Assembly (NCBI GenBank): GCA_021840255.1
Contig: JAKBYX010000003.1
Coordinates: 123,180 to 187,179 of the forward strand
Origin: Nitrospirota bacterium
GTDB taxonomy: Bacteria; Nitrospirota; Thermodesulfovibrionia; Thermodesulfovibrionales; JdFR-88
Reading direction: 5' to 3'
DNA length: 64,000 bases
Shown here: positions 1 through 64,000 of the stretch, in pieces
Position numbering within the stretch: position 1 is the first letter of the stretch
Layout: each line of letters opens with the position of its first letter
Program-made: the position numbers and the translations under genes
The notes under the pieces: model-generated
Told to the model about the DNA's origin: nothing
The model's input: the letters and a program-made list of their open reading frames with translations, nothing else
The model's database searches: none

Positions 1-959
1 GAATTCCGGCCCTTCGGGCGAGGGTATGTTCCTCTGGATGATATCGTCTATCGCTTTTTTTGCGTTTTCATCCAGGCTCCAACCCATGGTGCCTTCCACC
101 AGTTCCAGTTGCCTGGGGTTTCGCACGCCCCAGAGGGCCACGTCTGCCCCCTGGTCCAGCACCCAGCGCACGGCCAGCTCCAGCACGCTTTTCTGATACC
201 GCGTCCTGGCCAGCTGGGCAAGCTCATCCACCGCCTTCAGATACCGGCCGAAAAGCGGCTGCTGGAATTTGGGGTCTTTGTTCCTAAGGTCGTCGCCAAC
301 AAAAACGGCGTCCGGCCTCATCTTCCCTGAAAGCAGGCCGCGGCACAGGGCCCCGTAAGCGAGCACGGCGATCCCGTTTTTTTTGCAATAGGGGAGGACA
401 TCTTTTTCTATCCCGCGCTCGAATATGTTGTAAGGGGGCTGGCATGTGTGCAGCGGGGCCTCTTTCCGGAACCTCTCCATCTGCTCCACATTGAAATTGC
501 TGACCCCGATGGCCCTTATCTTGCCCTGCTCAAGGAGGCTGTTCATCGCCCCAGCGGTTTCCTCCACCGGGACAAGCGGGTCTGGCCAGTGCACATGGTA
601 GATGTCCACGTAATTGGTCTTGAGCCTCCGCAGCGAATCCGATAGCTCCTGAATGATCCTGCCGCTTGAGGCGTTGCGGAAGGTGCTGCCGTTCCTCCAT
701 TGGATGCCTGCCTTGGTGGATATATATACGTTCTCACGTCCTGCGGCCGCAATGGCCTTCCCCACGATCTCCTCCGAAAGGCCGAAACCGTAAACGGGGG
801 CCGTGTCTACGATGTTTAAGCCTTTTTTCAGGCCGGCCTGGATGGCCGCTATCGACTCGCTCTCGTCAGAACCTCCCCACATCCATCCGCCTATTGCCCA
901 TGTGCCGATGCAAACGCGCGTGGCCTTTATGCCGGTGTCCCCAATAAGTGCGAATTCCA
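1..959 (-). CDS. Aldo/keto reductase (partial, runs off left edge)
   Basis: Hand translation of the reverse strand from ATG at 959: MEFALIGDTGIKATRVCIGTWAIGGWMWGGSDESES...NIVDTAPVYGFGLSEEIVG, typical AKR N-terminus. Confidence 0.85.
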
Positions 960-982
960 TTTTTTATTTTCTCCTTCCATTC

Positions 983-1594
983 TTATTTGGCCCCCGCCTT
1001 ATCTCCCCAAAGCTCTCTAAGGCGCTCGTCGCGTCCGCACTGGGCGCGGTAGGCGTCATAAAGGGCCGGGTTTTTTCTGTAATACTGCTGGTGATAATCT
1101 TCGGCGGGGTAAAACCTGCCCGCGGGAACGATGCCGGTGGCAACCGGCCCCCTGAGATTCCCCGTCTTTTGCAGCCGGTCCCTTGACTCCATAGCCAGAC
1201 GGCGCTGCTGATCATCAAAATAAAAAACCGCCGTCCTGTACTGGTTCCCTACATCGCAGAACTGCCGGTCCGTGGTGGTAGGGTCTATGTTGCGCCAGAA
1301 GACGTCAAGGAGCTTTTCGTAATCCACCTGCCTTGGGTCGTAGACCACAAGGACCGCCTCTGCATGGCCGGTCTGCCCGGAGGCGACATCCTCGTAAGTG
1401 GGGTTTTCCATGTGTCCCCCAGTGTAGCCAGGCGTGACGGAGAGCACGCCCTGGACCTGATCGAAAGCGTGCTCCATGCACCAGAAACACCCGCCGGCAA
1501 AGGCCGCCTTGCGGAGGACTCGATTCTCATTTTGACCGGAACTGCTCTCGTTCTGTCCGATTTCATTCCCGGACCTGTTTTCCGCTTCTGGCAT
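983..1594 (-). CDS. msrA: Peptide methionine sulfoxide reductase MsrA
   Basis: AGGCFWCMEHAFDQVQGVLSVTPGYTGG active-site motif; internal start MPEAENR preferred over the 1627 ORF start. Confidence 0.93.
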   Translation of the reverse strand: MPEAENRSGNEIGQNESSSGQNENRVLRKAAFAGGCFWCMEHAFDQVQGVLSVTPGYTGGHMENPTYEDVASGQTGHAEAVLVVYDPRQVDYEKLLDVFWRNIDPTTTDRQFCDVGNQYRTAVFYFDDQQRRLAMESRDRLQKTGNLRGPVATGIVPAGRFYPAEDYHQQYYRKNPALYDAYRAQCGRDERLRELWGDKAGAK

Positions 1595-1837
1595 ATGGGT
1601 GGGCCTCCTTCCTGCAACGGCCCCCACGGGTTTTTGTTTTGTTTTTGTATTGTATTTTTATTTTTATTTTTTCTTCCAGGCGGTGTGTGCGCCTAATCAA
1701 ATTGCAACAGATAAGCGCCTTCATGTCAATGCTTGTGATATAATTTTGCTGTTTTTTGTTGTTCGCATGGGTCAAAAGCAAAACAAAAACAAAAAACAGA
1801 CGATAATGGAAATGCTGTTGTTTCAAGGCGGGACAAT

Positions 1838-3436
1838 ATGAATAAAACCGGAAAACGATATGAAAATAAAAAAAGTAAAATGCTCCTGCACCATCATTTT
1901 ATAAAAATAGCAAAAAAATATCCGGGGAAAACGGCGTTCGTGGACTGCACGTCCGGGAAGTCCGTAACCTACTTCAGGGCACTTGCCCTGTCGCTTGCTC
2001 TTTCCCGCAGGCTGGGGGGAAATGACGAGAGCCATATAGGGGTAATGCTGCCCACCGGGGCGGGTTGCGCGCTTTCCGTGCTGGGTGTCCTTATGAGCGG
2101 CCGGGTGCCCGTTATGATCAACTATTCAACCGGGACCGCTTTGGAAGGGGCCTCCGGGAATGTCCGGTACGCGCAGAAAAAATGCTCTTTCCAAACAGTG
2201 GTCACATCGAGGGTGCTCATGGAGAAGATCGATTGTCCCCATGTTGAGGGCATGGTCTTTATCGAGGACATCGTAGGAGGGCTTTCCGCACTGGAGAAAT
2301 TGAGTGCGGCGGCGCTGGCCAAACTGCCTGTCCCCTTCATATTAAGGTTGGTTGAGGGAGGAGAGGAAAACGATGTGGCGGCCATACTCTTTACGAGCGG
2401 AAGCGAGAAAGAGGCCAGGGCCGTGCAGTTGACCCACCGGAACATCATATCCAACATAAGGGATTTCAGCGGCGCCTTTGAACTTTCCGGCAAGGACAGC
2501 ATGCTTGCCAGCCTGCCTTATTTCCACATATTCGGGTTCAATCCCAACCTGTGGACGCCCCTTTATCACGGGATGACGATCATCTCCTATGCCAACCCCA
2601 TCGACTATAAAAAAATATGTGAGATAATCCGCGACGAAAGGCCGACCATCATCCTGGGGACGCCAAGCTTCTTTTGGGGATACCTGCGCAAATCCGAGCC
2701 TGGAGATTTCAGGAGCGTGCGAGTGGCCGTCTGCGGAGCGGACAAATGCGCGGACGCGCTGCGGCAGGGTTTTATGGACAAGCACAATATTACCCTTTAC
2801 GAGGGCTACGGGGCCACGGAAACCTCCCCGGTGATATCGGTGAATACGCCGCTGCAAAACAGGCCGGGCAGCGTGGGGAAGGCTTTGCCGGGCGTGTCCC
2901 TGCGCATAGAAAACCCCGAGGCCGGCCCCCACATTAAAAAGGACTGCACAGCGGGGATTGCCGGCCGGATAATGGTGAAAGGCGATCTCGTAATGAGGGG
3001 CTATCTTGGCGATGCGGAGGAAACGGCCGGACGCATACGCGATGGCTGGTACGATACAGGGGACATGGGATTTCTGGATGAGGACGGCTACCTGTGGTTT
3101 GCGGGAAGGCTTAAAAGGTTCGTGAAGATAGGAGGGGAGATGGTGTCCCTGGTGCAGGTGGAGGAGGCGCTGGAGAAGGTGCTTCCCGAGGGGGTTTTCA
3201 GCTCCGTGGCGGCCGTGCCGGACGTAATAAAGGGACAGAAAATAGTGGCGGCCGTGACCAGCGGGATAGACGAGATGAAAACCATCAGGCAGTTGATGGA
3301 GTATCTTCCCAATATCGCGATCCCCAAACATTTCATTGTCCTGCCGGAACTCCCAAGGACCGGGACCGGGAAGATCGATTTCAGGCGGGTTGCCGGGATG
3401 GTCCAAAGCGCAATTGGACTGAAGCCCGATTCGTAG
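1838..3436 (+). CDS. AMP-dependent acyl-CoA/acyl-ACP synthetase-like ligase
   Basis: FTSGSEKEARAVQLTHRN, YEGYGATETSPVISVN, GWYDTGDMGFLDEDGYLWFAGRLKRFVKIGGEMVS, GTGKIDFR motifs. Confidence 0.85.
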   Translation: MNKTGKRYENKKSKMLLHHHFIKIAKKYPGKTAFVDCTSGKSVTYFRALALSLALSRRLGGNDESHIGVMLPTGAGCALSVLGVLMSGRVPVMINYSTGTALEGASGNVRYAQKKCSFQTVVTSRVLMEKIDCPHVEGMVFIEDIVGGLSALEKLSAAALAKLPVPFILRLVEGGEENDVAAILFTSGSEKEARAVQLTHRNIISNIRDFSGAFELSGKDSMLASLPYFHIFGFNPNLWTPLYHGMTIISYANPIDYKKICEIIRDERPTIILGTPSFFWGYLRKSEPGDFRSVRVAVCGADKCADALRQGFMDKHNITLYEGYGATETSPVISVNTPLQNRPGSVGKALPGVSLRIENPEAGPHIKKDCTAGIAGRIMVKGDLVMRGYLGDAEETAGRIRDGWYDTGDMGFLDEDGYLWFAGRLKRFVKIGGEMVSLVQVEEALEKVLPEGVFSSVAAVPDVIKGQKIVAAVTSGIDEMKTIRQLMEYLPNIAIPKHFIVLPELPRTGTGKIDFRRVAGMVQSAIGLKPDS

Positions 3437-3794
3437 GGGAAAAAATTCCTGAAAGCCCATTGCCTTTTTTTGTTTTTCCGTTCAAGGTGAAAGCCTTAAC
3501 CCCTGATTTTATTGGGACTTTACAGGCCTGGCTGTTCAAACGTTTAACGAACAGGAGTTCCTGGATTTCGCTTCCCAGTAAAGTGGCGCAAAAAGTTACG
3601 GGTTTTAAGTCTTCTGGAAGATTTGGATTTCGTGCCGGCTTCGTATTTCAAAAAACTCGTGGGCGCGGATGATATTTGGGAATGCAGGATTCAATTTGGT
3701 TCAAACTGTGCCGCCCCCCCTATAACGCTTACATGAGCCAATGTCGCCCGAACTCTTGACGCTTCATGCCTGATTTGTTTACCTTAAAACGATT

Positions 3795-5291
3795 ATGTCC
3801 CGTTTGCTTAAATTTCTTTTGCTCCTTGCCGGGATCGCGGCGGTCATATACATGGCCGCGCCGTCCAAGCCTAAGGAGAGCACGCTTGAAAAGATCAAAA
3901 AACGCGGCTACCTCCTCTGGGGGTCGGACGCAGAGGGCGGCGCGCCCTATGCCTTCCCCAACCCCAAAAACCCTTCAAAACTCGTAGGCTTCGAGGTGGA
4001 CCTGGCCGGGGCGATCGCGCGGGAGCTTGGAGTAAAAAAGGCCGTGCAGTCCCAGAACGCCTGGGACAGCCTGATCCCGGCCCTTGAGCGCGGAGATTTC
4101 GATTTCGCCATGAACGGCATAGAGATAACGAAGAAAAGAATGGAGCACGTCCTCTTCAGTGCCCCTTACTACGTTTACACCGAACAGCTCGTGGTGCGTA
4201 GGGACGATTCCTCGATAAAGAGCGTTGCGGACCTGAAGGGCAAAAAGGTGGGCACGCTCTCCGGCACGGTGGCCCAGGACATCCTCATGGGCATGCGTGG
4301 CGTTAACGTAAGGATATACTCCGGGCAGGTGGAGCCCTATCAGGATCTGGCCCTTGGAAGGCTGGATGCCGTCCTTCTTGACCTGCCTATCGCCGCCTAC
4401 TACGCCAGGCCGAACCCCGCGCTCAAATTTGCGGGGCCGCCGGTGGGGGAGGGCCTGTATGCCATAGCCATCCGTAAAAACGACACGGAATTGAAAAAAA
4501 GGCTGGATGAGATTCTGGCAAAACTCTACCGCACGGGCGAGCTTAAAAGGATATACGAGAAATGGGGCCTCTGGAACAGCAAGCAGGACAAGCTGGCCGC
4601 GTTTTTTAAGAATTCCGGGGCGGAGACCCTCGACGAAAGCCGGAGCGCGCCCATAAAGAATTTCTTCCCCATGCTTTTAAAGGGTGCCGGGGTGACGGTG
4701 CTTATATCCGTCTCGTCGATGGCCCTTGCCATTACGCTCGGGCTGATGCTTACCCTCCTGCGGCTTTATGCCGGGCCGCCCTTTGACTGGCTTGCCACAG
4801 GCTACATAGAGATATACAGGGGAACTCCGCTTCTGATACAGCTCTATATACTCTACTACGGCCTGCCGAACATCGGCATTTCTCTTAACCCGGTGATGGC
4901 CGCCTTCCTGGGGCTTGGGATGAATTACGCCGCCTATGAGTCCGAGCTCTATCGGGCGGGGATAAACGCGGTGCCCTTCGGGCAGATGGAGGCCGCGCTT
5001 TCACTGGGAATGAAGAGGGGGCTTGCCCTAAAGCGCGTTATCCTCCCCCAGGCCGTTAAGATAGCCCTTCCTGGAATAACGAACGACTTTATCGCGCTGT
5101 TCAAGGACTCCTCACTGGTCTCCGTCATCGCGATGGTAGAGCTCACCAAGACCTACAGCATGCTTGCGGCAAGCACGCTCCGCTTCTTCCAGCTAGGTAT
5201 AATCACCGCGCTCCTTTACTTTGGCATGAGCTATCCGCTTTCCCTGCTTGCAAGGAGGCTTGAAAAAAAGCTCAAAAAGGACAGGCGATGA
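3795..5291 (+). CDS. Fused amino-acid ABC transporter substrate-binding + permease protein
   Basis: SBP3-like N-terminus (GYLLWGSDAEGGAPYAFPNPKNPSKLVGFEVDLAGAIA) followed by His/Glu/Gln permease (YIEIYRGTPLLIQLYILYYGLPNIGI). Confidence 0.9.
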   Translation: MSRLLKFLLLLAGIAAVIYMAAPSKPKESTLEKIKKRGYLLWGSDAEGGAPYAFPNPKNPSKLVGFEVDLAGAIARELGVKKAVQSQNAWDSLIPALERGDFDFAMNGIEITKKRMEHVLFSAPYYVYTEQLVVRRDDSSIKSVADLKGKKVGTLSGTVAQDILMGMRGVNVRIYSGQVEPYQDLALGRLDAVLLDLPIAAYYARPNPALKFAGPPVGEGLYAIAIRKNDTELKKRLDEILAKLYRTGELKRIYEKWGLWNSKQDKLAAFFKNSGAETLDESRSAPIKNFFPMLLKGAGVTVLISVSSMALAITLGLMLTLLRLYAGPPFDWLATGYIEIYRGTPLLIQLYILYYGLPNIGISLNPVMAAFLGLGMNYAAYESELYRAGINAVPFGQMEAALSLGMKRGLALKRVILPQAVKIALPGITNDFIALFKDSSLVSVIAMVELTKTYSMLAASTLRFFQLGIITALLYFGMSYPLSLLARRLEKKLKKDRR

Positions 5292-6046
5292 TAAACGTCC
5301 GGGACCTGCATAAATCTTACGGGGCGAACCGGCTGTTCGAGGGTGTTTCCTTCCAGGTGGAAAAGGGCGAGGCCGTTGTGCTCATAGGCCCGTCGGGAAG
5401 CGGCAAGAGCACCGTCCTTCGCTGCATAAACGGGCTGGAGACGTTCGACAGCGGCGAGATAACGGTGGCGGGGATCGGGCTGCATTCAATAAACCGGAAG
5501 CGGCCTATGAAGGAAGACGCGGAAACCATAAGAAGGGTGAGGCTGAAGCTTGGAATGGTCTTCCAGCAGTTCAACCTCTTCCCGCATATGACTGTGCTGC
5601 AAAACGTGACGGAGGCCCCCATACGCGTGCTTGGAATGGGCAGGGCGGAAGCCATTGCCCAGGCGAGGGACTTCCTTAAGAAGATCAATCTTGAGGGCAA
5701 GGCGGAAAGCTATCCGGCCCAGCTTTCGGGCGGCGAGCAGCAGCGCGTGGCGATAGCCAGGGCGCTTGCCATGCGCCCCGAGGCGATGCTTTTCGATGAG
5801 CCCACATCTTCGCTGGACCCGGAGATGGCCGGGGAGGTGCTTTCCGTGATAAGGAAGCTGGTGGATGAGGGGATGACCACCATGATCGCCACGCATGAGA
5901 TGGGCTTTGCCAGTGAAGTGGCCGGCAGGGTGATAGTGTTCGATAAGGGGAGCATCATAGAGACCGGCCCGCCATCCCAGATATTTACCAGCCCGAAAGT
6001 CCTCCGGACAAGGGAATTTTTAAACAGGGTGCTTGGAAGGTTTTAA
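5288..6046 (+). CDS. Amino-acid ABC transporter ATP-binding protein
   Basis: Walker A GPSGSGKST, signature LSGGEQQRVAIARAL, overlaps upstream stop. Confidence 0.95.
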   Translation: MINVRDLHKSYGANRLFEGVSFQVEKGEAVVLIGPSGSGKSTVLRCINGLETFDSGEITVAGIGLHSINRKRPMKEDAETIRRVRLKLGMVFQQFNLFPHMTVLQNVTEAPIRVLGMGRAEAIAQARDFLKKINLEGKAESYPAQLSGGEQQRVAIARALAMRPEAMLFDEPTSSLDPEMAGEVLSVIRKLVDEGMTTMIATHEMGFASEVAGRVIVFDKGSIIETGPPSQIFTSPKVLRTREFLNRVLGRF

Positions 6047-6150
6047 AAAACTTTTCATTCCACGGTGCTTTCCCCGCACGTCTTGACAATTTCCAAAGCG
6101 GTGAGAACCTCTAATCAGGACTGACCGAAACCGAAAAGGAGGACACTGCC

Positions 6151-6342
6151 ATGATGTGCAGCCTTTCACAACTGGACGCAAGCCGGCTGGACCAGGTGAA
6201 AACAGCTGAGAAGAAGATAGGAAAGACGCTGCTTGCCTACAGCTGTTATGAGACCAGGCCGGAGGCGCTGTCAGCGGGCGAGTTGGAGGAGATACGGGAG
6301 CTGGAGAAGAAGCTTGGGATATTGCTGGTTGCTGTTAAATGA
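6151..6342 (+). CDS. Small hypothetical protein
   Basis: 63-aa ORF with aaggagg upstream; no family recognised. Confidence 0.55.
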   Translation: MMCSLSQLDASRLDQVKTAEKKIGKTLLAYSCYETRPEALSAGELEEIRELEKKLGILLVAVK

Positions 6343-6363
6343 AAAAAGGGGAAATTCCTGGGC

Positions 6364-6927
6364 TCAAATGAGCTTTTTCCTTTTGGCTGTCTCGAAAAGC
6401 CCGTAGACGCGCAGATCCACGCTGTCGCCCGCTTTCTGTGAGCTGAAAAGAAAATCAGCCAACGCCGCCGCCGGCGTCCTGATGACCTCTATGTCCTCGG
6501 ACTCGTCACCGGGAAAACCGGCCCTGATCTCTTCCGGGACCTGGAGTGCCCCTCTGGCCAGGACCGCCGTCCAGCGCTCGGCGTTAGAGCCTGTCGATAT
6601 GACGTTCTCAACCAGAACTGAAAAATCCCTCCCGTCAAATCCGGTCTCTTCTATAAGCTCCCGCCTGGCCGCATCCATCAGGTCTTCGCCGGGGTTTATG
6701 AGCCCTGCCGGGAACTCTATCGCGTAATTGCCGATAACCACCCTGAACTGTCTTATGAGGATAAGCTCGCCGGCCCCGGTAACGGGGACGATTATCACAA
6801 CCCCGTCCGCGCCCACCCTGTCCACGGCTTCCCATGTGCGAGCCACCCCTTTATTGTCCAGGTATGCGATGCGGACGGTCTTTAGAAAATCGCCCTGCCA
6901 TAGCGGTTCCCTGCCGGTGATCTTCAT
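6364..6927 (-). CDS. NUDIX hydrolase
   Basis: NUDIX box-like GLINPGEDLMDAARRELIEETGF. Confidence 0.9.
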   Translation of the reverse strand: MKITGREPLWQGDFLKTVRIAYLDNKGVARTWEAVDRVGADGVVIIVPVTGAGELILIRQFRVVIGNYAIEFPAGLINPGEDLMDAARRELIEETGFDGRDFSVLVENVISTGSNAERWTAVLARGALQVPEEIRAGFPGDESEDIEVIRTPAAALADFLFSSQKAGDSVDLRVYGLFETAKRKKLI

Positions 6928-6930
6928 GTC

Positions 6931-7689
6931 CTATTTTTTCCTTCTTTGCACCACCCAGTCCACACGGCCCAGCAGACGGTAAATATCTCCTCCCGCCTCC
7001 AGTTCCTTTCTGGGCAGTTCGATAGGGGGGAAGTTGGGATTGTCTGACCTGAGTATCAGCCTTTCATACCCCACAAAAACCCTCTTTATGACCGCGCCCT
7101 CGTATGGGAGCCAGAAGGCGTAGATATCTCCACTCACGATATTCTGCACCATGGTGTTCACGCCGGTGACCGCGCCGTCCCAGACCGTGGGTTCCATGGA
7201 CTGGCCTCGCACCTTGACGGTCACGATGCCGGGGCCGGTAAAATCTCCAGGCAGGGTTATGGTCTCTATTGGCTCATACTCGGAGATGTCCTTGGGCGCG
7301 CCAGCGCCGGCCAGAGTGAAAACCGGGATGCGAGCGAACTCGTCCCTGCAATGGGCCTCGGAGACCGACAGTCCTTTTGCGCTGGATGGCTGCTGCGGGG
7401 AGTACATGGTTTTTTCTTTTTCGCCTGCCTTCGGAGCGTTTTTCAGAAAGGGCCTGCCCTGGTAGGCGGCCGCAGGCTCCCTGGTAAATCCCCCGTGGCC
7501 GGTCAGCAACCAGTTGGGATTAATATCCGTATGTCGAATAAGAAGGCTCAGCGTGTCGGCCGAGGGTTTTGTCTTTTCATTCTCAATGTCCGAAAGTGTG
7601 CCTTGGGATATTCCTATTTTTTCTGAAAATTCCTTGACTTTTAAGCCTTTTTTTGTCCTGTACCCTTTTATCCTTTTCCCTATGGTCAC
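6931..7689 (-). CDS. HTH + S24 peptidase (LexA/CI-like) repressor
   Basis: HTH_3 (KVKEFSEKIGISQGTLSDIENEKTKPS), Ala-Gly candidate cleavage site (TLAGAGAP), Ser/Lys dyad (GQSMEPT...GAVIKRV); probable GTG start at 7689. Confidence 0.88.
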   Translation of the reverse strand: MTIGKRIKGYRTKKGLKVKEFSEKIGISQGTLSDIENEKTKPSADTLSLLIRHTDINPNWLLTGHGGFTREPAAAYQGRPFLKNAPKAGEKEKTMYSPQQPSSAKGLSVSEAHCRDEFARIPVFTLAGAGAPKDISEYEPIETITLPGDFTGPGIVTVKVRGQSMEPTVWDGAVTGVNTMVQNIVSGDIYAFWLPYEGAVIKRVFVGYERLILRSDNPNFPPIELPRKELEAGGDIYRLLGRVDWVVQRRKK

Positions 7690-7703
7690 TTTGCGCCACC
7701 CCC

Positions 7704-7733
7704 TTGACAAATTATCGTCATGACGATTATATT
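7704..7733 (+). promoter_or_regulatory. Predicted rightward sigma70 promoter with operator-like palindrome in its spacer
   Basis: TTGACA (7704-7709), 18-nt spacer containing perfect 14-bp palindrome ATCGTCATGACGAT (7714-7727), TATATT (7728-7733). Confidence 0.6.
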
Positions 7734-7935
7734 TATCGGGAGTTGCAGGAAGGAGGCTTTTTTTGAGGATGGCGGCTGCGCATTTTGAAACCTGTATCCT
7801 GGCGTTAAAGGGAGTGATGTTTCCATTAGTATCCCTGTCCGCATTGGTTTCGAGGGCCAAGCTGGATTCGATGAAAGACAGGTAAAAAACCCTGCCGCCG
7901 GAGGATTTTAAATGGATATGCTCTTATCATCATCA

Positions 7936-7953
7936 ATATCGGCACTCCGATAT
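7936..7953. promoter_or_regulatory. Second dyad in the repressor/Mor intergenic region
   Basis: ATATCGG-CACT-CCGATAT, 7-bp perfect arms. Confidence 0.4.
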
Positions 7954-8071
7954 ATTCTATCCGTGGGACGGCTTTTTTTCAATAGGGACGGGCAAAAAAA
8001 GTTTTTTGTTATTGTTTTTATTTTAATTTTTTTATTCCAAGGACTTTTTGATCTGAAAGGCGGTTTTTGAT

Positions 8072-8371
8072 ATGAGCAGAGGTTGGCTGGAAGAAGTCGC
8101 TAGCGAGATGGTCCCCGATGACCTGCCGGAGGCCTATCGGGCAGTTGCCATGGTGGTTGGCGTGGAGAACGCGCTGAGGCTTTCCCAAGAACTGGGCGGC
8201 CTGCCCTTTTACTTCCCCAAAATAGGGACCCTTATTTCAAAGAGGCGCGACGCTTACATCAGGCGCGAATTCACGGGGGCAAATTACAAGGAGCTTGCCA
8301 GGAAATACGCTCTGACGGAAACCTGGATACGGCGCATCGTAAGCCACAGGCGCAGGGGCAGGGCGGATTGA
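8072..8371 (+). CDS. Mor-family transcription activator
   Basis: GGLPFYFPKIGTLISKRRDAYIRREFTGANYKELARKYALTETWIRRIV, matches the Mu Mor/C pattern. Confidence 0.8.
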   Translation: MSRGWLEEVASEMVPDDLPEAYRAVAMVVGVENALRLSQELGGLPFYFPKIGTLISKRRDAYIRREFTGANYKELARKYALTETWIRRIVSHRRRGRAD

Positions 8372-8553
8372 GCCCCCTGGGGAGGTTTTTGTTTCCCGAA
8401 AGGCCACCCGCTACAGAGATCCTTTTTCACAAGATCTTCTGTTCACAAGATCCCAATTGTTCCGCACTTTACTCATGGCGGCTATTTAAGTAAACTTAAA
8501 ATATAAGTGTTTTTGTCAAACAAAACCCCCTATATAAGGATGTATCAAAGCCA

Positions 8554-9033
8554 ATGAAAAGAAAAAGAACGGGTCTTCTTGCCCTTATGCTGGCCTTCGC
8601 TTTTTCCGTGGCCTTTTTGTCCGCCGCGCGGGATGCGCGCGCCGTGCTTGGCGGTCCGGTTGACTCGGTCAGCAAAGACATTTCCGCCATGAAGGCGACG
8701 CGCAGCCAGGTTACCACCCTGCCTTGCTATACCGTCCATGAGATCACCTCCGGCACATTGACGCTGCGGGAGTATGTTTCTTCAGGCGGAGTAGTGTTCG
8801 GCATAGCCTGGGACGGGCCGTTAAGCCCGAACCTGAGATATCTTCTTGGTTCCTATTACAGCCAGTACCATGAGGCCAGGCAGCAGATGCCCCCTTCGCA
8901 CGGAAAAAAGTCCATGCGGGTGCAGGCAAATGATGTGGTCGTCGAGAAATGGGGGCACATGCGGAGCATGCACGGGAGGGCCTACGTGCCGGCGCTTCTT
9001 CCCGAGGGGGTGAGCCCTGATGCCGTCCGGTGA
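8554..9033 (+). CDS. DUF2844-like exported protein
   Basis: Signal peptide; ...YTVHEITSGTLTLREYVSSGGVVFGIAWDGPLSPNLRYLLGSYYSQY...; adjacent to DUF3443-like gene. Confidence 0.7.
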   Translation: MKRKRTGLLALMLAFAFSVAFLSAARDARAVLGGPVDSVSKDISAMKATRSQVTTLPCYTVHEITSGTLTLREYVSSGGVVFGIAWDGPLSPNLRYLLGSYYSQYHEARQQMPPSHGKKSMRVQANDVVVEKWGHMRSMHGRAYVPALLPEGVSPDAVR

Positions 9034-9040
9034 GGCGGCA

Positions 9041-10324
9041 ATGAAAACAAGGGGAACAAAGAGCATCGGGCTTCTTTCCGTTGCCTTGTTGCTTTTTTTT
9101 CTTGCCGGATGCGGAGGCGGCGGGGGAGGGTCATCTTCGTCGCCGGCTTCAAATGGTACCCCATCTTCCTCATCGAGCACTGGCACCTGCACGGCGGTTG
9201 CGGTTTCCCTTTCAGGCCAGGTCCAAAACCCGGTGCCCCTGCTGCCTACAGATAACAACGGAACCCTTGTCGAGCTTCCGGGTGTGTCCAATGACGGCGC
9301 TTCTTCAGCAAGCGGAAGCCTTGTGCTGGGCATCGGAACGGAGAGCAACAATCAACCCTCTTCGGTAACGGCGGCAATACCCCTGAATAGCAGGGGGGAT
9401 TTTACAACTGTTTTGAACGGCCTGCCCCCCTTAGACAGCTTCATAGACACCGGCTCCAACGGCCTTTTTTTTCCCCAGGTTTCAAAGAACAATCCCCCCA
9501 TCTGTTCTGCCCCTTTATCTTCGTGGTACTGCCCTCAGACGCCTTTCACCAATACGGCCACCCAGGAGGGGGGCAGCGCTTCGGTCAATGTCACATTCAC
9601 GATCGAAAACTTTGAGACTCTTACAAGTAGCGGGAACAAGATGGTCTTTCCGGACATAGGCGGACAGATGAATAGCGCATTTGACTGGGGGCTGCCTTTT
9701 TATCTTGGAAGGAACGTCTTCATGGGTATAGAAGGGAAAAGCTCAAACCTGGGGGACAACGGACTGTATTTCGCGAGCGGCGTGTACAATGGGAGCCAGC
9801 CCTCCGGCGCTAACGTAATGCCTATCAGCGTAAGCGGTTCCGTCCCCGGCCTTGCCACTTATAACAATGAGCCGATGGTAAGTATCACGGTCTGTGCTCC
9901 CGGCACAAGCGCCTGCCAGACCATAAACGGCATACTGCTGGACACCGGCAGCTATGGACTCAGGATATTCAAGCAGGCCCTGAACGGCCTTTCCCTGCCT
10001 CCGGAAAAAACCAGTGGCGGGCAGCTTGCCGAGTGCCAGCCATATGTAGACCTAACCGCCGACTGGGGGCCGGTAGAGCTGGCGGACGTGAAGCTGGGCG
10101 GTGAGCCTGCTGTGACCAGCTTGCCCATCCAGGTGATAGATGCGACTTTTCCGGGTTATACCAATTGCAATGGAGGGAGCAGTCTGGATACAAGCCCGTC
10201 AATTGACGGGTATAACGGCATTCTGGGGGTCGGCCCCTTTCAGCAGGACTGCGGTTCGCTTTGCACTAACGTAAAAAACAGCAATCAGGTTTCCCAGTGG
10301 CCCTACTGGTCCTGCAGCCAATAG
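9041..10324 (+). CDS. DUF3443-like lipoprotein
   Basis: Lipobox LLFFLAGCGGGGGG; PLDSFIDTGSNGLFFP and NGILLDTGSYGLRIF aspartyl-protease-like DTG pairs; internal ATG at 9041. Confidence 0.75.
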   Translation: MKTRGTKSIGLLSVALLLFFLAGCGGGGGGSSSSPASNGTPSSSSSTGTCTAVAVSLSGQVQNPVPLLPTDNNGTLVELPGVSNDGASSASGSLVLGIGTESNNQPSSVTAAIPLNSRGDFTTVLNGLPPLDSFIDTGSNGLFFPQVSKNNPPICSAPLSSWYCPQTPFTNTATQEGGSASVNVTFTIENFETLTSSGNKMVFPDIGGQMNSAFDWGLPFYLGRNVFMGIEGKSSNLGDNGLYFASGVYNGSQPSGANVMPISVSGSVPGLATYNNEPMVSITVCAPGTSACQTINGILLDTGSYGLRIFKQALNGLSLPPEKTSGGQLAECQPYVDLTADWGPVELADVKLGGEPAVTSLPIQVIDATFPGYTNCNGGSSLDTSPSIDGYNGILGVGPFQQDCGSLCTNVKNSNQVSQWPYWSCSQ

Positions 10325-10381
10325 CGATATCCCGCAAAAAATAAAAATTTTTTGGCGTTGCAGGCATGAGAATCGAAAAAA

Positions 10382-10771
10382 TCAGATGTTTGAAGACCCC
10401 AGCGCCCGCTCCAGCATGGTCTTCAGGTGGGCAAGGTCAAAGGGTTTAAGCAGGTATCCGGCTGCCCCCGCGTCTTCAGCCTGCTTCCTTATGGCCTCAT
10501 CCGCATAGCCCGATATAAAGACCACCGGTATCCCGAAGCGCTCCTTCAGCAGCGCGGCAAGCTCCAGCCCGGACATGTCCCCCTTCAGCTTTATATCCAG
10601 TATGGCAAGGGCGGGCCGTTCGGTTTCCGCCACCTTAAGCGCGTCCTCGCCGGACGGAGCGGGCTCGCATACATCATATCCCCACAGGTCCAGGAGATCC
10701 GCCATGCTCATGGCGGTGATGGACTCGTCCTCCACTATCAGTATCTTTATCTTTCCGTTCGTATTTTTCAT
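10382..10771 (-). CDS. Single-domain response regulator
   Basis: ILIVEDESITAMSMADLL...PALAILDIKLKGDMSGLEL...VVFISGYADEAI. Confidence 0.92.
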   Translation of the reverse strand: MKNTNGKIKILIVEDESITAMSMADLLDLWGYDVCEPAPSGEDALKVAETERPALAILDIKLKGDMSGLELAALLKERFGIPVVFISGYADEAIRKQAEDAGAAGYLLKPFDLAHLKTMLERALGSSNI

Positions 10772-10831
10772 TTTTAGCCTAAACAGCGCATTGTCTATTT
10801 TAAAATAAGGCCGTTATTGAGCGCCTGTTTT

Positions 10832-10862
10832 TTTTATGCCCTACGGGCATCGAATGTAAGGA
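10832..10862 (+). repeat. 31-bp dispersed repeat, copy 1
   Basis: TTTTATGCCCTACGGGCATCGAATGTAAGGA; 30/31 identical to reverse complement of 36055-36085. Confidence 0.85.
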
Positions 10863-10907
10863 CTTTTTTATTGATTATATTCGCTCGCTTTACGCTCGCT
10901 GTCCATT

Positions 10908-12569
10908 TTATGCCTTGAATCTGATCCTGAATTCCGCTCCCCTGCCGGGGATCATTTCTATCTCGCCGCCAAGCTGCTTGGTTGCCAGGTTGCGGACCAG
11001 CTTCAAACCCAGGGTCCTGATATTGCCGATACCGGCAGACTCCAGGCCGGGCCCGTTGTCCCTGTAAACGATCTCCATCAGGCCGGGGCCGGTCTGCCGG
11101 AAGGATATCCTTATCTCTCCGCCGCCCTCACCCGTGAAGGCGTATTTGAGTGAATTGGAGATAAGCTCGTTTATGATGAGGCCGCAAGGCATTATTATGT
11201 CTATGGGCAATGTGATGCTGTCAGCATCGAGCTTCAGCGCCACCTTTCCTTCTACCTGCGAATGGCTTTCAATGAGGGCGTCCGCCAAGTCCCGGATGTA
11301 TTCTTTCATGTTGACGCTGGAGAGGTCCCTGGACTGATAGAGCTTCTCATGCACGAGCGCCATGGCGCGTATCCTGTTTTTTGTGTCGTCGAACATCTGG
11401 AGGACGCGGCTATCCGAGACGGAGGAAGACTGCAGGCTTATGAGGCTTGAGATCACCTGCATATTGTTTTTGGTCCTGTGATAAAGCTCCCTTAGCAGGG
11501 TCTCTTTTTCCCTCAGGGAGCTTTCAAGGGTTGCCGTCCAGCGCTTCTTTGAGGTGATGTCCCGGGTTATGCCGAGCAGACCGGCTATTTCGCCTTTTTC
11601 ATTGGTGAAGGGGATGGCGTTGGTCTCCAGCCAAAGGCGGCGTCCCTTAAGCCCCGCTATCTCGAATTCCAGCGAACCCTCCCCCCCGGCCAGCACCTTC
11701 CGGGTAAGCTCCAGAAATGCCTCCCGGTGTTCGGGGATGACCAGGTCCGTGACGGGCCTGTTTTTTACATCTTCAAAAGAGGAGGCCTGTATCATGGCAA
11801 GCCCCGCCGGGTTCATCATCAAAAGGGTGTTGTCCGCCGCAAGCAGCTTTACGCACTCGGGCTCCGTCTCTATTATGGAACGCAGCAGACGTTCGCTCCG
11901 GTGGAGGGCCTCCTCGGCCTTTTGCCTGGCCCCGGCGATACTGTTGGCCTTGAGCGAAACGATGACGACCGCCAGGAGCAAGGCGGACACAAGGAGCGCC
12001 AGCATTAAAAAAGACGTAAGGAAAAGCGAGTCCGCTTTTCTCCTGATGCCGGATACGTCGTAATATATCTCGCTTGCCCCGGCAAACTTTCCGTTCACCA
12101 TAACGGGGGCATACGCTACGGCAAGGTCCGTGGGGGCCGCTTCCCCGCCCGGCGTACGGCTGTTTTTGGGAATAAAATGCTTGTATATATAGCCTTTTGC
12201 CACGGTATCATAAAAAAATCTCTTTGTGATCATGTGCCCCACCGCGGAAGAGTTGGTATCATCGAATATAAGCTTGCCTTCAGGGGAAAAAAGCCGTATC
12301 TTCCACAGCCCGAAGTCGTTATGGAGAAGGCGGGCTTCCTTCTTCACTTCGCCGGTTACGCCCCCGTCTTCGAACCGGAAGTCCATCTCCGCAAGCGAGC
12401 TGCTGAAGTGGACGGCAATATTGGAGGCCTCGTTTTCCATGGAATCCACATGCAAACTGGAGAAAGAAGGGAAGACGAAAAAAACGTTGTAAGCCGCGAA
12501 GAGAAAAACGGATATGACGGCTATGAGCAGGATGCCGGTGACGTCCTTTGAAAAATTTATTTTAAACAT
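10908..12569 (-). CDS. Membrane sensor histidine kinase (PAS + HisKA_2/HATPase)
   Basis: TM segment, PAS region, RELYHRTKNNMQVISSLISLQSS H-box, HATPase motifs; start at internal MFKINFS. Confidence 0.88.
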   Translation of the reverse strand: MFKINFSKDVTGILLIAVISVFLFAAYNVFFVFPSFSSLHVDSMENEASNIAVHFSSSLAEMDFRFEDGGVTGEVKKEARLLHNDFGLWKIRLFSPEGKLIFDDTNSSAVGHMITKRFFYDTVAKGYIYKHFIPKNSRTPGGEAAPTDLAVAYAPVMVNGKFAGASEIYYDVSGIRRKADSLFLTSFLMLALLVSALLLAVVIVSLKANSIAGARQKAEEALHRSERLLRSIIETEPECVKLLAADNTLLMMNPAGLAMIQASSFEDVKNRPVTDLVIPEHREAFLELTRKVLAGGEGSLEFEIAGLKGRRLWLETNAIPFTNEKGEIAGLLGITRDITSKKRWTATLESSLREKETLLRELYHRTKNNMQVISSLISLQSSSVSDSRVLQMFDDTKNRIRAMALVHEKLYQSRDLSSVNMKEYIRDLADALIESHSQVEGKVALKLDADSITLPIDIIMPCGLIINELISNSLKYAFTGEGGGEIRISFRQTGPGLMEIVYRDNGPGLESAGIGNIRTLGLKLVRNLATKQLGGEIEMIPGRGAEFRIRFKA

Positions 12570-13079
12570 GCACCCGCCTGAATGTGGTTGCCTTCCGCAG
12601 GCGGCGCAGGGGTTTTTTTGATACTGGAAAAATCCCTGTCTGGCCACGGTGTTTTTAAATTAAAAATCTGTCTTCACGCAAAATTAATTATAACACACGA
12701 AAAACCCCCCTTTAATCCGGAGCCGTTTTTTCAAGAAACTGATTTTCTAAACTCTTTCAGCGGACGCGCACATACGCCGCCTTTTAAACTCAATGCATGA
12801 TGTTTGGAATGAGAGTTGAAATAAGAGTTTCAGGACCCGTTTTCCCGGACCAGAATCCGCTCGGCACGAGGCCGGCAAACCCACCTGGATCCCTACCATT
12901 AACAAGCGCGGGCGTCCCGGCATTCCGCCCGCGCCGGCAAAACGGGTTTTTTTTTAATCCCCCCCTGACAGCGGGCGCAAATGAGGTCCCAAAGGAATGC
13001 GAACGGCCTTTTCATTTGCGCCCGCCCCGCCAAGCAGGCGAAGAGGGGAAGATGTCCGGTGAAAGGAGAGCGAACAAAG

Positions 13080-13541
13080 ATGAGCAGAGATATTAACAGC
13101 CTGGTCCCCGTGGTCCGTGAGAGGCTTCTGCAACTGGAAGCCGGGGCAAAGCAGCTGGGCATTGAATTCATTACCGTTTACACCCTCCGCACGGAGGCCG
13201 AGCAGCATGCCCTGTTCGCCCAGGGCAGGAAAACCGTAGATGAGGTGAACCGTTTGCGGAAAGAGGCCGGGCTTGCCCCGATTACGGAGGGACAAAACCG
13301 GATCGTGACAAGGCTGCTCACATCCGTCCATATGTTCGGCTGCGCCTTCGATGTGGCCATTTTAAAGGACGGGAAGATCGACTGGCAGGATACCTACTCC
13401 TTTGAGCGGCTCGGGGCCGTTGGAGAGTCCCTCGGTCTCAGATGGGGAGGAAGGTTTACGTTCAGGGACTGGGGGCACTTTGAGTACACGGGCGGGCTTA
13501 CGATCGAGGAGCTTAAGGAGGGGAAAAGGCCCGCCGCATAG
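13080..13541 (+). CDS. Phage endolysin, M15-type peptidase
   Basis: YTLRTEAEQHALFAQGR...HMFGCAFDVAIL...WGGRFTFRDWGHFEYTGG. Confidence 0.88.
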   Translation: MSRDINSLVPVVRERLLQLEAGAKQLGIEFITVYTLRTEAEQHALFAQGRKTVDEVNRLRKEAGLAPITEGQNRIVTRLLTSVHMFGCAFDVAILKDGKIDWQDTYSFERLGAVGESLGLRWGGRFTFRDWGHFEYTGGLTIEELKEGKRPAA

Positions 13542-13702
13542 CTTTTTTGTTTCTTCACTTGGCCCTCCATGCGAGCCATGCTGGCACATGGTCCCGCCTC
13601 AAGACGCTGCATCCAGCCCGGCTCGTGCCAGTCGATATCCGGCCCGGATGACTGCAAAAAAAACAAAAAACAAAAAACCAAAAACAAAAAGGAGGCCTTT
13701 AT

Positions 13703-14626
13703 ATGATCAACGCTGTCGTCGCGGTTGTGCAAAACACTATAACCCCGCTTCTTACTGCCGTAGTCCTCGCACTGTTGGGAATATTCTTTGCATGGCTTCA
13801 GAAGAAATACCATATACAGGCAAGCCAGGCCCGCCAGGACTACGTTGAAGCCATTGCCGTGCGTGCCATCGCCTTTGCCGAGGAAGAGGGCGCACAGTTC
13901 ATAAAAGAGCACGGAAGCAAGCTGCCTTCTGACACCAAACTCTCCGATGCGGTCACCTTTCTGCTGCGGACGGTCCCCGCGCTCTCTGAAGATGAGGCCA
14001 GGGACCTGATAACGGCTGTCCTTGGAAAGACCAGCGGCGCCGGAGCGACTGAAGATAGCGCAATAACCGCCAAGGCTGGCATGAAGGGAGGCCAAAGCGG
14101 GTTTATCAGGCTTAAACAGGTGTTTTTTCTTCTGGCCCTTGCGGCCCTTGTCCTCGCTTTCGCATCCTGCGCCGCATGGAAGGCTGATACCACCGCGGGG
14201 TATGAATCCACAGGCGCGGTGCTGGCCGGTATTGAGACCCAGGCAAAAAGCATGTGCGACTCGGGAAAGATAAAGCCCGCGGACTGTGCGACGCTCAAGG
14301 CCGGTTATAACAAGGCCAGGTTAGCCTACATAACTTCGGGCGACGCACTTATCCTGGCTTTGGACTCCGGGGACGCGGCGGCAAAGCAAAAATCCTTGGC
14401 CGCATACCAGCAGGCGCTTTCGGACCTGAGCGCTTTCCTGCCGGAGCTTATAACCACGGCGGACCAATTGGGGATCAAAACATCAGGGGCGCAGCAAGGG
14501 TTTTTAAGTAGGGGCGCATCAACCGCCCCCCTTGGGCCCCTACGTACAAATCCAACAGCAGGGTCGCAGTCGTACGTAGGAGCGAACCTTGGTACGCCCG
14601 TCTTTATTAACGGAGGTGCGAAATAA
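13703..14626 (+). CDS. LLH-type holin-like domain fused to lipoprotein-like domain
   Basis: N-terminal TM + amphipathic LLH-like region; second hydrophobic segment VFFLLALAALVLAFASCAAW; strong AAAAAGGAGG SD. Confidence 0.55.
   Translation: MINAVVAVVQNTITPLLTAVVLALLGIFFAWLQKKYHIQASQARQDYVEAIAVRAIAFAEEEGAQFIKEHGSKLPSDTKLSDAVTFLLRTVPALSEDEARDLITAVLGKTSGAGATEDSAITAKAGMKGGQSGFIRLKQVFFLLALAALVLAFASCAAWKADTTAGYESTGAVLAGIETQAKSMCDSGKIKPADCATLKAGYNKARLAYITSGDALILALDSGDAAAKQKSLAAYQQALSDLSAFLPELITTADQLGIKTSGAQQGFLSRGASTAPLGPLRTNPTAGSQSYVGANLGTPVFINGGAK
14508..14545. repeat. Palindromic element related to the 66-bp family, in-frame at the 3' end of the holin ORF
   Basis: GTAGGGGCGC...GGGCCCCTAC inverted arms. 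Confidence 0.55.
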
Positions 14627-14808
14627 TGACGTTCGAGCAGGCAAACAATCTTACCGGCGTGGCTGAAATGGCGATGTCAGCGGCGGTGCAGGTGGGCGTG
14701 GAGATCGCCAGGGCCGTAAACGAGAGCCGGGAGCTCTCCCAGGCGGACAAGGACGCGCTTGTGGCCAGGATAAAGGCGGCGCAGGCCTCAGTGCCGGTGT
14801 GGGAGTAG
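14626..14808 (+). CDS. Hypothetical phage protein
   Basis: 60-aa ORF overlapping upstream stop. Confidence 0.5.
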   Translation: MTFEQANNLTGVAEMAMSAAVQVGVEIARAVNESRELSQADKDALVARIKAAQASVPVWE

Positions 14809-14891
14809 AAATGGGTTCGAATCCTTTGTCTTTGATGGGGAATGGGGCGAAGCCCCATACATCTAAAGGGGTGGAGGGCGGGAAAAGATAA

Positions 14892-15197
14892 ATGTCCTGG
14901 TTTTCCCCACAGATAATGCAGGCCCTCATAAACGCGGGCGGGGGCCTGCTGATCGCCCTGGTTATCCTGCTTGGCCTTTACCGCCTGGCGGACAAGCACG
15001 GCACGCAGTTCATCCATGCGCAGCAGGCCCAGGCGGTGGCCATGGGCAAGCAGGCCGAAGCGATGGAGGAGATGAAGACCTCGATAAAGGAATTCATCGG
15101 CCGGGACAACTCGGAGCACAGGGAGATACTGATCTTGCAGAAACTCACAATTGACAAATTAAAGGGTCTGGAGGAGTCGCTTAATGCAAAAAAATGA
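14892..15197 (+). CDS. Small membrane phage protein
   Basis: N-terminal TM segment and coiled C-terminus. Confidence 0.55.
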   Translation: MSWFSPQIMQALINAGGGLLIALVILLGLYRLADKHGTQFIHAQQAQAVAMGKQAEAMEEMKTSIKEFIGRDNSEHREILILQKLTIDKLKGLEESLNAKK

Positions 15198-15234
15198 TAT
15201 CACCCGCCAGTTCTTCTTTGGAGGCAACAGATAG

Positions 15235-15294
15235 ATCATGGAAGCCAGGAAAGAAAGATATTAAATCATGGATGCCAGGAAAGAAAAATACAGG
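15235..15294 (+). repeat. 30-bp tandem duplication covering a start codon
   Basis: ATCATGGAAGCCAGGAAAGAAAGATATTAA / ATCATGGATGCCAGGAAAGAAAAATACAGG. Confidence 0.8.
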
Positions 15295-15567
15295 CGCGTT
15301 CGAGGGGCGATCCTCAAGCTTCTGGCTTATGAGCACCCACGTCCTGTGGATTCCAAAGTCATACACCTGCTGCTGGACGACCTCAAATACTCCATTACCG
15401 AGGAAGAGTGCCAGAGCCACATCTGCTATCTCTCCGAAAAAGGGCTTGTCCACAGGGAACTTCGCAAGTGCAGGGGTATCCGGCTGGAGATGGTCACCAT
15501 CTCCCCCACTGGTCTCGATGTGCTGGATGGCTTTATCGCGGACATCGGTGTGGACACAAGATTATGA
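15268..15567 (+). CDS. Winged-helix-like phage protein (Mu gp26-region type)
   Basis: Position before gp27-like gene; wHTH-like sequence. Confidence 0.5.
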   Translation: MDARKEKYRRVRGAILKLLAYEHPRPVDSKVIHLLLDDLKYSITEEECQSHICYLSEKGLVHRELRKCRGIRLEMVTISPTGLDVLDGFIADIGVDTRL

Positions 15568-15995
15568 TGGACACCAAAGGTAAAAATACCCCGGAAAACA
15601 TCGAACTGGCCTTTGAGGTGTTTCGCGCCAACGGGGGCAACAAGGTCCGCACCATCGCGGACCTCGGGAGCCGCGGCCTTCGCATCTCCCGCCTGACGCT
15701 GGACCGGTGGGCGAAACAGAACAGTTTTTACGACCGCCTGGTCACCGGGGACTCCCGGTTCTCGTTCGAAGAAAGAATGATGCTAAAGCTCGTGGCGCAG
15801 ATAGAGAAATACGAGAAATATTTTGACGCCAAAACGGAATTGGACAACCAGGCAGTACATGCCTACACGAACCTGCTTAAGACGGTGATAGAGCTGTCCC
15901 GGAAATTGAAGCTTAAAGAGAAAAAAAGCACGCCAGAACAGCTGAAGGCGGAGGCGGAAAAGATACTGGAGGCGGAGTATGGGATCAAGAGGTAA
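15564..15995 (+). CDS. Mu gp27-like (DUF3486-type) putative small terminase
   Basis: HTH-like N-terminus, charged C-terminus, gene order gp27-gp28-gp29. Confidence 0.65.
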   Translation: MMDTKGKNTPENIELAFEVFRANGGNKVRTIADLGSRGLRISRLTLDRWAKQNSFYDRLVTGDSRFSFEERMMLKLVAQIEKYEKYFDAKTELDNQAVHAYTNLLKTVIELSRKLKLKEKKSTPEQLKAEAEKILEAEYGIKR

Positions 15996-17433
15996 ACCCA
16001 CCCCTGTCCCTCCAGGGAGGGGACTGACACAACCAATCCTCCTGCCATATCAGCGGCGCTGGCTGAACGACCGGTCTCAAAAAAAGATATGGCTTGCCGC
16101 CAGGCAGATAGGAAAGTCCTTCGCGCTTTCCATGGAGGCCGTGGTGGAGGGGCTGGAGGAGCGCTGCAACAACCTGATACTCTCGTCTTCGGAGCGCCAG
16201 AGCAGGGAAGTGATGCAAAAGGTCTTTTCTCACCTGCGTTATCTGAAGATAAGGAGCGAGGACGTGATATGTGCGGAGAGGGAGTCCCGCGCAGAGGTGG
16301 AGCTGCCTAACGGGTCCCGCATAATAAGCCTGCCCGCAAACCCTGACACGGTGCGCGGTTTCTCGGGAAACGTCTTGCTGGATGAGTTCGCGTTCCACAG
16401 GGACTCAAGCGCGATCTGGAAAGCCATGTACCCGGCCATTACAAGGGGGAAACGCATCCGTGTCTCCTCCACGGCAAACGGCAGATCCAATATGTTTTAC
16501 CGCCTCTGGACAGACAGCGATTTTTCAAAACATGAGACCAGCATCCATGAGGCCAGGGCCCAGGGCCTGGCAGTGGACATCAGGGCACTGAGAAGCGGCA
16601 TCACGGACCCTGATTCATGGGCCCAGGAATATGAGTGCAGGTTTTTGGACGAGGCCACCGCGTTTATTACCTATGAGATGATCCAGGCCTGCGAGGACGA
16701 GGGGGCGGCGAAAGAATTGGGAGATTCAATACCGTTACGTAGGGGCGCGGTTTCCGCGCCCGCCGTTGACGGCGAATCAGGGCGGGGAAACCCCGCCCCT
16801 ACAACGGATGGGGAATTTTATTTAGGCATGGATATCGGACGCAAGGGCGACCTGACCATCTTCTGGCTTTGGGAGAAGGCCGGAGACGTGTTCTGGACCC
16901 GCATGGTGAAGGAAATGAGGAACGCTGCCTTCGCGGTGCAAAGGGATTTTTTGTATGGGCTGCTGGACGGTTCTGTAGGGGCGCGGTTTCCGCGCCCGCC
17001 GTTGACGGCGAATCAGGGCGGGGAAACCCCGACCCTACAAAAAATCCGGATCCGCCGCTGCTGCATAGACTCTACCGGCCTGGGCGCTCAATTGGCCGAG
17101 GAGGCGATCACGAAGTTCGGGCCCACCGTTGAGGCGGTAACGTTCACGCAAAAGGTCAAAGAGGATTTGGCTGTCACGCTCCGGCGCCGCTTCGAGGACC
17201 GGCAGGTCCGCATACCTGCCGGCAGGGACATCCGGGAGGATATCCATTCGGTAAAAAAATTCACCACGGCAGCCGGGAACATCCGGTTCGACGCGGAGCG
17301 GACGGAGCTGGGCCACGCGGACAGGTTTTGGGCCGCGGCCCTTGGACTTCACGCAGGCAGCGCGCCGTCCGCCGTCATAGAGTTCGAGTCCATGGGCGCA
17401 AGGAGATTTTTCAATATGGGGGGATATCTATGA
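15979..17433 (+). CDS. Mu gp28-like terminase large subunit
   Basis: ARQIGKSFALSMEAV Walker A-like; NVLLDEFAFHRD Walker B; FYLGMDIGRKGDLTIFW nuclease domain. Confidence 0.9.
   Translation: MGSRGKPTPVPPGRGLTQPILLPYQRRWLNDRSQKKIWLAARQIGKSFALSMEAVVEGLEERCNNLILSSSERQSREVMQKVFSHLRYLKIRSEDVICAERESRAEVELPNGSRIISLPANPDTVRGFSGNVLLDEFAFHRDSSAIWKAMYPAITRGKRIRVSSTANGRSNMFYRLWTDSDFSKHETSIHEARAQGLAVDIRALRSGITDPDSWAQEYECRFLDEATAFITYEMIQACEDEGAAKELGDSIPLRRGAVSAPAVDGESGRGNPAPTTDGEFYLGMDIGRKGDLTIFWLWEKAGDVFWTRMVKEMRNAAFAVQRDFLYGLLDGSVGARFPRPPLTANQGGETPTLQKIRIRRCCIDSTGLGAQLAEEAITKFGPTVEAVTFTQKVKEDLAVTLRRRFEDRQVRIPAGRDIREDIHSVKKFTTAAGNIRFDAERTELGHADRFWAAALGLHAGSAPSAVIEFESMGARRFFNMGGYL
16739..16804. repeat. 66-bp palindromic element, copy 1, in-frame inside terminase
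   Basis: gtaggggcgcggtttccgcgcccgccgttgacggcgaatcagggcggggaaaccccgcccctacaa. Confidence 0.92.
16975..17040. repeat. 66-bp palindromic element, copy 2, in-frame inside terminase
   Basis: 65/66 identical to 16739-16804. Confidence 0.92.
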
Positions 17434-18800
17434 GCAAAGACAGAAAAACGGGGGGCAGGGGAAAGGACATCATAACCACTGACGCCAACCAGGCGCGGAT
17501 AATCGGAAACGCCTTGGCGCAACCCTTGAATTATCCGGAGGCGGACACAAGGCCTATCACAGGAGTGGAGGTCTCCTCCCAGATATCGGATCCCTTCTGG
17601 GCATATTACACGGGAAAGATACTGCTGAATCCGGACAAGACACTCCGCACGGAAGGGATAAACAACACCGAACTTTACGAAGACTTGGCCAGGGACCCAC
17701 AGGTGAGGGGCAATCTGCAGACCCGGCGCCTAGCCGTCATAGGCAGGCAATGGCTGGTCACGCCGGCGTCAGGCAGCAAGCGCGACCAGCAGATCGCGGA
17801 TTTTGTCAAAGAGGTTCTGCTGGGTTTCGATTTCGACAGCGCGCGATACAACCTTCTTCAGGGCATCCTCACCGGCTTCAAGATCTCGGAGATCATGTGG
17901 GAGTATTCCCAAGGCGATGTATGGATAAAAGAGATGATAGCCAAGCCGACACGCAGATGGTCCTTTGGACTTGCGCGCGAGCTGAGGCTGATAACCAGGC
18001 GCGAGATGATGAACGGTTCTCCGGTGCCTGACAGGAAATTCCAGGTGTTCCGCTATAGCTCCGACAACGGCAGCCCTTACGGAGATGGCCTTGGCTCAAG
18101 CCTATGGTGGCCTGTGTGGTTCAAGAAAAACGCCATAAAGTTCTGGATGATCTTCTCCGAGAAGTTCGGCTCCCCCACGGTTGTGGGCAAGTACCCGGCA
18201 GGTACGCCGCCAGGGCAGCAGGACGCCCTTTTGCAGGCGCTACAGGCCATGCAGCAGGAATCCGCCATAAAGATCCCGGACACCATGCAGATAAGCCTGA
18301 TAGAGGCCCAGCGCTCCGGGGCACTGAACAACTATGAGATGCTCTGCTCGTTCATGAACCAGGAGATATCCAAGGTCATCATGGGACAGACACTCACGAC
18401 CGAGGCCGGGCACAGCGGAAGGGCGGGGGCAGGAGGGTCGGCGGCCGCCGCGGTGCACGAAGAGGTGAGGGAGGATTACATCAGGGCAGACGCGGACCTG
18501 CTTTCGAACGCCTTGAACCGCCAGCTTATCAAATGGATTGCCGATTACAACTTTCCAGGGGTCAGTAAATATCCGCAGATCCGGATCCGGACGGAGGAGA
18601 AAGACCTAAAACCGCTCGCCGACCGGGACGCGGTCATACAAAAAATGGGTCTTAAAATACCGGCTTCATACGCCTATGAGACATACGGCATTCCGGAACC
18701 GCAGGGAGGTGAAGACGTCCTCACTCCCTTACCGGGCGCTGTCCGGAAAGTGGAAACGGGAACCGGTGAAAAGACACACGTGGCCAGCCTTCCTCTGTGA
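17430..18800 (+). CDS. Mu gp29-like portal protein (DUF935-type)
   Basis: ATGA overlap with terminase; WPVWFKKNAIKFWMIFSEKFGSPTVVGKYPAG. Confidence 0.88.
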   Translation: MSKDRKTGGRGKDIITTDANQARIIGNALAQPLNYPEADTRPITGVEVSSQISDPFWAYYTGKILLNPDKTLRTEGINNTELYEDLARDPQVRGNLQTRRLAVIGRQWLVTPASGSKRDQQIADFVKEVLLGFDFDSARYNLLQGILTGFKISEIMWEYSQGDVWIKEMIAKPTRRWSFGLARELRLITRREMMNGSPVPDRKFQVFRYSSDNGSPYGDGLGSSLWWPVWFKKNAIKFWMIFSEKFGSPTVVGKYPAGTPPGQQDALLQALQAMQQESAIKIPDTMQISLIEAQRSGALNNYEMLCSFMNQEISKVIMGQTLTTEAGHSGRAGAGGSAAAAVHEEVREDYIRADADLLSNALNRQLIKWIADYNFPGVSKYPQIRIRTEEKDLKPLADRDAVIQKMGLKIPASYAYETYGIPEPQGGEDVLTPLPGAVRKVETGTGEKTHVASLPL

Positions 18801-18851
18801 CTCTGATAAAACGCCAGGGCGAAAACATAAAGACAGGAGGATGTTAAAGAG

Positions 18852-20288
18852 ATGTGGATAGCGGTATTTAAAACAGGCAGACATACGGACTCAAAGGGCA
18901 ACGAAAAGACTTGGACGGAAGGCGATCTGGACAACATGGTTGCCCAATATGATCCCAAATCCCACGAGGCTCCGGTGGTCATCGGCCACCCAAAGGACAA
19001 CGCGCCGGCATACGGCTGGGTGGAAGGATTGAAGCGCGCCGGTGACACGCTCTGGGCGGAAATAAGGCCCACGGTTGCCGAATTCACAGATTGGCTCAAG
19101 GCCGGGCTTTTTAAAAAGCGTTCTATTTCGCTCTATCCGGACATGACGCTGAAGCACATAGGCTTTCTTGGAGCGATGCCGCCAGCTGTGAAGGGCTTGC
19201 CTGATTTCGCGTTCAATGGCCCGGATGCGGCAGTGATCGAGTTTGAGGAAGGGGAAGGATTCCGCCCGTTTTTATCTTCAGAAAAAATAGATTCTGGCCG
19301 GAATGACTTCACGGAAGCGGATAAGGCGGCACAGGAATCCAGGGCCAGGAAGCACGGCATAAGCGCGAAGGAGGGCGGCAACGTCACGAAGCCCTCCAAG
19401 TACGCGGATGTGCCGGACGATGAGTTCGGGGACCCGGTCAATTACCGCTACCCGCTTGACGAGGAGCATATTCACGCGGCCCTGGCCTATTGGACCAAGC
19501 CCAAGGACAGGGAGCAATATTCCAAGGAGGAGGTGGCCAAGATAACGGCAAGGATCCTCGCTGCGGCCAAAAAGCACGGCGTGGATATGGATAAGGACAA
19601 GTTCAAATTCAGCGAGACCCAAATGGATTCCCGCCTGCGCGGGAATGACAACAGGAAAGGAGGAAGTATGAATTTTTGGGATGAGCTTAAAGGCTTCCTG
19701 AAGGGAAAGGGCCTAGAGGTGGACAGCGACCCCTCCAGCAAAAACCCCGGAGCCTTCAGCGAGGCGGACGTAAAGGCCGCGGTGACTGCCGCGGTGGAAA
19801 AGGCGAAGGCTGATATCGATGCCAGCTTCGCCGAAAAAGAGGCTGCATTGAAGGCCAAAGAGGTGCTGCTTGTCACGCAGGCGGCTGACGCCAGGAAAAG
19901 GGAGATCGCGGAGTTTTGCGAGAGCCTCAAGCAAAAAGGCATCCTCACCCCGGCGATGGAAAAGCTTGGCATGGGGATAACCAGCTTCATGCAGGCCGTC
20001 GCTGGGATTGGCGAGACGTACGAGTTCGCCGAGGCGGCCGAGGATGGCAAAAAAGCCAAACAGAGCCCGCTTGAGTTCATGCAGGCCTTTTTGTCCGGAC
20101 TGCCCAGGGCCATAGAGTTCAAGGAAGTGGCGAAGGACGAGGACGATCCGGGCGGCGGCGACATGGACGCCAAACGGGAGCGCGCCATAAAAAAGCACAT
20201 GGCTGACAACGGCATGGGCTACAAGGAAGCGATGCTGGCGGTATCAAAGAAACACCCGGAATTATTCGGGCGGGAAGCAAAAAAGTAA
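18852..20288 (+). CDS. Mu I-like head maturation protease with scaffold C-terminus
   Basis: GHPKDNAPAYGWVEGLKRAGDTLWAEI...FKKRSISLYPDMTLKHIGFLGAMPPAVKGL; middle KPSKYADVPDDEFGDPVNYRYPLDEEHIHAALAYW domain. Confidence 0.88.
   Translation: MWIAVFKTGRHTDSKGNEKTWTEGDLDNMVAQYDPKSHEAPVVIGHPKDNAPAYGWVEGLKRAGDTLWAEIRPTVAEFTDWLKAGLFKKRSISLYPDMTLKHIGFLGAMPPAVKGLPDFAFNGPDAAVIEFEEGEGFRPFLSSEKIDSGRNDFTEADKAAQESRARKHGISAKEGGNVTKPSKYADVPDDEFGDPVNYRYPLDEEHIHAALAYWTKPKDREQYSKEEVAKITARILAAAKKHGVDMDKDKFKFSETQMDSRLRGNDNRKGGSMNFWDELKGFLKGKGLEVDSDPSSKNPGAFSEADVKAAVTAAVEKAKADIDASFAEKEAALKAKEVLLVTQAADARKREIAEFCESLKQKGILTPAMEKLGMGITSFMQAVAGIGETYEFAEAAEDGKKAKQSPLEFMQAFLSGLPRAIEFKEVAKDEDDPGGGDMDAKRERAIKKHMADNGMGYKEAMLAVSKKHPELFGREAKK
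19627..19646. repeat. dRS3-like 20-bp palindrome in the protease ORF
   Basis: ATTCCCGCCTGCGCGGGAAT fits ATTCCCN8GGGAAT. Confidence 0.8.
19668..20288 (+). CDS. Nested in-frame scaffold protein (Mu Z-like)
   Basis: Internal ATG in the same frame preceded by AAAGGAGGAAGT SD; product lysine/alanine-rich coil. Confidence 0.55.
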   Translation: MNFWDELKGFLKGKGLEVDSDPSSKNPGAFSEADVKAAVTAAVEKAKADIDASFAEKEAALKAKEVLLVTQAADARKREIAEFCESLKQKGILTPAMEKLGMGITSFMQAVAGIGETYEFAEAAEDGKKAKQSPLEFMQAFLSGLPRAIEFKEVAKDEDDPGGGDMDAKRERAIKKHMADNGMGYKEAMLAVSKKHPELFGREAKK

Positions 20289-20324
20289 ATGACTGCTTAA
20301 AAAACGAAAGGAGAAAAAACACTC

Positions 20325-20711
20325 ATGTCAATGAGAGCAACATCAGGCATCAGCAAGGCGGCAAAGACCACGGCCGCCATAGCAACGCAGTTTTTGATCG
20401 CGACGGTCGGCGCAGATGACGACACCTTTTCCGCGGCGTCCGCATCAACAGACCCGCTTATAGGCGTCTTTCAGACCACGACGGCCAACGCGGGGGATCA
20501 CGCGGAGGTCATGGTGACGGGAATAAGTAACGTCGTTCTGGGCGGCACGGTCACCAGGGGCGATTATATCAGTTCGGACGCCAACGCCAACGGCGTGACC
20601 GCTGCTCCGGCTGCGGGCGTGAACGCAGATGTTCTGGGCATCGCCCTTGAAAGCGGAGTTGCCGGAGACATAATCGCCGTCCGGATCGCCCCCGGGCGGA
20701 TACAGGGTTAA
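20325..20711 (+). CDS. Head decoration protein (DUF2190-like)
   Basis: Small Ala/Gly/Thr-rich protein between scaffold and capsid. Confidence 0.65.
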   Translation: MSMRATSGISKAAKTTAAIATQFLIATVGADDDTFSAASASTDPLIGVFQTTTANAGDHAEVMVTGISNVVLGGTVTRGDYISSDANANGVTAAPAAGVNADVLGIALESGVAGDIIAVRIAPGRIQG

Positions 20712-20741
20712 TAAAAAGCAAGAAAGGAGAATTAAAAACAC

Positions 20742-21680
20742 ATGCCACCTGTAGGACAGTTACATATTGACAGCGCATTGACCAACCTCTCGGTGCGCTA
20801 CCAGAACGAGGCGATGATATGGCCTGCCGTGCTGCCGCTCATCCCCGTGAACAAGAGGTCGGACAAGTACTTCGTCTATAACAAGGCGGACTCTTACACC
20901 CTGGCCGATGACACCGTTTTTCCGAAGGCTCTTCCCAATGAGATGGACTGGGGCACGGCTACCGGAAATTACTCCGTAACGGACCATGCCTTTGGAGACT
21001 GGCTCCCTGAGGAGGTCATCGAGAACGCGGATGTGCCGCTTCAGCCCGAGGTGGACACCAACGATTACCTGAACCTGCTGCTGGACATCGCCCAGGAGGC
21101 CAGGGTGGCAAACGTGGTGTTCAACGCGGCCAACTACAGCGCCTCCAACCAGGTGACGCTTTCCGGCACCTCGCAGTGGAGCAGCTCCAGCGCCACGCCG
21201 ATCGAGGACATCCAGAACGCGATCGAGAGCTGCTTCCAGCGCGCAAACACACTGGTGTTCGGCATAGACACCTGGAAGGCCCTGCGCACCAACCCGCAGA
21301 TACTGGATGCCGTGAAGGCGGCCACCAGGCTGCAGGGGTACAACGGAGGCATGGCCACCAGGGACGAGGTTGCCTCACTCTTCGAGGTGGACCAGATCCT
21401 CGTAGGCCGTGGCAGGTACAACACGGCAAAGCAGGGGCAGGCCCCCAGCTTCTCCAGGCTCTGGGGCAAGCATGCGGCCGCGCTCTACGTGGAGAAGGCT
21501 CCCGGCATAAGGAGCATCACCTTCGGAGCCACCTTCTGCGAGACCAGACGCCAGACGATGAGGGATTTTGATCCCAAGAGGGGCGTTAAGGGCGCGCATT
21601 ACATCAAGGTGTCCTGGAACTCTTCCGAGGTGGTCATCGCCAACGACGTAGGGTATTTCATTCAGAACGCCACGGCATAG
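20742..21680 (+). CDS. Major capsid protein
   Basis: Position and sequence (VRYQNEAMIWPAVLPLIPVNKRSDKYFVYNK...FGATFCETRRQTMRDFDPKRGVKGAHYIKVSW). Confidence 0.85.
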   Translation: MPPVGQLHIDSALTNLSVRYQNEAMIWPAVLPLIPVNKRSDKYFVYNKADSYTLADDTVFPKALPNEMDWGTATGNYSVTDHAFGDWLPEEVIENADVPLQPEVDTNDYLNLLLDIAQEARVANVVFNAANYSASNQVTLSGTSQWSSSSATPIEDIQNAIESCFQRANTLVFGIDTWKALRTNPQILDAVKAATRLQGYNGGMATRDEVASLFEVDQILVGRGRYNTAKQGQAPSFSRLWGKHAAALYVEKAPGIRSITFGATFCETRRQTMRDFDPKRGVKGAHYIKVSWNSSEVVIANDVGYFIQNATA

Positions 21681-21719
21681 GCGGTAGCCGGGCAGAACGC
21701 GACGGCGTAGGAACAAAAA

Positions 21720-21791
21720 CAGGGCGGGGAAACCCCGCCCCTACATACGGCCTTTAAATGCGTGCGTAGGGGCGCGGTTCCCGCGCCCGCC
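21720..21791. repeat. Palindromic element, half-swapped variant, copy 3
   Basis: cagggcggggaaaccccgcccctac-atacggcctttaaatgcgtgc-gtaggggcgcggttcccgcgcccgcc. Confidence 0.88.
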
Positions 21792-21820
21792 TTATGGGAT
21801 TCATCAAAAAAGGAGACATC

Positions 21821-21982
21821 ATGGCTGACACAAAGAAATACACGGTCCACGGGACGACCATAAAGCACGGCAAGGGCAAGGAGCACAAACTCTACGAGCA
21901 CGGAGAGACAATAGAGCTTCCCGATGAGGAAGCCGCCCCGCTCAAAAAGCATTTGATCGAGGTGGAAGGGAAAAAGAAATGA
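21821..21982 (+). CDS. Small hypothetical phage protein (53 aa)
   Basis: AAAGGAGACATCATG start; MADTKKYTVHGTTIKHGKGKEHKLYEHGETIELPDEEAAPLKKHL. Confidence 0.7.
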   Translation: MADTKKYTVHGTTIKHGKGKEHKLYEHGETIELPDEEAAPLKKHLIEVEGKKK

Positions 21983-21994
21983 CGGACGAAAAAA

Positions 21995-22065
21995 CAGGGC
22001 CGGGCAACCCCGCCCCTACAACGGTTTTTAAATGCGTGCGTAGGGGCGCGGTTCCCGCGTCCGCC
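21995..22065. repeat. Palindromic element, half-swapped variant, copy 4
   Basis: cagggccgggcaaccccgcccctac-aacggtttttaaatgcgtgc-gtaggggcgcggttcccgcgtccgcc. Confidence 0.88.
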
Positions 22066-22079
22066 GTCAGGGAGGTCTT

Positions 22080-22546
22080 ATGTCTTACTGCCAATTAACC
22101 GATCTGCAAAACGTCATGCTCAACGACACCCTCATCGCCCTTACCGACGATGAGGGCCTTGGGCAGGTGAACACGGACCGCATAAACGAGTGCATCGCGG
22201 AGGGAGACAGCCTTATAGACGGCTACTGCGGGGCCCGGTACGTGGTGCCATTTAGCCAGGCGCCTGTGGTGGTGCGCAGCATCAGTGTGGCGCTGGCCAT
22301 CCATAACCTATACGCCCGGCGCGGGTGGAAGAGGTCCCCCCGGTGCACGAGAACCGTTACAAGGACGCCCTGCAGCGGCTTAAGGACATATCAAACGGCG
22401 CGATGACCCTGGGCGCGGCGGAGTCCGCAACCATGACCGTCACCGAGGAGCCGGAGATCGGCATAAGCACCTCCACGGACAACCGCGTGTTCACCAGCGG
22501 CAATACGCCAGGCGTTTCAGACGGCTCGACCCTGGGTGGTTACTGA
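22080..22546 (+). pseudogene. Mu gp36-like (DUF1320-type) head-completion gene, apparent 1-nt frameshift near 22325
   Basis: ORFs 22080-22406 and 22325-22546 read as one protein ...NLYARRG|VEEVPPVHENRYKDALQRLKDISNGAMTLG if one G is restored. Confidence 0.75.
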
Positions 22547-22992
22547 TGACCTTCGTCGACATTGAAAACGGCATCATCTCCGCGCTGAAGGCGGCGCTCC
22601 CGTATCTGAAGGCCTGCGAGACCTACGCGGGGCAGCTTGAGAAGGAAGTGGCGGAGCTTCCCAAGGGCTTCCCGGCCGCTTATGTGGCCTACCAGGGTTC
22701 CCAGTTCCAGTGGGTGGACGGGGAAAATTGGCAGGAGCTACCCACATTCAAGGTGCTCATTGCGGCCAGGAGCTACCGCATAGTCAGCGGCATCAACGAG
22801 GACGTGCGGGAAAACCCGGACACCGGCGCGTATCGTGTGGTGACGGACGTGCTTAACGCGCTTACAAACCAGACCTTCGGGCTGGACATCTACAAGCTGC
22901 GGCCGGTGAAAACGGAACTTGTCGTGATCACGAAGACAACGGCGAGCTACGGCATCGAGTTTACGACGATGTTCGATACAAGTGGCAAATGA
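22546..22992 (+). CDS. Mu gp37-like (DUF1834-type) protein
   Basis: Position after gp36-like; MTFVDIENGIISALKAALPYLKACETYAGQLEKE. Confidence 0.75.
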   Translation: MTFVDIENGIISALKAALPYLKACETYAGQLEKEVAELPKGFPAAYVAYQGSQFQWVDGENWQELPTFKVLIAARSYRIVSGINEDVRENPDTGAYRVVTDVLNALTNQTFGLDIYKLRPVKTELVVITKTTASYGIEFTTMFDTSGK

Positions 22993-23025
22993 CAAGTGCA
23001 AATAACAAATGAAAGAGGTAAAAAA

Positions 23026-23451
23026 ATGAAAAAGGGTTTATTCGGTATATTGGCACTCTGCATGTTCTTTGGGGTGAGGTCTGCGGTCGCGGGCAGCATA
23101 TGGGGGCAGCCCATGATAAGGCCATCGATGTCCCTGACCATGGGGCCATTCGGCTCCGTCTCCACAAGCGCTCCGGCCTTTGACATTGGCATGCCCATAG
23201 GCTATGGCAAGTGCACGTTCACCCAGGTAAACGGCACAGCCTCCAGGACGTTTATCCTCCAGGGCTCGAACGTTAGCGCATCCGCCGGTTTTACAAACGA
23301 CGTCTCCGTAACGGTGACAAACAACCCAGCCACGTGGGCTTTTTTCTTTAACCAGGTCCCTAACGAATGGTGGCGAGGCCGGTGTGACTCCGGCTGCGGC
23401 ATAGGCAACGAGATAACAGTGGAGTGCACATTCGGGGGGCTGAACCAATGA
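23026..23451 (+). CDS. Exported hypothetical protein
   Basis: Signal peptide MKKGLFGILALCMFFGVRSAVAG; SD GAAAGAGG. Confidence 0.65.
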   Translation: MKKGLFGILALCMFFGVRSAVAGSIWGQPMIRPSMSLTMGPFGSVSTSAPAFDIGMPIGYGKCTFTQVNGTASRTFILQGSNVSASAGFTNDVSVTVTNNPATWAFFFNQVPNEWWRGRCDSGCGIGNEITVECTFGGLNQ

Positions 23452-23479
23452 GAAGGTGCCGGAATTTTCTTCCCTTACG

Positions 23480-23548
23480 AATAAAACCGGGCGGAATCTT
23501 TCTTAAGAAGGATTCCCGCCGCGCCCAAGGGCGTAAGCCCGTTTTATT
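23480..23548. repeat. Nested palindromic element
   Basis: Outer arms AATAAAACCGGGC / GCCCGTTTTATT; inner 24-bp palindrome GGAATCTTTCTTAAGAAGGATTCC. Confidence 0.6.
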
Positions 23549-23561
23549 AAAATTTGCGGGA

Positions 23562-24505
23562 ATGGCAACACAAGTTAAAATATTCGCCCTGATCGTTTCG
23601 CTGGCCGTGGGTCTTTGCGCGTGCCAGGGAGAACCGGCCTGGGCTGCCGGAACGACGGAGCATTACGGAGGAAATAGTTCCTTCGCGGGCGTTTCTTCCT
23701 TTAATGGGAGAATGGGTGCCGTAACTCCTTCTTACAATGATTATTCATTTTCACAGGTTTCAGGCACTGTAAGTCCGAGCCAGTTGTCACAGCCTCTAAC
23801 CGGGATATCTCCAAGTTCAACTCCATTGGTCCCATCATCCGGGAACTACAGGATATACTTCAACAAGTCAGATAACCATTGGTATGGTTTAAGCAATTCG
23901 GCCGGCACGATTAACGGTCCTGCGCAGTTAGATATGCCCGGTGTCATAAACGCCACCTTCCAGGACCCGGTAACCGGCGTTTCCCAGACATCAACCCCCC
24001 AGACCCCGGCATCGGGAGACTACAAGTTCTATTTCAACTCCGCGGCAGGCCACTGGTACGGCATCAGCAACACATCCGGCACGGTCACGGGCCCTGTGCA
24101 GATAGACGGGGGCGCAGGTCAGCCAATCGTAATTTTGGCATATCCTAATTTGGCCGTAAATGCATCCACAACAGAATGGATACCAATAACTGGCCAATTG
24201 GGATTCTCGGGGTTAAACAATACGACGCAGGCAATGGTAATGCCTGTGGCCTGCACGATGCAGGACCTGTATGTTTCGTGGGAGGGGACTCAGTCGTCCA
24301 CGGGATCGCTGGCGATCAGTCTTTACCATAACGGCACAGTGACGCCGCTTGCCATAACGATAGCTGCTGGAGCCGGTACCGGCACCCTCAGCGATCTGGC
24401 GATACAGTGGCGATAGCGGCGGGGGACACTGTGCAATATCAAATCGCAAACATCGCGACGGCAACGTCCGCGAAAATTGCGGCCATGACGATCGTATGCA
24501 AATGA
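23562..24505 (+). pseudogene. Exported/lipoprotein fibre-like protein, apparent 1-nt frameshift near the 3' end
   Basis: MATQVKIFALIVSLAVGLCACQGEPAWA signal; frame ends ...DLAIQWR* at 24416, while the -1 frame continues VAIAAGDTVQYQIANIATATSAKIAAMTIVCK* to 24505. Confidence 0.6.
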
Positions 24506-26148
24506 TGAAGAAGAAAAGGTTTTTATTTTTCCTTATGTTCCTGATGCTGTTGCAGGCCCCGGCCTGGGGAGCAACTTATTATATCGACTACGCAGGGGGC
24601 GCCGACTCCAACGCCGGGACATCAAAAACCACGCCCTGGAAACACCAGCCGTACATGGTGGGATTTACGGGCACTTATACGCACTCTGCCGGAGACATAT
24701 TTATTTTTAAAGGCGGCGTGACATGGGCGTATTCCGCGGCGGACCATATATTCCCAATGACCATTAAAGCCGGGGGCGCAACCGGAAACCCGGACCAGTA
24801 TGCAGTTGACAAGACATGGTATGCAGGCATTTCTTATATGCCTCCCGTTTTCGATGGCTGCCAGACGGCTGAAGGTCTGAATGTATGCGCATTGAACGGG
24901 GCGGCCACTTTGGGGAAAAACAGCTGGTTGGTTGGTGACGATAATGGGGTATTTTCCGTTTCAAATATCGTGATAAACGGGCTGCAGCTTCAGGATATAG
25001 GCGCGCCTGTAACAGCTGGAGGTGATGCCTCCGGCTCGGCAATCGCTTTTGAGAATTTAAATGCCATCGCAGTAGAAAACTGTATTATTTCTCCCCATGC
25101 GGCGCAGGCCTTTGCTTTTTCCAATTACAATAATGGAAGCCCGCGGAATGAAAGCTCAATTTACGTCCATGACAACCAGATAAGCTATGCCGGGCGGGGA
25201 GTGATTTACGGTTATCCGGGGTACACGGTCAATGATGTTCGCGTTTACAACAATAAGTGGGAAGGTCCGGGCCTCACGCTTGCCAGTGACATATACAACT
25301 ACGGAGGATATCACAATGACGGACTGATGGTAGGCTGTCCCGCTGGCTGCATCGCCAACGCTGTCAGCGTGACGAACATCGAGTTCAACAATAATCTTTT
25401 TAACGGGCAGTGGGAACACTGCACGGCCCAGTATTATTCAAACGGGGGAACAAGCAACACCTCCATCTATGACAATGTTTTTTCGATAGAGAACAATTCA
25501 TCAAATGGGAGCCCTATGCAGGATTTCGTGGACATGGGCTACAGCTCCGGGTTTGCCGACTGGGGGACCATAAACGTCTATAACAACACTTTTTCCAGCG
25601 ATGCGCTTGTGGGTTATAACAAGGGAGTAAATAACGGTTTTGCGATTAATTACCCCTCCACTGCCAGCCCCCTGGACATAAGCGTAAAGAACAATATTTT
25701 CTCGGGCGTGGCTACAGGCGTGATAGTAGGCCCCGGAACCTGGACGTCCCTGGCAATTGACGGCAACCTCTACAACGTGACAACCAGTGGAGGGTACGGG
25801 CACTTGGGTTACATTAATGGCACGTCTTATAACTCCCTTTCTGCCGCCTGTGCCGCCGGATACGACTGCAACAGCCTGGGAGGCAACAATTATTCAAGCT
25901 CGTATCCCGGTTTTACTTTGTTGCCCAATGGCACTTTAGGCAGCGGCAACTGGCAACTTCAACCGGGCTCACCGGCTATAAAAGAGGGAACGGACCTATC
26001 TTCCGTATTCACGGTCGATCTGGCAGGCAACCCGAGGCCATCAAATCATTGGGACATGGGCGCATACCAGACCTATTACCACCGTTGCAAATTGGGCGCG
26101 GGCGGCAGGATGAGCACTGCCAACGGCGGAAGGGTTTTGATTAATTAG
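24496..26148 (+). CDS. Exported parallel beta-helix protein
   Basis: Signal peptide MKKKRFLFFLMFLMLLQAPAWGA; repeated N-rich strands (VYNNKW, FNNNLF, IYDNVF, VYNNTF, VKNNIF). Confidence 0.75.
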   Translation: MQMMKKKRFLFFLMFLMLLQAPAWGATYYIDYAGGADSNAGTSKTTPWKHQPYMVGFTGTYTHSAGDIFIFKGGVTWAYSAADHIFPMTIKAGGATGNPDQYAVDKTWYAGISYMPPVFDGCQTAEGLNVCALNGAATLGKNSWLVGDDNGVFSVSNIVINGLQLQDIGAPVTAGGDASGSAIAFENLNAIAVENCIISPHAAQAFAFSNYNNGSPRNESSIYVHDNQISYAGRGVIYGYPGYTVNDVRVYNNKWEGPGLTLASDIYNYGGYHNDGLMVGCPAGCIANAVSVTNIEFNNNLFNGQWEHCTAQYYSNGGTSNTSIYDNVFSIENNSSNGSPMQDFVDMGYSSGFADWGTINVYNNTFSSDALVGYNKGVNNGFAINYPSTASPLDISVKNNIFSGVATGVIVGPGTWTSLAIDGNLYNVTTSGGYGHLGYINGTSYNSLSAACAAGYDCNSLGGNNYSSSYPGFTLLPNGTLGSGNWQLQPGSPAIKEGTDLSSVFTVDLAGNPRPSNHWDMGAYQTYYHRCKLGAGGRMSTANGGRVLIN

Positions 26149-26174
26149 ACCACACGAAGGAGGTTTTTTAAAAA

Positions 26175-27218
26175 ATGACATTAAGCGCATCTGGAGTAAA
26201 TGTAAAAGCGGCGGTCGCAAAGGCCTCGGCGTGGGGGGCGGCGGTGGCCTGCGGGGCAGACAGCGGCATCCTCATAAAGCCGCACACGCTCAAAAGGACC
26301 AGGCAGTCCCTGATAGACGACTCTCTGGGCCTGTACTTCCCCCAGAATGCGGTGAACGCCCAAATAAAAGTAGAGGGAGATATCCCCTCGTACCTGCGCT
26401 ATGACGGGCTCGACATGCTCATCGCCCTGGCTATGGGCGCAACCGGCGGCTTGCCCGCCGGACAGGGAGCGACCACCGCGTACGCCCAGACCTTTAGCCT
26501 GGCAAACACGCTGGACACCTATTTCGCCACGTTCATCGTAAACAACGGGGTGAACATAGACGAGTACACGACGGTGAAGATCACGGGATTCACTTTAACT
26601 GGTGAGGTCGGAAAGCCGTGGGAGATAAAATTCCATGCGATTGCCATAGACCGCATAACCGGCTCCACGGTGAACACGCCCACGACCTTCAACAACGTCA
26701 CGTTCTTTGAGACCGGAGCCCGTGTGCTTTTCGGCCAGTCTGTTTTTTGGATGGGCAATAACAGCGGAAGCGCGCTATCATCCTCAAACGCCATCTTCCC
26801 GAACAAGTTCGAGCTCCAGTTCAAGCGCAAGATGGCGGGCAAATACGGCACCGGCACGAGCATGGACCTTATAGACGAGCCCACGAATGACGGCCTGCCG
26901 GAAATAACGCTTAAGCTGACGATGCCCCGCTACACGGCAGCCACGTACTTCAATAACTGGGACCCGATGACGCAGCAGATGCTCCAGATGACGGCCACCG
27001 GCGCGAACATTGCGAGCACCTACAACAGGAGCTTCCAGATACAGTTTCCGGCCCTCCAGCTCAGCAATGTGGACCTGCCCATGAAAGAGGGAATACTGGA
27101 GCACCCGCTTGAGTTCAAGGCGCTCTCCATCGGGACGGCCCCGGCGGGGATGACCGGCGTGACAAACCCGTTTGCAATCAATGTGGTGAACAGGCAGAGC
27201 GCGAATGTGCTGGCGTAG
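26175..27218 (+). CDS. Phage tail tube/major tail protein
   Basis: Position, size, SD AAGGAGG; TFNNVTFFETGARVLFGQ..., TLKLTMPRYTAATYFNNW. Confidence 0.65.
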   Translation: MTLSASGVNVKAAVAKASAWGAAVACGADSGILIKPHTLKRTRQSLIDDSLGLYFPQNAVNAQIKVEGDIPSYLRYDGLDMLIALAMGATGGLPAGQGATTAYAQTFSLANTLDTYFATFIVNNGVNIDEYTTVKITGFTLTGEVGKPWEIKFHAIAIDRITGSTVNTPTTFNNVTFFETGARVLFGQSVFWMGNNSGSALSSSNAIFPNKFELQFKRKMAGKYGTGTSMDLIDEPTNDGLPEITLKLTMPRYTAATYFNNWDPMTQQMLQMTATGANIASTYNRSFQIQFPALQLSNVDLPMKEGILEHPLEFKALSIGTAPAGMTGVTNPFAINVVNRQSANVLA

Positions 27219-27229
27219 TTTTTGTTGCC

Positions 27230-27303
27230 ATTCCCGCAAGCGCAGCGCGACGGGAATCCAGGTTGAAGTCAAAGTGGATGCCCGATTACTGTCCTCGGGC
27301 ATG
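27230..27303 (-). repeat. Composite palindromic repeat (ATTCCCG module + 34-bp module), copy A
   Basis: 34 nt 27270-27303 is the exact reverse complement of 27865-27898. Confidence 0.9.
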
Positions 27304-27338
27304 ATGTAAAAACTAAATTCAAAGGAGGTTTTTGGTTC

Positions 27339-27746
27339 GTGGAAATAGGCGGCTTAAAGAGAAACGATTTTGAGGTGTGGGTGCCTTTTGGAGAGGAGGG
27401 CGACCCGGCAAAGGTGCTCATTCGGTATGTAAGCCGGTCGCAGATCCAGGAGATAAGGAAAAAGGCTACCGTCACATCATATACCCGGCAGCACCAGAAA
27501 GAGGAGCAGTTTGACGGTCTCAAAGCGGATGTGCTACTTGGCCGCGCGGCCGTGGGCGGATGGAAGGGGTTTACGATGGAGGATAAGGATTACCTCTATT
27601 CCCCTGAAAACTGCGACTTCCTGATGAAGGAATGGCCGGAGTTCGCCAGATTCGTAAACAACGTGTGTGTGGACCTGCAGGCGCTTCAGGACGAGGAGGC
27701 AAAGCAGATGGCAAAAAACTCCTCGCGCACATCCGGTTCAGACTAG
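27339..27746 (+). CDS. Tail assembly chaperone, 0-frame product (lambda gpG-like)
   Basis: Position between tube and tape region; overlapping -1 ORF. Confidence 0.75.
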   Translation: MEIGGLKRNDFEVWVPFGEEGDPAKVLIRYVSRSQIQEIRKKATVTSYTRQHQKEEQFDGLKADVLLGRAAVGGWKGFTMEDKDYLYSPENCDFLMKEWPEFARFVNNVCVDLQALQDEEAKQMAKNSSRTSGSD

Positions 27747-28084
27747 ACCATCCGGGTGTGCGCTGTGAGAACTGCATCGATATTGAGGAGGTGGACGGGG
27801 TTGCGGCGCCGTGCAGAGGGGGAAGTCAAAATGGATTCCCGCTTAAGACGTGCGGGAATGGCGTCATGCCCGAGGACAGTAATCGGGCATCCACTTTGGA
27901 GTTCCCTGGTTGCCCTATTCCTCCTCTTTCCGCTGAGGAACTCCGGATACTCGATATGCGGGGGCTGCTTTCTGGCCTCAAAGGCTTGGTGGACGCTGGA
28001 ACGGTGCTTATGATGCATCATGCAACGCTTGAGGACCTGAGGGCTCTGGCCGCGGTGGAAGACGGCTTGAGGGAAAAGAGATAA
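27339..28084 (+). CDS. Tail assembly chaperone, -1 frameshift product (gpGT-like)
   Basis: Slippery A_AAA_AAC 27713-27719; fusion reads ...EEAKQMAKN|LLAHIRFRLDHPGVRCENCIDIEEVDG... Confidence 0.78.
27713..27763 (+). promoter_or_regulatory. Programmed -1 ribosomal frameshift signal
   Basis: AAAAAAC (27713-27719), 5-nt spacer, 12-bp stem 27725-27736 / 27752-27763, loop holds the 0-frame TAG. Confidence 0.82.
27835..27898 (+). repeat. Composite palindromic repeat, copy B, in-frame in the chaperone extension
   Basis: ATTCCCGCTTAAGACGTGCGGGAAT + CATGCCCGAGGACAGTAATCGGGCATCCACTTTG. Confidence 0.9.
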
Positions 28085-28163
28085 GATCCGATGCGTTAGG
28101 GGCGAGAGGTTCGAGAAAGGTCCTCACGCTCTCAAAAAGAGCAACAGCAGGGAGAAGATAAAC

Positions 28164-28901
28164 ATGGCAAAAATAAGGATCGGGCGAAGAACGGGGACAG
28201 AAGCGGATGCGTTTGGCATGTATGGCGGCGGCCTGGCATTCCAGGATGCGGGCACATTGCAGGATTTGGGAAACACTCAGGTTTTTTTTAGTGATGAGCC
28301 GTCAGCCGATGCGGCAATTGATGACAATATAGCCTCCCTCGATAGTGCCGTTTTTTCCTTGAGCGGCTCTTTCTTATCTGTCGATCAGGATTTTAACAAT
28401 ATGGCAGGCTCTATTGATTCTGACATGAACAGCATGTTCAGCGATGCGGATACGAGCGCCTTTATGAGAGACGGAGGAGGACGAAGCACCCGGCTCAGCC
28501 GCAAAGAAGGGAGGGGCAGCAGTGACTCAAGTGCGTACGATACTGCCGGTATGTATGCCCAGGCCCAGGCCGGACTTGCTGAGGCAATGAACCCTGACCT
28601 GGAAAGCGAATTTGGAGAATCCTTTGCCAACGCACTGCAGCTGCAATACCAGGCCCAGGTGAACGCCTATAACGACCTCACTGGCATGAACGTGGTGAAG
28701 GCCCCCGGCACGGGAGAGCAGGTCAGTACCGGAGCCGGCACGGTAAACGTGAACATCTCCGGCCTGACGATACAGGGCGCCGGTGATCTGAGCAATGTGA
28801 CTGACCTGTCGGGCCAGATAGAAACCGCCATCGCACAGAACATCCAGCGCAACACAAGCCCCATAACCACGGCACTAAAGGAGGCGGGTTTCCAGCGATA
28901 A
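28164..28901 (+). CDS. Short tape-measure-like protein
   Basis: Position after chaperones; C-terminus VNVNISGLTIQGAGDLSNVTDLSGQIETAIAQNIQRNTSPITTALKEAG resembles tape-measure C-termini. Confidence 0.45.
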   Translation: MAKIRIGRRTGTEADAFGMYGGGLAFQDAGTLQDLGNTQVFFSDEPSADAAIDDNIASLDSAVFSLSGSFLSVDQDFNNMAGSIDSDMNSMFSDADTSAFMRDGGGRSTRLSRKEGRGSSDSSAYDTAGMYAQAQAGLAEAMNPDLESEFGESFANALQLQYQAQVNAYNDLTGMNVVKAPGTGEQVSTGAGTVNVNISGLTIQGAGDLSNVTDLSGQIETAIAQNIQRNTSPITTALKEAGFQR

Positions 28902-28902
28902 A

Positions 28903-30219
28903 ATGATGAAATCCTGCTATCAAAACATCCTCGAATCCTCCACTGTCTCCCTTTCCCAGGGCAGCCAGAACAATTCCTATCCGCTCTACCGGCTTTACGA
29001 CCGGGACATAGGGCGCATGTTCGCGGGATCCGCCGCGGCTACTACGGAGGTGAAGGCGGAACAGGGCGCGCTTATTCAAAACGCGATTGATTCCCTCTTC
29101 ATCCCCGCCGGGCATAATCTGGGCGGGATGCAATGCAACTTAAGCTTTTCAGACGATGACACCACTTACACGCAGGCCTTCCCGAATCTGCTCCCTTACA
29201 GCCAGGATTTTGAAAACGCTTGGTGGCAGAAAGATAATACGACCGTTACCGCCGATGCCGGTGCGGACCCGCTTTACGGAACACGGACGGCTGACCAGAT
29301 ATCGGATGGGACCGCAACCGGCATCCATGATCTTTTTGATGGCGCTCTCAGCGTTTATAATGGCGTTGTTTACACATTTTCGATCTATGCCAAATACATT
29401 TCCATGCAATATCTGCAGCTAACGATGGGGCGCGCCACCACAAGCGCGATCTATGCGAATTTTGACATTAAAAACGGATTGGTTTCCTTGCCCGTTTTAA
29501 TGGCGGGAAGCGGCGCTGTTGCAGTTTCTGCGAAGATAACGCCGGTAGATGGCGGCTGGTACAGGTGCGAGATCACAGGGTCCACCAATGATGCATCTTA
29601 TTTAAGGGCATTTTTTAACCCGTCAGATTCGGCTTCCTTTGCGCCTTCATACACTGGCAACAACAACACCATCTACCTCTGGGGAGCGCAGCTGGAAGCG
29701 GCCCCCTCCAATAATACCGCAAGCAATTATAACGGCACGTTCGGCTCCGCCCAGACGCTCACCCCCTCCGGAAGCGGTCTTATCCAGTATGGGTTCCCGC
29801 AGGCCATGACGCACCGGTACTGGAAGTTCACCATAACAAACCCCTCCGTTGCCCCCCAGTTCGCGGAGCTTTTTCTCACATCCACCTACACCTGGGAGAA
29901 ACTCCCGGCGCGCCCCGGAGGGCCCTTTGACGATGTGTTCAACGTGAAGAACGAGACCACGGCAAGCGGCCTGGACCGGTTTCTGGTATTCGGGAACTCC
30001 AGGCGGCAGCGGGTTTATAAAGTGGTGAACGCAGGAGCCACCCAGCAGGCGAATATTCTGGCCTTGAACGCCGCGTGGGCGGGATCAAAACCCTTCTGGC
30101 TCTATGACCACGAGGGCAACTGGATATACGGCAGGCTCAGAAAACCGATAGGGCTAAAGGAGACGGGCGCGGGCAAGTTCGGGTTCGATTTTGACTTTCT
30201 GGAGGTGCTGGGGTCATGA
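28903..30219 (+). CDS. Minor/distal tail protein with lectin-like insertion
   Basis: FSDDDTTYTQAF...YWKFTITNPSVAPQFAELFLTSTYTWEKLP scaffold interrupted by a ConA-like/CBM segment (NLLPYSQDFENAWWQKDNTTVTADAGADPLYGTRTADQISDG...). Confidence 0.6.
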   Translation: MMKSCYQNILESSTVSLSQGSQNNSYPLYRLYDRDIGRMFAGSAAATTEVKAEQGALIQNAIDSLFIPAGHNLGGMQCNLSFSDDDTTYTQAFPNLLPYSQDFENAWWQKDNTTVTADAGADPLYGTRTADQISDGTATGIHDLFDGALSVYNGVVYTFSIYAKYISMQYLQLTMGRATTSAIYANFDIKNGLVSLPVLMAGSGAVAVSAKITPVDGGWYRCEITGSTNDASYLRAFFNPSDSASFAPSYTGNNNTIYLWGAQLEAAPSNNTASNYNGTFGSAQTLTPSGSGLIQYGFPQAMTHRYWKFTITNPSVAPQFAELFLTSTYTWEKLPARPGGPFDDVFNVKNETTASGLDRFLVFGNSRRQRVYKVVNAGATQQANILALNAAWAGSKPFWLYDHEGNWIYGRLRKPIGLKETGAGKFGFDFDFLEVLGS

Positions 30220-32600
30220 CCACCATCCTTCAGGCACGGGATTCCTCCCGCATAAAGCCGGTCTACCTGGTCCAGATAACCCTTAAAAACAGCGGGCCCA
30301 CCCTTTATTTCTCGGACCGGAACATCACTGTAGGAGGCCAGCTTTACGAGGATTATCTGCATGACCTCTCCGGACTCGCCCAGGAGCTCAAGCGGGCGGA
30401 CTCCACGGCCCTGAACGTGAACCTGGAACTGGGCTTCCATAACGACAAGATAAGCTATAACGGCACCGATTACGCCCACCTGATAGATCTGGGGACAACG
30501 TATCCCTTCGAGACCAGCATATGCAGCATCTACGAGACTTATCTGGACGATAGCCAAAACCCGTCAGACACCGTGCTTATCTTCAAAGGGGTCCAGGACT
30601 GCCCGGCGAACATCGACCTGATGGGCTTTAAGTGCAAGGTAAGCACGATGCCCATGTATATGGACGCCCGCTGGCAGCAGGTGCAACTTGACACCGTGGA
30701 CTTCCCGGCCGCAACGGACGACGTGGGCAAATGGGTGCCCATCGTCTACGGCAGCGACATCCTCATACCCGCGCTAAGAGTGGATTGGAGCAAGACCACC
30801 CTGGTTTCCTCCATCGCGGCCACCGATACCTCCATGGAGATCACGGATGTGACCGGTTTTTCCGATTCAGGTTCCATAATGATCGACGACGAAGTCATTG
30901 CTTACACGGCAATCAGCAGCCGCATGTTGACGGGGATTACACGCGGAGCGTCTGGCACTTCAGCATCGCCCCATGGGGCGAATGCGGATGTGGTGCCGTA
31001 CCAATCTTCTTATGACTGGGTGCTTGCGGTCCATCCCCTTCAGTCGGTGGGAGATATCTTTGCCGAGATGGGCGGTAAACTGTGGCTCGTTACCAGCGGC
31101 ATTTCATCGCTCTTCGACGCGGACGGCTATATGAAGCTCCGGGCTTCCTCTGCCATAGGCGTGGGAGGAGTACTGGACAATATAAGCCTGGTGAACACCA
31201 CCGTAATAAACGACGGGATAACGGTAAACGACAGCATATCGCTGAACGATCCGGACCATTCCCATTCCATGACCGCGGGTGATCCGGTAATCGGCTCAGG
31301 CGCCGCAATCTCGGACAACGGTAACATTTCATGGTCGGGCAGCGCGGGAAATGTGATAGACCAGTGCGACACCACCTACATAAAGGCCCTGGGAAAATCC
31401 TTTTCCGGATGGGGGAAGATACAGATCAACTTCCCGGCCTACTCAGGGGCTGAGCCCACGGCGGTATACCTATGCATCACGCACCAGACCTATAGCGGCG
31501 GCGCAGTCACTGCGAGGGTCAGCGGCGATAATTCCACCTGGTACAATATAGACGGCTCTCAGCAAAAGGAGACGCAAAAGATATACTTTGGCACCACTGT
31601 GCCGTCCTCAATGTGGGCATATTTCAATAACCCAAGCGGCTCGACCGTTATGTACATGCAGGTCTTTGAGATGTGGCTGGAAGTGCACACGAGAGGAACG
31701 GCCTTTGCAACCGCCGGGATATCCAAGCAGGGCACCGTCACAAAATCCGGCACAGTCACCCTGAGCGGAGATGTTACGAAAGGCGGCACCGTCGTATCAA
31801 CCGTAACGGTAGAGCGCCTGCACGCGGTGGTAAACGGCTATGCGGATGACGCAAACGGCACGTACACCGGGACGGCCGGGGCGGTGATCGAGCGGCCGGA
31901 TTCCGTGATAAAGCACTTTTTGGAAGTGGCAAGCGGGCTATTTTCATCCGCAGATATAGACCCTGCTTCATTTTCCGCCGCTGGGGACTGGTACGCCACG
32001 AACGGCTACCAGTTGGCCTTCGCCCTGGATAAGAAGGTAAAGCCATCCCAGTGGCTCTCCCAACTGGCCCGGGAGAGCCGCAGCACGCTTGTTTATAACG
32101 CGGGCTTTTGGGAGCTTAACGTCATCCGGGATGCCGCGCCTGCCGCGGTGAAGACGATCTCCAAGGCTGACTTGGCCGGGCAAAACGCTATGTTCACCTT
32201 CGGGAAGACGGACTGGCAGAAGATCAGCAACTATTTAGTGGCATCCTTCGACAAGCAGTACACGACGATACCAGGGAAGAGCCAGTCCGGATGGCTGGGG
32301 ACGGCGCTGGCCCAGGACGCAACGAGCCAGGGCACCTACGGGATATTCAAAAAGGAGATACAGTTTGAGGCGGTCCGCACCCCCGCGATGGCACAGAGCG
32401 TATTAAATCACATGCTTCTGGAGGCCAAAAATCCGAACCTCACAGTTACCTTCCCGGTGTTCTGGGAGAATTTCGACCTGAAGGTGGGGGACACCATAGC
32501 CATAGAAAATGATATATTTGGCGGGGCGCTCTTTTTCATCGAGCAGATCATCCGCAAAGACGCATTCAGGGCTACGATAAAGGCGGTCGGGTGGTGGTAA
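30216..32600 (+). CDS. Large distal tail / receptor-binding protein
   Basis: ATGA overlap with upstream; IMIDDEVIAYTAISSRMLTGITRGASGTSASPHGANADV; tail-hub-like C-terminus. Confidence 0.6.
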   Translation: MTTILQARDSSRIKPVYLVQITLKNSGPTLYFSDRNITVGGQLYEDYLHDLSGLAQELKRADSTALNVNLELGFHNDKISYNGTDYAHLIDLGTTYPFETSICSIYETYLDDSQNPSDTVLIFKGVQDCPANIDLMGFKCKVSTMPMYMDARWQQVQLDTVDFPAATDDVGKWVPIVYGSDILIPALRVDWSKTTLVSSIAATDTSMEITDVTGFSDSGSIMIDDEVIAYTAISSRMLTGITRGASGTSASPHGANADVVPYQSSYDWVLAVHPLQSVGDIFAEMGGKLWLVTSGISSLFDADGYMKLRASSAIGVGGVLDNISLVNTTVINDGITVNDSISLNDPDHSHSMTAGDPVIGSGAAISDNGNISWSGSAGNVIDQCDTTYIKALGKSFSGWGKIQINFPAYSGAEPTAVYLCITHQTYSGGAVTARVSGDNSTWYNIDGSQQKETQKIYFGTTVPSSMWAYFNNPSGSTVMYMQVFEMWLEVHTRGTAFATAGISKQGTVTKSGTVTLSGDVTKGGTVVSTVTVERLHAVVNGYADDANGTYTGTAGAVIERPDSVIKHFLEVASGLFSSADIDPASFSAAGDWYATNGYQLAFALDKKVKPSQWLSQLARESRSTLVYNAGFWELNVIRDAAPAAVKTISKADLAGQNAMFTFGKTDWQKISNYLVASFDKQYTTIPGKSQSGWLGTALAQDATSQGTYGIFKKEIQFEAVRTPAMAQSVLNHMLLEAKNPNLTVTFPVFWENFDLKVGDTIAIENDIFGGALFFIEQIIRKDAFRATIKAVGWW

Positions 32601-32647
32601 TTCAGGCAGCGAGAGACAAATGGAAAGAAGGCAGGTTTCAGATTTTT

Positions 32648-33439
32648 TTAAAGCGCCTGCGCTCCGATCGAAATTCCGTCTTCGATCCTGATATTAAGGG
32701 CAAGCCCTTTTAGTGAGAGCCTGTATACGCCGGGAAGCGGGACCGCTTGCCAGTCTATACCCTCCAGCAGGGTCTTTAATCCGCCTGAATCCGACGATAT
32801 CCTGACGCCAGAAAGCTTGCCGTCCGGCCCGTATGACAGAAGGATTTTTGCGGCGGTCCCGTCATACCGGATGCCTGTTTCTTTTTTTATCTTCTCCGCC
32901 AGGAGGGCTTCCAGCTTCGACTGCATGCCGTTTAAAAAACCGGACTTCGCTGGCGCGGCCAGCCATGGGTTCGGCTCTACAGAGGGCCGCCACATTATTA
33001 AAGGGTGCGGCCGCATCCACATGTTCCGGCGCATCATTATATTTTGAAACAGGGCAGCACGCGGCTGGTTTGAGTTTATCTGAGGGTCCTGCGCTTGCGT
33101 CTGCACCGCGGTTTCTGCAATAGTCTTTACAGGGGCAGACGTGGCCGGTAGTGTTTTGTGTTTTGCATTGGCCGCAACGTCTTTCTGCCGGTTATCAGCC
33201 TTTTCCATTTTATCTGCTGGAGCTGTTTTTTCAGATGTGGCGGTTCTTTCCGGCACGGCGACCTGTTTAGTGGCCGGTTTTACCGGATGCAGTCCGGGGG
33301 ATGCCTGCTCCAGGCTCACAATGATCCTGCGAGGAAGGAATTTGCTGCCTCTCATGGCACTGCCGCTTGCCGCCACGATTCCTCCTATAAGAAGCAGGTG
33401 AAGCGCTATGGACCAGGGGAGGGTCTTTGTTATGGTCAT
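32648..33439 (-). CDS. TonB-like energy-transducing protein
   Basis: N-terminal TM (ALHLLLIGGIVAASG), Pro/Lys/Thr-rich linker, C-terminal LLSYGPDGKLSGVRISSDSG. Confidence 0.5.
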   Translation of the reverse strand: MTITKTLPWSIALHLLLIGGIVAASGSAMRGSKFLPRRIIVSLEQASPGLHPVKPATKQVAVPERTATSEKTAPADKMEKADNRQKDVAANAKHKTLPATSAPVKTIAETAVQTQAQDPQINSNQPRAALFQNIMMRRNMWMRPHPLIMWRPSVEPNPWLAAPAKSGFLNGMQSKLEALLAEKIKKETGIRYDGTAAKILLSYGPDGKLSGVRISSDSGGLKTLLEGIDWQAVPLPGVYRLSLKGLALNIRIEDGISIGAQAL

Positions 33440-33500
33440 ATTCCGGTTGTGTCCATCTGTTTAGTCATTCCCCTTAACGGGTGAATTCACTTGGTAAAGT

Positions 33501-33531
33501 GAGAGGGCATGGCGTGAGGCCATGCCCTCTC
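33501..33531 (+). terminator. Rho-independent terminator
   Basis: GAGAGGGCATGGC-GTGAG-GCCATGCCCTCTC, then CGGTTTTTT. Confidence 0.85.
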
Positions 33532-33552
33532 CGGTTTTTTAAAAAAAGGTTC

Positions 33553-35619
33553 CTACATCTGCGGAGGCGACATCAGCTCCATTATCGCCTTCTGCTGGGC
33601 GCTGGATATCGCCGTGCTTCCATTCGTTGTCCCTGTTATGGCCTTTGCTATGTTGGAAAGGGCCTTGTCCAAGTTCTGCTGGGCCGCTCCCTGGTTGCCC
33701 ATGTTCCCCCCGGCGGCCTGCTGGGCATTCATCTGTATGTCCTGCACCACCTGTATGTCCTGCTGGATGGCAAACATTATCCAGTAGGGGTAGGGGTTCT
33801 GCTGGCAGTATTGCGAAGGCTCCTCGCCTTCGCTGGTCAGCGGCTCAGTCTGTCCATTTGGCTGAGAGCCCGGCTGGCCGAAGCAGGAAAGAGCGGGAAC
33901 CCAAGTCGCGTTATTGGCAGGCGTACATTGTTGTGAATTGTAGATACTGCAACTGGAGGCCACCCATACGCCGGAGCTTTGACAACCGGTATCGGTGTTG
34001 TTAGACGGTCCGCCGTTGCAGTAGCCGGACATCCAATTTCCGCCGGCCGATGTACATGCGCTTGAATTAGTGATTGCCGAGGTGTCGCAGTAGCCGGCCC
34101 ATCCGGTGAGCATCTGGTCATTGGGGTACTTTGTTTTCAGGGCGTTGAAATCCGTAGTGTCCCTGTTATATGACATGCTGCCGCCGTTTTTAAGCAGATT
34201 GGACGTCCAGTCCGCAAGGATGACCATGTTTATGGGCCAGTTGACCTGCCCGCTTGGGGTGAACCATTTGAACATGCCCCACTGGGCGTCCATATGGGCA
34301 AGCACCGTAGTGCACGCTGTAGTGTTTGGCTGTATCTGAGAGGTCGGGTCATCTGTCGGGGCACTTGAGCCAAGCGCCGTGCAGATGTTGCTTATCATGT
34401 TGCTGGGGTCGGTCCCATCGTACTGCCACGTCCCGTTGCTGTTAATTATCCCTATCCTCTGGTTGCTTGCCTGGATATCGGACTGGAACTGATTGAAGTC
34501 GTTCATCGTTGTGTTTTGCATTTCCTGAGAAGCCGCGTTCATGACGGCGGGAGATGCGGCCACTCCATTTGCAAAGGCGGCCTCATTGAAGTTCTCCATG
34601 GCGGAGTCGACCGCGTTTTGAAGGGCGGTTGCCGCGTTCTGGAACTGGGTAACGTCGCTGCCCGTTGCGCCAAGGAGGGTCATGGCGTTCTCATACTTCT
34701 GTATGGCCACCTGCTCGCCCAGTTTTTGAAGGCCTGTGCCGACGCTGTCCTGGATCTCCACAGGGGTGGATGAACTCGCCCATTTAGTGGGGTCCATTAA
34801 ATAAGGCACCACATAATTGCCCATGGCATCGGTGCCTTCAATTATCCAGCCCGCATGGATGCCGGTGTCCGTTGGAGACTTCGTCGCCTGCACCAGGGTG
34901 GAAAGTATCAGGGAGGAGGCCTTGCCCATGTCTTTCTCAGACGTCGAGTTGCTTATGGTGGAGGCAGCCTCCTTCAGGAACTTGGTGTAGCCGGAGTTTG
35001 GGTCGGCAAGGTCCTGCACTATGTTTTTGCGGTACTCTCCGAGAGTTGTGGCGTTTACGATATTGCTGTGATTGGTCGTCAGAGAGTTCACAAAACCATA
35101 TTCGATGCCCTGCCCGGCATACTTGGCGATGTTTTTAAGGTCTTGGGACGGTATGTCAGTGGTCTGCACCGCGGTAAAGAAAAATACCGCAAGGATGGGG
35201 TCATCGGTGCCGGCCGCGCTGAAAGCCGTTTTAAGCGCAGCGGCCTGCGCGTTCGTGACGCCGGAGATGCCGAGGGGCATATTGGAGTCCTTGGTAGGGC
35301 ATGGGACCACCGATTCGCGGACCACTCCGTTTGCAGCCGTTACGTAATCCGGGGCTCCGGCCGGGGCAGCGACGGTCACGTCCATGAAGTTACAGCTTGA
35401 GTTGTCTGGCACGCCGGATAGAGAAAAATTGACGATGCCGCTTGAGTTTGCTATCCCCGTTGTAGAATAGGCGGCAGGGTTCACCTGCCCGTTAGAACCT
35501 ATGGTGGCAAAGTTTATCGTATATGTTTCGCCAGACTTTAAACCGCTGACCGCAAAGGCGCTGCCGCAGAAGGCAAGAACGCCCGCCAGGACCGCCATTA
35601 ACAAAACGGATCTTCTCAT
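33553..35619 (-). CDS. Large exported protein of unknown function
   Basis: Signal peptide MRRSVLLMAVLAGVLAFCGSAFAV; Cys/Trp mini-repeats near C-terminus. Confidence 0.75.
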   Translation of the reverse strand: MRRSVLLMAVLAGVLAFCGSAFAVSGLKSGETYTINFATIGSNGQVNPAAYSTTGIANSSGIVNFSLSGVPDNSSCNFMDVTVAAPAGAPDYVTAANGVVRESVVPCPTKDSNMPLGISGVTNAQAAALKTAFSAAGTDDPILAVFFFTAVQTTDIPSQDLKNIAKYAGQGIEYGFVNSLTTNHSNIVNATTLGEYRKNIVQDLADPNSGYTKFLKEAASTISNSTSEKDMGKASSLILSTLVQATKSPTDTGIHAGWIIEGTDAMGNYVVPYLMDPTKWASSSTPVEIQDSVGTGLQKLGEQVAIQKYENAMTLLGATGSDVTQFQNAATALQNAVDSAMENFNEAAFANGVAASPAVMNAASQEMQNTTMNDFNQFQSDIQASNQRIGIINSNGTWQYDGTDPSNMISNICTALGSSAPTDDPTSQIQPNTTACTTVLAHMDAQWGMFKWFTPSGQVNWPINMVILADWTSNLLKNGGSMSYNRDTTDFNALKTKYPNDQMLTGWAGYCDTSAITNSSACTSAGGNWMSGYCNGGPSNNTDTGCQSSGVWVASSCSIYNSQQCTPANNATWVPALSCFGQPGSQPNGQTEPLTSEGEEPSQYCQQNPYPYWIMFAIQQDIQVVQDIQMNAQQAAGGNMGNQGAAQQNLDKALSNIAKAITGTTNGSTAISSAQQKAIMELMSPPQM

Positions 35620-35654
35620 AAAAATAAAACACTCCGCTCCTCTTTGATTGTTTT

Positions 35655-35810
35655 TCATTTTGCGCTCCCGTTGACCACTGTGCCTACTGATGCTCCTCCA
35701 CCGCTGCCGCCGTTGCCGGAGGTTGTGCTTCCGCCCCCCCCGCACCCTGACATCACTGCCAGCGCCAATACCAGAAGCGCCATGCTAAAAATAGATATAA
35801 TCTTCTTCAT
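35655..35810 (-). CDS. Small lipoprotein
   Basis: MKKIISIFSMALLVLALAVMSGCGGGGS lipobox. Confidence 0.65.
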   Translation of the reverse strand: MKKIISIFSMALLVLALAVMSGCGGGGSTTSGNGGSGGGASVGTVVNGSAK

Positions 35811-36054
35811 AAACCTTTCCCACCTCTCCTTTCGGCTGTTTGCCCCCGGAATATGCACCGGAGGGCAGTTTGAATTTTTTTAGGAAATCCGGACCCCTCT
35901 GGATTTTCTTTTCCTTATCGGCCCGCTAATGAAAAACTTTAATTATGGAACGTTAAAGTTTATTTATAAGTGAGATATGTGATTCAGGTCACAAGAAATG
36001 GATAGAGAGCGTATCCCTTCATGGCAAACGAGCGACTACAAAGAAACAGCGAAT

Positions 36055-36085
36055 TCCTTACATTCGATGCCCGGAGGGCATAAAA
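36055..36085 (-). repeat. 31-bp dispersed repeat, copy 2 (inverted)
   Basis: Reverse complement TTTTATGCCCTCCGGGCATCGAATGTAAGGA. Confidence 0.85.
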
Positions 36086-36155
36086 TAGAAGGATTTCAGG
36101 TTTTTTGTTTTCTGTTTTTTTGACCTGATTTTTGCAGGCAAGATCGATCCTGCGG

Positions 36156-37727
36156 CTAATGGGCGGGTGCTTTTGCTCCGCGGGGCTTTACTCTTTTAAA
36201 AAGGAAGGCGGCCGCCACGCAGACCAGGCATACAATGGCAAGCAGCCGGAAACCCTGCACAAAAGAAAGGAGCTGGGCCTGCTTAAGCAGGGAGTTGTAA
36301 AAAAAGAGCTGGGCCTGGCGGAAAGACTGCGCAGCCCCGAGCCTTCCATTAAAGAATCCCCGGACAACCGGGAAACGGAGACTGTAGGCACGGTCAAAAG
36401 GACTCAGCCGGGAGACCAGATTCACCTGGTTGGACTGGGCGTGGCGGGCCAGATAGGTCACCAGCAGCGAAATGCCGGCGCTGCCGCCCACATTTCTCAT
36501 CAGGTTGAAGACGCCGCTTGCGTTGCCGATGTCCTTCTGTGGAAGGGTGCCCATGGCCACGGTCGCAAGCGGCACAAAAAGCATAGAAAGGCCAACCCCG
36601 GTCAGGACCGAGGGCCAGGCTATGTTCCACACAGAGGTCTGAAGCGTGAGGCCGCTGATTATCCACAGGGAGACGGCCACAAGAAAAAAACCCGCCGCGA
36701 TAAGCTTCCTGAAATCGGCCTTGCCGGTAAGATAGCCTACCAGCGGCATGGTAATGAGCGCGCCCGCCCCCCTTGGGGCCACGGCCAGGCCGCTTTGCAG
36801 GGCAGGGTATCCCATTAGTGTCTGCAGGAACAAAGGGATCATAGTTATCGCACTGTACAGCGCCACGCCGACAAGGGTTATAAGAAGCGTTCCCACGGCA
36901 AAGTTCCGGTTTTTAAATACGTTCAGGCGCACGATGGGCTCCCTGGCCCGCAGCTCCCATACGATGAAGACCACCAGCGACACCGCGCTTGAGATGGTGA
37001 ACCACCTTATCCAGGACGAGGCGAACCAGTTTTCCTGCTGCCCCTTGTCCAGTACCACCTGGAGCGCGGCCAGGGCAACGCCCATGAGCCCGAAGCCTAT
37101 CATGTCTATCCTTTTGGGCCTCGCGTTTTTTATATAGGGTGGGTCTTCCACGAACATCCTTATCATCAGGACGGCCAATATGCCAATGGGGACGTTTATG
37201 TAAAAGGCCCACCGCCAGGTGTAGTTGTCCGTAAGCCAGCCCCCGAGCGTGGGCCCCGCTATGGGCGCGACGACCACCCCGAGAGCAAAGGCCGCCATCG
37301 CCATTCCCCGCTTTTCAGGCGGGAAACTTTCCAGCAGTATCGCCTGGGATATGGGCTGGAGCGCGCCGCCCCCCGCCCCTTGGAAAACGCGCGCCGCCAC
37401 CAGCATGCCAAGGCTGGTGGCGGCCCCGCTTACAACCGAGGTAAGCGTGAAGATAGCGATACAGGCAATGAGAAAACGCTTCCGTCCGAAATAAAGGGCA
37501 AACCATCCGCTGGCGGGCAATACTATCGCATTGCTCACGAGATAGCTGGTAAGCACCCATGTGGCCTCATCATTGCTGGCAGAGAGGCTTCCGGCGATGT
37601 GAGGGACCGCCACGGTGACTATAGTGGTGTCCAGCACCTCCATGAAGGTCGCCAGCATTACCGCGACAGTTATAAGCCATGGATTTGCGGCCGGACGCCA
37701 TTGCTCCTGCGGGTTTTCGACAGCCAC
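36156..37727 (-). CDS. DHA2/EmrB-type MFS drug transporter
   Basis: LATFMEVLDTTIVTVAVPHIAGSLSASNDEATWVLTSYLV. Confidence 0.93.
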   Translation of the reverse strand: MAVENPQEQWRPAANPWLITVAVMLATFMEVLDTTIVTVAVPHIAGSLSASNDEATWVLTSYLVSNAIVLPASGWFALYFGRKRFLIACIAIFTLTSVVSGAATSLGMLVAARVFQGAGGGALQPISQAILLESFPPEKRGMAMAAFALGVVVAPIAGPTLGGWLTDNYTWRWAFYINVPIGILAVLMIRMFVEDPPYIKNARPKRIDMIGFGLMGVALAALQVVLDKGQQENWFASSWIRWFTISSAVSLVVFIVWELRAREPIVRLNVFKNRNFAVGTLLITLVGVALYSAITMIPLFLQTLMGYPALQSGLAVAPRGAGALITMPLVGYLTGKADFRKLIAAGFFLVAVSLWIISGLTLQTSVWNIAWPSVLTGVGLSMLFVPLATVAMGTLPQKDIGNASGVFNLMRNVGGSAGISLLVTYLARHAQSNQVNLVSRLSPFDRAYSLRFPVVRGFFNGRLGAAQSFRQAQLFFYNSLLKQAQLLSFVQGFRLLAIVCLVCVAAAFLFKRVKPRGAKAPAH

Positions 37728-37775
37728 AGCGTCTCCTGATTTTCCTTGGTTTTTTACATCAGAAAATCTTTTTCA

Positions 37776-38801
37776 TCAAGCTTGTCCATTTGCCAAATTT
37801 CCTCTAACCGGGACAAGCAGCAACGGGACCCTGCTTAGACTGGATATCTTATGCGGCACGTTCCCGTCCCAGAAGGCATCCATCGCGGATTTCCCTCCGT
37901 GTGTTGCCATAACGATGAGGCCCGCCCGCACCCGGAGGGCAAGATCATTTATGACCGTGGCCGGATCCCCTCGCAGCAAGTGGGCCTTGGCTTGGGCTCC
38001 GCGTTCCCGTATTGTTTCAAGCTGATTACGTATATATTCCTCAGCGTCCTGCACGGACATCTCAAGCATTTCAGACATAGTGCCCGGCAAAAAACGGCTC
38101 GTTACCGCGCTCTGTCCGGAGAGGGTTTCGAAGTCTGGGACGACTACGGCAATGTGAAGGACCGAGCCGCACGCCTTTGCCAGTTCAACCGCAACCGGTA
38201 CAGCCTGCTCGTGCTCAGGGTTCCCGTCAAGGGGCAGAAGAAGCGTTTGGCAGGAGAATGGGACCGCACCCTCGTCCGCGGCGGGACGGATCAGCAGCAC
38301 GGGGCTTTCGCCTTTTGCGGTGACCTTCTGGGCGATGCTTCCCAAAAGGAGATTTAATGCCCTGCCACGTCCGTGAGAGCACATGATGACAAGGTCGCAA
38401 CCCAGCTCACGGGCATGCTCGATGATGCTTGCGGCCACGTTTTCCGCCTTGGCGGTGTGCACATGGAAATCCGCGCGTGCCCCTTCGGGGCACATCTGCT
38501 CCCCCGGGAAGGCCCGGCCTTCTTTCCGGATGCTTTCACCCGCCTCTTGGACGATACGCCCTATCTCCCGGACGATGCGGATGGAGACGTCTTTCAAATA
38601 GGCCTCCGCCTCCTTCGGGTCCTTTAGATGCCGCTGCCCGTGGACCTCGCTTGGCGCGTCCTTTTCAATGACGTGAAAAAGAGTGACCGTGGCGTTCAGC
38701 CGGCAGGACATATAAGCGGCGGCGGGCAGGACCGCCTCCGCCATGCCGGAGCCGTCAAGAGGCACCAGGATTTTTTTGTTTTTTTGATTTTTTTCGAACA
38801 T
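37776..38801 (-). CDS. Tandem universal stress protein
   Basis: Two UspA units: KILVPLDGSGMAEAVLPAA...DLVIMCSHGRGRALNLLLGS and LLLPLDGNPEHEQAV...LIVMATHGGKSAMDAF. Confidence 0.9.
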   Translation of the reverse strand: MFEKNQKNKKILVPLDGSGMAEAVLPAAAYMSCRLNATVTLFHVIEKDAPSEVHGQRHLKDPKEAEAYLKDVSIRIVREIGRIVQEAGESIRKEGRAFPGEQMCPEGARADFHVHTAKAENVAASIIEHARELGCDLVIMCSHGRGRALNLLLGSIAQKVTAKGESPVLLIRPAADEGAVPFSCQTLLLPLDGNPEHEQAVPVAVELAKACGSVLHIAVVVPDFETLSGQSAVTSRFLPGTMSEMLEMSVQDAEEYIRNQLETIRERGAQAKAHLLRGDPATVINDLALRVRAGLIVMATHGGKSAMDAFWDGNVPHKISSLSRVPLLLVPVRGNLANGQA

Positions 38802-38842
38802 GTCCCCCGTTTTTTTAAACCCCTTAAACTCTTTTTAACCCC

Positions 38843-40207
38843 TTAAAATAACGTATCATATAAAAGATAAACATTCAGCGCCAAAATGAGCACGGCGAAC
38901 GTCCCGGCAAAAAAATTGGTTATTTTTTTGTTGGCCAGCTCTCCCATGATGTCTTCCCTGCGCGTGAACATCAGCAATGGGACTATGGCAAACGGCAGCC
39001 CGAAGCTGAGCACCACCTGGCTGATCACAAGCGCCCTTGTCGGGTCCAGCCTTAAAGCGATTATCACAAGAGAGGGGATGATGGTCACCAGTCTTCTTGT
39101 CCAGACCGGCACGCGCCGCTTGAGGAACCCCTGCATAATGATCTGGCCTGCACTGGTGCCTACGGTCGAAGAGGACAACCCGGAAACCAGCAGGGAGACG
39201 GCAAATATCCATTTTGCCGCCTTTCCAAGAAGCGGCCGCAGTGTGCGGTGGGCCTCTTCAAGTGTGGCTATCTGCGCCAGTCCCGCCTTGTGGAATGCGC
39301 CTGCCGCCATGATGAGCATGGCAGCGTTGACGAGGCCCGCTATACCCATGGCTATCACCACGTCGGCGATCTCAAAACGGTACAGCTTCCTTAGCCTTGC
39401 CCTGTCCCGTACAACGATGCGCCCCTGCGTCAGAGCCGAATGCAGAAAGATGGCGTGGGGCATGACGGTGGCCCCAATGATGCCCGTGGCCAGGATGACG
39501 CTCTCAGTGCCTGAAAAGGCGGGGACGAACGCGTGATACGCGATCTGGCCCCAGGCGGGCTTTACCAGCACGGTCTCAGCCAGGTAGCAGAGGGCCATAA
39601 CGCCCACCATTGAGGAGATAACTATCTCCAGCGGGCGGAAGCCGTACCTTTCCAGTCCGAGGATCAGGAGCGTTGCGCAGGCGGTAAGGACGGCCCCGGC
39701 AAAAAGCGATATGCCCAAAAGCATATTGAAGCCCAGGGCGGCCCCCAGGAACTCAGCCAGGTCCGTGGCCATGGCCACCACTTCCATAAGCGCCCACATG
39801 GCAACGGCCACCGGTTTTGAAAAGTTTGCCCGGCAGTGCTCGGCCAGGTTCATGCCGGTCGCTATGCCCAGCTTGGCCGATAAAGTCTGGATGACCATGG
39901 CCATTATGTTGCTGGCCAGGATCACCCACAGAAGCATGTAGCCGAATTTTGCCCCGCTCTGTATGTTCGTTGCGAAGTTGCCTGGGTCCACATAAGCGAC
40001 GCTGGCAATAAAGGCGGGGCCCAGGAAGGGCAGCAGGCGCGCCAGCCGGTTTTTCCTCCGCCCGCCTTCGAGGACTTCCCTCGCCCGCTCAATGGTGTCC
40101 CTCTCGATGGTGCCCCGCTCGATCTCGCCCGGCCCGGCGGGGCCCAAAGAGGATTTTTTTTGATCGGAAGCGGCAGTTTTTTCCTTGTCTACCCCGTTAT
40201 CTTCCAC
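38843..40207 (-). CDS. mntH: NRAMP-family divalent metal transporter
   Basis: AYVDPGNFATNIQSGAKFGYMLLWVILASNIMAM. Confidence 0.93.
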   Translation of the reverse strand: MEDNGVDKEKTAASDQKKSSLGPAGPGEIERGTIERDTIERAREVLEGGRRKNRLARLLPFLGPAFIASVAYVDPGNFATNIQSGAKFGYMLLWVILASNIMAMVIQTLSAKLGIATGMNLAEHCRANFSKPVAVAMWALMEVVAMATDLAEFLGAALGFNMLLGISLFAGAVLTACATLLILGLERYGFRPLEIVISSMVGVMALCYLAETVLVKPAWGQIAYHAFVPAFSGTESVILATGIIGATVMPHAIFLHSALTQGRIVVRDRARLRKLYRFEIADVVIAMGIAGLVNAAMLIMAAGAFHKAGLAQIATLEEAHRTLRPLLGKAAKWIFAVSLLVSGLSSSTVGTSAGQIIMQGFLKRRVPVWTRRLVTIIPSLVIIALRLDPTRALVISQVVLSFGLPFAIVPLLMFTRREDIMGELANKKITNFFAGTFAVLILALNVYLLYDTLF

Positions 40208-40259
40208 AGATAATTAAAACTTGCCATATGCCGGATGGGTCTGCAAGGGGAAATAAAAT

Positions 40260-40291
40260 GGGGTGTTTGTTAAAGGCAAAACAAACACCCC
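40260..40291. terminator. Hairpin terminator
   Basis: GGGGTGTTTGTT-aaaggca-AACAAACACCCC perfect 12-bp stem. Confidence 0.75.
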
Positions 40292-40324
40292 TTATAAAAC
40301 CAGCCTGAAAATCTCGTGGGCTGG

Positions 40325-40852
40325 TTAATCTATCTTTTTAAAAGCCTTCTTTTTGGCCTTGCAGACCGGGCACTCGTCCAACTCGCTTTCCGCGGTGTAG
40401 CCGCAGACATCGCAGACGTAATAGTCCGTCTCGCTGCCAGCGCCAAGCTGATCAAGCGCTTTTTTATACAGCTCCGCGTGCCCTTTTTCAGTATCGTTTG
40501 CATAATTAAAGCTGCGAAGGGCCGCCTTGTTGTCCTCGGCCTGGGCATCGGCTATCATGGCCGGGTACATCCTGGTGAACTCGTATGTCTCCCCGCCAAT
40601 GGCCTCCATAAGGTTCTCCCTTGTGCTTTTAACCGCGTTAAGGGCCTTTAAATGGTTTGCGGCGTGGATGGCCTCCGCCGCGGCCGCGGCGCGGAACAGC
40701 TTTGCCGCCTGCCTGAACCCTTCCGCGTCCGCCTTGCGGGCGAAACTGGTGTATCTCATGAACGCCTGGGACTCCCCCGCGAAGGCCTCGCGAAGGTCTT
40801 TTTCCGTCTTCGTCAGTTCTTCGGTCCCCGTGCCTGTCTTCTCTTCGATCAT
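40325..40852 (-). CDS. Rubrerythrin
   Basis: Ferritin-like EAFAGESQAFMRY and rubredoxin YYVCDVCGYTAESELDECPVCKAKK. Confidence 0.93.
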   Translation of the reverse strand: MIEEKTGTGTEELTKTEKDLREAFAGESQAFMRYTSFARKADAEGFRQAAKLFRAAAAAEAIHAANHLKALNAVKSTRENLMEAIGGETYEFTRMYPAMIADAQAEDNKAALRSFNYANDTEKGHAELYKKALDQLGAGSETDYYVCDVCGYTAESELDECPVCKAKKKAFKKID

Positions 40853-41433
40853 TATTGTTTGAGTCTCCTTTCCGCCTGCCGCCAGTCTATGTTTTTAAAG
40901 AATGCATCGATATAATCCGCCCTTTTAAGCCCGTAGTCAAGCATATAGGCGTGCTCGAACACGTCCATTACAAGCAGCGGGGTGCACCCTGCAGGATGCC
41001 CGGCATCGTGCTCGTTTACCCAGAAGTTAACAAACCTTCCGCTTTGCGTGTCCTGGTACAGTACCACCCAGCCTATGCCCCTCATCGCTCCCGCGGCCCG
41101 GAAATCCCTTTCCCAGGCCTCAAGGCTTCCGAACTCCGTAGTGAGGCGCTTCAGGAGATCGTTGCCAACCTCCGGTTTGCCTCCCCCGCCCAGGTTCTCA
41201 AAATAATACTCGTGCAGCCTCATGCCATTAAACTCCCATCCCAGCCGCCTTTTAAGCTCAGCGTAGCCGGGGGTGGAGGTCTCGCCTTTTTCGGCAAGTG
41301 CCTTCAAGGTGTCAAGCAGCTTGTTCGTGTTGGCCACATAACCCTGGTAAAGCGTGAAATGGTTTTTAAGCAGCGCCTCGCTCATGCCCTCGATCCCGAT
41401 AAGCCCCATATAATCTTTGGCTGTGTAAGACAT
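40852..41433 (-). CDS. Fe/Mn-superoxide-dismutase family protein
   Basis: HEYYFENLGGGG, NEHDAGHPAGCTPLLVMDVFEHAYMLDYGLKRADYIDAFF. Confidence 0.88.
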   Translation of the reverse strand: MSYTAKDYMGLIGIEGMSEALLKNHFTLYQGYVANTNKLLDTLKALAEKGETSTPGYAELKRRLGWEFNGMRLHEYYFENLGGGGKPEVGNDLLKRLTTEFGSLEAWERDFRAAGAMRGIGWVVLYQDTQSGRFVNFWVNEHDAGHPAGCTPLLVMDVFEHAYMLDYGLKRADYIDAFFKNIDWRQAERRLKQ

Positions 41434-41678
41434 ACCTTTTTAAAACCCCCTTTCCTGATCCGCTTCCTTATTTTTTTATTGCAACTTGGAATGATTCTAA
41501 GATAATAGCAATTCTTTGTCAAGGAAAAAATGAAAAGTGAAATGGAGGGCGGGACGGTGGTTGACAGTGTTTCCTCTTATGGGCGGCTGGCGGGCGGACG
41601 CTGACCTGACGGGCAAAACAAAAATGGTATACTTGAAAATCCGGCGGCAATTTCATCTGAACGGGGGGCTTTTTAAAA

Positions 41679-41990
41679 ATGGCGGAATTTAAAAACGTTA
41701 CGGTAATGAAGGAAGCGAACATCTATTTTGGTGGAGGGGTGACGAGCCGCACGGTCCTGTTTGCCGACGGCAGCAAAAAGACCCTTGGGGTCGCACTGCC
41801 GGGAGAGTACGAGTTCAATACCGGCGGACCTGAACTGATGGAGATACTTTCAGGCGAGCTAGAGGTCCTGCTGCCGGGGACCGCGGAGTGGATGAAGATA
41901 TCAGGGGGCGGGTCTTTCAGTGTGCCGTCAGATTCCAGGTTTAAAATGAAGGTGAAGTCCGTTACCGATTATTGCTGTTCGTTTCTGTAA
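41679..41990 (+). CDS. ppnP: Pyrimidine/purine nucleoside phosphorylase (cupin)
   Basis: NIYFGGGVTSRTVLFADGSKKTLGVALPGEYEFNT...MEILSGELEVLLPG. Confidence 0.9.
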   Translation: MAEFKNVTVMKEANIYFGGGVTSRTVLFADGSKKTLGVALPGEYEFNTGGPELMEILSGELEVLLPGTAEWMKISGGGSFSVPSDSRFKMKVKSVTDYCCSFL

Positions 41991-42015
41991 GACGGAAAAC
42001 AAAAAAAACGATGTG

Positions 42016-42051
42016 GGCTCCGGCGGCTTTATTTCCAAGGCCGCCGGAGCC
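42016..42051. terminator. Bidirectional terminator between convergent genes
   Basis: GGCTCCGGCGGC / GCCGCCGGAGCC perfect 12-bp stem, T-rich on one side, A8 on the other. Confidence 0.85.
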
Positions 42052-42059
42052 TGTTATTT

Positions 42060-44726
42060 TCACCTGTCTTTTCCCCGGACCTGGCCCAGGTAACCGGCAA
42101 GCAGTCTTGCCCATATCTCCACCTTGCCTTTGTCATAAATGCCGTCGTGATTTATGCCTGGCAGCACATGGACATGCGCTCCGGCAAGCAGGCTCCAGTC
42201 CGGCTGTGCGCCGCATGCTTCATCCGCCAGGAACACGACAACCTTCCCCTGGTACGGCCGTGCCCTGTACTTTCGGGAAGTATTTATCGAATGGAAGCCG
42301 GTGTACCGCTGAGGGATGGGACGCCCGGCAAGACGGTAAGTCCGGCAGAGGGCTGAAAGCATGTATCTCCTTGCCGCCAGGCGGAAGTTGATCCTGTGCA
42401 GTTGCAGTGGGCCTGAACCGGAAGGGCACTGAACTTCTGACGGCAGGCATTGCCTGGGTGGATCAACCAGGCACAGCAACTCCACTTTCTCTCCCCGGTC
42501 TTGCAGCTGCCGGGACATTTCCAGGGCCACAAGGCCGGAGAAGCAAAATCCTCCAAGCAGGTAAGGGCCTTTTGGCTGTGCCTCAAGTATTTCTCCTAGG
42601 TGATGGGAAGCCAGCTCCTCAATGGAAGAGTACGTGGCTGGGTATCCGTATTGTCCCTGGAGTATTACCCCGTACACCTGCTGGCCGGGGCCAAGCAGAT
42701 CAGGCAAAACAGGATTGATGCCCATCCAGAACAGGGGCGGTTTTTGCCCCGCGGACCCTGTGCGCGCCTGCCCGCCCTTTGCCCGCCCGTCTTGTCCCGG
42801 TATTGATGGGGAAAACCACCTTGGCGGTCTTTCCTCCCCGTCCAGAATGCCCGCCAATTGTCTTATGGTGGGTCTCTGGAGTATATCGATGATAGGAATG
42901 CTTTTGCCCGTCATTTTTTTTATGCCGGCCGCCATGCGCGCCACCAGCAGGGAATGTCCTCCCAGGTCGAAAAAGTTGTCGAAGACCCCCACGCGCTCCG
43001 TCCCCAGGATGCCGTTCCACAGGCCGGCCAGCATTACTTCCGATGGGGTGCCGGGGTCAACGAAATCGCTCTCTGCGTCCAGTCCGGTCCGCCCCGGGTC
43101 CGGCAGCGCCCTTCGGTCCACTTTGCCGCCCAGGGTAAGGGGAAGGGCGTCCAGAAAAACAAAGCATGAGGGGACCATGTAATCCGGAAGACTGTCTTTA
43201 AGCGCGAGGCGCAGCTCACCGGCGGTCAGGGATTTTTTCTTTTCCCTTTCTTTCGGTACAACGTACGCGGCCAGAAGTTTTCCGCCGTAAGGGTCATCGC
43301 GCCCCATCACGGCCGCTTCCTTTACCTGGGGCAGTACGTTCAGTGCCCTTTCTACCTCGCTTAATTCAACCCTGTACCCCCTTATCTTTACCTGCCGGTC
43401 TTTTCGCCCGAGATGGATCAGGCAGCCGTCCGGAAGCAAATACCCCATATCCCCGGTCCTGTAAATGCGGCAAAAATTCCCGTCCCGTTCATCGGTCAGG
43501 AAAGGCGATTCGCAATGGCTGTCCTTTCCGTAGTAGGAAGGCGGAAGGAAAGGACTTCTGACCGCGATCTCGCCCGCGCAGTTGACCCCGGCATCTTTGC
43601 CGTTCTCATCCAGTATAAGTATCTCCATGTCTTCCACTTCATAGCCTGCCGGCACGGTCTCCCAAATCGATCCGGAATTTTCCGCGCCGGGCATCATATG
43701 GTGATCGCAAAAAAACTGGCGGATAATATTCGTCTCCGTGGATGCGTATGAAACATGAAAGACGCAGTTCTCGGGGAAGTGCCTCCTGTACAGCTCCACG
43801 TCCCCCTTGCGGACAGGCTCGCCTGACAACTTGATAAGGCGCAGCCTGGAAAAATCCTCCGTTCCCTTTAATGTGGACAGAAGATGGCGGTAAACGGACG
43901 GCACTGAATGATAGATCGTGATCTCCTCTTTCACGAGCCAGTCCGCGAGACCGGAGATACCCTCTTTTTTGATGTCGAAGGGGAAGAGGGAAGCGCCATT
44001 CAGCAGGGCGCCGAATATGTTGGGCACCGACGCCGCAAAGCTGCAGGACCATAGGAGGGAAAGCCGGTCGTCCGGCGAGATGTGGAGCATGTTGGTGCAT
44101 CTCATGACATTGTGAAGCACGTTCCGGTGGTCCTGGAACACCCCTTTTGGCCGTCCGGTGGAACCGGATGTGTAGATTATATAGGCGGATGCCCCAGGAG
44201 GGACCGGGAGGCCCAGGTTTTCGCTTTCTGACGGATTCCGTCCAGCCGTCTCCTCCAGCACAAGCGGCGATGGCCTGCCCGCTGACAGTTGGCGGGCCAC
44301 GGGGTAGAGCTCTTCACAGGTGACGATAAGACAGGGGCGGGAATGTCTCACAACCGCTGCGTTTTTTGAAAGGGGAAAGGAGGGGTCCAGGGAGACGTAC
44401 GGCCTGCCCGCCTTCAGTGCAGCAAGCATCGCCGGGATGAGTTGGGCCCCATCGCCAAGAAAAAGCGCAACGGGTTCGCCTCCCTGTCCGCACCTTCCGG
44501 CCAGTGCCCGCGCGATACGGTTGGCGGCCCGGTTCAGTCCCTCGTAAGTGAGTTGCCCTGTTGGCGTCTTTAAGGCGAGCCTGGAAGGATGCCTGGCCAC
44601 CTGGTGTTCGAAGCGGTCAGCGACAGATTGATCGATGCCGGCCTTCAGGAACCGGATGAAAGGTTTTTTTAAAAGGCTCGCCGGGACATTTGAAATGCCG
44701 TTTTGCAGCGCCTGTTTTTCCTCCAT
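42060..44726 (-). CDS. Single-module NRPS-like enzyme (A-T-TE)
   Basis: YIIYTSGSTGRPKGV (A), FFDLGGHSLLVARM (T), LLGGFCFSGLVALEMSRQL (TE); no condensation domain. Confidence 0.9.
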   Translation of the reverse strand: MEEKQALQNGISNVPASLLKKPFIRFLKAGIDQSVADRFEHQVARHPSRLALKTPTGQLTYEGLNRAANRIARALAGRCGQGGEPVALFLGDGAQLIPAMLAALKAGRPYVSLDPSFPLSKNAAVVRHSRPCLIVTCEELYPVARQLSAGRPSPLVLEETAGRNPSESENLGLPVPPGASAYIIYTSGSTGRPKGVFQDHRNVLHNVMRCTNMLHISPDDRLSLLWSCSFAASVPNIFGALLNGASLFPFDIKKEGISGLADWLVKEEITIYHSVPSVYRHLLSTLKGTEDFSRLRLIKLSGEPVRKGDVELYRRHFPENCVFHVSYASTETNIIRQFFCDHHMMPGAENSGSIWETVPAGYEVEDMEILILDENGKDAGVNCAGEIAVRSPFLPPSYYGKDSHCESPFLTDERDGNFCRIYRTGDMGYLLPDGCLIHLGRKDRQVKIRGYRVELSEVERALNVLPQVKEAAVMGRDDPYGGKLLAAYVVPKEREKKKSLTAGELRLALKDSLPDYMVPSCFVFLDALPLTLGGKVDRRALPDPGRTGLDAESDFVDPGTPSEVMLAGLWNGILGTERVGVFDNFFDLGGHSLLVARMAAGIKKMTGKSIPIIDILQRPTIRQLAGILDGEERPPRWFSPSIPGQDGRAKGGQARTGSAGQKPPLFWMGINPVLPDLLGPGQQVYGVILQGQYGYPATYSSIEELASHHLGEILEAQPKGPYLLGGFCFSGLVALEMSRQLQDRGEKVELLCLVDPPRQCLPSEVQCPSGSGPLQLHRINFRLAARRYMLSALCRTYRLAGRPIPQRYTGFHSINTSRKYRARPYQGKVVVFLADEACGAQPDWSLLAGAHVHVLPGINHDGIYDKGKVEIWARLLAGYLGQVRGKDR

Positions 44727-44996
44727 TTACGCTCCGGTGGAAGTCAAGGTAGTCAATGGATTTGTCTCTTTTTTGAAAGCGGACCGTCTTTTTTCAATCT
44801 TACACGGGATCGAAATTTTTTCAATCGGGTTTCCATTGACTAAGACAGTATTTTTAATAGAATGGGAATTGGGGCCTGCCTTCTTTCTTGCGGCGGCGGG
44901 AATCCAATTTAAACGGCTTCGGGTTTCCGGATTCCACGCACGCGGTTATTCCTGGTAAAAAAATCCTGGTTGGAGATGATTTAACTTGGAGACTGG

Positions 44997-46430
44997 ATGA
45001 AACTGGCCGGCATTTTAATTGTCCTAATCGCAATTGTCCCGTATGGATGCGGGGGCGGAGGGGCTTCGCCACCCGCTTCAACTGCGTCCAATCAGGGCGG
45101 GGGGACTTTATCCTCTTCTTCATCCGGATCGCAGGGCGGCGCTTCATCCTCCGCCGGGTCCGGTCCGCAGGGCGGTGGAGGGACCACGTCCTCTTCCGGG
45201 GCATCCGGCCCTCAGCCCGCAAGCGGCAACCAGACCCAATCTCCCGCGGCGCCTGCCGGCGCGGGGCCTGTGCAGGCATCCTACTTTGGACTGGATGTTG
45301 CAGCTCCCGGGGATTACCAGTTCGTGTCCGCCCCCTTTGGCGCCCTCCGGCTTTGGGACAGCGGCACAGCCTGGTTTAACATTGAAACAAGCCGGGGTGC
45401 TTACGACTGGAGCACCCTTGACGCCTGGCTGTCCGTAACCGGCGGCAAGCAGGATATCCTGATATGTCTGGCCGGGACCCCTCAATGGGCCTCTTCAAAC
45501 CCTGATGATACCAGCTGCGCAGGGTCATTTGGGGGCCAGACCGGTTGCAATGATCCCCCATATGATGTCGATTCCGGCGACAATATCTGGAAAGAATTCA
45601 TTACCGCCCTTGTGCGGCATTCCCTGAACTCGCCTTCAGGGCACATCAGATATTACGAACTCTGGAACGAGCCCAATCTTCATGAATACTGGAGAGGGAC
45701 AGCCGCACAGATGGTGAGGATGGCCAGGGACGCCTACTCCATAATCCACGGGATGGACCCTAACGCACTGGTGCTGAGCCCCGCCCCTACGCATGATCCC
45801 TCCCCATGGCTGTCGGATTATTTTGCGGCGGGCGGGAGCACGGCGCAGGACATCATTGCCTATCACCCCTTTCCGGAAGGTGGCGGAGGCGACCCGGAGG
45901 ACGGGCTGGCCTGGGTGGACAATACCAGGGCTCTCATGCAGAGCTACAACCTGGACCTGCCAATTTGGGCGACCGAAAGCGATTGGCAGGGAATATCCAC
46001 CCTCAGCAACGACCAGGAGGCGGCATGGCTGGCCAAGCAATATATCCTGCTTCTGTACAAAGGGGTGCAACGGAACTACTGGTATCAATGGGACAACAGC
46101 AGCCACTGTACCGCCGCCTGGGGAAACCTCTGGACCGGTTCGAACGGCATCTGCCCGGCGGGGACCGCATACGGCCAGGTTTATTCATGGCTGGCAGGCT
46201 CAACCCCGGCAAACCCGTTTTGCGCTAAAGGCGCGGACGGCACGTGGACCTGTGATCTGGTCCTGTCCGATGGCAGACCGGCGCGAATACTTTGGAATTC
46301 CACCACTTCCATGTCTGTCACGGCGCCACCGGGCTTTACCCGCTACAGGACGCTGGACAGTGACACGGTCTACCCCGTCCTGGGCAATACGGTATCCATA
46401 GGGAACAAACCCATAATGGTAACGAAATAA
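44997..46430 (+). CDS. Lipoprotein glycoside hydrolase-like (GH39/GH5-type TIM barrel)
   Basis: Lipobox PYGCGGGG; IRYYELWNEPNLHEYW; DLPIWATESDW. Confidence 0.8.
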   Translation: MKLAGILIVLIAIVPYGCGGGGASPPASTASNQGGGTLSSSSSGSQGGASSSAGSGPQGGGGTTSSSGASGPQPASGNQTQSPAAPAGAGPVQASYFGLDVAAPGDYQFVSAPFGALRLWDSGTAWFNIETSRGAYDWSTLDAWLSVTGGKQDILICLAGTPQWASSNPDDTSCAGSFGGQTGCNDPPYDVDSGDNIWKEFITALVRHSLNSPSGHIRYYELWNEPNLHEYWRGTAAQMVRMARDAYSIIHGMDPNALVLSPAPTHDPSPWLSDYFAAGGSTAQDIIAYHPFPEGGGGDPEDGLAWVDNTRALMQSYNLDLPIWATESDWQGISTLSNDQEAAWLAKQYILLLYKGVQRNYWYQWDNSSHCTAAWGNLWTGSNGICPAGTAYGQVYSWLAGSTPANPFCAKGADGTWTCDLVLSDGRPARILWNSTTSMSVTAPPGFTRYRTLDSDTVYPVLGNTVSIGNKPIMVTK

Positions 46431-46592
46431 AACAAAAGTTTCGCGGTCTGCACCTCTACACCCGGCTCGCACTGGGAGGACCGGAATTCAATTAGAAGCC
46501 ACTCCACCCCATCTTTAACCCCCCTTTTTTTGGCCTCCGGTGCCGGGTGCAAGGCTGACGCCGGACCGGATTTTCACCATAGATTTTCTCTA

Positions 46593-46620
46593 TTGACACG
46601 TTAGCTAATCTCAATATAAT
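46593..46620 (+). promoter_or_regulatory. Consensus sigma70 promoter
   Basis: TTGACA-N16-TATAAT. Confidence 0.7.
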
Positions 46621-46854
46621 TGGGAATAAGAGCAAGCTTTTTTAAAGCCGCCCGATTTTTCCCCACAGCGCACATCAAAGCATTGTCTTACGTGCCAATT
46701 TCATTCAAAGCCGGTTCCGCATGTAGCCGGGAGGGCGGAGCAGTGACCTCGCAAGAGATTAAAAACAAAAAATAAAAATACAAAAAATTAAGAAATAAAT
46801 AAAAATTCCATGGAACAAAAAAATTCCCGGTGAACAAGGAAGGGGTCAAGAAAA

Positions 46855-47598
46855 ATGCCCGAAAAAACAGCGGCCAGTAAATTTTTATTGTTCCTGATGT
46901 CGGCGATATTCCTGGCGGTTGCGGCCTGTGCCCCCAATACGGAAAACCTGGTGCCTGTCACGTCCGGGGCGGCCGGAAAAGGACAAAAACCTTCTTATCC
47001 GGTCCAGGCGGGGGAATACCGGATCCGGCCCGGAGACACCCTGGACATTAAATTTTTGTATAACAAGGACCTGAACGAAAAGGTGACCGTCAGGCCGGAT
47101 GGCCGCATCTCCCTGCAGATGGTGCAGGAGGTCGTGGCGGCAGGGTTGACGCCCGCCGCGCTTACGGAGCAGCTTACCAAGGACTATGCCTCGAAACTGG
47201 CCAAGCCTGAGATCACCATCATCGTCAGTTCGTTCGGGGGACAGATGGTCTTTGTTGACGGCGAGGTCAACAAGCCGGGGATGCTCAACATGATCGCGCC
47301 AATGACGGTTTTGCAATCCATATCTGAAGCGGGCGGCCTGAAGGACACGGCCAATACGGGCCAGGTAATAATAATACGGCGCGGTTTCGGCAACAAGCCC
47401 ATTGCACTCTCGTTGAATGTGGAAAAGATCATTTACGGCGGGGCCCGGGACTTCTGGCTGCTCCCGGACGACATCGTCTATATCCCAAGGTCGCGCATAG
47501 CTGACGTGAACCTGTGGGTGGACCAGTACATAAGGAAGAACATACCGGTAAACGCGGATGCCGGGATATTCTATAACTTCAATCCGAAGGAACATTGA
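46855..47598 (+). CDS. Polysaccharide export protein (Wza/XrtA-type)
   Basis: YRIRPGDTLDIKFLYNKDLNEKVTVRPDGRISLQMV; SLBB-like GEVNKPGM. Confidence 0.93.
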   Translation: MPEKTAASKFLLFLMSAIFLAVAACAPNTENLVPVTSGAAGKGQKPSYPVQAGEYRIRPGDTLDIKFLYNKDLNEKVTVRPDGRISLQMVQEVVAAGLTPAALTEQLTKDYASKLAKPEITIIVSSFGGQMVFVDGEVNKPGMLNMIAPMTVLQSISEAGGLKDTANTGQVIIIRRGFGNKPIALSLNVEKIIYGGARDFWLLPDDIVYIPRSRIADVNLWVDQYIRKNIPVNADAGIFYNFNPKEH

Positions 47599-47680
47599 CA
47601 TTGACAGGGCCAGGGAAAAGGGACAGGGAAAGGCGCGCATAGCGGCCGGTTTAAATACCGGCGGGAGGCTCCAAATCAAG

Positions 47681-49168
47681 ATGACGGAACAAGAACGGAA
47701 AAGGGACATGGACGGATTAAGAGATTTTCTGACGGTAATCTTCAAGCACAAGGTGAAGATAATCGCGGTCTTCCTTGCAATCGTGATCACCGCGGGGGCG
47801 GCAGTTTTCCTTCTTCCGCCCACATATCAGGCCGAATCCACCCTGCTGGTCAAATTCGGCAGGGAATATATCTATCACCCCGTGGTGGGAAATGAGCAGG
47901 AGGAGAAGGACCCGCCCGCGATAAGCCAGGAGGAGAACGTCAACTCGGAGATCAATATCCTGACCAGCCAGGACCTGATAGAAAAGGTCATAAGCGCCAT
48001 AGGGGTGGACAACATCTATCCGGGGCTGGCCCGCTCTTCCTCTTGGCTTGCGGATGCAGGCATCGGGACCAGTATGACCCCGCTTCAGGCGGCGGAGCTC
48101 AGATTCTCAAAGAACCTCCATGCGGAGGCGGTCAGACGGTCCAGCGTTATCAGCGTCTCGTTCCGCCACAGGGACCCGCAGATAGCGGCCCGGGCGCTAA
48201 ACCTTCTTGTCAATTTCTACAAGGTGAAGCACCTTCAGGTCTACAGCGGGCTGCAATCCCCTTTCCTGGAAAAGCAGCTGGACTTTTATGACCGGAAACT
48301 CACGGATTCGGAAAACAGGCTGGAGAGCTTCAAACAGAAAAATCAGGTCTATTCCCTGGATGAGCAGAGAAGCCTTCTGCTGGGGCAGCGCATGAGTCTT
48401 GACACCGGGCTGAAAAACACAAAGAGCCAGATCGACGGACTGCAAAACAAGCTGCTTTCCCTGAAGGCGCAGATGAAAAAGATAGCGGCCAGCAAAAACT
48501 GGTATACGCCGACGGAACGCGACAAGATCATTGTGGACGCCAGGGGCAAACTTTTTGATCTGAGGCTGAAGGAGCAGCAACTCCTCCAGCAGTACAAGCC
48601 GGACAACCTGATGGTCGTGAACGTCCGCCAGCAGATCGCGATAGCGGAGGATTTCCTTAAAAAACAGGATGCGGACATAACGAAAAAGGTAAAGACCGGA
48701 AACGCGGTGTACCAGCAGGCGGAGACGGATGCCATCCAGACCGAAGCCGCCCTGGACTCCGATCTGGCGAAACGGGGGATACTAAGCTCCCAGTTGGGCC
48801 AGGTTAACGCCAGCTTAAGGGCACTGGACAGCGACGAAGAGGAACTTGAGAACCTGAATCGCGAAACGCAGATAGATGACCAGAACTACCGCACCTATGC
48901 GGCCAAGGTGGAGGAGGCCCGCATATCCGATGACATGAACCGCAGGAAGATGGCATATGTGAGCGTTATCCAGGAGGCCCAGGCCCCCTTTAAGCCTGTA
49001 GCGCCCAGGAGGATGCTGGACCTGCTGGGGGCGGTCATCCTGGGCCTGGTTTCAGGCATCGGCTATGCCTTCCTTTCCGAGTACTACTCGCAAGGCATAT
49101 CGACCACGGCCAACGTGGAAAAGAGACTGGACCTGCCGGTCCTTGCGACCGTGCCTTATAGAAAATAA
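47681..49168 (+). CDS. Polysaccharide chain-length determinant (Wzz-like)
   Basis: N- and C-terminal TMs with long coiled coil; YQAESTLLVKFGREYIY. Confidence 0.88.
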   Translation: MTEQERKRDMDGLRDFLTVIFKHKVKIIAVFLAIVITAGAAVFLLPPTYQAESTLLVKFGREYIYHPVVGNEQEEKDPPAISQEENVNSEINILTSQDLIEKVISAIGVDNIYPGLARSSSWLADAGIGTSMTPLQAAELRFSKNLHAEAVRRSSVISVSFRHRDPQIAARALNLLVNFYKVKHLQVYSGLQSPFLEKQLDFYDRKLTDSENRLESFKQKNQVYSLDEQRSLLLGQRMSLDTGLKNTKSQIDGLQNKLLSLKAQMKKIAASKNWYTPTERDKIIVDARGKLFDLRLKEQQLLQQYKPDNLMVVNVRQQIAIAEDFLKKQDADITKKVKTGNAVYQQAETDAIQTEAALDSDLAKRGILSSQLGQVNASLRALDSDEEELENLNRETQIDDQNYRTYAAKVEEARISDDMNRRKMAYVSVIQEAQAPFKPVAPRRMLDLLGAVILGLVSGIGYAFLSEYYSQGISTTANVEKRLDLPVLATVPYRK

Positions 49169-49192
49169 TGAAGAGCGGCGGGGAAAAACACC

Positions 49193-50437
49193 ATGTATCT
49201 TGATTTCTATAACCTGGGAAAAAGGCCGTTCCAGACCACGCCGGACCCTGAATTTCTCTTCCTGAGCCCGAGCCATAAAGAGGCCCTGGCCGCCATCATG
49301 TACGGCGTGGAGCAGCGCAAGGGGTTTGTCGCCATAACCGGAGAGGTGGGGGTTGGAAAGACCACAATAATCCGCTCCTATCTGGAAGGAGGCGGGCTGG
49401 AAGGAGGCTGCGGGGAAAAACTGAGGACGCTGTACATCTTCAATCCGGGCCAGTCCTTTGCCGGCCTCTTGAAGGCCATCTTCGGGGAGCTCGGGATGGA
49501 GGCCGGGACGGACGACCCGCAGGAGATGCTTAACCGCCTGTACGGGATATTGATCGAAGAGTACAAGAAGGGACACAACGTGGCCCTGGTGATCGACGAG
49601 GCCCAGAATATGCCGATGCAGACGCTGGAGAGCCTTCGCATGCTGTCCAATCTTGAGACTTCCAAGGACAAGCTTATCCAGATCATTCTTGCCGGCCAGC
49701 CGGAACTGGCCCAGATGCTCGAACGGAAGGAATTGAGGCAGCTCAGGCAGCGCATCGCGCTAAAGGCGGTCATTTCCCCTCTTTCCAGGGACGAGTGCGC
49801 CGCTTACATCCAGCACCGGATGGCCAGGGCCTCTTCCCGCGGCACTGCGGTCTTTACGCAGCGGGCGCTGAAAAAGATCATTGCGCAGTCCGGCGGGATA
49901 CCGAGGGTCATAAACGTTCTTTGTGACAACGCCCTTATCACCGGCTTTGGCTACCAGAAAATGCGGGTCGATTATGGCGTGGCGAAAGAGGTCATCGCCG
50001 ATCTGCGCGGCGCAAGCGCCAGGGCCTACCGGAAAAAACTCCTTTTCCCCGCCGTGGCCATTCTTGTATTTTTGGGGGCCGTTGCTGTCTCTCCCCACAT
50101 CGTGGGCATTTTATCCGGAAGAGTTTTACAGGGGACGCAGACGCGGCCCGCTTACAAAGCCGCGGCAGGCGGGCTTCATGCTGCCCCGCTCATCGCGGCC
50201 AGGGAAGCGAGCGCTGCCGTCCCGGACACCTCCTACGGAGAAGGCGTCCCCATTAAGAGGACGGTCAAAGAAGGGGACACCCTTCTCGGGCTTGTGAGGG
50301 ACATCTATGGCAATGATGATGAAAAGCTGGTCCGGCTGGTCATGCGGAGCAACACGAGCATAACCAACAGGGACATAATAAGGACGGGAGAGAAGATAAT
50401 TTTTCCCGCGGACGTTCCTTCCAGGGAGGAAAAATGA
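49193..50437 (+). CDS. ExeA/GspA-like AAA ATPase with TM and C-terminal LysM
   Basis: MYLDFYNLGKRPFQTTPDPEFLFLS; Walker A GEVGVGKTT; VKEGDTLLGLVRDIYGNDDEKLVRLVMRSN...GEKIIFP. Confidence 0.88.
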   Translation: MYLDFYNLGKRPFQTTPDPEFLFLSPSHKEALAAIMYGVEQRKGFVAITGEVGVGKTTIIRSYLEGGGLEGGCGEKLRTLYIFNPGQSFAGLLKAIFGELGMEAGTDDPQEMLNRLYGILIEEYKKGHNVALVIDEAQNMPMQTLESLRMLSNLETSKDKLIQIILAGQPELAQMLERKELRQLRQRIALKAVISPLSRDECAAYIQHRMARASSRGTAVFTQRALKKIIAQSGGIPRVINVLCDNALITGFGYQKMRVDYGVAKEVIADLRGASARAYRKKLLFPAVAILVFLGAVAVSPHIVGILSGRVLQGTQTRPAYKAAAGGLHAAPLIAAREASAAVPDTSYGEGVPIKRTVKEGDTLLGLVRDIYGNDDEKLVRLVMRSNTSITNRDIIRTGEKIIFPADVPSREEK

Positions 50438-51243
50438 GCAAGATATATGACGCACTTAAACAGGCACAGAGAGAGAAAATAGAGTCCTGGAGCTCCGGGC
50501 CACAGCCTTCTGCGAAATCCATCGCTGCCCCTGGGAGGGAAACCGGCTGTGGAAGGGCATTTTCTTCTGTCGATACCGCCCTCGAAAAGGCCATGAACCG
50601 CCTGTACCAGGGCATCGAGTCCCGCTTGCCGGACTGCCCCAGAAAGGTTGTCCAGTTCATGGGGTCCCGCAAGGGAGAAGGCGTATCGACCATAGTCCAT
50701 GACTTTGGCCTGATAATGGCGGCCAACCTGGGCAAGCCAGTCCTCATACTGGATGCCGACAGGCTTGAGCCTGTGCAGCACCTGCTTTTTGGCCTTGCGC
50801 CGGAATCCGGCTGGGACGGCCTGCTGAGTGGCAATTCACCCTTTGGGGATGGGGCCGGCGGTGGTGAAAGCTCCTGTGGAGGCATTGATAAGGTCCTGCA
50901 CCAGGTTGACGGGACGGACCTGTATGTTTGCCCGGCATCTCCGAAGGGCACGATCGCAAGACATGTTTTTGATCCAGTGAAGATGGACAGTCTGCTTAAG
51001 CAGCTGAGGACGCGTTTCGATCTGGTCATTGTGGATTCGCCCCCCGCGGAGTCGTCTCCCGACGGGCTGGCCATGGCCAGAAGCGCTGACGGCGTGGTCC
51101 TGGTGCTGGGGGCGGAGACGACCCGCTGGCCCGTGGCCATGAGCACAAAAGAAGCGATCGAAAAAAGCGGCGGCAACATCCTTGGCTCCGTCTTTGACAA
51201 GCACCGCTATCATATACCCGAGTTCATATACAAGAGGCTCTGA
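50434..51243 (+). CDS. CpsD/CapB-like ATPase, degenerate Walker A
   Basis: GSRKGEGVSTIVHDFGLIMAANLGKPVLILDADRLEP; DLVIVDSPP. Confidence 0.8.
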   Translation: MSKIYDALKQAQREKIESWSSGPQPSAKSIAAPGRETGCGRAFSSVDTALEKAMNRLYQGIESRLPDCPRKVVQFMGSRKGEGVSTIVHDFGLIMAANLGKPVLILDADRLEPVQHLLFGLAPESGWDGLLSGNSPFGDGAGGGESSCGGIDKVLHQVDGTDLYVCPASPKGTIARHVFDPVKMDSLLKQLRTRFDLVIVDSPPAESSPDGLAMARSADGVVLVLGAETTRWPVAMSTKEAIEKSGGNILGSVFDKHRYHIPEFIYKRL

Positions 51244-51286
51244 GGACCGGAAGGAGGCACAAGGGCAAGCGGGGGATTCCCGGCAA

Positions 51287-52729
51287 ATGAGCCTGAGGCG
51301 CAGACAGGCGCTGCTGTATGCGATGCGTCTTTTTGATGTTCTTGCCATGCTCTTTTGCCTTTTCCTTGCGGCGTTCATGGAGTCGGGCAATGAGCACGCA
51401 AGGTTTTTTGCGCATTTTCTTTCGATGCGCGTCAGGGTCTGGAACTTCCTGATATTTACCGTCTTCGTATTCGTCTGGTCCCTGATATTGGAGGGATCGG
51501 GACTCTATGCTTCAAAGCGCCTTTGCACCCGTTCGGAGGAGATATACGATATCGCAAAGGCGGTATCTCTGGGGACCTGCGCGCTTTTTGCAATTGCCCT
51601 GCTGTTCGATACCGGCATGAATAGTGCCGTCTTTCTTGGACTGTTCTGGGCCGCAAGCTGTGCCCTGATGATCTTTAGCAGGCTGGTCCTTAAACTGGTT
51701 TTAAAAAGGCTGAGAATAAGCGGAAGGAACCTGCGGTATGTCCTTCTGGTAGGCGCCAATCTCCGTGCCCTCCGGCTTGCGGGAATGCTTGAGACGAGCG
51801 CCGGCCTGGGCTACCGCATATTGGGTTTCGCCGACGACGAATGCCAGGCCCCCTCACGGGAATTCCGGGAGTCCGGTTACAGGCTTGTTAGCGGCCTGGC
51901 GGAGCTCCCTTCTTTTCTGAGAGGCTCCGTAATAGACGAGGTCATCATATGTCTCCCGCTGAAGTCATTCTACCAGGAAGCCGCCCGGGTCATTGCGTTT
52001 TGCGAGGAGCAGGGGATAGTGGTGAGGGTGCTCACGGACCTTTTCAACCCCAGGCTGGCCCGTTCGAAGGCTGCGAGTTTCGAGGGGGAGTCCGTGATCA
52101 GCTTCTACACCGGTAACATGGAGGATGAGATGGCCTTTATAAAACGTGCCATGGATATAGCCATCTCCTTCGTTTTGATCGTCATACTGTCTCCCGTTTT
52201 GCTTATGGCGGTGCTATTGATCAAGCTCACTTCTCCAGGCCCCGTCTTCTTCGTCCAGAAGAGGGTAGGGCTTAACAAGCGGAGGATCAGCGTTTACAAA
52301 TTCCGGACAATGGTGCCGGATGCGGAGAAGAAACAGGCGGAGCTGGAAGCTCTGAACGAGATGAGCGGGGCCGCCTTCAAGATAAAAGACGACCCGAGGG
52401 TCACTTCGGCCGGAAAGTTCCTTAGAAAGACGAGCATCGACGAACTGCCGCAGCTTTTTAATGTCCTGCTGGGGGACATGAGCCTGGTGGGGCCAAGGCC
52501 GCTGCCCGAACGGGACTTTGAGAATTTTGACACGGACTGGCACAGGCGGCGCTTCAGCGTGCGCCCGGGCATCACCTGCACATGGCAGATAAGCGGCAGG
52601 AACAATATATCCTTTGACCGGTGGATGGAGCTGGACATGGAGTATATCGACCGGTGGTCGCTCTGGCTGGACATCAAGATACTGCTTGGCACCATCCCCG
52701 CTGTCCTCAGGGGAAGCGGAGCGGCATGA
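51287..52729 (+). CDS. Polyprenyl-phosphate sugar phosphotransferase (WbaP/WcaJ-like)
   Basis: VYKFRTMVPDAEKK...KTSIDELPQLFNVLLGDMSLVGPRPLPE. Confidence 0.93.
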   Translation: MSLRRRQALLYAMRLFDVLAMLFCLFLAAFMESGNEHARFFAHFLSMRVRVWNFLIFTVFVFVWSLILEGSGLYASKRLCTRSEEIYDIAKAVSLGTCALFAIALLFDTGMNSAVFLGLFWAASCALMIFSRLVLKLVLKRLRISGRNLRYVLLVGANLRALRLAGMLETSAGLGYRILGFADDECQAPSREFRESGYRLVSGLAELPSFLRGSVIDEVIICLPLKSFYQEAARVIAFCEEQGIVVRVLTDLFNPRLARSKAASFEGESVISFYTGNMEDEMAFIKRAMDIAISFVLIVILSPVLLMAVLLIKLTSPGPVFFVQKRVGLNKRRISVYKFRTMVPDAEKKQAELEALNEMSGAAFKIKDDPRVTSAGKFLRKTSIDELPQLFNVLLGDMSLVGPRPLPERDFENFDTDWHRRRFSVRPGITCTWQISGRNNISFDRWMELDMEYIDRWSLWLDIKILLGTIPAVLRGSGAA

Positions 52730-53544
52730 TTAAAAAGGGCACTCTGGACATTAGCTGGCTTGGCGGCCTCATACCTTACAGGTCCATACCCGTTCTGGTC
52801 TATCACCATGTAACTGAGACGGAGCGGGAAGACATCCGCGCCTTTTCCATATCACCCGGCAGGTTCCTGTCCCAGATGCGATACCTGAAGAAAAAGGGGT
52901 ATGCGTCCATATCGCTGGACGAACTGGCGAACATTGAAATGGGCGGGGAAAGCGGCGCAGGGCCTGGCCCAAAAATAAAAAGCCCAAAAACAAAAAATTT
53001 GTTCGCGATAAGCTTTGATGACGGATATCTGGACAACTATACGAATGCCTTTCCCGTACTGAAACTATTCGGTTTCAAGGCCACGGTCTTCCTTGCCACC
53101 GGTTTTGTGGGCAAAAAAACGCAGCCCATCGGCTCCTGTGCGCCGTCGGCCCACATGGATTGGCCCCAGGCAAAAGAAATGCAAAGGCACGGGATGTCCT
53201 TCCAGAGCCACACATGCACCCACCCGGACATGACGAAGATAGGGGTTGAACAGATCAATCGCGAGCTAAACGAATCCCGTAAAGAGATCGAGGACCATCT
53301 GGGAGCACCGGTAAGACATTTTGCCTACCCTTACGGAAGATTTAATGAGCGTGTCATGGAACGGGTAAAGGAAGCGGGCTATGCATGGTCCTATGCGGCT
53401 GGGGCCTCTGAAAGAAGTAGTTTCGCAAGGGAACGGTTCGATGTAGACACGGAGGATCCGCCAGTTTTATTTCGCTTCATGGCCAGCGGCTATGGGAGCT
53501 GGGTCAGGACTGTACGGAATGGTTTTTTGAGGAAGCGTTTTTAA
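52726..53544 (+). CDS. Polysaccharide deacetylase (NodB-like)
   Basis: VYHHVTE; FAISFDDGYLDNYTNAFPVLKLFGFKATVFLAT; SHTCTHPDM. Confidence 0.92.
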   Translation: MIKKGTLDISWLGGLIPYRSIPVLVYHHVTETEREDIRAFSISPGRFLSQMRYLKKKGYASISLDELANIEMGGESGAGPGPKIKSPKTKNLFAISFDDGYLDNYTNAFPVLKLFGFKATVFLATGFVGKKTQPIGSCAPSAHMDWPQAKEMQRHGMSFQSHTCTHPDMTKIGVEQINRELNESRKEIEDHLGAPVRHFAYPYGRFNERVMERVKEAGYAWSYAAGASERSSFARERFDVDTEDPPVLFRFMASGYGSWVRTVRNGFLRKRF

Positions 53545-53579
53545 AAAATCCAATTTTTTGCAAGATCATCAGGTCCTCC

Positions 53580-54872
53580 TTGGTCATAGCCATAATAAAA
53601 CGTTTGAGGGGAAGCCGGTTGGTGCGCAATACCGCATGGATGTTCTTGGGGCAGGGGCTGCGCACAGTAATCCAGGCGGCCTATTTTATCCTGATAGCAA
53701 GGTCTCTGGGCTCCAGGAATTATGGCGCTTTCGTGGGAGTCTGCGCGCTGGTGGCAATAGTTTCCCCGTTTGCCGGACTGGGGGGCGGAAGCCTTTTGAT
53801 CAAAAATGTCGCAAGGAGCGCGGAGTCGTTCGGAAGGTATTGGGGACGCGCGCTTCTTGTCCTGCTGATAACGGGCGCGGTGCTGTTGTGCGTCGTGCTG
53901 GGGGTCTCAGGCTATGTATTTCCGGCGTCCATCCCTTTTATGCTTGTCCTGGTGGTGTCCGTTACGGACCTGTTTTTTTCACGCGCCATGGACATCTGTT
54001 CCCAGGCGTTCCAGGCTTTTGAGCGCCTCGAAAAGACCGCTCAGATACTGGTGATACCCAACTTTCTCAGGTTGGCTGCGATAGCGGGCCTTGGCCTTAT
54101 GGTCAAGGCGCCCACGGCGCTTCAATGGGGTTATCTGTATCTTTTAACAACAATGATAAGTTTGTCCATCAGTTTGTGGCTGGTCCACAAGGAGCTTGGC
54201 TCCCCGGTGTTCCTGTCCTCCGGTCTGAAAGGGGAGCATGCGGAGGGGTTTTACTTTTCGGCCGGTCTCTCGGCGCAGAGCATTTACAATGACATCGACA
54301 AAACAATGCTCACCCGGTTTTCCACCCTGAGCTCCGCTGGTATTTACAGCGCCGCTTACAGGATCATCGATGTTTCCTTTGCCCCTGTCCGGTCCCTGCT
54401 CTATGCCTCTTATGCCAGGTTTTTCCGGTACGGGGAAGACGGGATAAAGGGAAGCATGGGTTTTGCCAGAAAGGTATTGCCCGTTGCGGGCGGCTACGGT
54501 GTGGCCGGTGGTCTCCTTCTTTTAATGGCCGCTCCGCTTCTCCCTGTTGTTCTCGGAGCCCAGTACATGGAAACGGCTGAGGCCCTTCGCTGGCTTGCCC
54601 CGCTGCCCTTCATCAAGGCGCTCCATTACTTTGCCGCCGACAGCCTGACCGGCGCGGGTTTCCAGGGCATCAGAAGCGGCATACAGGTGTTTGTGGCAAT
54701 TTTCAATGTTGCGATAAACCTGTGGCTGATCCCGGCCTATTCCTGGCGCGGGGCGGCATGGTCCAGCCTTGCTTCGGACGGGCTCCTGGCCCTCCTGCTA
54801 TGGCAGGCCCTTTTCATCCTCCTGCACAGGCAAAGAGCCGCTGAAGGTATCGCTGCCGCCAGTGGGCAATAA
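53580..54872 (+). CDS. Wzx-like polysaccharide flippase
   Basis: Multi-TM; ARSLGSRNYGAFVGVCALVAIVSPFAGLGGGSLLIKNVAR. Confidence 0.85.
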   Translation: MVIAIIKRLRGSRLVRNTAWMFLGQGLRTVIQAAYFILIARSLGSRNYGAFVGVCALVAIVSPFAGLGGGSLLIKNVARSAESFGRYWGRALLVLLITGAVLLCVVLGVSGYVFPASIPFMLVLVVSVTDLFFSRAMDICSQAFQAFERLEKTAQILVIPNFLRLAAIAGLGLMVKAPTALQWGYLYLLTTMISLSISLWLVHKELGSPVFLSSGLKGEHAEGFYFSAGLSAQSIYNDIDKTMLTRFSTLSSAGIYSAAYRIIDVSFAPVRSLLYASYARFFRYGEDGIKGSMGFARKVLPVAGGYGVAGGLLLLMAAPLLPVVLGAQYMETAEALRWLAPLPFIKALHYFAADSLTGAGFQGIRSGIQVFVAIFNVAINLWLIPAYSWRGAAWSSLASDGLLALLLWQALFILLHRQRAAEGIAAASGQ

Positions 54873-54893
54873 GAATAAAAATAAAAAACAAAA

Positions 54894-56048
54894 ATGTCCT
54901 CAGCCAACATAATAATCTTCAGATGCGAGCTCATGGATTGGTCGGAGACATTTATTTATGCCCAGAGCGGGCACCTGCGCCGCTACGTCCCGAATTACCT
55001 GGGCGTCCGCTCCCTGGGCCAGCTGCCGCCGCCCCCCGGACCGTGCTTGATTGTAAATCGCGGAGGCTGGCTGGGGGGGCTGCGTGAGAACGCTTTTAAG
55101 GTCTGGAACGTTATGCCGGGGCTGTACGGACAGCTGAAAAGACTTCGCCCCGCCCTCATACACGCACATTTCGGGCCGGATGGCGCAAGCGCCGTGCCGC
55201 TTGCAGGCCATTTGAACGTCCCCCTAATTGTTACGTTTCACGGCTATGATACTGCCATAAACAGGCGAAATTTCAGCCGGTACGACTACATAACCCGTGC
55301 ATACGTCCGCAGGCAGGGGCGGCTTAAGCGAAAGGGGCGGGTGTTCATCGCGGTGTCCGAATCAATAAAGAAAAGGCTCCTGGAGCAGGGTTTCCCTCCG
55401 GATTCCGTCATCGTTCATTATATCGGCGTTGACACGGATTTTTTCCGGCCCGCAGCCGCGGTCCGGCGTGAGCCCTTTGTGCTGTTTACTGGCAGGCTGG
55501 TTGAAAAGAAAGGCTGCGAATATCTGATAAAGGCAATGTCCGGTGTACAGGCCGCCAGGCCGGAGACGAGGCTTGTCATAGCAGGCGACGGAGCGCTCCG
55601 TCCGTCCCTCGAACGTCAGGCGGAAAGGACATTGCGCAACTACACATTTCTTGGCATGCAGACCCGCGCGGAAGTCCGGGCGCTGATGAACAGGGCAAAG
55701 GTCTTTTGCGTGCCCAGCATAAGCAGCAACCCGGATGGGGCTGAAGGGTTCGGGATGGTGTTTGCGGAGGCCCAGGCCATGGGGCTGCCCGTTGTGAGCT
55801 TTAATTCCGGGGGGGTCCCGGAGGCGGTGGCGCATGGGGAAACAGGGTTCCTGGCCGAAGAGGGCGACTGGGAAGCCCTGGCCGGAAACATTCTGCACCT
55901 GATGGAAGACGGGCAGTTATGGAGGCGGTTCAGTGGCAACGGGCAGGTGAGGATAAGGCGGCACTTTGATCTGGCCCGTCAGACCGTTTTACTTGAAAAT
56001 ATTTATGACGGGGTGCGGAAGGGATTTCCCCAAGGGAAACAGAGGTAG
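54894..56048 (+). CDS. Glycosyltransferase, GT4 family
   Basis: FTGRLVEKKGCEYLIKAM, VFCVPSISSNPDGAEGFGMVFAEAQAMGLPVV. Confidence 0.93.
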   Translation: MSSANIIIFRCELMDWSETFIYAQSGHLRRYVPNYLGVRSLGQLPPPPGPCLIVNRGGWLGGLRENAFKVWNVMPGLYGQLKRLRPALIHAHFGPDGASAVPLAGHLNVPLIVTFHGYDTAINRRNFSRYDYITRAYVRRQGRLKRKGRVFIAVSESIKKRLLEQGFPPDSVIVHYIGVDTDFFRPAAAVRREPFVLFTGRLVEKKGCEYLIKAMSGVQAARPETRLVIAGDGALRPSLERQAERTLRNYTFLGMQTRAEVRALMNRAKVFCVPSISSNPDGAEGFGMVFAEAQAMGLPVVSFNSGGVPEAVAHGETGFLAEEGDWEALAGNILHLMEDGQLWRRFSGNGQVRIRRHFDLARQTVLLENIYDGVRKGFPQGKQR

Positions 56049-56054
56049 ACCGGG

Positions 56055-57332
56055 ATGACAACTGCCATTGCTGAGAGAAAAACCGTTTTTTTGAGTTTTT
56101 TGGAAAAGGCATTTTCCGTGACCGCCTTCCTGTATTATTCCGGCGCTTTCATTCAGCAGTTCGAAAAGCGCGCCCATATGGTGGCCGCCCCTGGACACCA
56201 GGACCCGCTTGCCATGGCTGTCTCCTACCCGATATATCTGATTACGCTGTATCTCGCCAGCAGGAGGGCAGGAGATATTTTTGAACTGCTAAAGAAGGAG
56301 AAGTTTGTTGCCCTCATGATCTTCCTGGCCGCCTTGTCTGTCCTGTGGTCGGACATACCGATGCTCACTCTGAGGCACACCATCGGCTTTATATGTTTGA
56401 CCCTGTTTGGCGTTTACCTGGCCTTGAATTATTCGGAAGGAAAAAGACTGGGTCTTTTTGCCTTTGCATTCGGGACCGTGGGCGCGGCAAGTTTTATATT
56501 CGTTAAATTCCTCCCCTCCTACGGTGTGGACAACGGGGCCGCGGTCATGTCGCATGCAGGGGCATGGCAGGGAATATATGAGCAGAAAAACAATTTTGGA
56601 GAGGTGATGGCGTTAAGCGCGCTGGTTTTCGCCCTTCTGCCGGCCCGGGATCTTAAGAGGAAGACCGTAAAGTGGGCATTCCTTGTTTTCTCATTGGCGG
56701 CCCTGTTGTTTTCCAGGTCGGAAACATCTATTGCGGCAATCCTGATCATTGCCCTGCTGTTACCCCTGATAAGATCCATAAGAGCGCCAAAACTGCTCCG
56801 GGGCTTCACATACTGTTTTTATATGGGCGGGGCCACCGCTTCGGCAATGTGGCTGTCCGGAGGGAAAATAGGGACCCTGCTTGCCGCAATGGGAAGGGAT
56901 TCGACCTTTAGCGGCCGCACGGAGCTTTGGAGTATCATTATGGAATTCATCAGAAAAAGACCGCTGCTTGGCTATGGCTACAGCGCCTTCTGGGCCGGCA
57001 ACGTGGACTATGTCCAGCATGAGGCCGGATGGCTGGTGCTTCAGTCCCACAACGGCTTCCTGGACCTTATGCTTGGTTTGGGCTTTTTGGGGTTGCTCAT
57101 ATTCCTGGCCGGTTTTTTACAGGCCGTGTGGAACTCTGTTGCCAGGATCCGTTCCGGAACTGGCAGTCTGGCATTCTGGCCGCTATTTTTTTTGATCGTT
57201 ATGCTGTTTTCCAATTTTTTCGAAAGTCCTGTCCTGGACAATAATTCAATAATCTGGCTTCTTTACGTCTGCACGGCCATTTCCCTGTATGTGCCGGGAA
57301 AAGCGGATGACCCTCCACAGGTTTTACCTTGA
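56055..57332 (+). CDS. O-antigen ligase/polymerase-like (Wzy) membrane protein
   Basis: Multi-TM; SGRTELWSIIMEFIRKRPLLGYGYSAFW...HNGFLDLMLGLG. Confidence 0.88.
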   Translation: MTTAIAERKTVFLSFLEKAFSVTAFLYYSGAFIQQFEKRAHMVAAPGHQDPLAMAVSYPIYLITLYLASRRAGDIFELLKKEKFVALMIFLAALSVLWSDIPMLTLRHTIGFICLTLFGVYLALNYSEGKRLGLFAFAFGTVGAASFIFVKFLPSYGVDNGAAVMSHAGAWQGIYEQKNNFGEVMALSALVFALLPARDLKRKTVKWAFLVFSLAALLFSRSETSIAAILIIALLLPLIRSIRAPKLLRGFTYCFYMGGATASAMWLSGGKIGTLLAAMGRDSTFSGRTELWSIIMEFIRKRPLLGYGYSAFWAGNVDYVQHEAGWLVLQSHNGFLDLMLGLGFLGLLIFLAGFLQAVWNSVARIRSGTGSLAFWPLFFLIVMLFSNFFESPVLDNNSIIWLLYVCTAISLYVPGKADDPPQVLP

Positions 57333-57351
57333 GCCAAAAAGGTGATGGAAA

Positions 57352-58278
57352 ATGACAGAGGCAAGCGTGATCATACCTACCTTCGGGAGGCCGCAACTTG
57401 TGGGCAGGGCCGTCAGGAGCGCGCTTGCCCAGACTTTCAAAGACATGGAGGTCATCGTGGTTGTCGACGGACCCGACGAAAAAACCTCTGGTACGCTCAA
57501 ACATATAGATGACCCAAGGATGAGAGTAATAGTGCTGCCCGAGCATGTGGGAGGATCTGACGCCCGCAATCAGGGCGTAAGGGCTTCACGCGGGGAATGG
57601 ATAGCGTTTCTGGACGATGATGACGAATGGCTTCCCGAAAAGCTGGAAAGGCAGCTCGAATTTGCCGTCCATTCGCGCAGCGTCTTTCCCGTAATAAGCT
57701 GCAAGACCATCGCCAGGACGCCTACAGGGGATTTTATCCTTCCAAGGAGAAACCCAGGGGATGCTGAACCGGTATGCGAGTACCTGTTCGTCCGGCATTC
57801 ATTTTTCCAGGGCGAGGGTATCTTGCCCATCATAACCCTGCTGGTCAAAAAAAGACTTCTGGAGGCGGTCCCCTTTCAAAGCGGTTTAAAAAAATACCAG
57901 GACTGGGACTGGGTTCTGAGGGTGGCCAGGATAGAAGGCGTGCGCTTTGAGATAGTTCCGGAGCCGCTGGCTGTCTGGAATGTGGCGGAGGGACGGAGGG
58001 AAAGCGTGGGGACCAGCTGCATGTGGCAGTATTCGCTGGATTGGCTTAAAAAAAGCAGTTTTCTTTTTACGCCTAGGGCCTACGCGGGGTTTGTGTCTAC
58101 ATCGCTAGTTTCCCAGGCGTCGCGCCAGGGGGAATGGAAGGCCTTTGTCCCTCTTCTTTGCGAAATGTACCGCTTCGGGTTGCCCAGGGCCATGGACCAC
58201 CTGCTTTTTTTGGGGATGTGGTTCGTGCCCCAGCATATGAGGCGGAAGATACGCTCGTTCTTAAAGGCAAAAGACTGA
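57352..58278 (+). CDS. Glycosyltransferase, GT2 family
   Basis: SVIIPTFGRPQLVGRAVRSALAQTFKDMEVIVVVDG...WIAFLDDDDEW. Confidence 0.93.
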   Translation: MTEASVIIPTFGRPQLVGRAVRSALAQTFKDMEVIVVVDGPDEKTSGTLKHIDDPRMRVIVLPEHVGGSDARNQGVRASRGEWIAFLDDDDEWLPEKLERQLEFAVHSRSVFPVISCKTIARTPTGDFILPRRNPGDAEPVCEYLFVRHSFFQGEGILPIITLLVKKRLLEAVPFQSGLKKYQDWDWVLRVARIEGVRFEIVPEPLAVWNVAEGRRESVGTSCMWQYSLDWLKKSSFLFTPRAYAGFVSTSLVSQASRQGEWKAFVPLLCEMYRFGLPRAMDHLLFLGMWFVPQHMRRKIRSFLKAKD

Positions 58279-58302
58279 AAGCCGTAGGAGGGATTTTATT
58301 TT

Positions 58303-59334
58303 TTGCGGACTGATGCATTGACAGTGGGCCTGCCGGTCCATAACGCAATGCCTTTTTTGCCAGAGACCATCGCAAGCCTCCTCAACCAGGACCACCGGGA
58401 CTTCCGGATCCTGATCATAGATGACGGATCGACCGATGGCAGCCCGGGCTATCTGGAGACCGTCAAAGACAGCAGGGTGAGGCTGCTGCGGCAGGAAAAT
58501 CACGGTCTGGCTTACACCCTGAACCGGATGCTCAGGGAGGCGGATACCCCGTGGCTGCTCCGCCATGACGCCGACGATATCGCCTATCCAAACAAGGTGG
58601 GGGCCGTCATCGGGCATATCCGGAGATTTCCCTCCGCGGGGATGTTCTATTCACTGGCGGATTATTACCAGGACGGCAGGAGTTTCGGAAGCTTCAGAAC
58701 CACTATAGCCCCTCCGTCCGTGCTGGCCAACCTTACGCGCGCAGGCTACCTGCTTGCCATATGCCACCCCGCCGCGGCGCTTAACATAGAAAAGACCCTT
58801 GCGCTGGGTGGCTACCGCTTTGACCTCCACATTGAAGATATAGACCTCTGGTGGCGGATGGCGCTTCTCCACGATATGGTCCTGATACCTGAGGTTACGG
58901 TCGGCGTCCGCCACAACCTCTCAAGCGTTTGCGGCGGCAACCTGGAGACAAATGCCTTAAATACCCTGTATGTCCAATACCAGCTGATATCTTATCTATG
59001 GGGGCTGAGCCCTCTTCCTTACGAGGAGGCAACAAAGAAACTGGGCGGACTGATGGATAAAAGGCAGCTTGAGTTTAGATGGCATATAAGGAAGGCAAGC
59101 GCACACGTGGGACGCCGGCAGTATGTGAGGGCCATGGGCCACGCGGCAAGGTCATTCCTTACAGCTCCGGGGTATTTCCTTAAAAGGGTGGCTTATGAGC
59201 TTGGAAGAGGGGAAATAGCCGTTAACGGGCTGGAGCCAAAAGTGTTTGCCTCCATGTCAGAGGCGCTTTGGCGGACGGACCAGGCCCTCTTTCGTGGCAT
59301 CAAGGGGGAACGGACTTATCCAGATGGAAGATAA
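58303..59334 (+). CDS. Glycosyltransferase, GT2 family
   Basis: TVGLPVHNAMPFLPETIASLLNQDHRDFRILIIDDGSTDGS; LLRHDADDIA; alternative start codon. Confidence 0.9.
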   Translation: MRTDALTVGLPVHNAMPFLPETIASLLNQDHRDFRILIIDDGSTDGSPGYLETVKDSRVRLLRQENHGLAYTLNRMLREADTPWLLRHDADDIAYPNKVGAVIGHIRRFPSAGMFYSLADYYQDGRSFGSFRTTIAPPSVLANLTRAGYLLAICHPAAALNIEKTLALGGYRFDLHIEDIDLWWRMALLHDMVLIPEVTVGVRHNLSSVCGGNLETNALNTLYVQYQLISYLWGLSPLPYEEATKKLGGLMDKRQLEFRWHIRKASAHVGRRQYVRAMGHAARSFLTAPGYFLKRVAYELGRGEIAVNGLEPKVFASMSEALWRTDQALFRGIKGERTYPDGR

Positions 59335-60109
59335 TGGCCGTTTGCCCTCCGTAAACCTGCTTGGGGTGTCCGTTCACAGATTGACCGCGGCGGGGATAGT
59401 CAAAATAATCTCCCGTTCGGTCCTGAACGGAGAGCGCAGGATCATCGCAAACCATAATCTGCACAGCATATACATCTATCACCACAACAGGGAGATGCGG
59501 TCTTTCTACGACATAGCGGATTATGTGTTTATAGACGGGATGTCCCTGGTGCTGGCGGGAAGACTGGCCGGGCATCCGCTTGGGCGCGATGACAGGCTTA
59601 CCTCCCTGGACTGGATGGTCCCGGTCCTGTCCAGCGCTGAAAGACAGGGCTGGAGGATATTTTACCTTGGCTCCCGTCCGGGTATCGCGGAAAAAGGGGC
59701 AGGGATATTGAGGTCCAGGCATCCGGGGCTGAACATATGCGCCTCCCACGGATATTTTGATGCCATGCCCTGGAGTGAAGACAACCAGAGGACCATAGAA
59801 AGAATAAATGCGTACCGGCCTCACATACTTATGGCCGGCATGGGTATGCCGCGGCAGGAGCTCTGGCTTCTGCACAATTGCCGGAAGTTAAACGCAAACG
59901 TTATTTTAAGTATGGGCGCTTACATGGACTATATTGCCGGCGCGGTCCCCACCCCGCCCCGCTGGATGGGAAAGGCAGGGCTCGAATGGCTCTACAGGCT
60001 GCTTAGCGAACCGCGCAGGCTGTGGAGGCGTTACCTGCTTGAACCCTGGTTCATCGCCCGCATGCTTTTGCGGGAAAGTGCAAGGCCGCCGGAGCACAAA
60101 AAAACCTGA
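59324..60109 (+). CDS. WecG/TagA/CpsF-family glycosyltransferase
   Basis: ANHNLHSIYIY; VFIDGMSLVLAGRL; FYLGSRPGIAEKGAGIL; MAGMGMPRQELWLL. Confidence 0.92.
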   Translation: MEDNGRLPSVNLLGVSVHRLTAAGIVKIISRSVLNGERRIIANHNLHSIYIYHHNREMRSFYDIADYVFIDGMSLVLAGRLAGHPLGRDDRLTSLDWMVPVLSSAERQGWRIFYLGSRPGIAEKGAGILRSRHPGLNICASHGYFDAMPWSEDNQRTIERINAYRPHILMAGMGMPRQELWLLHNCRKLNANVILSMGAYMDYIAGAVPTPPRWMGKAGLEWLYRLLSEPRRLWRRYLLEPWFIARMLLRESARPPEHKKT

Positions 60110-60138
60110 CGGCGGGCATTACTTCGAGAAAAAAATTC

Positions 60139-61146
60139 TCAGAGGACCGCCGGGAACCTGATAACGAACTCCCCTCCCTTTTTCCCCCCTCCATCGTCCC
60201 TTATGAAATCAATGCTGCCCTTCAGTTCTTTCATGGCAAGGGTAGTTACCAGCCGCAAGCCCATAGACCTGGTTTTCATTAAGTCGATATCCGGCGGCAG
60301 GCCCGGGCCGTCATCCCTGTAAATGAGCTCTATCGCGTCCCCTGCGGCGCGCATTGAGATGTCTATCCGGCCTTTGCCTTCCGGGAACGCATGCTTCATG
60401 GAATTGGACATGAACTCGTTTATTATCAGCCCGCACGGCACCACCAGCTCTATGGGCAGCAGGATGTCTTCAATGGAGTATGCCAGCACCAGATTTTCCT
60501 TGAGGAGGGGATATCCGTGCAATATGCTCCTTGAAAGGTCCCCCACGTAATCCCTCATGTTCACATGCGCCAGGTCCTCGGACCGGTAGAGCTTTTCGTG
60601 GACCAGCGCCATGGCTTTAAGCCTGCTTTGAATATCTTCGCACATGGACTGGATGGATTCGCTGTCATAACCCCTGGAGCACTGAAGGGAAATAAGGCTG
60701 GAGACCACCTGCAGATTGTTCTTTGTCCTGTGGTAGAGCTCTTTAAGCAGCACCTCTTTTTCGGCAAGCGCCGATTGCAGCCTGCCCCTTGTGCGCTCAA
60801 GCAGGCTGATCGAGTAGACGATTATGCCAGATGCAAGGAAAAACCCGGACAGCTGGGCTGCGTCCCTGGGGCTTGGGATTTGTAAAATTTCCCTGGGGCC
60901 CAGGAAGAAATACCAGATCCCGATGCCGACCACGATGCTGAGGACTGCCCCGGCCCCGGCGCCAAGATAAAGGGTAAACATCGCCACGGCGGCCAGGGGG
61001 AGAGAGAAGAAAATGACCTCAAGGTAACCGAAAACATATTTGGCCGCAATGAGCAGCAGCGCCCCAAAGGCCACGGCATACCCGTAACGCAAAAAAAAGG
61101 GACGCTTTGCGGGGGGCTGGCCTGGCCGTTGCAATGCGCTTTTCAT
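60139..61146 (-). CDS. Membrane histidine kinase (HisKA_2/HATPase)
   Basis: KELYHRTKNNLQVVSSLISLQCS; GLIINEFMSNSMKHAF; YRDDGPGLPP. Confidence 0.88.
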   Translation of the reverse strand: MKSALQRPGQPPAKRPFFLRYGYAVAFGALLLIAAKYVFGYLEVIFFSLPLAAVAMFTLYLGAGAGAVLSIVVGIGIWYFFLGPREILQIPSPRDAAQLSGFFLASGIIVYSISLLERTRGRLQSALAEKEVLLKELYHRTKNNLQVVSSLISLQCSRGYDSESIQSMCEDIQSRLKAMALVHEKLYRSEDLAHVNMRDYVGDLSRSILHGYPLLKENLVLAYSIEDILLPIELVVPCGLIINEFMSNSMKHAFPEGKGRIDISMRAAGDAIELIYRDDGPGLPPDIDLMKTRSMGLRLVTTLAMKELKGSIDFIRDDGGGKKGGEFVIRFPAVL

Positions 61147-61223
61147 GATTAAATTTTACTCCGAAAAAGGGCGCTTTAAAAAAGTTGTTTTTTTAAAAAG
61201 CTTTTAAAAACCCTGTGAGAAGC

Positions 61224-61253
61224 TTGACAAGCAAATTTAAAACAGGATAAAAT
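61224..61253 (+). promoter_or_regulatory. Predicted promoter for the cbb3 operon
   Basis: TTGACA-N18-TAAAAT. Confidence 0.5.
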
Positions 61254-61353
61254 CACTCCCGTATTTGTGGAGCGCTTTTTTTTGAGATAAACTCTCAGTG
61301 GGATGCGCAAGCGGAAGCTTGACCGCGGTCTTTTAAAAAAAGGAGGGATGCCG

Positions 61354-62763
61354 ATGAGTTATCAGATGAGTGATTATCATTATGATAATCAGACGGTCCG
61401 GAAATTTATTTACTCCTCCATCTTCTGGGGGGTGCTGGCATTGGTTGCGGGCATCTGGATCTCGGTCCTGTTCTGGGCGCCGGGGCTGAACGGGCCGGGA
61501 TGGTTAACGTATGGCAGGCTGCGCTCATTCCATGTGAACGTGATGGCCTTCGGCCTTGTCCTTGGGGCTCTGATCGGTATCTTTTATTACATAACGATGA
61601 GGCTCACAAAGAGGCCCCTGCTGTTCCCAAGGGTGGCCAGGTCCACCGTCTATCTTTTTAATCTTGCCATAGCCCTGGGCGGCTGGGGGCTCCTGATGGG
61701 CTACACAAAATCTCTTGCCTATAACGAGTTCGAATGGCCTGCGTCCCTGTTGATAGTCATCCTCTGGGTGCTCATTGCCATAGTCATTTTCGGGACTGTC
61801 ATCAAAAGGAAAGAGGAGCAGATGTACATATCCCTCTGGTACATCATCGCCACAGTGGTGACGCTGGCAGTGATCTACGTACTTAACAACCTGGAGGTTC
61901 CGGCGGGCCTTTTCAAGTCTTACTCCATATATGCAGGTGTCAACAGCGCGAACGTCGAGTGGTGGTACGGGCATAACGCGGTGGGTTCGGAGCTGACGAT
62001 GGCCACGCTTGCCCTGTTTTACTATTTCCTCCCCAAATCCACGGGCCTGCCGATATACAGCCACAGGCTCTCCATAATAGCTTTCTGGTCGCTTGTCTTT
62101 GCATACCTGTGGACGGGAGCGCACCACCTTGTCTACACGCCCATACCGGACTGGATACAGACTGTCGCCATAGCGATGAGCATTTTCCTTATAGCCCCAT
62201 CCTGGGGTTCCGTTGTGAACGGGTTCTATACGGTGCGCGAGGACTGGTCCAGGATGAGGACCCATTACCTCACCAAATTTTTCATTTTAGGGATAACCTT
62301 CTACGGCCTGCAGACCGTCCAGGGGCCTACTCAGGCGCTGAGGGTTGTAAGTTCGCTCATCCATTATACGGACTGGGTCGTGGGGCACGTCCACATGGGG
62401 GCGATGGGCTGGGACGCCCTGGTCATAACGGGCGCCATATATTACATAATCCCCAGGATATACAACACGGAGATCTACAGCGAGAAGATCGCCAATACCC
62501 ATTTCTGGCTGGTCCTGACAGGGCAGATCATCTACTCCATCACCATGTGGATCGCGGGCATCCAGGAAGGCGCAATGCAGAAGGCCGTCAACCCTGACGG
62601 CACCCTTAAATACACGTGGGACCAGATCGTCTCCAAAAACATCCCCTACTGGCAGATAAGGACTCTGGGCGGCATTATTTTTGTCGTGGGTATGCTTTTC
62701 TTTGTGTATAACGTCTTTATGACGGCCCGCAAGGGAAATGCCCTTGCGGCATCAAAGGCATAA
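61354..62763 (+). CDS. ccoN: cbb3-type cytochrome c oxidase subunit I
   Basis: HVNVMAFGLVLGALIGIFYY, VEWWYGHNAVG, YTDWVVGHVHMGAMGWDALVITGAIYYIIP. Confidence 0.93.
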   Translation: MSYQMSDYHYDNQTVRKFIYSSIFWGVLALVAGIWISVLFWAPGLNGPGWLTYGRLRSFHVNVMAFGLVLGALIGIFYYITMRLTKRPLLFPRVARSTVYLFNLAIALGGWGLLMGYTKSLAYNEFEWPASLLIVILWVLIAIVIFGTVIKRKEEQMYISLWYIIATVVTLAVIYVLNNLEVPAGLFKSYSIYAGVNSANVEWWYGHNAVGSELTMATLALFYYFLPKSTGLPIYSHRLSIIAFWSLVFAYLWTGAHHLVYTPIPDWIQTVAIAMSIFLIAPSWGSVVNGFYTVREDWSRMRTHYLTKFFILGITFYGLQTVQGPTQALRVVSSLIHYTDWVVGHVHMGAMGWDALVITGAIYYIIPRIYNTEIYSEKIANTHFWLVLTGQIIYSITMWIAGIQEGAMQKAVNPDGTLKYTWDQIVSKNIPYWQIRTLGGIIFVVGMLFFVYNVFMTARKGNALAASKA

Positions 62764-62776
62764 GAGGAAAGCGGAA

Positions 62777-63721
62777 ATGGCAAAAAACATATACAGTAAA
62801 CCGGTTCTTTTCACGATCCTGGCAGTTGGGACCGTCCTGGTCGGCACCCTGGTAACCACTTTTATTCCCATGATGACCGCCCAGATGCATCCGAAGCTGG
62901 CAGGACTGAAGCCGTACACCGCGCTGCAGCTTGCGGGCAGGGACGTCTACCAGTCCGAGGGATGCCCTTTTTGCCACACCCAGACCGTGAGGCCGCTAAA
63001 AACGGAGGTTGAGCGGTACGGCGCGTATTCCAAGGCGGGCGAGTTCTATTATGACCGCCCGTTCCTATGGGGGACCAAGCGGACAGGTCCTGACCTGGCC
63101 CGGGAAGGCGGCAAATATCCGGATGCGTGGCAATATGCGCATTTTAAAGACCCAAGGGCCTTTTCTCCCCACTCCATAATGCCCTCTTTTGGCTGGCTGC
63201 AGGATAGCAAGCTTGACCCTGCCCAAGTCCAGACCCATATGAACGTCCTCGGGTTCCCTTATACGCCCGCTGATATTCAGGCCCTTGCGGACAAGACCCG
63301 GCTGGACGCCCTTGTGGCTTACGTGCAGACGCTTGGCACCGCCGTCACCCGGAAAGCCGCCGTTACAGCCGCCGTGACCGTAAAAAAAGTGCATATCAAA
63401 AATCCCCTGGCTGGCAATCACGAAGCGGCGGAAAGGGGCGAGCGGCTATTCGAGCAAAACTGCGAGGCCTGCCATGGCAAGAAAGGGGTGGGGTATATCG
63501 GACCCAGCCTCAAAGACAAGAACGTCTTCCTGTACGTAAAGGGGAATGTGCCCGATGACGATTATTTTGACATCATACACAACGGTACGCGCGAAGGCGG
63601 AGTGGAGGACGGAAGAAAGGAAAAAGGCGGGATGCCCAGTTTCGGGGAAACCCTTAAAAAGGATGAAATATGGTCCCTGGTGACCTACATAAGGTCATTG
63701 CAGGGGGAAAAGGAAGAATAG
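62777..63721 (+). CDS. cbb3 oxidase CcoO fused to a CcoP-like cytochrome c domain
   Basis: CcoO: RDVYQSEGCPFCHTQTVRPLKTEVERYGAYSKAGEFYYDRPFLWGTKRTGPDL; second domain GERLFEQNCEACHGKKGVGYIGPSL. Confidence 0.9.
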   Translation: MAKNIYSKPVLFTILAVGTVLVGTLVTTFIPMMTAQMHPKLAGLKPYTALQLAGRDVYQSEGCPFCHTQTVRPLKTEVERYGAYSKAGEFYYDRPFLWGTKRTGPDLAREGGKYPDAWQYAHFKDPRAFSPHSIMPSFGWLQDSKLDPAQVQTHMNVLGFPYTPADIQALADKTRLDALVAYVQTLGTAVTRKAAVTAAVTVKKVHIKNPLAGNHEAAERGERLFEQNCEACHGKKGVGYIGPSLKDKNVFLYVKGNVPDDDYFDIIHNGTREGGVEDGRKEKGGMPSFGETLKKDEIWSLVTYIRSLQGEKEE

Positions 63722-63730
63722 GAGGAAAAT

Positions 63731-63919
63731 ATGGCAGACGATATGGACAACCTGGAGGAATTTGAGGCAAAGGAAACCTCGCACGCGTTGCCTGCGGGAT
63801 GGCTCCTGCTCTTTATAGGGGTCATTCTCTTTGCTATCGTCTATTTTTTCGCCTACACGCCGGCAATAAGCGGCTGGTCACAGATATCCGCATATGAGCA
63901 ATCGCTGCACATCAAATGA
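63731..63919 (+). CDS. Stand-alone CcoP/FixP N-terminal anchor-like protein
   Basis: MADDMDNLEEFEAKETSHALPAGWLLLFIGVILFAIVYFFAYTPAISGWSQISAYEQ resembles the FixP N-terminal segment. Confidence 0.6.
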   Translation: MADDMDNLEEFEAKETSHALPAGWLLLFIGVILFAIVYFFAYTPAISGWSQISAYEQSLHIK

Positions 63920-64000
63920 TCGCAGACTTTTTGTTTTGGCCGGAGGCGAATGGAGAAGTGAAAGATCTATGAGCTGTTTTTTTAATGAATCCTTTAGATC

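Follow-up and report, generated by a model that had tools for sequence, protein, structure and literature searches.

Evidence for a programmed -1 ribosomal frameshift in a prophage tail assembly chaperone gene of a Nitrospirota bacterium

The window, by which we mean the whole 64,000-nucleotide stretch of Nitrospirota DNA that was analysed, contains a predicted phage tail assembly chaperone gene whose stop codon lies inside a second open frame, shifted by -1. The question raised by this junction is whether the second frame is translated as an extension of the chaperone and, if so, by which route the ribosome would reach it.

The candidate signal at the gene junction

Counted from the GTG start of the chaperone gene, the codons at the junction read GCA AAA AAC, which places the heptamer in the correct phase for -1 slippage as A AAA AAC (Table 1). 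A spacer of 5 nt separates it from a stem of 12 bp (including one U-G pair) in which GCGCACATCCGG pairs with CCGGGTGTGCGC, and the 0-frame TAG (27744-27746) is located in the loop. The -1 frame remains open as far as position 28084, and a fusion protein would be 248 aa in length. The initial annotation had described the heptamer and its phase, the spacer, the stem, the TAG in the loop and the size of the fusion, and this description was found to be correct to the base. The predicted RNA fold of the stem has an energy of -25.0 kcal/mol (z = -3.4), and none of 200 dinucleotide shuffles was equally stable. The location of the TAG in the loop was considered as a functional feature and rejected, as in relatives the distance from the heptamer to the following stop codon varies between 0 and 63 nt. 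A search of the window against Rfam gave no match, and a tRNA search of the window found none.

Table 1. Features at and around the candidate frameshift site (positions in the window).
Feature	Position	Strand	Description	Evidence
Tail tube gene	26175-27218	+	Upstream neighbour	Pfam Phage_tube_2, E=7.6e-10
Tail assembly chaperone (G-like)	27339-27746	+	0-frame, 135 aa, GTG start, AAAGGAGG upstream	phrog_313, E=1.4e-11
GAGGAGG, possible internal Shine-Dalgarno-like stimulator	27693-27699	+	13 nt 5' of heptamer	Anti-SD energy profile
Slippery heptamer A AAA AAC	27713-27719	+		In frame at the same place in 16/17 sites
-1-frame extension (T-like)	27719-28084	+	121 aa; conserved Cys at extension positions 16, 19, 32 and 65	Separate -1-frame match in relatives
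Stem-loop	27725-27763	+	27725-27736 pairing with 27752-27763; 15-nt loop with 0-frame TAG	Fold z -3.4; covariation
In-frame insert, ~81 nt (edges approximate)	27824-27904	+	Between Cys3 and Cys4; two palindromes of a low-copy dispersed repeat	Absent from relatives
Short tape-measure-position gene	28164-28901	+	245 aa, downstream neighbour	C-terminus matches same-position proteins of G008 and G004

The heptamer motif alone is neither rare nor exceptional in the window. Open reading frames of at least 100 aa contain 44 in-frame A_AAA_AAN sites, and at four of these (the site at 27713 and three others) the downstream 60 nt fold at -25 kcal/mol or lower, an energy reached by 2.3% of all 60-nt segments. 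Because the bare motif recurs, comparison with relatives had to decide, and the significance of the signal derives from its conservation there. A possible additional element is the GAGGAGG stretch upstream of the heptamer; in a dnaX-like signal, a Shine-Dalgarno-like stimulator would be expected 9-14 nt 5' of the slip site. The mean anti-Shine-Dalgarno energy over the 17 sites described below peaks 6-11 nt 5' of the heptamer, at about -5 kcal/mol compared to a background of -0.95 kcal/mol. This affinity mostly follows from the encoded amino acids, and it exceeds that given by synonymous codon choice only weakly (Stouffer -2.2); as a third signal element the stretch is suggestive only.

Conservation of the junction and selection on the stem

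A profile of the fusion protein was used to search for relatives and gave matches in 11 of the 178 genomes of the order and in 15 of the 396 genomes sampled in the phylum. Two adjacent profile matches in different frames were present in 14 of these 15 genomes, the exception being the most distant one. In total, 17 sites from the 15 genomes were read; the sites share descent, and counts over them do not represent independent events. The initial annotation had proposed a programmed -1 frameshift and had named absence of the heptamer or stem in orthologs as a finding that would speak against it. The gene was found to be broken at the same place in all 17 sites, with A AAA AAC in 16 of them and nine A's (A AAA AAA within the run) in the remaining one (G057a). 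The stem is kept, with compensatory changes, in 15 of the 16 alignable sites, and the -1-frame extension is conserved in 16 of 16, so that the proposal withstood this check. At the most distant site (G197) the heptamer is kept and is followed by a different extension that also contains cysteines.

No ATG, GTG or TTG occurs in the -1 frame between the upstream stop and the heptamer in 15 of the 17 sites. This upstream stop is located 3-42 nt before the heptamer in 11 sites, including four in which the distance is 3-9 nt. Since the extension lacks a start codon of its own in most sites, frameshifting is the only plausible route to it. The homology of the extension starts at the slip codon, and among the sites read no relative was seen in which chaperone and extension form one uninterrupted frame. 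Both parts are under purifying selection: in a comparison of the close G010 and G008 copies, dN/dS is ~0.21 in the extension and ~0.10 in the chaperone. A search of the genome contigs with the single protein gave only one match, which was short and weak. Among INPHARED phages only weak matches were obtained, to chaperones of T5-like Demerecviridae, and the two such regions inspected lack both an in-frame XXXYYYZ close to the stop and homology to the extension. One chaperone copy (L007; G008, C18) carries an in-frame stop after 81 codons of the chaperone frame and, judged by this stop, is probably inactive.

The alignment of 16 sites allowed the stem to be examined pair by pair. Of all cells in this alignment 86% are paired, compared to at most 51% when the partner strand is slid, and changes on both sides occur at 6 of the 13 stem pairs, giving 17 double-change cells versus 3.9 in shuffles. 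Since the stretch forming the stem is translated, synonymous codons were also resampled with the -1-frame protein kept fixed. The observed fold was stronger than the mean of the resampled sequences in 16 of the 17 sites (mean z about -2; z of -2 or lower in nine), and for the window site the z was -3.2 (3/1000). These comparisons indicate that the downstream stem at short spacing is under selection. The exception was the nine-A site of G057a (L009, ~1882-1890), which has no stable stem (z +0.8). It is possible, judging by this site, that it has switched to transcriptional slippage; the same genome also holds a copy of the usual type.

The cysteine-containing extension and the surrounding prophage module

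The four cysteines of the extension (C-x2-C-x12-C, a variable loop, and then C) are invariant in the 15 aligned members, which suggests metal binding. No convincing match to the extension was found in Pfam, PHROG or NCBIfam, a PDB profile search gave chance-level matches only, and an AlphaFold model of the extension alone was meaningless (pLDDT 38). In the window copy, the insert adds about 27 residues between the third and fourth cysteine. The repeat from which it is built is also present in inverted orientation at 27233-27304, including a 35-nt perfect inverted copy at 27270-27304 just upstream of the chaperone gene, and has further copies elsewhere in the genome; a search for the repeat with a strict paired-palindrome pattern found nothing. 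Other in-frame inserts are found in the same loop in L004 (G039) and L047 (G295). The Cys3-Cys4 loop thus tolerates insertions, as different inserts are present in these copies and in the window.

The initial annotation's assignment of the 0-frame product as a tail assembly chaperone agrees with PHROG 313 (phrog_313, tail assembly chaperone), which was detected in all 10 members scanned (best E 3e-12). The match to Pfam TAC_5 is weak (E=0.0038) and below the cut-off. The surrounding structural genes encode terminase, Mu-type portal, protease, capsid, Gp36, Gp37, tail tube, chaperone, the tape-measure-position protein and tail proteins. Relatives keep the gene order around the chaperone, with a tail tube homologue upstream in 7 of the 7 larger regions examined. 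The gene at the tape measure position downstream of the chaperone is long in four relatives, and its products in relatives range from 172 to 1046 aa, several of them with similar C-termini. These lengths would imply very short tails in some members. The 245-aa protein of the window has no family match in Pfam or PHROG.

The structural genes belong to a compact prophage module of ~20 kb (12981-32600), which has lysis-like genes in addition to those for terminase and Mu-type portal. The proteins scanned in this module include none for integration or replication, and the module may represent either a remnant or a small phage. The gene for the gp36 head-tail adaptor (22080-22546) is split into two frames near 22326 in the window and consists of one frame in relatives; the split may be a mutation or an assembly error. 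With gp36 disrupted, the window prophage may be dead. The suggestion that selection has kept the tail module functional therefore holds for the family and not necessarily for the window copy, in which gp36 is disrupted, the protein at the tape measure position has only 245 aa and the extension contains a repeat.

Alternative routes, proposed mechanism and known systems

We consider it very probable that the signal at 27713 is a programmed -1 ribosomal frameshift in the prophage tail assembly chaperone gene. This reading is drawn from sequence comparison, namely from the signal itself, its conservation and the covariation of its stem, with no other obvious route to the extension. The frame could also be changed during transcription, by RNA polymerase slipping on the A run, and both the all-A composition of the run and the G057a site, with its nine A's and no stable stem, are as polymerase slippage predicts. 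This explanation is nevertheless highly improbable, as in the other 16 sites the run is limited to six or seven A's, ends in C and keeps a strict X_XXY_YYZ phase, and as a covarying stem at near-fixed spacing is not needed by polymerase slippage. When a run of about nine or more is taken as the criterion for transcriptional slippage, only G057a has such a run, and the window has six A's.

We give even less weight to two separate overlapping genes, the second of which would be started internally or by coupled re-initiation. In the window copy, -1-frame start codons do exist at 27632 (ATG) and 27665 (GTG), but the absence of such starts from nearly all sites, the nearness of the upstream -1-frame stop in most of them and the beginning of extension homology at the slip codon argue against independent initiation. 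A sequencing error or a recent frameshift mutation in one decaying gene is hardly conceivable: an indel, whether real or an artefact, is present in gp36 ~5 kb upstream, but at the chaperone junction the same break and the same heptamer recur in 15 genomes belonging to several families, and the sequence on either side of the break is under purifying selection.

Under programmed ribosomal frameshifting, the majority of ribosomes would pass A AAA AAC and terminate at the TAG, yielding the 135-aa chaperone. A minority would be delayed by the stem-loop 5 nt beyond the heptamer, slip by -1 on AAA AAC and read on to 28084, yielding the 248-aa fusion with the four-cysteine extension. If the two products act as lambda G and GT do, the tape measure protein would be coated by the shorter one, and the longer one, expected at a fixed low ratio to the shorter, would bring in tail tube subunits. 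That slippage occurs, the rate at which it occurs and the role of each product are what we infer from lambda.

The AAC heptamer is among the best for mammalian ribosomes. The initial annotation had called it efficient; it is in frame and conserved as described there, but in E. coli A AAA AAC is the weaker slip site when compared to A AAA AAG (PMC5009743). Of the 15 host genomes, 11 were found to have a tRNA-Lys(CUU), and the presence of a second lysine tRNA may be the reason why Thermus does not use ribosomal shifting at AAG (PMC5009743); the use of AAC instead of AAG would fit these two observations. A more comprehensive reading, in which the extension of the frameshift family binds metal, AAC was chosen to fit hosts with a separate tRNA-Lys(CUU), and one member swapped the stem-stimulated shift for transcriptional slippage on nine A's, is speculative and as a whole rather unlikely.

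The results extend the G/GT frameshift family by a set of prophages distributed across a phylum, in which the stem is supported by base-pair covariation. Naturally occurring variants in this set (A AAA AAC with a stem, nine A's without a stem, and tape-measure-position proteins of 172 to 1046 aa) make signal choice and product ratio testable. With no start codon in most copies, the extension will be missed or split by automatic gene callers. The frameshift is a well-known trick of phages, found here in a little-studied branch, and the finding is solid and mostly ordinary.

The slippery site of lambda is G GGA AAG. The likeness to lambda G/GT that had been noted initially is correct as to the same kind of chaperone frameshift, whereas the layout of the signal, A AAA AAC followed after 5 nt by a covarying stem, has more in common with dnaX than with lambda. 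The extension differs as well, being a four-cysteine domain without matches in family libraries. Shared with the chaperone frameshift of lambda G/GT and its relatives (Xu, Hendrix and Duda, 2004, as reviewed in PMC5009743) are a chaperone gene flanked by those for tail tube and tape measure, and a conserved -1-frame extension. E. coli dnaX (PMC5009743) likewise has an A-rich heptamer, an 11-12 bp stem-loop close downstream and, possibly in common with the sites described here, an upstream Shine-Dalgarno-like stretch, but there the heptamer is A AAA AAG and shifted ribosomes terminate early, whereas here the heptamer ends in AAC and the shift leads to a longer product. An AAAAAAC at the end of the chaperone gene with a proposed -1 fusion is also present in Acinetobacter phage Loki gp12/gp13 and in IME_AB3 (PMC5313236); the comparison with these phages covers slip site, position and proposed fusion. 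The Mu-like Pseudomonas siphophages PaMx73/D3112 (PMC4378225) combine Mu-type head genes and a long flexible tail with a predicted -1 shift in the tail assembly genes. The frameshift described here is of the lambda G/GT kind, a known kind that is new in its lineage and in its details.
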